Translations under genes and position numbers: made by a program
Assembly (NCBI GenBank): GCA_030149525.1
Contig: JASBRJ010000224.1
Span: forward strand, 1 to 39,482
Direction: 5' to 3'
DNA length: 39,482 nt
From: a bacterium
Lineage (GTDB): Bacteria; Vulcanimicrobiota; Xenobia; Xenobiales; JADMJV01
In this document: in pieces, positions 1 through 39,482 of the stretch
Layout of the letters: every line of letters starts with the position of its first letter
Position numbering within the stretch: the first letter of the stretch is position 1
The notes under the pieces: generated by a model
What the model was told of the DNA's origin: nothing
What the model saw: only the letters and a program-made list of their open reading frames with translations
Databases searched by the model: none

Positions 1-1
1 A

Positions 2-310
2 CTCAATATCCAGGCTTCTTCGTCTTTTAAGATCACCCTGGAAATCTTCGAGTTTCAAATTCGAAAGAACACCGTCCGATGGCACTTCCCTCACGACGGT
101 TCGAAGACCAAAACCACTTTCAAGGTTGAGAAACTGAAAAAGCCTACCAAACACTTCGACCGACAACTGACGATCGAAAACGATCCCAAGAACGGCGGAG
201 AAACCAAGGTTTACTTTACCGGCCCTGAGTTTGCAAACGGTGCCAACATCGAGAAACTGGCTCCCGGTGCACTGGAAAAGCTTCGCGCCTACCAGCCTCT
301 CGAACAGTAG
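2..310 (+). CDS. 3' end of an unrecognised protein (partial)
   Basis: The plus strand reads open from base 2 to a TAG at 308-310, giving 102 residues whose start lies left of the window. The peptide is polar and lysine-rich, with alternating hydrophobic residues that suggest beta strands (for example ITLEIFEFQIR and KVYFTGPEF). It is followed within 20 bases by a strong terminator, which supports it as the real end of a transcription unit. I do not recognise the family and no membrane segment or metal motif is visible. The function is unknown. Confidence 0.6.
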   Translation, partial: LNIQASSSFKITLEIFEFQIRKNTVRWHFPHDGSKTKTTFKVEKLKKPTKHFDRQLTIENDPKNGGETKVYFTGPEFANGANIEKLAPGALEKLRAYQPLEQ

Positions 311-326
311 AGTCTACCGTACGACG

Positions 327-360
327 AAAAAGCCGGGTTCACAGACCCGGCTTTTTTTTT
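327..360 (+). terminator. Rho-independent terminator
   Basis: A perfect 8-bp stem (331-338 AGCCGGGT with 345-352 ACCCGGCT, 6-base loop) is preceded by a run of A and followed by nine T. It ends the upstream partial gene and separates it from the dehydrogenase gene. Confidence 0.92.
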
Positions 361-425
361 AGAATGAACCGATGTTATGGCGCAAGGCTGAAGGATTGCG
401 AGAGGAGCCGAAACAAAACCGCGTG

Positions 426-1460
426 ATGCGCCAACTTTACCTGCAAGCCCCCAACGACTTGAGAATGAGGGAGATCGAAGATCCTATTCCCGGACCAGGC
501 GAGGTGATCGTTGAGGTACGGGGAGCCACCACCTGCGGCACCGACTTGAAAACCCTACTCCGCGGCCATCCCAAATTCCCCATGCCAACACCTTTCGGAC
601 ATGAATTCTCCGGTATCATCAGCGCCCTCGGCGAAGGAGTGACCGATTGGGAAGTGGGGGCGGAGGTCATGAGTGCCCCAACCGCACCGTGTGGGGAGTG
701 CCACCTTTGTCGCCGAGGTCTTTACAATCTTTGTCCAACTTGTATGGACGGCCTTATCCTGGGGGCTTTCGCCCAAAAGGTGAGAGTGCCGGCTCATATC
801 GTGAAACGTAACCTTTATCCTAAACCTCGCCACCTGGACTTCTTTGAAGCGGCGCTCATGGAGCCCTTGGCCTGTGCCGTCTACGGTCAACAGTGCCTGC
901 CTGTGCTTCAGGGAAAGAGCGTAGCCATCGTAGGTGCGGGCCCTATCGGTCTCTTCCATCAAATGCTGGCGCTCAACCAGCGCCCCAGTCACCTCTTCAT
1001 GATAGGGCGTCGCGAGCCGCGCTTGGAGTTGGCTCGCGAGATTGGTGCCGACGATGTGATCGACTCGGCGGTGGAAACCGACCTGGTGGAGGCCGTTATG
1101 AGTCGCACCGCAGGTGTGGGAGCCGACGTGGTGATCGAATGCACGGGGCAGCCTCAGGTTTGGGTTGAGTCGGTCAGAGCAACCGCCCCGGGAGGGCAGA
1201 CGCTTCTTTTTGGTGGATGTAAAAGCGGCACCCAGGTCCCCCTCCCGTTCGACCTCATGTGGAAGCGACATCTCACCGTTTTTGGCGTCTTTCATTTCAC
1301 CCCTGAAGCGGTGGCCGAGGCGAGAGAACATCTCTGCAGCGGTCGCCTCCCAGTGGAGCAAGTGATCACCGACGTGCGTCCTATGACGGACTACCACGAG
1401 ATTTTCGAAGACTTGAAAGCCGGTCGGGCCGTCAAATACGGTATCGATCCCTGGAACTAA
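426..1460 (+). CDS. Zinc-dependent alcohol/threonine dehydrogenase-like oxidoreductase
   Basis: This is a medium-chain dehydrogenase/reductase of the GroES-like zinc family (sorbitol or L-threonine 3-dehydrogenase type). It probably oxidises a polyol, alcohol or amino-alcohol with NAD(P) in the cytoplasm. Visible marks are the catalytic-zinc region TTCGTD and GHEFSG, the structural-zinc cysteines in PCGECHLC followed by NLCP, the conserved MEPLACA segment, and the Rossmann motif VGAGPIG. The reading frame is open from an ATG at 372, giving 362 residues. I place the start at ATG 426 (344 residues, MRQLYL...), because the family normally begins there and the extra 18 residues are unlike the fold. 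GAGGAG at 402-407 is rather far upstream, so GTG 423 or ATG 372 remain possible. The substrate cannot be told from sequence. It converges on mutS with a 6-base gap. Confidence 0.88.
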   Translation: MRQLYLQAPNDLRMREIEDPIPGPGEVIVEVRGATTCGTDLKTLLRGHPKFPMPTPFGHEFSGIISALGEGVTDWEVGAEVMSAPTAPCGECHLCRRGLYNLCPTCMDGLILGAFAQKVRVPAHIVKRNLYPKPRHLDFFEAALMEPLACAVYGQQCLPVLQGKSVAIVGAGPIGLFHQMLALNQRPSHLFMIGRREPRLELAREIGADDVIDSAVETDLVEAVMSRTAGVGADVVIECTGQPQVWVESVRATAPGGQTLLFGGCKSGTQVPLPFDLMWKRHLTVFGVFHFTPEAVAEAREHLCSGRLPVEQVITDVRPMTDYHEIFEDLKAGRAVKYGIDPWN

Positions 1461-1466
1461 ATCGAC

Positions 1467-4103
1467 TCAGACCGTTGTCATGAGGGCTTGGCGCCAACGC
1501 CGGATAAGCTCCAGGGCTGTGGACCCGTCCAAATGGCTCTCTTCCAAACGCTTCAACTCGTTCAAGATAGCCTCGTCCGGCTTGGGCTCGGAGAAAAGAT
1601 CGAGCTGTAGGGACGGGTCGGGCTTGTCGTCTTTGCGTCCGGACTGCCCTCGCTCCAATCGATCCAGAAGCGATTTGGCGCGCTCCAAGACGGGATCGGG
1701 AACCCCGGCAAGGCTTGCTACATGGATCCCGTAGCTGCGATCGGCTCCACCCGGAACGATCCGGTGAAGGAAGACGATGTTCTCCCGATCCTCGCGAACC
1801 GCCACCCGACAGTTACGGCAGCCTCGGAGCCTCCGCGCAAGCTTGGTGAGTTCGTGAAAGTGGGTGGCGAAGAGGGTCTTTGATTGACATTCATGGTAGA
1901 GATACTCGGCGATAGCCTGGGCTAAAGAGAGACCGTCGTAGGTCGAAGTTCCCCGCCCGATCTCGTCCAGGATAACCAGAGAGCGTGGAGTGGCATAGCG
2001 CAAAATATTGGCCGCCTCACTCATTTCGACCATGAAAGTCGATTGCCCCAGATGAAGATCGTCGGAGGCCCCGACTCTTGTAAAAACGCGGTCGGTGATT
2101 CCTACGACCGCCGAGTCTGCAGGCACGTAGCAACCCATCTGAGCCATGATGGTCAGCAGAGCGTTCTGGCGCAGATAGGTCGACTTTCCGCTCATGTTCG
2201 GTCCGGTGAGCAGAACCAGGCGCTTCTTACCGTCCAGACTCAAATCGTTGGGAACAAAACGGCTGTCGGTGGAGCGCTCTACCACGGGGTGCCGACCTCC
2301 CTGAATCTCCAGAAGATTGTCTTGAGTGATCGCGGGCTTCACCCACCGATGGCGCGTGGCCCCTTCGGCAAACCCGCACAGAACATCCAGTTCCGAGAGA
2401 CATCGAGCCACCCAGCGAAGGGTTTCCCCCTCCTCGGCACAACGCTTCCTGAGTTCGGTAAAGAGATCGTACTCGAGCTCTCGGATTTTGTCCTCGGCGC
2501 CCAGAACTCGGGCCTCATACTCCTTGAGCTCAGGAGTGAAGTAGCGTTCGGCGTTGGCTAGCGTTTGCTTGCGGATATAATGATCAGGAACGTTGGACAG
2601 GTTCGACTTGGTCACTTCAATGTAGTAGCCGAAAACCTGATTGTAGCCAACCTTCAAAGACTTGATTCCAGTCTGCTCCCGTTCGTCTTCCTGGAGCTTA
2701 GCGATCCAGTCTTTGCCTGAACCTCTCAGTTGCCGGAGTTCGTCAAGGTTCTCATCGTACCCATCGGCGATGATCCCGCCCTCACGGAGACTCACCGGAG
2801 GCTCCTCGGCAAGCGCCCGGAACAACTCCTTGCGCAATGACTCCAAAGAAGTGAACTCGAAGGTGAGACGCTGCAAGGTAGGATCGTCGGTTCGCTCACA
2901 AGCTGAAGCTATTTCCGGGAGTTCATTGAGCGACCTCGCCAAAGCTTGAAGATCTCGCGCGTTGGCCGTTCCGTAGGCCACTCGAGCGTTGAGTCGCTCG
3001 ATATCGGAAACGGAGTGCAAACGCGACCGAACCTCCTGGCGCAACAACTCTCCTTCCAAGAGAGCCTCCACAGCGTCGAGCCGAGCTTCGATCTCTTCCT
3101 GCTCTACCAAAGGATGGAGAATCCACTGCCTCAAACGCCGGGCCCCCATAGAAGTGCAGGTGAAGTCACAGGCCCAAAGCAGACTCCCTCTTCGCTGGCG
3201 CCCTAGTAGAGTCTCCACCAATTCAAGATTTCGACTGGAGGTAGAGTCGATGATCATGTGCTCGGAGGTCCGATAACCTCTAGGAGGACTCAAACTGAGC
3301 ACCTGGCTTCCCTGAGTCATCTGCAAATATCGCAGGAGCAGCCCTGAGGCGGAAAGAGCGGCCGTGGCCTCATCGAGATCCAAAGCCTTTAAAGGCGTGT
3401 TAGAGAAGACTCGGGACAAAAGTTCTCGACTAGCCTTCACTCCCGGTTGGGAATCCCAGGTGGCGAAACTGCAACCCAGACGCTCCTTCAGAGCCACCGC
3501 CTGTATTTCAAGAGGAGTTCCTGCCGCCACCACAACTTCTGCCGGACGAAATCGAAAAAGCTCTTCCTCCAAACGCTCCCAGGAGTTCGTGAACTCGGTA
3601 CACACAAACTCGCCGGTAGAAATATCGGCAAAGGCGCAGCCGTAGAGTGCTCCCACCTCGGTGATGCCACACAGAAAATTATGGCGCTTCTCGTCCAGCA
3701 GAGTGGGATCAAGAATGGTCCCTGCGGTCACGGTTCGAATGACGCCGCGTCTCACCAGCCCTTTTGCCTGTCGCGCGTCCTCGAGTTGTTCAGCCATGGC
3801 CACACGATGGCCGGTACTCACGAGCAGCCTTAAATAAGTGTCGAGGGAGAAGAACGGGACACCCGACATGGGAACTTTCTTGCCACCACCAGCTTCCTTC
3901 GCGGTGAGAACAATCTCCGCGTCACGCGCTACCGTGACGGCGTCCTCCCCATAGGCCTCATAGAAATCTCCCACTCGCATGAGCATGAGGCAATTCGGAT
4001 TTTCTTTCTTCAGGCCAAAATACTGTTGAAAGAGCGGGGTCAGGGTCTCGAAGTCGAGTTCTGCGTCTCGAAAATCTTCTCTCTTGGGGTGTGTCTCGGT
4101 CAT
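1467..4103 (-). CDS. mutS: DNA mismatch repair ATPase MutS
   Basis: MutS recognises mismatches and small loops and starts repair with MutL. At 878 residues it is of normal MutS1 length. The mismatch-binding F-x-E motif is at residues 47-49 (DFYEAYG). The ABC-type ATPase has Walker A GPNMSGKST near residue 635, the signature-like STFMVEMSEAANIL, Walker B LVILDEIGRGTSTYDG near residue 710 and the switch histidine in FATHFHEL. The ATG start is supported by AAGGAG about 14 bases upstream, directly behind a small hairpin (4124-4141). The gene is transcribed alone; mutL is not in the window. It diverges from the acidic-protein gene across a 121-base gap. Confidence 0.97.
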   Translation of the reverse strand: MTETHPKREDFRDAELDFETLTPLFQQYFGLKKENPNCLMLMRVGDFYEAYGEDAVTVARDAEIVLTAKEAGGGKKVPMSGVPFFSLDTYLRLLVSTGHRVAMAEQLEDARQAKGLVRRGVIRTVTAGTILDPTLLDEKRHNFLCGITEVGALYGCAFADISTGEFVCTEFTNSWERLEEELFRFRPAEVVVAAGTPLEIQAVALKERLGCSFATWDSQPGVKASRELLSRVFSNTPLKALDLDEATAALSASGLLLRYLQMTQGSQVLSLSPPRGYRTSEHMIIDSTSSRNLELVETLLGRQRRGSLLWACDFTCTSMGARRLRQWILHPLVEQEEIEARLDAVEALLEGELLRQEVRSRLHSVSDIERLNARVAYGTANARDLQALARSLNELPEIASACERTDDPTLQRLTFEFTSLESLRKELFRALAEEPPVSLREGGIIADGYDENLDELRQLRGSGKDWIAKLQEDEREQTGIKSLKVGYNQVFGYYIEVTKSNLSNVPDHYIRKQTLANAERYFTPELKEYEARVLGAEDKIRELEYDLFTELRKRCAEEGETLRWVARCLSELDVLCGFAEGATRHRWVKPAITQDNLLEIQGGRHPVVERSTDSRFVPNDLSLDGKKRLVLLTGPNMSGKSTYLRQNALLTIMAQMGCYVPADSAVVGITDRVFTRVGASDDLHLGQSTFMVEMSEAANILRYATPRSLVILDEIGRGTSTYDGLSLAQAIAEYLYHECQSKTLFATHFHELTKLARRLRGCRNCRVAVREDRENIVFLHRIVPGGADRSYGIHVASLAGVPDPVLERAKSLLDRLERGQSGRKDDKPDPSLQLDLFSEPKPDEAILNELKRLEESHLDGSTALELIRRWRQALMTTV

Positions 4104-4123
4104 GGAGGAGTCGGCTTCTCCTT

Positions 4124-4141
4124 AAAGGTCCCATGACCTTT
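4124..4141. repeat. Perfect inverted repeat in the mutS leader
   Basis: AAAGGTC at 4124-4130 and GACCTTT at 4135-4141 form a perfect 7-bp inverted repeat with a 4-base spacer, in the divergent gap between mutS and the acidic-protein gene. On the mutS mRNA the hairpin would sit immediately 5' of the AAGGAG ribosome site. It could be an operator or a translational hairpin; the sequence does not decide. Confidence 0.5.
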
Positions 4142-4224
4142 GAAATTTCGTCACTCGAAAGCCTGCAGGAACTGAGCAAAAAGCCGAAAAACTGAAATCA
4201 TAACCCATCTGAGAGGATGCCCTA

Positions 4225-4575
4225 GTGAGTACAGAATTCGACCCCGACTACGAACCCAATTTTACCAATGATGAGGAAGATTGGGATGAAGAGGACGAAG
4301 ATGACTGGGACGATGACGAAGACTGGTACGACGACGAGGACGAAGAAGACGACCTCGACGACGACGATGAAGATAGCGATGTAGGTCTTCGCGACAAGCT
4401 CGCCCGGGAAGAAGCCGAAGAGAACGAGGATGATTGGGAAGAAGATCCTCTCGACGGTTGGGCCGGGTCTGACGACGATGAAGAAACCCAGGGCTTCGCC
4501 GATGACGAAGACGACGACGAAGACAGTGATGATGACGATGAAGAGTCTGATAACTGGGACAGCCAGGAAGACTAA
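4225..4575 (+). CDS. Extremely acidic small protein of unknown function
   Basis: This 116-residue protein has about 60% Asp plus Glu (70 residues) and six Trp, mostly set singly within the acidic runs. Only a short central stretch (VGLRDKLAREEAEE) looks like an ordinary helix. The GTG start is set by GAGAGGA seven bases upstream, and a strong shared terminator follows the TAA, so it looks like a real monocistronic gene. There is no transmembrane or metal motif. Such proteins can act as DNA mimics, histone-like chaperones or cation buffers, but no family is recognised and no function is assigned. The reverse strand of the GAT/GAC repeats gives a spurious hydrophobic reading frame. Confidence 0.7.
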   Translation: MSTEFDPDYEPNFTNDEEDWDEEDEDDWDDDEDWYDDEDEEDDLDDDDEDSDVGLRDKLAREEAEENEDDWEEDPLDGWAGSDDDEETQGFADDEDDDEDSDDDDEESDNWDSQED

Positions 4576-4596
4576 GCCTCGTCTGACGTCGGGTCT

Positions 4597-4637
4597 CAAA
4601 TAGAAAAAGAGCGGCCGGGCCGCTCTTTTTCTATTTG
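4597..4637. terminator. Bidirectional terminator between the acidic gene and hslV
   Basis: A 19-bp perfect inverted repeat (4597-4615 with 4619-4637) has a 3-base loop. It carries a GC core next to the loop and an A/T-rich tract on each side, so it can stop transcription from both converging genes. Confidence 0.9.
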
Positions 4638-4642
4638 ACGTT

Positions 4643-5194
4643 TTATTTTATCTCTTCGAGCACAAGCTCGTGATTGGTGAACACACAGATGTCTCCGGCG
4701 ATCTTCATGGCCGCTTCCACAATTTGAGCCGGCTCCAGATCGGTGTGGTGCAACAGAGCCTGCGCAGCAGCCTGGGCGTAGGACCCTCCTGAACCCACCG
4801 CAGCGATGCCGTGATCGGGTTCCAAAACATCTCCGGTTCCACTCAAAATCAAGGTAGATTCCGAATCTGCCACTATCAGCATAGCCTCCAACCGGCGAAG
4901 CATCTTGTCCATACGCCATTCTCTGGTCAACTCGACGGCGGCCCGACGCAGCTGACCGCGATGAGCTTTCAGCTTCTCTTCGAACTTCTCCAAAAGAGTG
5001 AGGCCGTCGGCTGCGGAGCCCGCGAAGCCTGCCAACACGGAGTCGTTTTCCCCGAGTCGCCGAACTTTTCGAGCCGAGTGCTTGAAAATCGTATTGCCGA
5101 GGCTGACCTGTCCATCCCCACCCAAAGCGACTTTGCCACCCCTTCGCACGCTGAGAATAGTGGTAGCTCTCCATTTATTATCTGATTCATTCAT
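4643..5194 (-). CDS. hslV: HslV (ClpQ) peptidase subunit of the HslUV protease
   Basis: HslV is the N-terminal-threonine peptidase that forms a double-hexamer chamber and degrades proteins unfolded by the HslU ATPase. The family core is clear: [68 protein letters not shown] and [11 protein letters not shown]. The start used is the ATG at 5194, giving 183 residues; the frame runs open to 5233. From 5194 the catalytic Thr is residue 11, behind a 10-residue propeptide ([10 protein letters not shown]). That resembles Bacillus ClpQ/CodW rather than E. coli HslV, where Thr follows Met directly. No good ribosome site is seen. hslU is not next to it, which is unusual because the pair is normally adjacent. 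Confidence 0.93.
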
Positions 5195-5316
5195 AACCAC
5201 GGGCTTGTTCAAAATTTGGACACATCCTATCAAAAGTGCCTTAACAAATTGGCAGAAAGCTGTTCACACAATCTCTCTAACCTGAAACTATCAAACAAAA
5301 ACTCAAGGAGAGAAAT

Positions 5317-5580
5317 ATGCATCAAATATCCGTGACCCAATTTCGTCTAGTCAAGAACCATCCATACCTGCGCGCCCTGGCCGACCTCAATTTCTCAGGC
5401 TTGCAACTCAGAGGTTTGAGGCTGGAACAGGATTCCAAGGGCCAACTGACTCTGGGGTTCCCCGGCCGAAAGATTCAGGGTCACTGGCAAGTTCTCTATG
5501 AGCCTGAAGATCAAAAGATTCATGCGACTCTGCTCAACTGTATGACAGGCCATTACCAGGAGAATCGAGCTGCGGCGTGA
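5317..5580 (+). CDS. Small protein, weakly SpoVG-like
   Basis: This 87-residue protein has an excellent ribosome site (AAGGAGAG at 5306-5313, just before the ATG). Its pattern of short beta strands (VTQFRLV, LRALADLNFSGLQLRGLRLEQDSKGQLTLGFPGRK) resembles SpoVG, a small RNA/DNA-binding regulator, where a similar strand leads into a motif like LFVAMPSRK. The resemblance is by eye only and weak. The stop codon overlaps the dprA start, so it is translationally coupled to dprA. It diverges from hslV across about 120 bases that must hold both promoters. Existence is well supported; function is tentative. Confidence 0.75.
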   Translation: MHQISVTQFRLVKNHPYLRALADLNFSGLQLRGLRLEQDSKGQLTLGFPGRKIQGHWQVLYEPEDQKIHATLLNCMTGHYQENRAAA

Positions 5581-6506
5581 TTATGGAAGAAACCTACGAG
5601 TCTCTCTGCTACACTCCCGATTCACCCGACTACCCGGAAAGACTTTCGCAACTCCATCAACCACCGAAAGAACTCTACCATCTGGGCCAACCCATCAGTC
5701 TCCTTAAGCCACCCATAGTGGCCGTGGTGGGAAGCCGCAAAGCGACGCGCTATGGGCTGACCATCGCTCGACGTCTGGGCAGAGGACTCGCTCAGCGCGG
5801 CGTGAGCGTTTGCAGCGGTTTGGCTCTGGGTATCGACGGCGCCTGTCATAGGGGGGTCATCGACGAGATTCAGGCAGGCTCCGGCTCAGGGCCGCCCATA
5901 GGAGTTCTGGGCCACGGATGGGGAAAACTTCATCCTCGCCAGCACCGGGAGTTGGCTCTGGCTGTTATGAGACACGGTATGTTGCTGACAGAATACCCTC
6001 CGGGTTCTCCGGCCTCCCGCTACACTTTTCCCGCTCGAAATCGAATCATCGCTGCCCTCTCTGATCATGTCGTGATTGTGGAAGCCGGTGCTAGAAGCGG
6101 CTCCCTTCACACGGCACAGTTTGCTCTAGACTTAGGGAAAACTGTGTGGGCCGTACCGAACGGGATAGGGTCGCCGAACTCTCAGGGGGTCCTCTCCATA
6201 CTCAATGAGGGCGCTCAAGCGCTGATCAATGTGGAAGAGTTCTTGGAGTCGGTGGCGCCATCCAGACGACCCGGCAAGAAGGAACAGTTGCCCCTTCTTT
6301 CCTCCGACGATCAGTATCTGCTGATGAGCCTGGCTGACAGCGACGGACGAATAGATGAGGTTTGCAACAGCCTGGACTGGTCGGCCAGCGAATTGGCCTA
6401 CCGGCTCACAGGGCTGGAATTACAGGGTCTGGTGGGACGAGCCCTCGATGGAACCTGGCAGATTCTCTGCTGGGAGTTGGTTCGAAAGCTGAAGGAAAAG
6501 GCCTGA
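5577..6506 (+). CDS. dprA: DNA-processing protein DprA
   Basis: DprA binds incoming single-stranded DNA during natural transformation and loads RecA. The Rossmann-like DprA fold is visible: AVVGSRKATRYG at residues 49-60, SGLALGIDGACHRG near 80-93, LTEYPPGSPASRYTFPARNRIIAALSD, and VEAGARSGSLHTAQFALDLGKTVWAVPN. Residues 240-300 look like the C-terminal winged helix. The N-terminal SAM/HhH-like domain of longer DprA proteins is absent, so the protein is compact at 309 residues. The start is GTG 5577, overlapping the previous stop as GTGA, or ATG 5583. The end overlaps the convergent membrane-protein frame by 87 bases. Together with the pilus genes it hints at competence. Confidence 0.95.
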   Translation: MIMEETYESLCYTPDSPDYPERLSQLHQPPKELYHLGQPISLLKPPIVAVVGSRKATRYGLTIARRLGRGLAQRGVSVCSGLALGIDGACHRGVIDEIQAGSGSGPPIGVLGHGWGKLHPRQHRELALAVMRHGMLLTEYPPGSPASRYTFPARNRIIAALSDHVVIVEAGARSGSLHTAQFALDLGKTVWAVPNGIGSPNSQGVLSILNEGAQALINVEEFLESVAPSRRPGKKEQLPLLSSDDQYLLMSLADSDGRIDEVCNSLDWSASELAYRLTGLELQGLVGRALDGTWQILCWELVRKLKEKA

Positions 6507-8645
6507 GATGCTCTTCCCTGCGCTTATCCCGACTCGGTCGGGATAAGAGAGCAAGGAGCGCAGTCGGGGTACCTTTTTTTGGCAGTGAAAAAGAGCCGTC
6601 CTGAAGGCTTGTTCAGAAGCTTCAGGTCGGCCTGCCTGTTCTTCTAAGATAGCCACCAGAAGCCAATACTCCACAAGTTGCTGTTGCAGATCGTCGGCTC
6701 GAAAGTCCGGCAGACTTAGGAGAACCTCTGTCGAATACCTATCGGCCCGATCTCGCAGCAAATCCAGGGCCTCCTGGGGCCGACCGGCTCGTACCAAATT
6801 CTCTGCTTGGAAACGATAGAATGTCGGATAGTTGAGGGGGTCTATGGCCAAGAAAGTCTCCACCTCTTCAGCAGAAACATGGGGCTCTTGAGCCTCTCCC
6901 CAGACCAGACGCGGAGCCGCCCAGCGAGGATCGGTGGAGATGGCTCGCTCCGCCTGCAACCGAGCCATTTCTTCCTTGCCATGGTTTAAACTGAGATTAG
7001 ACCAATGCAACCAGGACTGACCATGGAGAGGGTACGTCAAACAACTCGATTCCAGAAGCTGTTCCACCGGCTTCAGGGCCCGGTCTCCGAAGGTCCGGAA
7101 AAGCTTCAATCCCATCTGAGCGTCGAAATCTGAAGTTGCCCGAAGAAGGTTGAAACCCATGACGAAGAGCAGAAAAAGAGCGAGAAAAAATCGACCCAGC
7201 GATTGCCACCAAAACTCTTTCACAGCCTCGCTTCTCCCGCCGGGCAGGCTCCCCCAGCAGACCATCAACCCCACAATCAGGACCGGAAATTGAGATTGCA
7301 CACCGGTTAAACCGTGAAAAAACAAGAATCCGAGAGACCAGCGAAAAGCGGTAGAGCTTCCGGACGTCTCTGCAGACCAGACTTCCCTTAGCCCTCCGAG
7401 GGCCAGAAGGAGAGCGGGTAGACCCCACTCCACAGCCACCTCAAGTGGCAAACAGTGAACGAACTGGGAAAAATAGGCAACCGAGCCGGCCACACTGGGA
7501 TACTCGCGCCCAAAGCCCCTCGGTCCGCAGCCGAAAAGTGGACTTTGGGCAACCAGAACGAGCCCTGAACGGTAGAAATCTAGACGGGCCGACCCGGAAT
7601 TTGAGCGGTTGTGAACGACTCCCGAGTTCCTCTCTACCGGTGCCAGGGCCGCGAAGACTCCGGAGCAAAGAGTGAGAGTTAGCAAGAAAGTCACCACCAC
7701 GGAGAACCTGAATCGCGATGAATTCTGTTGGGTCACTCGCCCCAGCAGAAGAAGCAACAACAAGGGGAACCCGAGAACCGCCGTCCAGCCCCCCACTAGA
7801 TTGAAGCCGAGAGGCAAGAACCCGACAATAGCTGCCGTCGCGTACCTGATCCGGTTGGCGCCCGGTGCGCTCCAGAACCCCAGGCCGGCGGTGAGCAAAA
7901 TCGTGCCGGTCAAGGAGCCGGACCAGAGCAGTACGCAAGCCAGGCCACCGGCCAGGAGGGAAGCAAGATAGGCTTCCCTGCTCCGAACTCCGCAACGCCA
8001 AAAGAAGAAGGGCAAAACCATCAGGCAGAACGTACTGAGAGCGTTGGCATGGTGAAACACTCCACCCAGTCTTTGGTAGGTACTGGGCACTCCCAACCAA
8101 AGGGCGTGAAGAAAAACCAAAAAACTGACGAGGTACAACGACCCGGCGGCAGCGGGAGGCATCCAGGGGTGCCGGCATCGCCTCAAGATACAGGCAAAGA
8201 GAAGGGATAGAGCCCAGGTTTCCCACTCTTGCTCGGCCAGTCCCGGTCTACAGGACAGGGCCACGGCGAGAGCCCCCCACAACACAAAGAGTGCCCCGTA
8301 AGGCTTCGAAGAATTTGCCGGAGCCCGGTCGAGCGGAAGGAGCAACCCCAGAATGCAACCCCAACACAGTATCATCCGTAGGAGAGCTCGGGCGAGAACG
8401 GACTGTCCGCCGCTATCTAGCGCTTCGAAAAAGACCACCCATAACGACGACGACTTGAGTTGAAGGAGTCGAAAGTGCTCAACGAACTCCCAGCCACCCG
8501 CTACGACGGGAAAGCAAAGGATGGCTACAACGACCGATAGCAATCCTAAAAGCCGAACGGCACGGAGAACCCTCAGCGGAAACTGATGGGTGCTTTGAGA
8601 AGATGCGCTCCGCTCAGGATCGGGCGGACCGTGAGTGGCATCCAA
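6420..8645 (-). CDS. O-antigen ligase/polymerase-like membrane protein with C-terminal TPRs
   Basis: This 741-residue protein has about ten or more hydrophobic segments between residues 30 and 480, then a soluble TPR-like region (about 510-720). The Wzy_C/WaaL region is recognisable: SARLDFYRSGLVLVAQSPLFGCGPRGFGREY followed by a periplasmic histidine segment. Family members join or polymerise glycans at the inner membrane's outer face, or glycosylate pilins (PilO/PglL type). It starts with TTG eight bases after the previous stop and appears to be the last gene of the TPR/Roadblock operon. Its last 29 codons overlap dprA on the opposite strand. A slip at the A7 run (T7 on the plus strand, 6574-6580) would end it at 6524 instead. 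Substrate unknown. Confidence 0.85.
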   Translation of the reverse strand: MDATHGPPDPERSASSQSTHQFPLRVLRAVRLLGLLSVVVAILCFPVVAGGWEFVEHFRLLQLKSSSLWVVFFEALDSGGQSVLARALLRMILCWGCILGLLLPLDRAPANSSKPYGALFVLWGALAVALSCRPGLAEQEWETWALSLLFACILRRCRHPWMPPAAAGSLYLVSFLVFLHALWLGVPSTYQRLGGVFHHANALSTFCLMVLPFFFWRCGVRSREAYLASLLAGGLACVLLWSGSLTGTILLTAGLGFWSAPGANRIRYATAAIVGFLPLGFNLVGGWTAVLGFPLLLLLLLGRVTQQNSSRFRFSVVVTFLLTLTLCSGVFAALAPVERNSGVVHNRSNSGSARLDFYRSGLVLVAQSPLFGCGPRGFGREYPSVAGSVAYFSQFVHCLPLEVAVEWGLPALLLALGGLREVWSAETSGSSTAFRWSLGFLFFHGLTGVQSQFPVLIVGLMVCWGSLPGGRSEAVKEFWWQSLGRFFLALFLLFVMGFNLLRATSDFDAQMGLKLFRTFGDRALKPVEQLLESSCLTYPLHGQSWLHWSNLSLNHGKEEMARLQAERAISTDPRWAAPRLVWGEAQEPHVSAEEVETFLAIDPLNYPTFYRFQAENLVRAGRPQEALDLLRDRADRYSTEVLLSLPDFRADDLQQQLVEYWLLVAILEEQAGRPEASEQAFRTALFHCQKKVPRLRSLLSYPDRVGISAGKSISGLFLQLSNQLPAENLPGSIEGSSHQTL
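6523..6547. repeat. 11-bp inverted repeat between dprA and the convergent gene
   Basis: CTTATCCCGAC (6523-6533) and GTCGGGATAAG (6537-6547) are perfect complements with a 3-base loop, just past the dprA stop. Neither side carries an adjacent T-run, so it is not a classic intrinsic terminator, though its place between converging genes suggests a transcription-end role. Confidence 0.6.
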
Positions 8646-8653
8646 AGCCCGAG

Positions 8654-10894
8654 CTATCGAGGAACGTCTTTGAGGATCGCTCCAAATTTCGCCTTCGTCT
8701 TATCCATAGTGTATCGAAGGGCACCGAAATTCGCTCCCGCCTGGCCGATGGCGATAAGCACATGGAAGTCGTCGAGGGCTTGCATAACAAAGATGCCACC
8801 ACCGCATTCCAAAACCCAGTAGGCCGGTGATTGGGCGTAGGCAGTCAGAAAATCAAAGCTCTCAAGAACCAACTCTCCGATGCGCGCTTCCGTCACATCG
8901 TCCTTGACCACCGAATCAATGGTTGTCCCGTCACGGGAACACAGAAAGATAGACGTCACACCACGGGTTCGTGCCAATGTTGCGGTTAACTTGCCCAACT
9001 CCTCAGCTTGGGATAGGTAGAAGGCTTGGCGCTCGGCGGCCAAAGCGCCGTTACTCGCCGCGGTTTCCGGCTCAAGGTCCGAAACGGCTTCAGAGACAGC
9101 CTCCTCTTCAGGCGGGGGAGCAATTTCCGGTTCTGCCGGAAGCTCAGGCTCGGGAGCGACAGAAGCCTCAGGGACCTCCGGTTCGGAGAACTGAACAGGA
9201 TCGCCCATCTGGATCGGCATGGGCTCGGGAGTCGGAACCGGTGGAATATCCGGCGTGGCGGCGAACTCCGGGGACTGCTCCTCCAACTCAGGCAGAGTCG
9301 GCTCGGGCAGTTCCGGCACAATCCCGCTTTCAACCGAGATAGGTTCGAGCATATCGGGAACCGGGGCGACCGGTTCGTTTAAGAGTTCCAGGTCATCTGA
9401 CGAGAATGAGCCCACAGCATCCGGAGTTCCAGAGTCGGTGGATTGGTCCAAACCGATCTCGATAACTGCGGGCGCTTCCGTTTCCCCAGGAGAGTTGGAA
9501 AAGTCCGGCGCGGAGGGAAGCTCCGGCAGGGCGGGACTGTCCACTTCAGGTATCGCCTCATCCGGCTCGGGGAGGTCCGGCTCCACATTTGTCACCAGGT
9601 CCATGCCTGTATCGAGAGCAGGCCCCGATTCTGGTTCGGTGGTGAACTCTATCGGAGCAGAGGTCAGTTCCTCCCCAGAGGCTTCAGTCTGGCCGTCGGC
9701 CGAAAAATTCGGCGGATGAAAGTCGATGGGAAGCGGGCCGGACTCCTCACTGGACGACTGTATTTCCGGATTCTCCGGCGTCTGAAGAGGCGTTTCATGG
9801 GACGTCATCTCAATAGGAGGTGCGGCCGTCAACTCCATAACGGGAGGGTCGTTAGCCTCAACTTCCACAGCCGGTGGATCGGCAGCGGGCGGCGCCTCCT
9901 CAACCGGCGGGAGAGCAGGTTCAACGGGCGCTACCGCCTCTTCCCCAGAAGTGACGACAGATTCTATGGGCGACGTCTCACCGGTATCAGCCTCGTGGAC
10001 GGGCGCTGACTCGCTGAAATCCGGAACAGACTCATCAGCTTGCTCCTGCGTTGCGTAGTCAACCAGAGACGGCTCAATCGGTGAGACTTCTGGTTGAGGA
10101 GCCTCGTCGGTTCCCGGCAAGGAAGAGGCGAAATCAGGCGAAGGTTCTAACGTCTCGGGAAGAGCGACCTCGACTTCCCCCCCTTCGCTCGAGGTCTCTC
10201 CTCCGGCTATGAGAAGATCGACCTCTGACGAGGGCGGAGCAGCGGCATCTGCCTCGGTCTCCAAGCCGACTTCTATCTCCGGTTCCGGAGCGATCGGCTC
10301 AGGACGCGGCATTTCTCTGAGTGTGGCGTTGAAGACACGTAAATCCTCAATTTTGCGCAACTGTTCGTCCACATCTATGAGCTTCTTTTTTGCCTCTTCC
10401 ACGTAGTACTCGTGAATGACGACACCGGGCTCCAGAGTGACATTCCTGGTGCGCTCCTGGAGTTCGCGATTGTGGATTGCTCTCTGGATCTGAAGGCGAA
10501 GCCGCGCTTCATCAAAGGCCTCGTCGGAGGTTGGCTCATTGAGGGTCCTGGCCACATCATCAGGCGCCGGAGATTTTGACTGAAGTTCGTTAGCCAAAAG
10601 TCTGGCTTCAACATTCTCGGGGTCAAGCTCGAAGAGGCGTCGCAATTCGCCGTAGGCTTCTCCGGTCATATTCTGCTGAGAATAGATCTCGGCAACCGCC
10701 AAATAGGCCTCGGGGACAGGCTGCTCCTTGGTCACCTGCTGGTAAGCGGTCAACGCCTCAAGCTTGAGTCCTCGCCGAAACGACGCCTCGGCGAGAGCCA
10801 GCACGGTAAGTCCGTCCTTTGGTCGCTCTTCCAGCATTTTTGTGAAACGTTCTATCTTTCGTTCCAGCGTGGTGTATTGCTCCTGCTTGAGCAT
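8654..10894 (-). CDS. TPR - disordered linker - Roadblock/LC7 protein
   Basis: The protein has 746 residues from this start. Residues 1-115 form TPR-type helices (LAEASFRRGLKLEALTAYQQV). Residues of about 190-620 are a Pro/Glu/Ser-rich, almost wholly acidic linker with no predicted fold. Residues of about 625-746 are a Roadblock/LC7 domain (GVTSIFLCSRDGTTIDSVVKDD, IFVMQALDDFHVLIAIGQAG). Roadblock domains dimerise and often regulate small GTPases, as MglB does for MglA. The ATG at 10894 is set by GGAGGT seven bases upstream and lies one base past the kinase stop; an open extension to 10957 is inside the kinase gene and is rejected. It probably works with the small Roadblock protein at 12797-13156. 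Confidence 0.88.
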   Translation of the reverse strand: MLKQEQYTTLERKIERFTKMLEERPKDGLTVLALAEASFRRGLKLEALTAYQQVTKEQPVPEAYLAVAEIYSQQNMTGEAYGELRRLFELDPENVEARLLANELQSKSPAPDDVARTLNEPTSDEAFDEARLRLQIQRAIHNRELQERTRNVTLEPGVVIHEYYVEEAKKKLIDVDEQLRKIEDLRVFNATLREMPRPEPIAPEPEIEVGLETEADAAAPPSSEVDLLIAGGETSSEGGEVEVALPETLEPSPDFASSLPGTDEAPQPEVSPIEPSLVDYATQEQADESVPDFSESAPVHEADTGETSPIESVVTSGEEAVAPVEPALPPVEEAPPAADPPAVEVEANDPPVMELTAAPPIEMTSHETPLQTPENPEIQSSSEESGPLPIDFHPPNFSADGQTEASGEELTSAPIEFTTEPESGPALDTGMDLVTNVEPDLPEPDEAIPEVDSPALPELPSAPDFSNSPGETEAPAVIEIGLDQSTDSGTPDAVGSFSSDDLELLNEPVAPVPDMLEPISVESGIVPELPEPTLPELEEQSPEFAATPDIPPVPTPEPMPIQMGDPVQFSEPEVPEASVAPEPELPAEPEIAPPPEEEAVSEAVSDLEPETAASNGALAAERQAFYLSQAEELGKLTATLARTRGVTSIFLCSRDGTTIDSVVKDDVTEARIGELVLESFDFLTAYAQSPAYWVLECGGGIFVMQALDDFHVLIAIGQAGANFGALRYTMDKTKAKFGAILKDVPR

Positions 10895-10895
10895 G

Positions 10896-12413
10896 TCATT
10901 GACCTCCAGGTTCTTTGGGGAGTTCCAAATAAAAGGTGCTCCCCTTGCCAAGTTCACTCTCGACCCAGACTCTCCCGCTATGGGCCAGGGCGATGTGCTT
11001 TACATTCGCCAGTCCAAGTCCGGTCCCGCCGGTCTCCCTGGTGAGAGAGTTGTCGACTCGATAGAACTTCTCGAACACATACTTGATCTTCTCGGCTTCA
11101 ATGCCCACCCCCTCGTCTGAAACAGATAAGACGAAGGTCAATGGGGTTTCTTCCAAAGAAATCTGAATCGTACCCCCAGATGGGGAGTATTTGACCGCGT
11201 TGGAAAGCAAGTTCGTAATGGCCTGACACAAAAGTGTCGGATCGACTTCTAAGACGGCCTGCGGGAACGGCTCTTTGATCTCGAAGTGATGATTCGGGTT
11301 GGGTTCGGAGAAAGCCGGCAAACACTCTCGCACCAGTTGGCCCACATCACGCTTCTCGGTGGAAAGCACGAACTTGCCGGCCTCCAATCTCGTCAGGTGA
11401 AGAAGCTGCTCGATCAAAGATTGGAGCCGTCGGCATTCCTCGTCGCAAATCTTGAGGAAGTGCAACTGTCGTTCTCGGGGAAACTCTCGGTGAGACAACA
11501 ACTCCAAGAAGGCACTTATGGTGGTGATGGGAGTTTTCAGTTCGTGACTTATCATGGAGAGAAACTCAGACTTCATGCGATCAAGCTCGCGAGAGGCGCT
11601 CTCATCTCTCAAAACGAGCACCGACCCTCCCTCCTCGCCGTCGGCGACAAGAGGAGTGGGCACGACCTTGAGCAACCGTTCGCCTGCTACAATCTCGCTC
11701 TGCCCGGACTCCAGGCTCTCGGCATAAATCTCACAGAAGAGTTCGAGATTATCACCCACCAGAGGTCTAAGGAACTGCTGGGCCACGTTATTGTGGGTGA
11801 GCAGTCTCGTTTTGTTGTCCAGTACCAGAACACCGTCGGCCATCGAAGTGAAGGTCGCCGACAGTTTTTGGTGTTCCAACTCCAGCAGACGACGTTGCCT
11901 TCTTTCTGCCTGAAACAACCGCGCTTTCTGAAGCGCAACAGCAGCAAGATCACCCACACTGACCAGAAAGGCCAGATCTCCCGGATCAAATGTCCGCTCC
12001 CCGGCTCTTCGAATCATGAGGACACCGGCGATCTCTTGCTCCACTTTAATGGGAACAGAAAGAGACGATGCTATGCTGTCTCCTCGTTCGACCAATTCGG
12101 TGAAACGGGGATCCCTCACTTTTCCGTCCAAATGAAGGGGCTCCCCTGTCGTTGCGACCCAACCGGCGATGCCGACCCCAAGCTTCTGACGAGTCTTCTC
12201 CACGATCTCATCTTCAAGTCCGCTGGAAACATGAATGGTTAGAAAGCCCCCGGCCTCAAGCATGACAGAACCGGCATCGGCGTCGAAAATCTCCAGCGCC
12301 ATGTCGAGCATGGTTTGGAGAACCTCCTGCACATCCAGGGTGGAATTGAGGGCCTTGGAAATATTGTAGAGAGCCTCTAGTTGCTCACTCGTGCTGGAAG
12401 AGCTAAGCTTCAA
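10896..12413 (-). CDS. Soluble GAF-domain sensor histidine kinase
   Basis: This is a 505-residue cytoplasmic kinase with no membrane segment. Residues of about 10-165 are a GAF sensor domain (LDVQEVLQTMLDMALEIFDADAGSVML, GVGIAGWVATTGEP, SVPIKVEQEIAGVLMI). Residues 190-275 look PAS-like (FTSMADGVLVLDNKTRLL). The H-box SHELKTPITTI carries the phospho-accepting His near residue 290. The ATPase domain shows the N-box (AITNLLSNAVKYS), the G1 box (SDEGVGIE) and the G2 box (GGTGLGLANVK). The TTG start overlaps the receiver gene stop (TTGA), so the pair is coupled and is almost certainly a cognate kinase and receiver. The signal sensed by GAF is unknown. Confidence 0.93.
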   Translation of the reverse strand: MKLSSSSTSEQLEALYNISKALNSTLDVQEVLQTMLDMALEIFDADAGSVMLEAGGFLTIHVSSGLEDEIVEKTRQKLGVGIAGWVATTGEPLHLDGKVRDPRFTELVERGDSIASSLSVPIKVEQEIAGVLMIRRAGERTFDPGDLAFLVSVGDLAAVALQKARLFQAERRQRRLLELEHQKLSATFTSMADGVLVLDNKTRLLTHNNVAQQFLRPLVGDNLELFCEIYAESLESGQSEIVAGERLLKVVPTPLVADGEEGGSVLVLRDESASRELDRMKSEFLSMISHELKTPITTISAFLELLSHREFPRERQLHFLKICDEECRRLQSLIEQLLHLTRLEAGKFVLSTEKRDVGQLVRECLPAFSEPNPNHHFEIKEPFPQAVLEVDPTLLCQAITNLLSNAVKYSPSGGTIQISLEETPLTFVLSVSDEGVGIEAEKIKYVFEKFYRVDNSLTRETGGTGLGLANVKHIALAHSGRVWVESELGKGSTFYLELPKEPGGQ

Positions 12414-12781
12414 GGCAATTCGAGTTGAAGAAGCTTTACAACTTCCGTCAGCAGGGTCAACGGGCTGAACGGCTTAGTCAGGTAGCGATCGGCGCCGGCG
12501 TCCATACCGGCCTTCTCGTCATCCTCACCACTCCTCGCCGTGAGCAAGATGACGGGAGTATCACTGTCGGACTCTTTCAAGGTGCGGCAGACTTCCAACC
12601 CACTCATGGAGGGCAGCATCACGTCGAGAACGACAAGATCGGGTTTCTCTTGACGAGCAACATTGAGTGCACCCGGCCCGTCAGCCGCTTCCAATGTCCG
12701 AAAGCCTAGATCTTCAAGGGTGACACGCAGAACCTCTAGCACGTGAGGCTCGTCGTCGACGAGCAGAATTGTCTTGCTCAA
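12410..12781 (-). CDS. Single-domain response regulator (CheY-like)
   Basis: The gene encodes a 123-residue stand-alone receiver. The acid pocket is D9/D10 (LLVDDEP), the phospho-accepting Asp is D53 (VVLDVMLPSMSG), with T81 (LLTARSG) and K103 (YLTKPFSP). There is no DNA-binding or enzymatic output domain, so it must signal by protein contact, as CheY, PilG/PilH or RomR-type regulators do. The TTG start is supported by AGGGAG eight bases upstream. It lies between the Roadblock gene (15-base gap) and the kinase (4-base overlap), which suggests that its partner is a scaffold protein of the same operon. Confidence 0.94.
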   Translation of the reverse strand: MSKTILLVDDEPHVLEVLRVTLEDLGFRTLEAADGPGALNVARQEKPDLVVLDVMLPSMSGLEVCRTLKESDSDTPVILLTARSGEDDEKAGMDAGADRYLTKPFSPLTLLTEVVKLLQLELP

Positions 12782-12796
12782 TTTTAAGGCTCCCTA

Positions 12797-13156
12797 CTAA
12801 ATCGCAAGAAGCCGTTCGACGGCCCCGCGATTCTTACGAATTTCTAGTCGAACCCGCCCCAAGTTAGCACCTCCACCGGCCAGAACGACCAGGACGAAGT
12901 TGTCTCCTACCACTTCTGCTGTAATCTGTTTTTCGGCGAACTCCATGTACTGTTGAGTGAGGGGTGCCTTCCCCAGATCCTCGGCAATCTGCTGGCCGGC
13001 TTGAAGACTCCTGAGAATGACCTCCGCCAGAGGGTCGGTCTCTCTTTCGTCCACAAAGAACTTCTCGATAACGAAACCGTTAGAATCAAACACGGCGGCA
13101 CCGAACACATGGTCGAGGCGGCAGAAGTTCTCAAGAATTTGGTCAAGATCTGGCAC
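12797..13156 (-). CDS. Stand-alone Roadblock/LC7 protein (MglB-like)
   Basis: This 119-residue protein is a single Roadblock/LC7 domain: LDHVFGAAVFDSNGFVIEKFFVDERETDPLAEVI, then NFVLVVLAGGGANLGRVRLEIRKNRGAVERLL. Such proteins form dimers; MglB is the GTPase-activating partner of the polarity GTPase MglA. No Ras-like GTPase is in the window, so its partner is either elsewhere or is the second Roadblock protein of the operon. The GTG start has AGGAG five bases upstream that overlaps the end of the preceding gene. Assignment to the domain is firm, the MglB-like role is inference. Confidence 0.88.
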   Translation of the reverse strand: MPDLDQILENFCRLDHVFGAAVFDSNGFVIEKFFVDERETDPLAEVILRSLQAGQQIAEDLGKAPLTQQYMEFAEKQITAEVVGDNFVLVVLAGGGANLGRVRLEIRKNRGAVERLLAI

Positions 13157-13164
13157 AGCTACTC

Positions 13165-14091
13165 CTACAGCATGGGACGAACGTTCACGAGGTCACCCTC
13201 GCTGACGCTCATATCCTTGAGCATATTCGAGTGGACTTCCACTCGGTTTCCGAGACGACTGGATCCGGAGCGACACTTATACTTATGCATGCGTCCGTCG
13301 GCCGTTTCTAGTTCCACTTCAAATTGAGATTTAGGGTCAAGACCCCACTCTCGGAAAACCTCTTCCGAGAGCTTGACCTCTTCCGCAGAACGAAAGAGAG
13401 CCGAAGCTTTTTTTAGGGTGAGTTGTCGTATTCGACCCAGGTCTTCATTCACGGCTTGAGTCTTCTTTGCGATCTCCGCACTCTCCTCAGCTCGGATGAA
13501 GACCCTGGACCCGTTCTCGTGAACATGATCGAGAACGGCACTCACTTGAGCGGGACCGCAAACGATGTCTCCATAGCGAGTTGCGAATCTCTCCGTGACG
13601 ATGCTACCTTCATCGATCAATAAAAAAGCGAATCCATCGGGTCCAACCACTCGCATAAAACCGGTCTGTCGTTTATCTTCCAAGTCGCTCAATACGCGCT
13701 TGAGGCCTTTGCGCTCTATCCGACGATCGGGCATCGTTGTGGTGAAAGCGAAGGCCGAGCAAAAAATCGACACCATGCTTTCGGAGAGAACATAAACAGA
13801 AACCTCTACTGTCGAACGCTGATGCATCAAACCGTATATTCGCGCGGGAAGACGCGCCACCAATTGGCCCCTCGACGTCGACTCAAGCGCCCGCAGAATA
13901 TTGCCGTCCCTCAAGATGAAATAGCCGGTGATGGAAGACAGACGCAACTGTACCAATCCTGCAAAGCGATCGGCCAGAAGGTTCTCAAGCATGATCTCCA
14001 CGTCCGGGACAGGGAGACTCATGGAATCGATGAGCGGATTCCCAACCGGCAACAATTGGTCTGAAACTGAGCTAAGGGAAGTCTTGACCAC
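13165..14091 (-). CDS. DUF4388/PATAN-like regulatory protein
   Basis: The protein has 308 residues and is soluble. Two similar segments, about residues 30-95 (LLADRFAGLVQLRLSSITGYFILRDGNIL) and 127-190 (LEDKRQTGFMRVVGPDGFAFLLIDEGSIV), follow the DUF4388 pattern in which a small beta domain ends in a dG-x-I/L-V turn. Residues of about 205-245 may be helical, and the last 60 residues (LGNRVEVHSNMLKDMSVSEGDLVNVRP) resemble a small beta-barrel end. DUF4388 is often found beside Roadblock proteins and GTPases in polarity and motility modules. It starts with GTG six bases after the preceding stop, with GAAGG about ten bases upstream. The family call is by eye. Confidence 0.7.
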   Translation of the reverse strand: MVKTSLSSVSDQLLPVGNPLIDSMSLPVPDVEIMLENLLADRFAGLVQLRLSSITGYFILRDGNILRALESTSRGQLVARLPARIYGLMHQRSTVEVSVYVLSESMVSIFCSAFAFTTTMPDRRIERKGLKRVLSDLEDKRQTGFMRVVGPDGFAFLLIDEGSIVTERFATRYGDIVCGPAQVSAVLDHVHENGSRVFIRAEESAEIAKKTQAVNEDLGRIRQLTLKKASALFRSAEEVKLSEEVFREWGLDPKSQFEVELETADGRMHKYKCRSGSSRLGNRVEVHSNMLKDMSVSEGDLVNVRPML

Positions 14092-14097
14092 TTATGA

Positions 14098-15630
14098 TTA
14101 ACCTTCCGTCTTTGGCTGCGGCGGTGGTGGTGTTTGACCAGACCCTTGCGAGAAGTCTAGAGAAATCGTTCTTCCGGCTTCGCCGTCAAATTGGAAGCCG
14201 CCACCGAAGTCACCGCCTCCGCCCTGCTTTTGCTGACCCATTGAGGGAAGCTGAAAAGACGGCGGCGATCCTGCCTGGCCACTTCCGAACATATCGGTGA
14301 GCGGGAGAGTGCTGGAGGGGTCGTCGAATCCTGAACTATCGAAGGGGTTGGCTCCGCCTCCTCCGGGCATGGAAAAGCCGGGCGCTCCACCTGCCCCTGC
14401 GGCAGGCTTGCTCTCCTGACCACCGGGCAGCTTGAAGGACGGCGGTCCCTCTCCCGACGGAGGAGGCTGAGAACCAGGCAAAGAGAAGGCTGAAGTGGGC
14501 GCGTCGGAGCCACCTGATCCGGGCAACTGGAAAGCCGATGTAGGAGCATCAGATCCGCCTGACCCGGGCAACTGGAAGGCCGAAGTCGGCGCATCGGTAC
14601 CGGCTGTTCCCGGGATCTTGAATCCGGGCGAATCACCGGGGCCTGGCTCAGGTTGCTGGCTGCCGGGCAAGGAGAAGGAAGGCGGCCCGCCACCTAGCTT
14701 CGATGTGGGGTCCGGGCTCGCTGGAATTCCCGTTTCAGAGAAAGCCGAACCGAGCGAAATTCGTCCCGAATCTTGGGTGGGAGGCGCGTCGAAAGGCGAG
14801 TCCCCTGGACCTCCGGTGGTCCGTTTCAAAAGAGCTTCCCAGGCTTCCGAGGAGGCCGAGCCGTCGGGGGCGTTCTGAGGCGACGAAGGCGCGCCGCCTC
14901 CGAGCGAAGCCCCCGGAGGCGGGCTGAATTCACCACTGCTACCAGAGGAGGGAGGCATTTGGAAGGCTCCCGCTGTGGGTGTCTCGCTAGGTGTTCCGCC
15001 GGCAGGAGGCGCGAACCCGGGGTTCGGCTCTTGCTCTGTCGAGGGCGGAGGGGAAGAATCGCCAAAGGAAGCTGCTTCCGGCTCTCCGGCGCGAACTCTC
15101 TGCAGGAGGTCTGCCCAACCACCACTGCTGCCCGCATCGGGCGGTGTAAAAGCAACTGTAGAATCTGCCGGCTGCGCGCCACCAACAGCGGCGGCACCGG
15201 CTCCAGAAGAGGCGAACGGATTGTCGGCCGGCGGAGGCGGAGGAGGCGGAGCCGATCCTCCGCTAGGCGGCGGAGTTGATGCCGCTGCGGGGGGCGGCGG
15301 CGGGGGCGGCGGTGGAGCGAAAGAGCGACTCGAAGGAGCTTCTACAGACGTTAAAGATCCGCTCGCCGGTGCGGCTGCACTCGACTTCTTCTTGGCGGCT
15401 GCCGCGGCAAGTTTGGCAATATCAAGCGAGGAGCGTGAAGCCCGTTTTTGCTCGACGACTTCCCACACGACCAGTGCCACAAAGAAGCCGAGCAGCCCGA
15501 TCAATCCCTTCAGCAACAACCCTTCAAAGGGCGCCAAAGCTTTAGCCAGGTTCGCGGCCGCGCCTGTTTCGGCTTGTGCAGCGCCCGTCAGGGCGCCCAA
15601 CCAAAGCAACGCAACGTGCTTGGTACGCAT
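14098..15630 (-). CDS. Membrane-anchored Pro/Gly-rich repeat protein
   Basis: From ATG 15630 it has 510 residues. A signal-like N-terminus (MRTKHVALLWLGALTGAAQA) is followed by a hydrophobic segment near residues 38-57 (LLLKGLIGLLGFFVALVVW). The rest is low-complexity Pro/Gly/Ser with two long proline runs. At least nine short motifs of the form F-x-[LIM]-P are present (SAFQLPGS, SAFSLPGS, PSFKLPGG, PGFSMPGG and others), three of them in an exact 15-residue tandem repeat. If the second segment is a membrane anchor, the tail would be cytoplasmic and could recruit operon partners. The frame is also open from ATG 15666, two bases after the previous stop. I prefer 15630 because it begins a canonical signal peptide. 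No family recognised. Confidence 0.75.
   Translation of the reverse strand: MRTKHVALLWLGALTGAAQAETGAAANLAKALAPFEGLLLKGLIGLLGFFVALVVWEVVEQKRASRSSLDIAKLAAAAAKKKSSAAAPASGSLTSVEAPSSRSFAPPPPPPPPPAAASTPPPSGGSAPPPPPPPADNPFASSGAGAAAVGGAQPADSTVAFTPPDAGSSGGWADLLQRVRAGEPEAASFGDSSPPPSTEQEPNPGFAPPAGGTPSETPTAGAFQMPPSSGSSGEFSPPPGASLGGGAPSSPQNAPDGSASSEAWEALLKRTTGGPGDSPFDAPPTQDSGRISLGSAFSETGIPASPDPTSKLGGGPPSFSLPGSQQPEPGPGDSPGFKIPGTAGTDAPTSAFQLPGSGGSDAPTSAFQLPGSGGSDAPTSAFSLPGSQPPPSGEGPPSFKLPGGQESKPAAGAGGAPGFSMPGGGGANPFDSSGFDDPSSTLPLTDMFGSGQAGSPPSFQLPSMGQQKQGGGGDFGGGFQFDGEAGRTISLDFSQGSGQTPPPPQPKTEG
14474..14598 (-). repeat. 45-bp tandem repeat coding for a 15-residue unit
   Basis: Nearly three tandem copies of a 45-base unit encode DAPTSAFQLPGSGGS-type repeats within the Pro/Gly-rich membrane protein. 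Differences between copies fall mostly at third codon positions, so the protein sequence is being kept. Confidence 0.8.
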
Positions 15631-15668
15631 TCCTTTTTCCCACCAATGAATTCTAAAATTAACCATAT

Positions 15669-18600
15669 CTACGCTTCCGGACCCTGCATCTTCTCCATCA
15701 AGACTTCGATTCGTGAGGCCACATCCCTATAACGGATGTCGATTACATAACATTCTTGGAAAGCTGCGAGGGCTGCCTTCATCTGACCCATCTCTTCCAG
15801 GGTACAGGCAAGGTTAAAACGCAACTCCAAGAAATCCTCGTCTCGGAAGCCCGGTTGTTCCAGGGCCCTTTGAAATTGTTTGACCGCCAACTGCGGGTAT
15901 CCCTTTTGTCGAAAACACTCAGCCAGACAATTAGTTGCGGTCAAATACTTATTGCCGTCGGCCGAGGCTAGCAAGAACTCTCGAATAGCTTCTTCCAAAA
16001 AGCCCATTTGCCGGAAAAACTGTCCGAGTCGAATGTGACTCGTGGCCTCTCCTTGAGTGAAAGAGGTGGCAGACTTGTATTCCGTTATGATTCGGCTCAC
16101 GAGACCCTTGCTGAAAATCTGCTTCGCCACATCAGCGGCCTCTTCTAAACGCCCCTCTCGGGCATAGATAATGGCCACCCGAGAGAGAGAGTCCGGTCGG
16201 CCGGGCTCGAGGTCCAACACCTGTCGATAGAAAGGCCGTGCCTCTTCGAACAAACTCTGCTCAAAAAGCAGGTCGCCCAACTTCTCCAAGTAGTAGGGGT
16301 TCCCGTCGGCTCGTACGAGCAACTCGTCCATCAGTCCGCGAGACTCTTCCAAGCCCTTATGGGTAATAGAAGCACCCGCTAGCTCGAACAGGATAGCGAT
16401 ACCGATGTCGTCCAGCCCAACCTGACCGGCTTTTTCCACCGCATCGCGATACGCCTGAAGCCCTTCGTCGACTTCATTGTAGCTGACCAGAGTTTCCGCC
16501 ATGGAGCGATATAACTCGACAGCATCCTCGGTGCGACCCAAACCTTCCAACAATTGCGTCCGTTTACGCTTTACAATGAGCGCCATACGGCCACGCTCGG
16601 AGCGGAACAGATCGGCTTCCAACTCCTCCATACGGTCGAGTCCGGAGGCCAGTTCTCCACTGGAGACGAGGCTTTGAACCAACTTGTCCAAGGTCCGGGT
16701 GGCTTCGTCCGTACTTCCGTGTAGCAGGTAGCTCTTCGTTATCTCGTAATACTGCTCGTTAGCCTCGGCCTGGCGATTCATCCGAATGAGCAGATCCGCT
16801 GTTCTATCGCGATACTCAAGTGAGGTTTGCCACTGCTCATTGTGCTCAAACGACTCGCTGAGTTGCATCAGAATTCGGAGCATCCGCTCCTGCTCGTTTT
16901 TGCTCTCCGCATCTCTGAAGAGTTCCTCTAACAGAGCCTGACCTTGCTCCAAGAAGCCCGCTCTCAAAAACAGGCCGCCGAGGCTTTGTCGCAACTCCAG
17001 ATTGAGCGGCTGTAGATTGATGATCTCTTTCACACATTCTTGAGCTTCATCAACCTCACCCCGTTCGAGATGAATCGACATTAGCGAACGATAGTGTTCA
17101 GTGGCTTCCTCGAAACGCAGGTTGCGAATCAAAAGACGAATGGCCTGTCGGCGATGCTCCACATCCTTGGGGTCAAGTTCAAGGATTCGGTCGAGTACTT
17201 TATGTGCGACCTCCGGCAAATTCTCGTCCAGGTAGACCTTAGCGAGAGTCGCGAACTGCTCCAGGGCCTGAGCGGTCTGACCCTGCTCCGCCCACAAGTG
17301 GCCCAGTTTAAATCGGGCGTTGTAGTCGGTGGGGTCCATGTCCACCATGCGACTGTACACGTCGACTGCAGAAGTCACGTTACGCTCCTGGTTGAAGCGT
17401 CCCGCAAGAACAAGCATACCCTCTCTGGCTCTTTCGGTCTGCCCTTGAGCCGCCATTTCCTGGGAGAGACGGAGTCGAATTTCTGAGTCGGCCGGTTGAT
17501 AGGCCAGAATTTCGCGATAAAGGCGCTCGGCTTCCACATGATCGCCCTGAGCGGAAGCGGACTCCGCCATGCTGTAAATGTGCTGTCGAGCTCTCGCCAG
17601 ATCTCCCGAGTCGAGATAGTTGTGAACCAGACCGTCGAGGTACTGCTTCTTCTCCTCCATATCGTCGGGCATGAGATCCACTACATCCCGAACTCGATCC
17701 AACTGACCGAGGGTCAGATATTTCTGAGTCAGCAGACGAAGGAAAGATCTCTTTTCGGGGTCGTCCTCGGAGAGCGCAGTGATATCTCGCTCAGCTTCCT
17801 CGAAGCGATTGGCGTTAAGATAGGCTTGGATAATACGGCGATGGTAGCGAGGACGGATCTCGTCGTCTTTATCGAGCTGTCCCACCTCTTGAGCCGCCCG
17901 GTCGATATCTCCAGAAGAGAGGTAGGCCTCAATGAGCTGACCCATGTAGGAGTTCCGAAGCGGGTCTCCTTCGGCCAATCGATAAATCTCACGCCCCGCC
18001 CCTTCCAGAGCTCCCTGGGCGAGGTAGGCACCGATCAGACGGCTCACGAACCCGGACTTGGACTCGTCTTCGGAGGGGAGGCGACCGACCTCCTCGGAGG
18101 CCTCATCGAGCCTATTCGCTTCCAAATAAGAAGCGATCAAACGTCGTTGAAAGGAGAGCCTCAAAGGATCGTCTTCGGGCAAACGATGGATGGTCTCACC
18201 GGCTTGCTGAAGATCTCCCTTTGCCAGAGGAATCTCCAGGAGCCTTGTGACCAGTGAATTTCGCTCCCTATCAGAGCGCGGAATCTGAGGCAGCCCTTCA
18301 AAAGCTTTCTCTAGATTGCCCGCGTCGAGATAGAGCTTCACCAATTCTTTGCGGAAAAGGACGCGCTTTTCGTTGTCGTCGGGCAGAGCTTCCAGTTCGC
18401 GCTCGGCGTGTTCCAGTCGACGCCGTTCCATATTGAGAACGATGAGTCTGATCCTAAGCTCTAGGACCTCCTCGTCGTCGCTGGGAAGAACGGAGACCTG
18501 GCGAGAACTCTCGTCCAAGCGGTTTGTCCGCAATAGCAAGTCGATAACTTTCTTTCGAATATCGACTCGCTGCGGATCCAACTGAAGAATTCGGGCATAG

Positions 18601-20048
18601 GTGTGGATAGCCGGATCGAACTGTTTGAGATCGGTGAGGATTTCAGCCTTATAGATAAGCGCTTTATCATCATTAGGTTTCTGGGCAATCACCCGATCAA
18701 TCTCTTGGAGCGCCCCCTCCAGATCGTTCTTGTCCCGCAGCGAGAGAGCCACCTGATAAACAAGGTCCTGGGCCTGCGGAAAAAACTTGACCATGCGTTG
18801 CTGAGCTTCCAGAGCGGCCTGCTCGTTACCGGAGGCTTTATGGAGTTTGACGATCTGCTGGAACGTCTCCATGGCCTCGTACTGCATGTCTTTTTTGCGA
18901 TAGATCTCACCCAGAAGTTCCCGGGCCGGAATGTTGCTCCGATCAAGTTCTAGCAAACGTCGAAGAGACTTGACCGCCTCATCCAACATGCCTCGCTCGA
19001 TGTTGCCGTTAGCCAGTTGGAGATAATGGGGAGCGACGTCCTCTTTTCGGCCCACCGACAAGAGATGGTCAACCAGTCGCTTACGAATATTGATATTCGT
19101 GGGGTTACGCTCCAGAACGCTTTCGTAGATCTCGATCAGTTTATCGATGGCCCAACGAGCGTTAGGGTCCCACGAGACCACTGTCTCGTAGATATTGATG
19201 ACTTTATCAAGAGGCTTGTTGTCGGCATAGAGACCGGCAAGCTTCCGGTAGGTTTCGACAGCCTCGGATATCCGATCTTGCTTCGCGTAAAGGTCACCCA
19301 GGGCATGAATGATGTCTCGATTATCCGGCTCCAGATCGAGGATGCGATGATAAGCCCGGGTGGCATCGGCCAGAAGATCCTTCTTGACATACATGTCGGC
19401 GGCGTGCTGAAACCATACCTTGGTATTCTGTACGCTTCGACCTTTCTTGCGCGCGAAGATTTCCCCCAGCATCTCATAGGCGTGAGCAGCCTCTTGAGGG
19501 GCGAGACGGGAAACCTCCTGGAACTGGTCGATGGCTTCTTTGTCCATGCCCAGGTTCATGTAGGCTTTGCCCAACGACATGTGAGCTTCCCAGCGCCCCG
19601 GCCCCAATTCGATGCTCTTGCGGAGGTACTGGACAGCTTGATCCACCTCGTTGCGCTGCAGGAAGTAACGCCCGATTTGGAGGCAGACTTCCGGCTTCAC
19701 CCGCTTCACCGACTCTTTGACCTGATCGATCTCATCGGCCCCTCGCAGGGTCGGCCCTTGGTTCTCTACCGTTTCCTCTAGTCGAAGAACCTCTCGATAG
19801 CGATCCACAGCAGCGTCAAGATCGCCTTGACGCCGGAAAATCTCAGCACACTCCATGTGCTGGTGGATGACTTCCGACCACACCCCACTCTTCAAGGAGA
19901 GGGCAATGATGTACCCTCGCACATCGAGGTTATGGGGATCCCTTTTTAACGCCTCTTGATAGGCCTCAATAGCCTCTTCAAGCCGCCCTTGATTGGCCAG
20001 CGCATTTGCCGTGTCCAGCCAATTGGATGTTCGACCGCTATCGCTCAA
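15669..20048 (-). CDS. Giant TPR scaffold protein
   Basis: The protein has 1459 residues and is almost entirely tetratricopeptide repeats, with no signal peptide or membrane segment. Canonical TPRs fill residues 1-500 and 830-1459. Between about 519 and 825 there are nine uninterrupted 34-residue units of a distinct type (pattern LPxDDPxR..F..RLI.AYL..G.LD.A). The last 70 residues (LELRFNLACTLEEMG then FQECYVIDIRYRDVASRIE) are clearly paralogous to the C-terminus of the 1839-residue protein next door. The TTG start is fixed by GGAGGA six bases upstream. TPR superhelices hold protein partners, so a scaffold role is likely. The partner is not known. Confidence 0.9.
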   Translation of the reverse strand: MSDSGRTSNWLDTANALANQGRLEEAIEAYQEALKRDPHNLDVRGYIIALSLKSGVWSEVIHQHMECAEIFRRQGDLDAAVDRYREVLRLEETVENQGPTLRGADEIDQVKESVKRVKPEVCLQIGRYFLQRNEVDQAVQYLRKSIELGPGRWEAHMSLGKAYMNLGMDKEAIDQFQEVSRLAPQEAAHAYEMLGEIFARKKGRSVQNTKVWFQHAADMYVKKDLLADATRAYHRILDLEPDNRDIIHALGDLYAKQDRISEAVETYRKLAGLYADNKPLDKVINIYETVVSWDPNARWAIDKLIEIYESVLERNPTNINIRKRLVDHLLSVGRKEDVAPHYLQLANGNIERGMLDEAVKSLRRLLELDRSNIPARELLGEIYRKKDMQYEAMETFQQIVKLHKASGNEQAALEAQQRMVKFFPQAQDLVYQVALSLRDKNDLEGALQEIDRVIAQKPNDDKALIYKAEILTDLKQFDPAIHTYARILQLDPQRVDIRKKVIDLLLRTNRLDESSRQVSVLPSDDEEVLELRIRLIVLNMERRRLEHAERELEALPDDNEKRVLFRKELVKLYLDAGNLEKAFEGLPQIPRSDRERNSLVTRLLEIPLAKGDLQQAGETIHRLPEDDPLRLSFQRRLIASYLEANRLDEASEEVGRLPSEDESKSGFVSRLIGAYLAQGALEGAGREIYRLAEGDPLRNSYMGQLIEAYLSSGDIDRAAQEVGQLDKDDEIRPRYHRRIIQAYLNANRFEEAERDITALSEDDPEKRSFLRLLTQKYLTLGQLDRVRDVVDLMPDDMEEKKQYLDGLVHNYLDSGDLARARQHIYSMAESASAQGDHVEAERLYREILAYQPADSEIRLRLSQEMAAQGQTERAREGMLVLAGRFNQERNVTSAVDVYSRMVDMDPTDYNARFKLGHLWAEQGQTAQALEQFATLAKVYLDENLPEVAHKVLDRILELDPKDVEHRRQAIRLLIRNLRFEEATEHYRSLMSIHLERGEVDEAQECVKEIINLQPLNLELRQSLGGLFLRAGFLEQGQALLEELFRDAESKNEQERMLRILMQLSESFEHNEQWQTSLEYRDRTADLLIRMNRQAEANEQYYEITKSYLLHGSTDEATRTLDKLVQSLVSSGELASGLDRMEELEADLFRSERGRMALIVKRKRTQLLEGLGRTEDAVELYRSMAETLVSYNEVDEGLQAYRDAVEKAGQVGLDDIGIAILFELAGASITHKGLEESRGLMDELLVRADGNPYYLEKLGDLLFEQSLFEEARPFYRQVLDLEPGRPDSLSRVAIIYAREGRLEEAADVAKQIFSKGLVSRIITEYKSATSFTQGEATSHIRLGQFFRQMGFLEEAIREFLLASADGNKYLTATNCLAECFRQKGYPQLAVKQFQRALEQPGFRDEDFLELRFNLACTLEEMGQMKAALAAFQECYVIDIRYRDVASRIEVLMEKMQGPEA
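17570..18495 (-). repeat. Nine tandem 34-residue TPR-variant repeats
   Basis: Within the 1459-residue TPR protein, nine successive 34-residue units share the pattern LPxDDPxRxxFxxRLIxAYLxxGxLDxAxxEI. The DNA copies have diverged but the period is exact in most units, which indicates an older protein-level duplication rather than recent slippage. Confidence 0.75.
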
Positions 20049-20069
20049 TCTTTTCCTCCGGAATTCAAC

Positions 20070-23000
20070 CTAAGAACCAGAACTTGCCAATTCGGTTTCA
20101 ATTTTTTCTATCCAACTGCGAACATCTCGGTAAGTGATATCAACGCGATAACACTCCTTGAAGTCGCTGAGGGCTTCGGACATCCGACCATTCTGATACT
20201 GAATCATGGCCAGATTGTAGCGCAATTCAAGATACGACTGTTCTGAATGCCCTCTTGTTTCGAGACCCTTCTTGAACTGCTTGATGGCAAGGTCCAGCAT
20301 GTTAAAGCCCTTCTTCTTAGCGAAGCATAGGCCCAGCATGTTGTAAGACAGCAATTCGTAGTCGGGATTTCTGCGTGTCTGCTGGAACTGCTCAATAGCG
20401 TGGTCCAGGTCGCCCAAGTGATAGCACAACTCTCCGTAGTTGAATCGAGCTTTCAGATCGGCAGGGTTACTTTCCACCTGGTCACGCAGGGTTGAAATCA
20501 CATTGTTCTTAATCGCAACACTCTCTCCACCGGCCTGCTCCAGCCGTTGCAGAACCTGGCCGGCTTCCGAAACTTGCTCCTGTTTGAGGAGAAGATCGAT
20601 GTACATGTTGACGGCGTCCAATCGCTCGGGAGCCATCTGGAACAACTTGCGCAACTGAGTGAGAGCAGCCATTTTGTCGTCGATCTTCTCGGCGTAGATC
20701 AGAGCCAATCTGTGCTGCAGGTCAACCTGGTTTTCTTCCAACTCCAGCGACTTATGAATCGCGTCAGCAGCCTCCTGGAAGCGGCCTCGAGACTCGTGCA
20801 GATCGGCTAGAGAAATCCAACGCGAGCGTGCGCTCTCTAAATCGCCGGCAAGACCGTAGAACTTGACCAGCCGCTCCTGCAACTCCACGTTCTCGGGATC
20901 CGCTTCCACCAGCCGACTGTAAAGCTCGATAGCCGTCTGGTGATCTCTTGTGTGGAGATAGTGCTCGGTGAGTGCTTCAGACTGCTGGAGAGCCGACTCA
21001 ACATTTCCGGAATCTAAGTAGGCATCGACCAGAAGACGCCGTGCAGTCTGGTCATCTGAGTTGAACTCCAACACCCCTTCATAGAGACGAATGGATGGCT
21101 CCAGCTCACCTTTAGCCTGATAAGCCTGAGCCAGTTTAAACTGTTGTTCCATGGCTTTGTCGTTCATACCGAGCTTCTTGTAAAGGTCTACCAGAGCACC
21201 TCGGTCGTCGAGAGCCTCGGGGTTGAGCTCTACGATACGCTCCGTCACCCTTGCAGCTTCCTCCCAGCGCTCCTCGTTCTGGTAGCGGCCGACAAGACTT
21301 TGAAAACTGGTTAGGGCCTTTTCCATATCGCCCTGACTCTCATAAATCTGTGCGAGTCGCTCTTCGAAAACGGGGTCGTTGGAGATCTCCAAGAGCTGCT
21401 CAAAGGCGGAGATGGCTTCCGACACCTCTCCTTTTGTCATGGCTGTCTCGGCGAGTTGACGCAAATGGTGAGCAGCCAATTTGCTCTCATCAAGAGTCGT
21501 AAAGACGGAAACAAGCACTTTACGAGCCTCGAAGTGATGGGAATCGAGCGAGAGAACGGACTGCAAGGTATCGAGAGCGTCGTGATGCTCCCCTCGCTTG
21601 AGGTGTAACTTCGCCAATTCTAAGAGGGAACCGCAAGCTTCTGAATAGTTCTCGGTCCAAAACTCGGCTTGAATGAGGCGATGCAATAGAGAAATGGACT
21701 CAGGATTTTTTCGCGCACACTGCCGATATTGCAACAGCGCATCCTCAAGCATGCCGTACTTCAAATGAATGTCGGCCAAACGGGTTCGCATCACCAGGTT
21801 TTCATGACTGTCTTCCAAGGCTTTCCGGTAGCCGGAAATCTTGGCGGCCACGTCGGCCTCGCGCAGGCTTTGATCTAGAAGATCTGCTTGCTCGATATCA
21901 CTTGCAGGCGACTCATCCTCAATGGAAAGAGACACCTTCGGCTTACCGAGAATATCAGGCCCTTCGGGCTCGGGTTCCGGCTCGGGTTCAGGCTCGGGCT
22001 CGGCTTCAAAAAGACCGGAATCTCCACTGTCAAAAAGAGCTTCGGCCTCGTCACCGGTTGGCTCAACAACGGTATCGAAGAGCCCTCCACCCTCCTCGTC
22101 GACTGCGGGAGAGACGGCCTCGGGAAGCACCTCCTCAGCCCTTGCTTGCTCTGCGGCTTCACGAGCAATGTCTTCTTCAGACTTGGGAAGAGTCAACTCC
22201 AATAGCTTCATAAATTCCGGAGAATCAGCCTCCTGATCCTCAGGAACTTCCACGACTCTGGCTCTTTCCTCGGCCAGCAACTGATCCATGGTGACGCCGT
22301 CGCCTTGCTGCTCGACAGCGGGAGACGACACGGGCTCTTCCGTGAAAAGGTCTCCACCATCCTCAAAGAGGCCGGAATCCATCTCCGCCTGAGGCGAAAC
22401 AGGAGACTCAAGGGCCGCCGGTGGATCGCCAGGCATGGGCAAATCCAGCCCTAGCGGCTCGGCTGCAACAACTTCCGCCGACTCAGCGGCCGGCTCATCG
22501 AACAACCCGCTTCCGGAGGAAAAGTCTTCGAAGTCGTCCTCTTTCACGGCCACCGCGGGCTCGTCGAACAAGCCAGCCGCGGCTTCCTCCTGTATGGGAG
22601 ACTCGTCGAAGAGACCACCGGAAGAGGCCGGCTCGGGAATATCAAACAGGTCCCCGGCATCACTCTCTGCTGGAAAATCGCCTTGCTCCACCGGCTCAAT
22701 GTCATCGAAGAGACCTCCGCCACCGAACTCGTCGGAGGAAACGGGTTCCGATTCGGTTTCGACTTCTCCGAAAAGATCGCCCCCATCGGAACTCTCCAGA
22801 ATCGAATCCTCTAGAGGCGAAGCGGTAGAAAAAAGATCGTCTGCCTCACTGGCCTCGTCAGATCCTGACGGCGCATCATCGAACCCGTCAAAAAGACCAG
22901 CAGCAGAGTCAGACTCCTCCTCGGCAGCCGGCACTGGTTCGGGGGCAGAAAAGAGGTCGAAGGGCTCGGGCTCCTCCTGAGAGGGGGCCGCAAATTCTTC

Positions 23001-25589
23001 TGAGCCGAAATCGGACCCACTCTCCGGCTCCCCGAACAGGTCGCCGCCGCCGAACAAGTCGTCGCCGTCGTTACTTTCCTCAAACAAACCTGCGGATTCC
23101 GAGGGGCTATCTTCAAAAAGTGAGCCGCCGGAATCATCCCCAAAGAGGTCGGAGGCATCGTCGCCCGCCGGGCTCTCACTAACCGGCTCACTATCGCCGA
23201 AAAGGTCGCCCCCACCAAACAGGTCGTCATCTGAGGTCGCCTCGCTAGAAGGCTCCGGCGCCTCGGCTGAGGGGAAGAGGTCTTCCCCAAAAAGATCACC
23301 GCCTTCGGCTTCGCTCCCCCCTCCTCCAAACAAGCTTTCCTCCGCGGCTGCCTCCTGGGGCTCATCGGAAAGTTCCAGATCGGTGGAGAAAAGGTCATCC
23401 ACGCCTCCCGCCTCTTCGGCGGGGGCCTCAGAGAAGAGAGAGTCAAAGGCGGAATCTTCCTCCGGCACAGGTTGCTCGGCGGTCGGGGCGGCGTCACCGA
23501 AAAGGTCATCGCCTGCGACGGACCCACCGATGGTATCGGAACTCACTCCGTTATCGTCAAAAAGATTGTCGAACTGATCGTTGTCGCCGAACAGATCCTC
23601 TTCCTCGGATGGAGAGGCCTTGGAATCCCTCTCCATCATAGTGGCCCCGGAAGGCTCTTCTAAAGCGGAAAAAAGATCTTCTCCAGCGGACTCTTCGGCG
23701 TCATTAAAAAGGCTCCCGGCCTCCGACTCCCCTTCGTCTCCAAAGAGATCGCCTGCCGGTTCCGGATCGCCGAAAAGGTCGCCTTCGCCGCCGCCCATAC
23801 CGAAGATATCTCCATCCTCGCCGGGGCTGTCCTCGTCGTCGAAGACCATACCGAACTCATCATCCATATTGAAGTCCGAGTCGCCTCCCTGTGCTCCAAT
23901 GGTGGAGGCGTTCGCTTCCGGCGCGGAGTCATCAGGGTCGAAGAGCGAATCGGCGAATCCCTCATCGAAAGGTGAGTCCACATCGTCCGTGTCGTCAAAC
24001 AACTCATTGGCGGCCGAGGCTATTTGATTTTCTAAGCCGATGGATGCTGCCGAAGGGTTAGAGTCGGATTCCGAGCTATCGAACACGGACTCCACCAGGT
24101 TGTCGTCTTCTTCATGCATGGCGGTTGCGGGCTCGGAATGACCCGAATCGGAGCCACTGTCACCTCCTCGGCGACGGCTCAGGGTGGGCTTCATACCGAG
24201 CATCGGCTTATCTCCACCTGGACCTTTCATGCCAAGACCGGGACGTCTGAGCCCCGCCCGGGGAGAACCACCACTCCCCCCTAACGTAGGCTTGCCGCCC
24301 AGCATCGGCTTTCCGCCGCCGCCGCCGGGACCGGCACCGGGGCTTACTAAACCTTTCCGCAAGCCCATTCCACCGCCCACAAGGCCTTTTCTCCGACCGC
24401 CCGGAGCACTGCTGCCTGACTTTAATTTACTAGGAGGCTTACTCGCCTTTTCGGGCTCCGGCTCCGGCTCATTGGCAGGCGGGGGCATCTCGCCAAGGTC
24501 GGCGGACACGGGGCTCGCTTCGGGAGTAGGAGCCTCTTCTTCTGGTGGCGTTGGTGGCAAAGGAGGTTGAAACTCCAAGGGCTCCAGAGGGGCACCGAGA
24601 TTGGTCAGCCCTTGCTGCGCTTGCCCGTTTCCACCGTCCACCCCCAGGACTATTTGAAAAATCTCTATAGCTTGGTCGCGCTCTTCTACCTCAAGATACG
24701 CCTGAGCGGCCTCAAGGAAATGCTGAACGGCTTCGTCCTGCTTGCCCATGGAGAGATTCAACTCTCCCAATTTTCTCATGGCGCGGGGCAGCTTGGGGTT
24801 ATTCTGAAGAACTTTATTGAAAGCGAGAAGCCCGCTTCGAAATCGGCCTTTTAGCTGACAGACGAGCCCCAACTCAAGGAGGGCATCTTGATGCTCGAGA
24901 TCGTGTCTTAGAACAGAGCGAAATTCTTGCTCTGCTTCATCCAACTTCCCCAATTCAGTGTAGAGTCGACCTAGGGTGAGAAGAACATCCGGGTCATCCG
25001 ATTGAACCACCTTCATGCGGCGATAGGCCTCGGCCGCTTTCGATATGTTCCCTACCTCTTGGAAAGCATTCGCGACCTTGCGGTACTGGTTGGCACCGTC
25101 TTGAATTTGCCCGTGGGACACGAACATCTCAGCCAATTCCAGAGAGATATCGAGATTCTCGGGCTGATCAGCCTGGGCTTCTTGAAGCAAACGAATGGAA
25201 CGATCGCCGTCTCCTTGCTCAATACAGAGACGGGCCAATTCACGCGCAAGATAGACAGCTCGGTCAACATTTCCGCGCTTTTTCTCTATCTCGATCCGTT
25301 TCTCTCGGGCCGCCTCACACTCAGGGTGAAGCGACAAAACTTTACTAATGACCTCTTCTGCCTCGGAGAGATCGTCTGATTCCACTAGGACGCCAATCAG
25401 ATCCACGTAGGTCTGAACGACGGAACGAAATTTCCCTCGAATAGCTTGGACATGAGCCAGTCGGCGATAAACGTTCGCCTCTGCTGGCTCACTTTGCTTA
25501 ATCTGCTCAAGCTGCTCTAATGCTTGATCCCAAGCACCGGAAGAAATCGAACTCTCGGCGTCTGCTAGGAGAGCGGTGGCTGAACTCAC
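20070..25589 (-). CDS. Giant TPR protein with long disordered acidic centre
   Basis: From GTG 25589 the protein has 1839 residues. Residues of about 1-325 are TPRs. Residues 330-385 are a Pro/Glu linker and 385-470 a basic Gly/Arg/Lys region (repeated KPMLG and KPTLG). About 475-1230 is an acidic disordered region with about 35 copies of an x-L-F motif, half of them DLF. About 1235-1839 is a second TPR array ending in SDFKECYRVDITYRDVRSWIE, paralogous to the neighbouring protein. The frame is open to 25622, but AAGGAGG lies inside that extension eight bases before GTG 25589, which sets the start. It is the first gene of the operon. A multivalent cytoplasmic scaffold is the best reading; no known family spans the whole protein. 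Confidence 0.88.
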   Translation of the reverse strand: MSSATALLADAESSISSGAWDQALEQLEQIKQSEPAEANVYRRLAHVQAIRGKFRSVVQTYVDLIGVLVESDDLSEAEEVISKVLSLHPECEAAREKRIEIEKKRGNVDRAVYLARELARLCIEQGDGDRSIRLLQEAQADQPENLDISLELAEMFVSHGQIQDGANQYRKVANAFQEVGNISKAAEAYRRMKVVQSDDPDVLLTLGRLYTELGKLDEAEQEFRSVLRHDLEHQDALLELGLVCQLKGRFRSGLLAFNKVLQNNPKLPRAMRKLGELNLSMGKQDEAVQHFLEAAQAYLEVEERDQAIEIFQIVLGVDGGNGQAQQGLTNLGAPLEPLEFQPPLPPTPPEEEAPTPEASPVSADLGEMPPPANEPEPEPEKASKPPSKLKSGSSAPGGRRKGLVGGGMGLRKGLVSPGAGPGGGGGKPMLGGKPTLGGSGGSPRAGLRRPGLGMKGPGGDKPMLGMKPTLSRRRGGDSGSDSGHSEPATAMHEEDDNLVESVFDSSESDSNPSAASIGLENQIASAANELFDDTDDVDSPFDEGFADSLFDPDDSAPEANASTIGAQGGDSDFNMDDEFGMVFDDEDSPGEDGDIFGMGGGEGDLFGDPEPAGDLFGDEGESEAGSLFNDAEESAGEDLFSALEEPSGATMMERDSKASPSEEEDLFGDNDQFDNLFDDNGVSSDTIGGSVAGDDLFGDAAPTAEQPVPEEDSAFDSLFSEAPAEEAGGVDDLFSTDLELSDEPQEAAAEESLFGGGGSEAEGGDLFGEDLFPSAEAPEPSSEATSDDDLFGGGDLFGDSEPVSESPAGDDASDLFGDDSGGSLFEDSPSESAGLFEESNDGDDLFGGGDLFGEPESGSDFGSEEFAAPSQEEPEPFDLFSAPEPVPAAEEESDSAAGLFDGFDDAPSGSDEASEADDLFSTASPLEDSILESSDGGDLFGEVETESEPVSSDEFGGGGLFDDIEPVEQGDFPAESDAGDLFDIPEPASSGGLFDESPIQEEAAAGLFDEPAVAVKEDDFEDFSSGSGLFDEPAAESAEVVAAEPLGLDLPMPGDPPAALESPVSPQAEMDSGLFEDGGDLFTEEPVSSPAVEQQGDGVTMDQLLAEERARVVEVPEDQEADSPEFMKLLELTLPKSEEDIAREAAEQARAEEVLPEAVSPAVDEEGGGLFDTVVEPTGDEAEALFDSGDSGLFEAEPEPEPEPEPEPEGPDILGKPKVSLSIEDESPASDIEQADLLDQSLREADVAAKISGYRKALEDSHENLVMRTRLADIHLKYGMLEDALLQYRQCARKNPESISLLHRLIQAEFWTENYSEACGSLLELAKLHLKRGEHHDALDTLQSVLSLDSHHFEARKVLVSVFTTLDESKLAAHHLRQLAETAMTKGEVSEAISAFEQLLEISNDPVFEERLAQIYESQGDMEKALTSFQSLVGRYQNEERWEEAARVTERIVELNPEALDDRGALVDLYKKLGMNDKAMEQQFKLAQAYQAKGELEPSIRLYEGVLEFNSDDQTARRLLVDAYLDSGNVESALQQSEALTEHYLHTRDHQTAIELYSRLVEADPENVELQERLVKFYGLAGDLESARSRWISLADLHESRGRFQEAADAIHKSLELEENQVDLQHRLALIYAEKIDDKMAALTQLRKLFQMAPERLDAVNMYIDLLLKQEQVSEAGQVLQRLEQAGGESVAIKNNVISTLRDQVESNPADLKARFNYGELCYHLGDLDHAIEQFQQTRRNPDYELLSYNMLGLCFAKKKGFNMLDLAIKQFKKGLETRGHSEQSYLELRYNLAMIQYQNGRMSEALSDFKECYRVDITYRDVRSWIEKIETELASSGS
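21960..22008 (-). repeat. Glu-Pro dipeptide repeat
   Basis: A hexanucleotide-like GGCTCGGGTTCC-type repeat on the plus strand encodes eight or so consecutive EP dipeptides near the end of the acidic region of the 1839-residue protein. Such a repeat makes a stiff extended spacer and is a likely site of length variation between strains. Confidence 0.8.
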
Positions 25590-25752
25590 TCCCAAAACCT
25601 CCTTGGGGACACTCACGCCCAAAAAATAGTGAACTTACTCGTAGACATTCAGTCTGAGTGCCCCCGGTTGTTTTCTCTGGGGAATTTGCGGCTCCTGCCG
25701 TGTAGCAACGCCGTGTCGCCCCACATGGGATAAATATCAGAAATGTTGCCAC

Positions 25753-25790
25753 AAAAAGAAAAAGAGGCCCGTAGGCCTCCTTCTCTTTTT
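25753..25790 (-). terminator. Terminator after the secretin gene
   Basis: GAGGCC and GGCCTC (25764-25769 and 25774-25779) form a stem with a 4-base loop. On the minus strand it is followed by a T5-C-T5 run and preceded by A/G-rich sequence. It lies 17 bases beyond the secretin stop and separates the pilus locus from the TPR/Roadblock operon, which must therefore have its own promoter in 25590-25752. Confidence 0.88.
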
Positions 25791-25807
25791 ACACTATGAA
25801 GCGCAGG

Positions 25808-27868
25808 TTATCGCATGATGTTGGGTGTCAACATCACAACAACTTCGTTGCGGCTCTTAGTGGTGGTCGTGCTGCGGAACAGAGTCCCCAGTACCGGCAG
25901 GTCTCCCAGCAACGGCACTTTCGAGACGTTTTGAATGTCGTTCTCGTTGATCAGACCACCGATGACCATTGTGTCACCGTCTTTGATTCGCATCGTGGTT
26001 TCGATGATACGTACAGCCGTACGAGGGTATTGGTTGTTTACCAACTCGACCAGAGTGCTTACCTCAGGTCGAACCTCACACATAACGTAGCCATCTGCTT
26101 TCACGGTACTGGTCACGTCGAGCTTCACACCGATGTCCACGTACTGTACCTGGAACTGTCCGGCGCGAGGGTCGAAGTACACAATCGGGAACTTGTCACC
26201 GATGTGAACAAGAGAGGCCTTGCCAGAGATTGACGCGATTCGAGGCGAAGCGAGAATCTTGGCTTCGTTCTGAGACACCAGAAAACTGATGTTCGCGCTA
26301 ATCGCCAAAGGCGATCTTGCAAAGCTTCCGATGGCCACAGGCACGTTCGGGAAGAGCGGCAAGACGTTGGCCGGGCTCGCGACGGGACCGTTGGGAGTCC
26401 GAACAATCTCCTGACCGACTGCGTACTCGTTAAAAACGGTGCTGACGGAGAAGGGAGCTTGGTTGGACCCCCAGGTAACGCCGAGGTTTTTGCTGCCGTT
26501 TTCAAGCAAGTCAACAACCTTGAGGTCGATCATCACCTGATCCAGAGGACGATCCAACTCAGCGAGCAGTTCACGAACCTGGTCGATTGCGCCAGGGGAG
26601 CCTTCGACAATCAGGAGATTCTGACGGGTATCGACATTGTACTGTACATCGGGAACAAGAGTTCCCAATAGAGCACGAAGCTCGCCAAGCTCTCCGTATT
26701 TCACGGGCAAGAACTCACGCAGCGGTGGCGGCGGAGGCTCAGGGACGCGGTCCAAGTTTCCGAGCTCACGCTTGATTTGCAGCAAGTCGTCTTTAGAACC
26801 GGTGGCATAGAAGCCGTTCATGGTCGGGTGAGGGGTGAACTTCACTCGATCATACTCACCCTTGAGAAACTCTACGACCTTGGCCGATTGAGCTTCTTCG
26901 AGCAAATACTCCATGCGTACGGCGTCTTCCGGAACTTCGCGAGTCTTAACCTGATCATCATCGAGGATGTTGTCGGCGACTTCGTCGAGCTTCTCCGGTG
27001 CAGCCACTACCACAGTGTTATAGCCGAGCAGTTTGTAGTCATACTCACTCTCCTGCATTTGGAGAATGAGAGCCATGGCACCCTCTACCGGGACGTTCTT
27101 CAACGTCACCGTGACGGAACCCGCAACCGTGGGGCCGACGTAGATGTTTTTGTTCATCTCTTTGGCCAGAACCTTGAGAACATAGACCAGGTCTGCGTTC
27201 ACGAAGTCCAAGGTTACGAGCTTCTGCTTAGGAGCAGCGCGCTTGGGAGCCTTACGAGCTCTCAGTGCTGATACCGGCGCCTTGCCTTCGCCATCGTAGG
27301 CGTAAGAGCGAGCGGGCGCTACAGCGCGCACCTGCATTTTAGGCTTGACACTGGGCTTCTGAGCGACACGAGGTGCCGGCTTATTGGCCATAGGTTTCTG
27401 AGCAGGAGCTGCCTGAGCCACTGACTCCGGGGCACTCTTCGTTTCCCCCGCAGCCATTTTATTGGCTTCGATAGCTACTGTGAGACCCTTTGAGTCTGCT
27501 GCAGTGACAACCTTAAACTCGGGCGGAGTGATAACGTCGACATAGATCCTAACAGTGTTCTCCGCATACTGTTTTACGCGAACTTTTTCAACGAGACCCT
27601 GATTGACGTCAGTCGAGGCAGGAACTCCATCTTTTAGTTTCGCGGGAAATACGTCTATTACAATAAATTTCTGGGGACTTGTCAGCACTTTCGAACGGTG
27701 CTGAACCCTTCCAGATGCTCCAACCTCAATATTGAGCATCTGGCCTTTTTGCGAGACCTTAACTCCAGTCACAGTAGACATCTGCTGTGACCAGGCCAGG
27801 CCCGTTAACAAGAGGGTTAAAACCCACACCGTCGTGGCGCGAAAGCCAACGTACCTAACATTTGGCAT
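25808..27868 (-). CDS. pilQ: Type IV pilus secretin with AMIN domain (PilQ-like)
   Basis: This 686-residue protein is the outer-membrane channel for the pilus. It has a signal peptide (TTVWVLTLLLTGLAWSQ), an AMIN-like domain at about 36-133 that in relatives binds peptidoglycan, and an Ala/Pro/Lys-rich linker. An STN-type domain follows (about 215-290, LDFVNADLVYVLKVLAKEMNKNIYV), then N-type secretin domains (about 315-460, including RQNLLIVEGSPGAIDQVRELLAELDRP). The secretin core occupies about 460-686 (SQNEAKILASPRIASISGKASLVHIGDKFP, GDTMVIGGLI, VPLLGDLPVLGTLFR). The ATG has GGGAGGTG about ten bases upstream. It is separated from pilM by a 230-base structured leader, and no pilN, pilO or pilP lies between. 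Confidence 0.94.
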   Translation of the reverse strand: MPNVRYVGFRATTVWVLTLLLTGLAWSQQMSTVTGVKVSQKGQMLNIEVGASGRVQHRSKVLTSPQKFIVIDVFPAKLKDGVPASTDVNQGLVEKVRVKQYAENTVRIYVDVITPPEFKVVTAADSKGLTVAIEANKMAAGETKSAPESVAQAAPAQKPMANKPAPRVAQKPSVKPKMQVRAVAPARSYAYDGEGKAPVSALRARKAPKRAAPKQKLVTLDFVNADLVYVLKVLAKEMNKNIYVGPTVAGSVTVTLKNVPVEGAMALILQMQESEYDYKLLGYNTVVVAAPEKLDEVADNILDDDQVKTREVPEDAVRMEYLLEEAQSAKVVEFLKGEYDRVKFTPHPTMNGFYATGSKDDLLQIKRELGNLDRVPEPPPPPLREFLPVKYGELGELRALLGTLVPDVQYNVDTRQNLLIVEGSPGAIDQVRELLAELDRPLDQVMIDLKVVDLLENGSKNLGVTWGSNQAPFSVSTVFNEYAVGQEIVRTPNGPVASPANVLPLFPNVPVAIGSFARSPLAISANISFLVSQNEAKILASPRIASISGKASLVHIGDKFPIVYFDPRAGQFQVQYVDIGVKLDVTSTVKADGYVMCEVRPEVSTLVELVNNQYPRTAVRIIETTMRIKDGDTMVIGGLINENDIQNVSKVPLLGDLPVLGTLFRSTTTTKSRNEVVVMLTPNIMR

Positions 27869-27900
27869 TTGCCAAACCCACCTCCCTTATAAAATCGAAC

Positions 27901-27995
27901 AGAAGTAATCTCTTCTTTCTAATCTGGCGGCTCCGGTTCCAACCGGTCCCGCACGACCTCGTCGGCGCTCCTGTTCCCCTTGCTTCTAATGAAGC
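27901..27995 (-). promoter_or_regulatory. Structured leader of the secretin gene
   Basis: The 230 bases between pilM and the secretin gene (27869-28098) contain no convincing ORF. Several perfect hairpins lie in a row on the transcript: GCTTC/GAAGC (27982-27995), CGAC/GTCG (27954-27964), a compound hairpin at 27927-27952 (GCGG, CCGGT, ACCGG and CCGC arms with a tandem G-A mismatch) and AGAAG/CTTCT (27901-27916). No known riboswitch consensus was recognised. Confidence 0.45.
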
Positions 27996-28098
27996 CCGGT
28001 GAATCAGAGGCATCCGGAGACAACCTCCACCATGAGCGTCAACAGTTCTCAAGCATGGATGGGATTCCTCCATGACAAAACCACAACCTCAAAACAGT

Positions 28099-29199
28099 CT
28101 ACTGAAGCGCCAACCCAAGCACCACCATGGACGCAGGGGCTAGTTCCCTCAATTCACTGCTCGTCATCCCTTTAACTTTAGAGAGGTTGAGATTGGAGAA
28201 CGGATCTGCAACAACACATTCCACCCCGAACTCCTTGGACAAATAGGATTCGATATTCTTGAATGCCGCAGTTCCACCGGACAATACAACAAGATCGATA
28301 CTCTCATCCTTATTTCTCGAGCGATAATAATCAATTGAGCGCTGGACTTCGGTTACAAAATCCTTAAGAACAGGCTCAACGAGATTAAAAATTTTCTGGG
28401 TCGTCGGAGCAACATCTTCTGCCCCTCCGTCGACTTTGATAACGCCTTTTTCCTTCTTGATCTTCTCAGCCTCATCGAAGGAAACATTCAGGCTTTGACC
28501 GATCGCCTTAGTAAAAGAGTTGCCGGCCACGGAAATTGTGCGGTTATGCTTTAAGCGACCCGCACTAAAAATATTGATAGAAGAGAACGAGGCACCACAG
28601 TTTACGAGCACAACCGTGCCGTTATACTGCTCCTCAGAAAGAAACAAGCGCAGCGCCCTTTGAAGAGCCAGCGGCTCCAGGTCGATCCCCGCAGGCTCGA
28701 CATCGGACATCTTGATAACCTCACGAGCCGCCTCTAGAATTTCATTAGGCACAGCTATCAAGAGAACTTCCATTTGGCGCCCGTCACCGATATCGGGGCT
28801 GATGATCTCTCCGGTCACATAGGCGTCGGCGACGGGGTACGGCAAATACCTCTCGGCTTCGAAGCGGATCGCCTGCTTTACCTCTTCCGGCTTCATTTTC
28901 GTCATGGGAATCGGCCGAATGACGACCTGCTGTCCCGACACAGCACTCAGCAATTTAAACTTCTGAGACTGGATATTGTTCGCTCGAAGAAGCCCGGCGA
29001 TCGTGTCGCCAAGCGTCTGCGCATCAAGGATAGAGCCATCTTTAATGGTCATGGGCGGAGTCGGTGCAACTGCAAAGTAAAGCAGCTCTGCTGGTCCCGA
29101 CTTTTTCTTTTCCACCACCGCAAGCTTAACGTGGCTGCTACCGATATCGATGGCACCCTGGTCGGGCGTTTTCTGAAATAGTCGTTTAAAAAAGTCCAC
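28099..29199 (-). CDS. pilM: Type IV pilus assembly protein PilM
   Basis: PilM is the actin-like cytoplasmic ATP-binding protein of the pilus alignment complex. At 366 residues it has normal length. Visible marks are the phosphate-1 motif AIDIGSSHVKLAVVE near residue 16, the segment EVKQAIRFEAERYLPYP, VLVNCGASFSSINIF, the TEVQRSIDYYRSR helix and the adenosine-type motif LVVLSGGTAAFKNIESYL. The GTG start has AGGGG about seven bases upstream. PilM normally binds the N-terminal tail of PilN, which is usually the next gene. Here the next gene is the secretin. Confidence 0.95.
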   Translation of the reverse strand: MDFFKRLFQKTPDQGAIDIGSSHVKLAVVEKKKSGPAELLYFAVAPTPPMTIKDGSILDAQTLGDTIAGLLRANNIQSQKFKLLSAVSGQQVVIRPIPMTKMKPEEVKQAIRFEAERYLPYPVADAYVTGEIISPDIGDGRQMEVLLIAVPNEILEAAREVIKMSDVEPAGIDLEPLALQRALRLFLSEEQYNGTVVLVNCGASFSSINIFSAGRLKHNRTISVAGNSFTKAIGQSLNVSFDEAEKIKKEKGVIKVDGGAEDVAPTTQKIFNLVEPVLKDFVTEVQRSIDYYRSRNKDESIDLVVLSGGTAAFKNIESYLSKEFGVECVVADPFSNLNLSKVKGMTSSELRELAPASMVVLGLALQ

Positions 29200-29292
29200 T
29201 ATTTAACCCCTGCCCGAGAAGCAATCTCGAGCTTTCCTAACTGCATATGAGAATTTCTGGTCCGTTTCGGCTGACGAGTTTCTCTCCGAAGA

Positions 29293-29351
29293 TCCGATTT
29301 CCTCTACTCTTCCGGCAGCCGGAACTTCTCACTCCAGGCAGGAAAGTCGGA
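29293..29351 (-). promoter_or_regulatory. Structured RNA element in the pilM leader
   Basis: In the 253-base gap upstream of pilM, an 11-bp stem with one bulged base (29293-29303 with 29340-29351) encloses a second perfect hairpin (TTCCGG/CCGGAA, 29310-29315 with 29319-29324, 3-base loop). The arrangement is more ordered than chance would suggest and could be a regulatory RNA, but no known class is matched. A shorter hairpin (CATCC/GGATG, 29403-29415) lies nearer pilD. Confidence 0.45.
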
Positions 29352-29452
29352 CCACACCTCAACGGTGGCGCGGAACATTCGCGAACAAGTTGCATGAGAG
29401 TAGCATCCACTGGATGAGATATCAAGGGCAGACATCATCTTTTAGGAAATTG

Positions 29453-30340
29453 TTAATAATCCATGGGAAGAATGAAGCTGTAGAATTCGTCGAGGTAACC
29501 CATGACGACACAGTAGTCAACCACCTGAAAAAATACGGCAGAGACAGCCATGAAGGTCCCGAAAGGAATCGGATCCTTTCCTCCTCCGCGCCTCAACAAA
29601 AGAAGCGGCACAGCAAACATTGCGCCTAGAAAAAAAGAACCCAGAAAAGACCAAAATGCGGCAACCGGACCCAGAAACGCGCCAATTAAAGCAGCAAACT
29701 TGACATCCCCACCGCCCATAGCTTCCTGCTTGACCAGAATCAGACCCACAACCTGAATACTCCAAAAGAAACCAACCCCGACCACAGCCCCAACCACACT
29801 CCAAACCAGAGAGGCACCCCTCATCCCTAAAGAGCCTTCCAGCCAGGGCAGCGAACTCAAGGGGTGAGCGAAACTGAACGCGAGACCCAACAGCACACCC
29901 AACAAATTGAGTCCATCAGGAATAATCCAGTGATCCAGATCAATAAAAAAAACGCATAGACAAAGCGAGAACAAGATCACCGTTTTCAAGAAAGCCAGCG
30001 AAAAAAACCCAAATTGCTGCTGAGAAAAATAAAAGAAACAGCCGCAAAAAAATTCCAGCGCCGCATACCGAATCGAATAAGAACTGCCGCAATAGCGACA
30101 CTTCCCTCCAAGAGAAAAATAGGACAGCACCGGCAGGTTGTAATACCACTTCAAAGGTGTGTTACAAGTAGTGCAGGCCGATGGCGGAAGAACAATGGAG
30201 CGACCTAGAGGCACCCTGTAAATGACAACGTTCAAAAAACTGCCCACAAGAGAGCCCAAAATAAATGCAAACACACTCATCAGACCAGCCACGGGCCCCT
30301 GCTCAAGTCCTGTCAACACTTCAAAAACGGAGGGCGTCAT
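29453..30340 (-). CDS. pilD: Prepilin peptidase PilD
   Basis: PilD cleaves the leader of prepilins at Gly-Phe and N-methylates the new end, in the inner membrane. The 295-residue protein begins with the usual GSFLNVVIYRVP segment. It has the two zinc-binding CxxC pairs (C56/C59 and C81/C84) in the cytoplasmic loop. The two catalytic aspartate regions are FFIDLDHWIIPD (about 132-143) and MGGGDVK (D212), set among about eight membrane segments. The pilin encoded just upstream has exactly the substrate motif it needs. The ATG at 30340 lacks a clear ribosome site; the GTG/ATG choices further in would lose little. It follows a terminator, so it should have its own promoter. Confidence 0.96.
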   Translation of the reverse strand: MTPSVFEVLTGLEQGPVAGLMSVFAFILGSLVGSFLNVVIYRVPLGRSIVLPPSACTTCNTPLKWYYNLPVLSYFSLGGKCRYCGSSYSIRYAALEFFCGCFFYFSQQQFGFFSLAFLKTVILFSLCLCVFFIDLDHWIIPDGLNLLGVLLGLAFSFAHPLSSLPWLEGSLGMRGASLVWSVVGAVVGVGFFWSIQVVGLILVKQEAMGGGDVKFAALIGAFLGPVAAFWSFLGSFFLGAMFAVPLLLLRRGGGKDPIPFGTFMAVSAVFFQVVDYCVVMGYLDEFYSFILPMDY

Positions 30341-30472
30341 GCAACACTTTGTTCGCAGACAGGGCCAAACGAATCCTGCAGCTCCTCAAGATCCACTAGG
30401 GTAAAGACTCCAGCGCACGCACGGCGTCCATACAGAGAGCCGAGAAGCACCCCTGACGGCAGATACACAAAG

Positions 30473-30505
30473 AAAAAAAGAGCCCGGAAAAATCCGAGCT
30501 CTTTT
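30473..30505 (-). terminator. Terminator after the pilin gene
   Basis: A 9-bp stem (30480-30488 with 30493-30501, one G-T pair) has a 4-base loop and is followed on the minus strand by seven T. It lies about 25 bases past the pilin stop and would make the pilin a monocistronic, highly expressed unit. Confidence 0.9.
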
Positions 30506-30526
30506 CTGTTTGCTTAGGCGAGGATA

Positions 30527-30964
30527 CTAGGGACGCTCGATGAGTCCGGAGATACCGTCGTAAGCGGGATAAGCGCCGGAAATAGATACGGCGGTGTGGT
30601 TAGCGGTGTTACAAGCTACGTAGTAGTAGTCTTGGAAGTTAGGGTTGTTGTTCGCAGAGGCACCGATGGTTGCACTGTAGGTGATGGTACCGGCTGCGGG
30701 ACACTCAGGAATCGTTTTCAAGTAGTTCGGGGTCAACTTCGCCATGTTGGCTCCGGAAGGATATTTACCACTCCAGTCAGTGGAATACATCTCCATCGCG
30801 GTACCGATGTTTTTGAGGTTGGACTTACAGGCGGTCAATTGTCCCTGCGCTCGAGCCCGAATAAAGTTAGGTACGAGAATTGCTGCAAGAATTGCGATAA
30901 TCGCGATTACGATCATCAGCTCGATGAGGGTAAATCCACCACGTCTGCGTTTTTTTGAAAGCAT
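30527..30964 (-). CDS. pilA: Type IV pilin (major-pilin candidate)
   Basis: The precursor has 145 residues from ATG 30964. The leader MLSKKRRRGG is followed by the cleavage and methylation site G|FTLIELMIVIAIIAILAAI, with the conserved Glu at mature position 5 and a 20-residue hydrophobic helix. The globular part contains Cys in TACKSN, PECPA and VACNTA, so one disulfide loop is likely, and a Tyr/Asn-rich beta region. The frame is open to a TTG at 31003, but the AAGGAGGAAG ribosome site lies downstream of it and sets ATG 30964. The own promoter and terminator, plus the position beside pilC and pilD, suggest the major pilin; a GspG-like minor pseudopilin is the alternative. Confidence 0.92.
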   Translation of the reverse strand: MLSKKRRRGGFTLIELMIVIAIIAILAAILVPNFIRARAQGQLTACKSNLKNIGTAMEMYSTDWSGKYPSGANMAKLTPNYLKTIPECPAAGTITYSATIGASANNNPNFQDYYYVACNTANHTAVSISGAYPAYDGISGLIERP

Positions 30965-31010
30965 ACTGATCTGCTTCCTCCTTTCGATTTGTGAGCTTTT
31001 CAACCCACAA

Positions 31011-31043
31011 TCACTGTTATACCCAGATAACAGAGATTGAGAC
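31011..31043 (-). promoter_or_regulatory. SigB-type promoter candidate and palindrome upstream of the pilin gene
   Basis: On the minus strand GTCTCA (31038-31043) and GGGTAT (31019-31024) are 13 bases apart. The Bacillus SigB consensus is GTTTAA, a 12-15 base spacer, and GGGTAT, so the -10 is exact and the -35 matches four of six. The -10 overlaps a perfect 7-bp palindrome (CTGTTAT 31014-31020 with ATAACAG 31027-31033). Transcription would start near 31011, leaving a leader of about 47 bases. TATAAC here could also serve as an extended housekeeping -10. Confidence 0.45.
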
Positions 31044-31167
31044 GGATTTCTGAGATCTTTTTTTATTTCCTTCCGTACAACCGACGAAAAACTTCAATAA
31101 TTCGTTAAGGGAAGAGTCCGGAAATTAGCTGGAGCCTTGCCGAAGTCGACGCTCGTGACTAAGCTCA

Positions 31168-31974
31168 TCAGCTATGCTTTTCTCTTTCCTCTAAATCACT
31201 CGGCAACCCATCGGACGAAAGATCTCCCCGAAGCCGGCCCAGAGCCTTCTGCATCAGCCTGGAAACCTTCCGGGGTGAGAGCGCCAGTTTGCCGGCAATC
31301 TCTTTCTGAGTGAAGTCCTGAACAAAGAACAGATAGATCACCTTTTGCTCTAGCTCCATCAAACGGTCGAAGGCCTGACTTATGGCGATCCGATCCTCAA
31401 TAGGAAGTCTGAACGATTCCAGTCGAGCACTCTTCACACTCTCTCTAAGATAGGCCTCGCCCGCCTCTCCGTCATCCAAAGATGCGGGCTGGCGAGCCAT
31501 CAGTATAGCTTTCACTCCTTGCTCCTCAATATTGAGGGCATCAGAAATCTCCGACAAAGAAGGCAGTCGTTGGTTTGTCTGAAGAAAACGCTCAAGGAAG
31601 GCGGCCATCTGGGAACTCAATTTTCGCACCCACCTGGGGCGCCGTATCGTCTCAGTCTTATCTCTCAGATAATGGCGTATCTCGCCTTCGATACAGTGAG
31701 TGGCGTAAGTCGTAAACCGGAACCCCTTCGAAACATCGAAACGCTCTATGGCGTTGAGCAAACCGATGTAACCCACCTGAAGCAACTCCTCCCGCTCGGC
31801 TTGACGCGCGAAATTCCTAACCACAGAGTCCACCAACCCCTGGTAAGACGAAAAAATCTCATCACGAAGCGACACATCGCCGCTTTCGCGATAAGACTCA
31901 AACAAAGCCAGTTCTTGCGTGACCCTATCTTTCGACTCCCCGTCTTTTGCCATCTCACTAGAAGCTTTCAGCAT
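31168..31974 (-). CDS. Alternative sigma factor, SigB/SigF/FliA type
   Basis: This is a sigma-70-family group 3 factor of about 268 residues. Region 2 is clear (EELLQVGYIGLLNAIERFDVSKGFRFTTYATHCIEGEIRHYLRD). It is followed by the TIRRPRWVRKL segment typical of SigB/SigF/FliA factors, region 3 (RLPSLSEISDALNIEEQGV) and region 4 with a helix-turn-helix (FTQKEIAGKLALSPRKVSRLMQKALGRLR). The frame is open to a TTG at 32058, but that codon is inside the T-run of the pilC terminator. I therefore place the start at ATG 31974 (AAAGGG just upstream); ATG 31953 is possible. Sitting between pilC and the pilin, it probably controls pilin or motility genes. No anti-sigma factor is adjacent. Confidence 0.9.
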   Translation of the reverse strand: MLKASSEMAKDGESKDRVTQELALFESYRESGDVSLRDEIFSSYQGLVDSVVRNFARQAEREELLQVGYIGLLNAIERFDVSKGFRFTTYATHCIEGEIRHYLRDKTETIRRPRWVRKLSSQMAAFLERFLQTNQRLPSLSEISDALNIEEQGVKAILMARQPASLDDGEAGEAYLRESVKSARLESFRLPIEDRIAISQAFDRLMELEQKVIYLFFVQDFTQKEIAGKLALSPRKVSRLMQKALGRLRGDLSSDGLPSDLEEREKHS

Positions 31975-31980
31975 CTGACC

Positions 31981-32010
31981 CTTTGCGTCTCTGCGTCTTT
32001 GCGTCTCTGC
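31981..32010 (-). repeat. GCGTCT/GCGTCTTT short tandem repeat
   Basis: A 30-base run of alternating GCGTCTTT and GCGTCTCT units (on the minus strand, GACGCAAA and GACGCAGA) lies directly in front of the sigma-factor start. Similar strings are widely scattered in some environmental genomes as short intergenic repeats, which supports this stretch being non-coding. Confidence 0.7.
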
Positions 32011-32055
32011 TTCACCAGCCAAACTCTCCGACACGGGAAAGTCGTACGAGCGAAA

Positions 32056-32082
32056 CAAAAAAGGAACGGTGTAACCCGTTCC
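32056..32082 (-). terminator. Terminator after pilC
   Basis: GGAACGG (32063-32069) and CCGTTCC (32076-32082) form a perfect 7-bp stem with a 6-base loop, followed on the minus strand by six T. It ends the pilB-pilT-pilC unit and implies a separate promoter for the sigma gene. Confidence 0.88.
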
Positions 32083-32104
32083 ATTTTAGCGTTTTGCCGT
32101 AGAC

Positions 32105-33331
32105 CTATCCAAGGTTTCCAATGAGTTGGTATAGAGGCAAGAATACTGAGATTACAATGAAACCTACAATTCCGCCCATTCCTACAATCATAATCGGCTC
32201 AAGCATCGATGTCAGCGAAGCCAGCAGATACTCCACCTCAGTGTCGTAGAAGTCGGCGATCTTACCCAGCATCGCATCCAAGTTACCGGTTTCTTCACCA
32301 ACGGCGACCATCTGCGTTACCATCGGGGGAAACAAACCGCTCGCTCCGAGAGGACTGGCGATAGATTCACCCTCTCGAATACTTTCTCGAACCTTGGTCA
32401 CCGTCATAGCGATGATTTCGTTACCGGAAGCCTTACCTACAATCTCCAGCGCCTGCATAATCGGAACACCGGAAGAGAGAAGCGTTCCCAGAGTTCGACA
32501 GAAGCGGGAGATCGCAACCTTCTTCGTAAGAATACCGAATACCGGTATATTCAGCTTCAACAAGTCGTACTGCTTGCGACCAACAGGAGTCTGAATATAT
32601 TTACCAATACCGATCATAACAGCGATAAAGAGTAGGATAGACGGACCCACGATAAGAGGTTGCCGAGCAGCCTCGGTGACCGCGATGAGAATCTTCGTCG
32701 GCAAAGGCAAGGTAAGGTTCATGCCTTTAAACAGTTCGACGAACGTCGGCAAGATGTAGGTTACGAGGAAGAACACGATACCCAGAGCCATCACAAGAAT
32801 GACGACCGGGTAGGTCAGCGCAGACTTCACCTTTTTCTTCAGAGCGAAGTCCTTTTCCATAAAACCTGCAAGGCGCTCTAGAACTTCGTCCAGAACACCA
32901 CCCATCTCACCGGCTTTCACCATACTGATGTACAGTGTCGAAAACACCTGGGGATGGCGGGCCAAAGCCGCAGACAAAGTTTGACCGGCTTCAACGTCGC
33001 GCCGTACTTGATCCAGCGTCGACTGAAGCTTTTTATCCTCTGTCTGTTCTGACAAAATGTCGAGGCAGCGAACCATGGCCAAACCTGCGTTGATCATGGT
33101 TGCGAACTGGCGACTAAAGACCGTTAGAGCCTGCTCGTTAACCCTCTTGAACTTATCAAGAAAGGCCCCAACATCTCCGCCGCCTACTCCGCCAGACACC
33201 TCTTTAAGCGAAATGATAGCCATGCGCTGCTCTTGCAAGCGCTGTGTGGCTGCTTTGCGGTTTGAGGCCTCAACCTTACCGCTTACCTTTTCGCCAGTGG
33301 CGTCTCTCGCCTCATAAAGAAAAACTGGCAT
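32105..33331 (-). CDS. pilC: Type IV pilus inner-membrane platform protein PilC
   Basis: PilC is the inner-membrane core on which PilB and PilT act. The 408-residue protein has the N-terminal FLYEARDATGEKVSGKVEA segment and two GspF/T2SSF domains (about 70-195 and 270-400). Both carry the typical FSRQFATMINAGLAMVRCLDILS or FCRTLGTLLSSGVPIMQALEIV start and a GE-x-G-x-L-D motif (KAGEMGGVLDEVL, AVGEETGNLDAML), with three membrane segments. The ATG is preceded by GGGAGGTAG. It lies downstream of pilT with a 220-base gap that holds a candidate micro-ORF. Confidence 0.96.
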   Translation of the reverse strand: MPVFLYEARDATGEKVSGKVEASNRKAATQRLQEQRMAIISLKEVSGGVGGGDVGAFLDKFKRVNEQALTVFSRQFATMINAGLAMVRCLDILSEQTEDKKLQSTLDQVRRDVEAGQTLSAALARHPQVFSTLYISMVKAGEMGGVLDEVLERLAGFMEKDFALKKKVKSALTYPVVILVMALGIVFFLVTYILPTFVELFKGMNLTLPLPTKILIAVTEAARQPLIVGPSILLFIAVMIGIGKYIQTPVGRKQYDLLKLNIPVFGILTKKVAISRFCRTLGTLLSSGVPIMQALEIVGKASGNEIIAMTVTKVRESIREGESIASPLGASGLFPPMVTQMVAVGEETGNLDAMLGKIADFYDTEVEYLLASLTSMLEPIMIVGMGGIVGFIVISVFLPLYQLIGNLG

Positions 33332-33379
33332 CCGAGCCTACCTCCCTAGGTGTGTCGTGTACTACAAAGAAAAACTGTC

Positions 33380-33445
33380 TTATACGTTGGTCAAGTGACC
33401 CGCGACAAGTATTGCTAGGGGAACTAGCCACCAAATCATACTCAT
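33380..33445 (-). CDS. Candidate 21-residue membrane micropeptide between pilT and pilC
   Basis: In the 220-base gap between pilT and pilC a 22-codon frame (ATG 33443-33445, TAA 33380-33382) encodes 21 residues beginning MSMIWWLVPLAILVAG, long enough for one membrane helix. GGAGG and GGGAG lie 9-17 bases upstream of the ATG. Short frames occur by chance, so this is a candidate only, resting on the ribosome site, the hydrophobic content and the pilus context. Confidence 0.35.
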   Translation of the reverse strand: MSMIWWLVPLAILVAGHLTNV

Positions 33446-33551
33446 GTCATTTGTCTCCCTTCCTCCACCCGATCCGAGTCGATCGTGTGCATTCTGGCCT
33501 AAGAGTAGATTCTAAGCCCAACCTACCTTTCCTCTGGCCCCAAACTTTTGT

Positions 33552-34637
33552 CTATCGATTCGAATCCAACATTCTCTTCAGATCTTCGGGATGCATGGTG
33601 CAATCCAAAGCTTCCTCGGCGGTGATCATACGTTTCTTCACCAGCTCAAAAAGCGACTGCTCCATGGTTTGCATCCCAGCGTTACCGCCAGTCTGAATGG
33701 CGTTGTAAATCTGGTGAGTCTTACCTTCACGAATCAGGTTTTTCATAGCGGGGGTCGCGATCAACACCTCCACCGCAGGAACCCGTCCGTCTTCTCGAGC
33801 ACGGGTCACCAATTGCTGTGAGAAAACAGCCTCGAGAACACTCGATAGCTGAACCCTGATCTGGTGTTGATGGTGAGGAGGGAAAACGTCCACGATACGG
33901 TCGACCGTTTGCGCTGCATCCGAGGTATGAAGCGTGGAGAAGACGAGGTGTCCCGTCTCGGCAGCCGTTAGAGTTCCAGCGATTGTGTCTTGGTCGCGCA
34001 TCTCACCCACCAGAATGACATCGGGGTCTTCCCGGAGAGTCGCACGAAGAGCGTTCGACCAACTCTGGGTGTCTTGCCCAACTTCCCGCTGGTTGATCAT
34101 CGACATCTTATGAGGATGCATATATTCGATGGGATCCTCGATGGTGATGATGTGATATTTTTTCTCACGGTTGATGGTATCCAACATACAGGCAAGAGTT
34201 GTGGACTTGCCCGCGCCGGTCGCACCGGTAACGAGAATCAAACCGTTAGGACGATGCACGATAGACTCTACTATCGGCGGCAGAAACAACTCTTCGCGCT
34301 GCATGACCCGGCTAGAGATAGCTCGCAAACATGCACCTACCGCACCCCTCTGACGAAAGACGTTGACTCGAAAACGACCAAAGCCACGGACACCATGGGA
34401 GCAATCGAGCTCCCAAGTCTTTTCGAACTTCTCTTTCTGCTTATCGTTCAGAATAGAGTAGACTAGCCGCTTCGTCTCCTCCGGAGAGAGACGCGCGTAT
34501 TCGGTTGGAACCAACTTACCGTTGATCCGAAAAACAGGAGGTAGACCCACAGTAAGATGGAGGTCGGAAGCCCCTTTTTCGACAGACAGTCTAAGAAGAT
34601 CGTCCATCGTAAATCTAAGAGATTGAGCTAATGCCAT
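33552..34637 (-). CDS. pilT: Pilus retraction ATPase PilT
   Basis: PilT is the hexameric ATPase that depolymerises pili, powering twitching and DNA uptake. It has 361 residues. Features include GASDLHLTVGLPPVFRINGKL (N-terminal PAS-like domain), Walker A GATGAGKST near residue 137, the Asp box IEDPIEY, Walker B-region DPDVILVGEMRD, the His box TGHLVFSTLHTSDA and MKNLIREGKTHQI, the PilT-specific AIRNLIRE-type motif. Unlike PilB it lacks the N-terminal MshEN-type domain and the zinc cysteines. The ATG follows AAAAGG a few bases upstream. The gap to pilB is 126 bases. Confidence 0.97.
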   Translation of the reverse strand: MALAQSLRFTMDDLLRLSVEKGASDLHLTVGLPPVFRINGKLVPTEYARLSPEETKRLVYSILNDKQKEKFEKTWELDCSHGVRGFGRFRVNVFRQRGAVGACLRAISSRVMQREELFLPPIVESIVHRPNGLILVTGATGAGKSTTLACMLDTINREKKYHIITIEDPIEYMHPHKMSMINQREVGQDTQSWSNALRATLREDPDVILVGEMRDQDTIAGTLTAAETGHLVFSTLHTSDAAQTVDRIVDVFPPHHQHQIRVQLSSVLEAVFSQQLVTRAREDGRVPAVEVLIATPAMKNLIREGKTHQIYNAIQTGGNAGMQTMEQSLFELVKKRMITAEEALDCTMHPEDLKRMLDSNR

Positions 34638-34763
34638 AAACCTTTTTTCCTTTTCTTGGGTAAACCGTGACTCGTCTGGTCGACCGTCTTCGTCTCCCTA
34701 AGGCGATTTTCTCCTTGAGAAGGAAAGTCTTCGCCCAGCACGGTTCCCCCCGGGTCTCCTTTC

Positions 34764-36497
34764 TTACTCTCCACCTTCGATGTATACAACCCTCAAACAC
34801 TCTTCCATAGTGGTCACACCATTGAGTGTTTTGCGAAGGCCGTCATCTTGCATGGTCTTCATACCCTCTTCGACAGCCGCCTGTCGAATCTCGGTACCGG
34901 AGGCCCTATTCAAAATCAGCTGACGAGTCCGATCGGAGGGGCAGAACACTTCGTGAATCCCACTTCGACCACGATAACCGGTCATTTTGCAGTGATCACA
35001 ACCTCTTCCTCGGTAGAACTGAATATCGGAGTCGCCGAACATGGCCATTCCGAACTTACGAACAGCCTCTACCGGAGGTGTGAAAGACTCTTTACAGTTT
35101 GGACAGATACAACGCGCGAGTCGTTGCGCTAGAACGCCGATAAGCGCGGAGGCCACCAAGAACGGCTCAACCTTCATTTCCACCAGACGGGAAATGGCGC
35201 CGGTAGAGTCGTTGGTGTGAAGGGTCGAGAGTACCAAGTGACCGGTCAGCGCCGCTTCTACCGCAATCTTCGCCGTCTCACCGTCACGAATCTCACCTAC
35301 CATGATGATGTCGGGGTCTTGACGCAAGAAGGACTTGAGAGCCGAGGCAAAGGTGAGCCCGGCTTTGTTATTGGTCTGAACCTGGTTGATGCCCTGAATC
35401 TGATATTCCACCGGGTCTTCACAAGTGGTGATGTTCTTGTCGCCGGCGTTCAACTTATTGAGACAGGAGTAGAGAGTAGTGGACTTTCCGGAACCGGTCG
35501 GGCCGGTTACCAGAAGCATTCCGTAAGGCTTCTCGACGATACTCTCCCAGAGCTCCAGGTTATCCTGAGCAAACCCAAGCTTATTAAGACCGAGCATAAC
35601 GGAACTCTTATCCAGGATCCGCATAACAGTCTTCTCACCGTGGACGGTAGGCACCGTGGAAACACGAAGGTCAAACTCCCGACCGTCGTGAGTCAAGTGA
35701 ATCTTACCGTCCTGAGGGACACGCCGCTCCGCGATGTCCATGTTGGCCATAATCTTGATACGGGACACCATGGGAGCCTGGATATGCTTGGGCGGGCTCA
35801 TTACGTCGTGAAGAACACCGTCCACCCGGTAGCGCACTCGCACGCTCTTGGCCTCGGGCTCAATGTGAATATCGGAAGCCTTATCGTTGATCGCCTGAGA
35901 GATAATCAGGTTCACAACCCGGACGATGGGAGCTTCGTCGACCATCTCCTTGAGCTTATCGAGAGCGATCTCTTCATCCATGTCGTCTTCGAAATCCATG
36001 TTTCCGAAGTCCTGGGCAGAAATGTCTTTTACCGTTTCCTCAACCTCAACCAGGTCGGTCACACCGTACTGCTGGTTGATAGAGCGCAGAATCGCTTCTT
36101 CGGTGGCGATAACCGGATTTATGTTAAAGCCGGTGATGAGGCTAATATCGTCGGTAGCGATTACATCTCGCGGGTCCATCATCGCTAGAGTCAAGCGGTT
36201 AGCGTCATCCTGGGCGATGGGAACAACTTTATATCGCCTCGCCAAGTCCTCGGGGATCAAACGTGCCAGTTCAGGGTCAAGACTCATGCCGTCTAGGTCG
36301 ACGAAGTCGACTCCCATTTTCGCCCCAAGGGTTTCGACCACGTCTTTCTCCGTGACGAATCCCATCGTGATAAGGACCTTTTGCAGATTGTCGCCCGAAC
36401 TCTCGGCCTTCTGCATGGCCTTATCGAGTTGTCGGGCAGTAATGAAACCTTCTTCTACAAGTAAGGATCCTAACTCTTCTTTTGAGCTTGCGAGCAT
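34764..36497 (-). CDS. pilB: Pilus extension ATPase PilB
   Basis: PilB drives pilus polymerisation. The 577-residue protein has an N-terminal GspE/MshEN-type domain (about 10-150) with the LGSLLVEEGFITARQLDKA repeat style. MshEN domains in relatives bind c-di-GMP, but I cannot confirm the binding residues. A short acidic linker follows, then the ATPase: Walker A GPTGSGKST near 330, CEDPVEYQI, DPDIIMVGEIRD and TGHLVLSTLHTNDS. The zinc site is CICPNC with GCDHC (about 462 and 500), followed by MTGYRGRSGIHEV. ATG 36497 has GGAG seven bases upstream. The 169-base gap to udk contains a 6-bp inverted repeat (ATGAAT/ATTCAT, 36640-36656). Confidence 0.97.
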   Translation of the reverse strand: MLASSKEELGSLLVEEGFITARQLDKAMQKAESSGDNLQKVLITMGFVTEKDVVETLGAKMGVDFVDLDGMSLDPELARLIPEDLARRYKVVPIAQDDANRLTLAMMDPRDVIATDDISLITGFNINPVIATEEAILRSINQQYGVTDLVEVEETVKDISAQDFGNMDFEDDMDEEIALDKLKEMVDEAPIVRVVNLIISQAINDKASDIHIEPEAKSVRVRYRVDGVLHDVMSPPKHIQAPMVSRIKIMANMDIAERRVPQDGKIHLTHDGREFDLRVSTVPTVHGEKTVMRILDKSSVMLGLNKLGFAQDNLELWESIVEKPYGMLLVTGPTGSGKSTTLYSCLNKLNAGDKNITTCEDPVEYQIQGINQVQTNNKAGLTFASALKSFLRQDPDIIMVGEIRDGETAKIAVEAALTGHLVLSTLHTNDSTGAISRLVEMKVEPFLVASALIGVLAQRLARCICPNCKESFTPPVEAVRKFGMAMFGDSDIQFYRGRGCDHCKMTGYRGRSGIHEVFCPSDRTRQLILNRASGTEIRQAAVEEGMKTMQDDGLRKTLNGVTTMEECLRVVYIEGGE

Positions 36498-36666
36498 TCA
36501 GTAACTCCGTCTTCCCAGATTTTCGTGCGATTCTGTCGCCAGGAGAAATGAACACCGCTCTGATGGGGCGCTGGATTCCTCCACAAAACAGGTTCTGTGG
36601 GGTGAGATCGTTTTCCTTTGTTCCCCTGCCTCAAACCGCATGAATATCCTATTCATCGCGCGTTCT

Positions 36667-37338
36667 TTAGACATTCCACCCCCTACATCCGTCACCATCC
36701 CACGACTCCGAGGGCTCCATAGAGTCGAGAATGGCCTTAATCTTCACGGCTAAAAGATCGATGGCAACATGATTTGTCCCTCCTTGCGGCAAAATCATGT
36801 CGGCGTACCGTTTGGTCGGCTCGACGAATTGCAGATGCATTGGGCGAACCGAAGACATGTACTGTTCCACAATACAATCGATCGAACGCCCTCGCTCTAT
36901 CAGATCTCTTTGCATCCGCCTGATGAACCGCTCGTCGGCGTCGGTATCCACATAGACCTTCAAGTCCATCCGATCTCTGAGAGCGGAATCCTCCAATACC
37001 ATGATCCCTTCGAGGATTAAGATCGGCGCCGGCTCAAGAGTGATGGTCTCCTCATTGCGACCGTGAGTGATGTAATTATAGACCGGTTGCTCTACAGTTT
37101 CGCCGGCGATGAGAGCATCAAGATGATCCACCAAAAGTTGATTATCGAAAGCCAGGGGATGATCGAAGTTCACCCTGGCTCGCTCCTCGCGAGACATATC
37201 GCTCAAATCTTTATAGTAGGCATCTTGAGGAATCAACCTCACCGGCTGATCCTCGAACAACTCTACCAGCTTCCTGGCAACCGTCGTTTTGCCTGAACCG
37301 GTCCCCCCCGCGACCCCCACCACGAACGGATACTTCAT
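36667..37338 (-). CDS. udk: Uridine kinase
   Basis: Uridine kinase phosphorylates uridine or cytidine in pyrimidine salvage. The 223-residue protein has the P-loop GGTGSGKTT at residues 11-19, the Asp-containing LIPQDAYYKDLSDMSREERARVNFDHPLAFD substrate segment, PVYNYITHGR, ILILEGIMVLED and the RRMQRDLIERGRS lid. Length and order are as usual for Udk. The ATG is eight bases after the mltG stop with GAGGT about ten bases upstream, so it is co-transcribed with mltG. Confidence 0.95.
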   Translation of the reverse strand: MKYPFVVGVAGGTGSGKTTVARKLVELFEDQPVRLIPQDAYYKDLSDMSREERARVNFDHPLAFDNQLLVDHLDALIAGETVEQPVYNYITHGRNEETITLEPAPILILEGIMVLEDSALRDRMDLKVYVDTDADERFIRRMQRDLIERGRSIDCIVEQYMSSVRPMHLQFVEPTKRYADMILPQGGTNHVAIDLLAVKIKAILDSMEPSESWDGDGCRGWNV

Positions 37339-37346
37339 CTCTACAC

Positions 37347-38348
37347 TTACCTCTGATACTTCCGAATATTCGCCTCGTGCTCACGGAAATCTCGACCGAA
37401 ACGATGACTACCGTCATTTTTAATATCGTCGCGGACATAGAAAAGATAATCGGACTTTTTAGGATTGAAAGCGGCCTCCAGGCTAGCCGCCCCCGGGGAG
37501 CAAATAGGCCCGGGCGGCAATCCTTTGTATCGATAGGTGTTGTAAGGTGACGAAATTTCGAGGTCACTGTAAAGGAGAACAGCCTTCTGCTTGCCCAGAG
37601 CAAACTGAACCGTGGCGTCGCATTCGAGCTTCATACCCTTGTTTATGCGATTGATATAAACACCGGCAATCAGAGGTCGCTCGGAGGGAACCTGGGCCTC
37701 ACGCTCCACCAAAGAGGCTAGAATGACCGTATCTCTGAGCCCGAGCGGAGCGGTTGCTTTGTACTTCTCCATCATCGGCTCCACTACTTGGCGGAACTGA
37801 TCCGTCATCTGCTTGACCGCTTGAGGACCGGTACAATCATAGGGAAAACTGTAGGTACTGGGAAACAGATAACCCTCAAGATCCGATGGAAACTTCCAAC
37901 CCAGGTCGGCCTCCTGGAGCGCTTGCCCAAACTCCTGGGCCGTCACGATATCCTGCTTCTCAAGAGCTTCCGCCACCTGCCTCTTCACGTACCCTTCGGG
38001 GATAGTAGCCTTTCGAGTCAGCGTGTCGCCGTGCAAGAGGTCGTCAAGAACCCCCTTGATATCCTTTTTGGGATCGACCAGAAAGTGACCCGCACGCAGC
38101 GACGCATTTTGCTTCTTCTCGTAGTAAGTCAGCAACAAGCGAAAGGCCAGAGCATTCACGATCAGCTCTTTTTCCTCAAGATCGGCCGCAACCGAACGAC
38201 CGGTGGCACCGGACTTCACTTCGTAGGCTACAGGCTCGGCCAAATTCGAGGCGGCCTGACCTATCTCCTGAGAAAACCAGAAGGCACCTGCTCCAGCTAT
38301 CACCAGGGCGAAGAAGCCTAGCCAAAATAGGTAAAGAAGGACTCTCAC
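37347..38348 (-). CDS. mltG: Endolytic murein transglycosylase MltG
   Basis: MltG cleaves nascent glycan strands at the inner membrane and is thought to end peptidoglycan polymerisation. The 333-residue protein has one N-terminal membrane anchor (about 4-27), a LysM-like region (ATGRSVAADLEEKELIVNALAFRLL), SDLEGYLFPSTYSFP, and the catalytic-Glu segment ILASLVEREAQVPSERPLIAGVYINRI. It ends with the family signature SPYNTYRYKGLPPGPICSPG and YLFYV. The GTG start is 16 bases after the ruvX stop and has no good ribosome site, so coupling to ruvX is likely. The ruvX-mltG pairing is common in bacteria. Confidence 0.96.
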   Translation of the reverse strand: MRVLLYLFWLGFFALVIAGAGAFWFSQEIGQAASNLAEPVAYEVKSGATGRSVAADLEEKELIVNALAFRLLLTYYEKKQNASLRAGHFLVDPKKDIKGVLDDLLHGDTLTRKATIPEGYVKRQVAEALEKQDIVTAQEFGQALQEADLGWKFPSDLEGYLFPSTYSFPYDCTGPQAVKQMTDQFRQVVEPMMEKYKATAPLGLRDTVILASLVEREAQVPSERPLIAGVYINRINKGMKLECDATVQFALGKQKAVLLYSDLEISSPYNTYRYKGLPPGPICSPGAASLEAAFNPKKSDYLFYVRDDIKNDGSHRFGRDFREHEANIRKYQR

Positions 38349-38364
38349 GGAGCGCCGCTTCGCT

Positions 38365-38787
38365 TCACCTGTTCGCCTTCCTGTCCAGAAAGCTCTGAAG
38401 GATCACAACGGCCGCCATCATGTCGCGAGTTCCATCCTTGCTATCAACTGCCGCCCCCCTACCCCGATCCGCTTGAGCAGAACTCAGTCGCTCATCCCAT
38501 AACTCCACAGAAACCCCCTCTCCCAACTTCCGGCGAAGGCGTTCGGCAAACTCCTGGGCTTTCTGAGCCTGAGGCCCCACCTCTCCCATCATGGTCAACG
38601 GCAACCCCACCACAACCTCGCCCACCCCATGTTCTGTCACTAACTCCTGCAGACGAGAAAGAAGCTTAAATCGATCCTTAGCCGCCACGGCCTCCAGAGG
38701 GAAAGCGTGTTTACAATTAGGATCCGAAAGAGCCAAACCGACTCTCTTCTTCCCGTGATCTATGCCCATCACCCTGGACTGACTCAT
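38365..38787 (-). CDS. ruvX: Putative pre-16S rRNA nuclease / Holliday junction resolvase RuvX (YqgF)
   Basis: YqgF/RuvX is an RNase H-fold nuclease that finishes the 5' end of 16S rRNA. In this 140-residue protein the conserved motifs are GIDHGKKRVGLALSD, VVVGLPLTMMGEVGPQA, LWDERLSSAQAD and the C-terminal DMMAAVVILQSFL with its acidic residue. I chose ATG 38787 because GAGGT lies five bases upstream. An ATG at 38799 overlaps the recO stop (ATGA) and adds four residues, and is nearly as likely. It lies between recO and mltG. Confidence 0.93.
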   Translation of the reverse strand: MSQSRVMGIDHGKKRVGLALSDPNCKHAFPLEAVAAKDRFKLLSRLQELVTEHGVGEVVVGLPLTMMGEVGPQAQKAQEFAERLRRKLGEGVSVELWDERLSSAQADRGRGAAVDSKDGTRDMMAAVVILQSFLDRKANR

Positions 38788-38795
38788 GGCAAACC

Positions 38796-39482
38796 TCATT
38801 CCGGTAAAATCCGTTTAAAATAGTGGGCATCAAGCCCCAGGTGAACCTGGAAATGTTCTTTATACAGCCTTCCCAGAGCAACCTTGAAAGAAGGCTCCAG
38901 GGCGGGGAAAGCCTCCCCAAGCGCTCGCTCCCCCAGCAACCGACCAAACTCGATAGCGGCGGCCGACAAAGCAAAGCCCGTGCCCTCGTAACACTTTCCA
39001 CACAACACCCCTCCCGAAGGCGCCGAGTACCCTTGAACATTGAGCGCGCCGCAGCCGGAACAGAGGGAGAGATTAGGAGACAGGCCCAAGCAATAAAGCA
39101 AACGAGCTTGCCCCCAAAGGCCCACGAGAGCGGGCTCCAGACCCTCTCCAAGCGCTTCAAAAAGCCGTTCCAGCAAAAGATAGAATCGACCGTCTCCATC
39201 TCTCTCCGGAACACTTGCCAGAAAAATACGAGACAAGAACCCCGCTGTGAGCAAGGCCGGCAAACTGCGCTTTACGCCGGAATACGGATTGAGAAGAGTG
39301 GGCTGCGAGAGAGTGTCAAGATTTCGTCCCCGACGAAATCTCGCCTCTAAACAAACAGGAGGCTCAAGCAGAGCACTCCCTTTACGACGGCCGCCTTTGG
39401 CTACGGCCGTAAGCCTTCCAGCATAACGAGAAAACCCCTCAACCAAATCGTCGCCCTCCTTGAAAGGACGCCGACTGAGAAG
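38796..39482 (-). CDS. recO: DNA repair protein RecO (5' end outside the window)
   Basis: RecO helps load RecA onto SSB-coated DNA in the RecFOR pathway. The frame runs off the right edge: the last bases encode LLSRRPFKEGDDLVEGFSRYAGRLTAVAKGG, the normal OB-fold start of RecO, so the TTG at 39446 is not the real start. The 229 residues seen include a CxxC pair (CSGCG, VLCGKC) of the zinc-binding region and the helical C-terminal domain ending FKRILPE. It overlaps the upstream of the two possible ruvX starts by four bases. In transformable bacteria RecO can also act with DprA. Confidence 0.92.
   Translation of the reverse strand, partial: LLSRRPFKEGDDLVEGFSRYAGRLTAVAKGGRRKGSALLEPPVCLEARFRRGRNLDTLSQPTLLNPYSGVKRSLPALLTAGFLSRIFLASVPERDGDGRFYLLLERLFEALGEGLEPALVGLWGQARLLYCLGLSPNLSLCSGCGALNVQGYSAPSGGVLCGKCYEGTGFALSAAAIEFGRLLGERALGEAFPALEPSFKVALGRLYKEHFQVHLGLDAHYFKRILPE

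Follow-up and report, generated by a model that had tools for sequence, protein, structure and literature searches.

The window, by which we mean the whole stretch of 39,482 nucleotides that was analysed, contains a type IV pilus gene context in which pilM and pilQ are followed by genes for two TPR proteins, TPR1 and TPR2, and then by protein X (X522), Y308, a Roadblock protein and a response-regulator receiver (Table 1); pilB, pilT and pilC also belong to this context. The TPR1 reading frame, 20070..25622 (-), encodes 1850 amino acids from a TTG at 25622 or 1839 from a GTG at 25589, and the GTG is preferred because it fits homology better, the orthologues beginning to align at residue ~12-17. 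Two TPR arrays enclose a linker (residues 346-1255), and the stretch at 21900-24440 singled out by the initial annotation corresponds to TPR1 residues ~395-1241. An acidic disordered region lying between TPR arrays, preceded by a basic Gly/Arg/Lys patch, had been described there, and both were found, the patch at residues 401-493.

Table 1. Position of TPR1, its parts and the neighbouring genes in the window.
Feature	Coordinates	Strand	Basis
TPR1 (TPR - basic patch - acidic LF-rich linker - TPR)	20070..25589	(-)	ORF, Pfam TPR
N-terminal TPR array, residues 12-345	24588..25589	(-)	AF2 pLDDT >90 over most of 12-350
Basic Gly/Lys/Arg patch, residues 401-493, [KR]PxL/[KR]GL/RPGL array	24144..24422	(-)	motif count, AF2 pLDDT <50
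Acidic disordered linker, residues 501-1230	21933..24122	(-)	composition, FoldIndex, AF2
Span of 35 LF stickers (18 DLF), residues 541-1205	22008..24002	(-)	motif count
SLSIEDES motif ahead of C-terminal TPRs	21909..21932	(-)	alignment; relatives S[FL][SA]VESE
C-terminal TPR array, residues 1256-1850	20073..21857	(-)	AF2 pLDDT mostly >88
PilM	28099..29199	(-)	Pfam PilM_2
PilQ secretin (AMIN, secretin N domains)	25808..27868	(-)	Pfam; adjoins TPR1 in several families
TPR2, 1459-aa pure TPR protein	15669..20048	(-)	Pfam, synteny
X522 (protein X): N-terminal membrane anchor, then disordered Pro/Gly/Ser/Phe tail	14098..15666	(-)	hydropathy, motifs
Y308, DUF4388 (PATAN)-like	13165..14091	(-)	weak match below cut-off; synteny
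MglB-like Roadblock/LC7 protein	12800..13168	(-)	PF03259 at 12878-13144, 42 bits, over cut-off; synteny
Response-regulator receiver (CheY-like) ORF	12413..12793	(-)	translation; syntenic orthologues

AF2 models of parts of TPR1, each run with 8-11 sequences, gave confident helical arrays at residues 12-~350 and ~1240-1848, and the Pfam TPR matches together with this helical superhelix fold place TPR1 among the TPR proteins. Searches with the arrays in Foldseek returned the TPR superhelices of OGT, Ctr9 and Ski3; these are generic superhelices matched at low TM-scores, and therefore no functional reading was taken from them. No TM segment is present in TPR1, where no hydrophobic window exceeds 1.6, or in TPR2, and for this reason both proteins are most likely cytoplasmic. 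Of 148 genomes of the phylum, 29 have a conserved N-terminal array (E<=1e-20), and the C-terminal array is the best-conserved part of TPR1, being 52% identical to its counterparts in other genera of the order. TPR2 is the constant partner gene in orthologous loci where the contig allows, and the order pilM-(pilN, O, P where present)-pilQ-TPR1-TPR2-X-Y308-Roadblock-receiver recurs, with losses. Thus TPR1 combines a TPR fold with conservation across the phylum and a syntenic position between pilQ and TPR2.

Some of the neighbouring genes are of interest in their own right. Between pilM and pilQ (27868-28099) pilN, pilO and pilP are absent; relatives in family f3 have them (L038:814-3267), and the sole PilN match of the genome lies on another contig (G000:C370), as is also the case in the sister genus g2. 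A Sigma-70 family factor gene (31168-32058) is placed within the pilus cluster, between pilC and a pilin-like gene. Protein X gave no match to Pfam or NCBIfam. Its anchor reaches a KD value of 2.4 at residue 49 and its tail carries the motifs GGWADLLQRV, EAWEALLKRT and GRTISLDF; in the orthologues [DE]P[FW]xxLL and RTISLDL motifs are conserved from family f1 to the distant f13 and f14. Because of these conserved short linear motifs we regard X as a candidate TPR ligand, and its [DE]P[FW]xxLL may be at least as good a candidate for that role as LF. A further TPR protein at 8654-10957 (TPR8654) has a 422-residue acidic disordered middle (NCPR -0.24) and a C-terminal part that is Roadblock/longin-like in look (a weak MAPKK1_Int match) and syntenic with Roadblock-receiver genes in relatives.

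The acidic part of the TPR1 linker is extreme in composition. Its 730 residues (501-1230) include 219 D/E (30%), only 11 K/R and 53 F, with zero Y, W or C, and the net charge is -208. Disorder prediction had been proposed for this region, and it bore out the expectation: FoldIndex is -0.22, and the modelled parts of the linker, three LF among them, were disordered in AF2, with pLDDT <50 at residues 363-500 and 31-41 at residues 1165-1231, the call for residues 501-1139 being one of composition. No solved structures resembling the linker were found.

Within this chain LF is strongly over-represented. The initial annotation had estimated about 35 x-L-F motifs, about 18 of them DLF, and the linker contains exactly 35 LF and 18 DLF (with 12 LFG and 11 LFD), the first at residue 541 and the last at 1204; 10,000 shuffles of residues 501-1230 gave a mean of 3.9 and a maximum of 12. 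To call the stickers regular was an overstatement, since they are irregularly spaced (mean 19.5 residues, CV 0.81), with 20% of random placements equally even, and even spacing was rejected. The Leu codons of the 35 copies are CTT15/CTC10/TTG6/CTG4 and the Phe codons TTT18/TTC17. Third-position identity is 0.33 (Leu) and 0.49 (Phe), near background, the flanks are also at background, and sequence information around LF is limited to positions -3 to +3. Because the codons are scrambled across copies the array is not a DNA repeat; a tandem array or slippage at the DNA level was rejected as its source on the mixed codons and on TRF, which reported only trivial arrays in the region. These observations support the view that the LF core has been retained at the protein level within the TPR1 gene. 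No other protein with a DLF array was found in the same genome, nor were DLF arrays found in plasmids.

The phylum to which the window belongs contains orthologues of TPR1, with named records under Eremiobacterota, UBP9, CPR1 and similar. They retain both TPR arrays, the basic patch with its [KR]PxL/[KR]GL motifs, and a linker of acidic character. The linker itself is unalignable across orthologues, the shared order being the basic patch and then the acidic chain, and in this it resembles its equivalents in other bacterial organisers of poles and pili (FimV/HubP, the middle region of SgmX), whose disordered regions evolve too fast for alignment. Linker length ranges over ~220-1350 aa, and each of the 16 linkers measured was acidic after the patch (NCPR -0.10 to -0.31). 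Motif counts are minima in several genomes where the end of the linker is the end of the contig; the contigs of G002, G006 and G009 terminate within it. The patch motifs number 7 in the window protein against 1.1 in shuffles and recur in most orthologues, across families, although the [KR]PxL expression was designed after viewing the sequences, so that its P values are optimistic. Judged by this recurrence, the basic patch is better conserved than LF among the linker motifs. Also conserved, within the order, is an S[FL][SA]VESE-like motif before the C-terminal array.

Conservation of LF across the orthologues, which had been anticipated for a functional motif, was not observed; most of them carry another repeated aromatic instead (DPF, FG, W, Y or EY). 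In the sister genus g2 the linker contains 89-94 PF, mainly as DPFA or DPFG. DFG/QSSF occurs in family f2, together with a Trp-rich stretch that has a second basic patch; in f3 there are Tyr repeats or a small number of LFAGP, in f11 SPFGGFG/PAFGE, in f13 EYAEE and in f14 scattered F. The linker of orthologue L039 is rich in Tyr, Gly and Gln. Aromatic stickers are not universal, because several orthologues have few aromatics or a short linker (L044, L046, L047 and L050-L052); L038 and L041 are likewise aromatic-poor, with five LF of which four are LFA. On a tree of the C-terminal array the sticker types fall in separate lineages. Family f15 (L104-L107) departs further, as its pilQ-adjacent TPR protein has an Ala-rich, Pro/Gly-poor linker of 172-797 aa that is not of the acidic aromatic kind. 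A heptad test on three long f15 linkers gave z of only 1.0-1.8, and for this reason 'helix-like' or 'coiled-coil-like' is here a statement about composition; such a linker would fit a function in self-association or reach.

Comparison of two g2 species (L035 and L037) proved informative about selection on the motif cores. Their DPF core positions are 94% identical against 63% for the spacers, and there is ample synonymous change in the Phe codons of DPF. Alignment bias was rejected as the cause, since 30 simulated unconstrained divergences, realigned in the same way, gave 66% for cores and 65% for spacers with a maximum difference of 7 points. The earlier prediction that cores would be conserved while spacers drift therefore holds within the sister genus and fails between genera, where the motif differs, and both can be true because the motif is exchanged between lineages. 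For DPF in g2 this sequence comparison shows stickers kept by selection as a class and not as one sequence; we infer the same for LF from its scrambled codons and from the recurrence of the sticker class. In another record of this gene (L036:4964-6099, G004:C27) a frame shift lies inside the DPF array, and may be an assembly error or a real mutation.

Two bacterial systems are similar in plan. SgmX, a cytoplasmic protein of the type IV pilus system, has TPR blocks at its N- and C-terminus, and the region between them contains no known domain (PMC7519303). This Myxococcus xanthus protein (Bd2492 in Bdellovibrio) shares with TPR1 the TPR blocks at both ends, the non-domain middle and the lack of a signal or TM segment; at 1060 aa it is shorter than the 1839 aa of TPR1. 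The partner of SgmX is a Ras-like GTPase, for which the Roadblock protein MglB serves as GAP; SgmX binds MglA-GTP and promotes polar localisation of PilB, whereas the TPR1 operon has a Roadblock gene but no MglA gene: none was found in the operon or the window, and elsewhere there were weak Arf-family matches only. Identity with SgmX was rejected, as the NCBIfam model NF052243 scored 39.8 bits with TPR1 and 110.8 with TPR2 against a cut-off of 1800. FimV/HubP, for their part, have a long, fast-evolving acidic cytoplasmic region that domain swaps suggest sets species-specific function (PMC12918733). TPR1 shares with them an extended acidic region plus TPR, but they have a periplasmic LysM-like domain and a TM segment; among the best 25 of 38 Pfam matches to TPR1, all of repeat type, there was no LysM domain. 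FimV was also rejected as an identity, with FimV_Cterm (TIGR03504) at 25.7 bits against a cut-off of 30.65 and lying within the N-terminal TPRs. On these comparisons TPR1 resembles SgmX and FimV/HubP in logic, is a member of neither, and appears to be a new variant of pilus or polar organiser scaffolds.

We give an even chance to the reading of TPR1 as a soluble scaffold protein that serves the type IV pilus machine from the cytoplasm, its TPR arrays docking while multivalent aromatic stickers recruit or cross-link partners. The two arrays would act as specific docking platforms, and the basic patch and long acidic chain between them would carry many weak aromatic stickers, here LF. The chain could make many weak, exchangeable contacts with a client bearing a hydrophobic pocket or, through its charge and aromatics, with basic partners, for example the patch of TPR1 itself. 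In this way pilus proteins and the membrane-anchored X may be concentrated or cross-linked at the pilus base, possibly under the control of the Roadblock, receiver and kinase proteins of the operon.

The multivalent or phase-separating scaffold first proposed survives in part: the LF excess and the DPF cores speak for stickers and spacers, but a homotypic phase is doubtful at a net charge of -208. That TPR1 phase-separates alone through cohering LF, in the manner of FG nucleoporins, seems to us quite improbable. Nup98 with its GLFG repeats does resemble TPR1 in having many short hydrophobic-aromatic motifs in a disordered chain, and DLFG and DLFS are near to GLFG; moreover, Nup98 phases tolerate a change of GLFG to GLFS (PMC9918544), and TPR1 has DLFG, DLFS and GLFD motifs. 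Sticker density, about 1 per 19.5 residues in the TPR1 linker and up to 1 per 9 in relatives, is compatible with such cohesion, although that of the window protein is below the 1 per 12 of Nup98. However, cohesive FG domains require charge-depleted spacers, which the TPR1 linker does not have, and a GLFG domain no longer phase-separated once each repeat carried one Asp (PMC9918544); a homotypic phase is disfavoured because here there are about six acidic residues per LF. FG nucleoporins also have no sequence relation to TPR1, which belongs to the bacterial cytoplasm. FUS-type prion-like domains offer another comparison, being fast-evolving disordered domains with aromatic stickers and selection on phase behaviour (PMC7947763). 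The L039 linker is of a similar style, but the TPR1 family is acidic, has no RNA-binding domain and swaps F, Y and W motifs by lineage. A heterotypic mode, with the basic patch or with a basic or pocket-bearing partner, would suit the charge pattern better than FG-type self-cohesion.

It is also possible, but in our view unlikely, that the grooves of the TPR arrays in TPR1 or TPR2 bind the LF (or DPF) peptides, leading to intramolecular closure or a head-to-tail network. Stickers and TPRs do lie in the same gene and operon, and the [DE]P[FW]xxLL of X resembles the DPF stickers, such that one groove could read both. On the other hand, the three nearest LF did not dock on the C-terminal TPRs in one AF2 single-chain model (11 sequences, a weak test), and these TPRs are ~50% identical between genera with different stickers (LF, PF, FG), which is hard to reconcile with a specific groove; in f3 the TPRs are more divergent and the stickers that they face are of the Y type. 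Similarly improbable is a linker that serves only as an entropic spacer, setting the reach between TPR platforms, with its repeats as by-products of slippage and without sticker function. The wide variation in linker length, the turnover of motifs and the Ala-rich replacement in f15 would all be expected of a spacer, but the scrambled codons of the LF cores, the DPF cores of g2 that exceed their spacers in conservation, and the several convergences of an acidic chain on aromatic motifs would not; TPR8654, encoded in this gene cluster as well, has an acidic linker without LF in which aromatics make up 2.4%.

Returning to the scaffold reading, the TPR1 linker is probably a scaffold with many handles, which are freely exchanged in evolution. 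More tentatively, and with somewhat less than even confidence, we suggest that throughout the phylum selection on these pilus scaffolds holds the arrangement of many aromatic stickers between two TPR platforms, with the sticker itself changing completely from genus to genus (LF, DPF, FG, W, Y, EY) and giving way to a helix-like rod in one family. Because related genera have rebuilt the linker with different aromatics while keeping the same folded domains and operon, the question of motif or composition could be addressed by swapping natural linkers. If true, these genera would provide a natural mutational series for the requirements of a pilus-base condensate or cross-linked hub, and this in a group with an MglB-like Roadblock protein in the same operon. 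There is a practical warning as well, in that conservation among orthologues as the sole criterion would have thrown out a real feature.

The same genome holds a fast-evolving paralogue of TPR1 (L042:4270-8511, G000:C5), in the linker of which there are six LF, five of them LFP, against 1.4 expected. Its gene adjoins those for a hybrid histidine kinase with a PilJ domain and a PilC homologue, both assigned from Pfam only.
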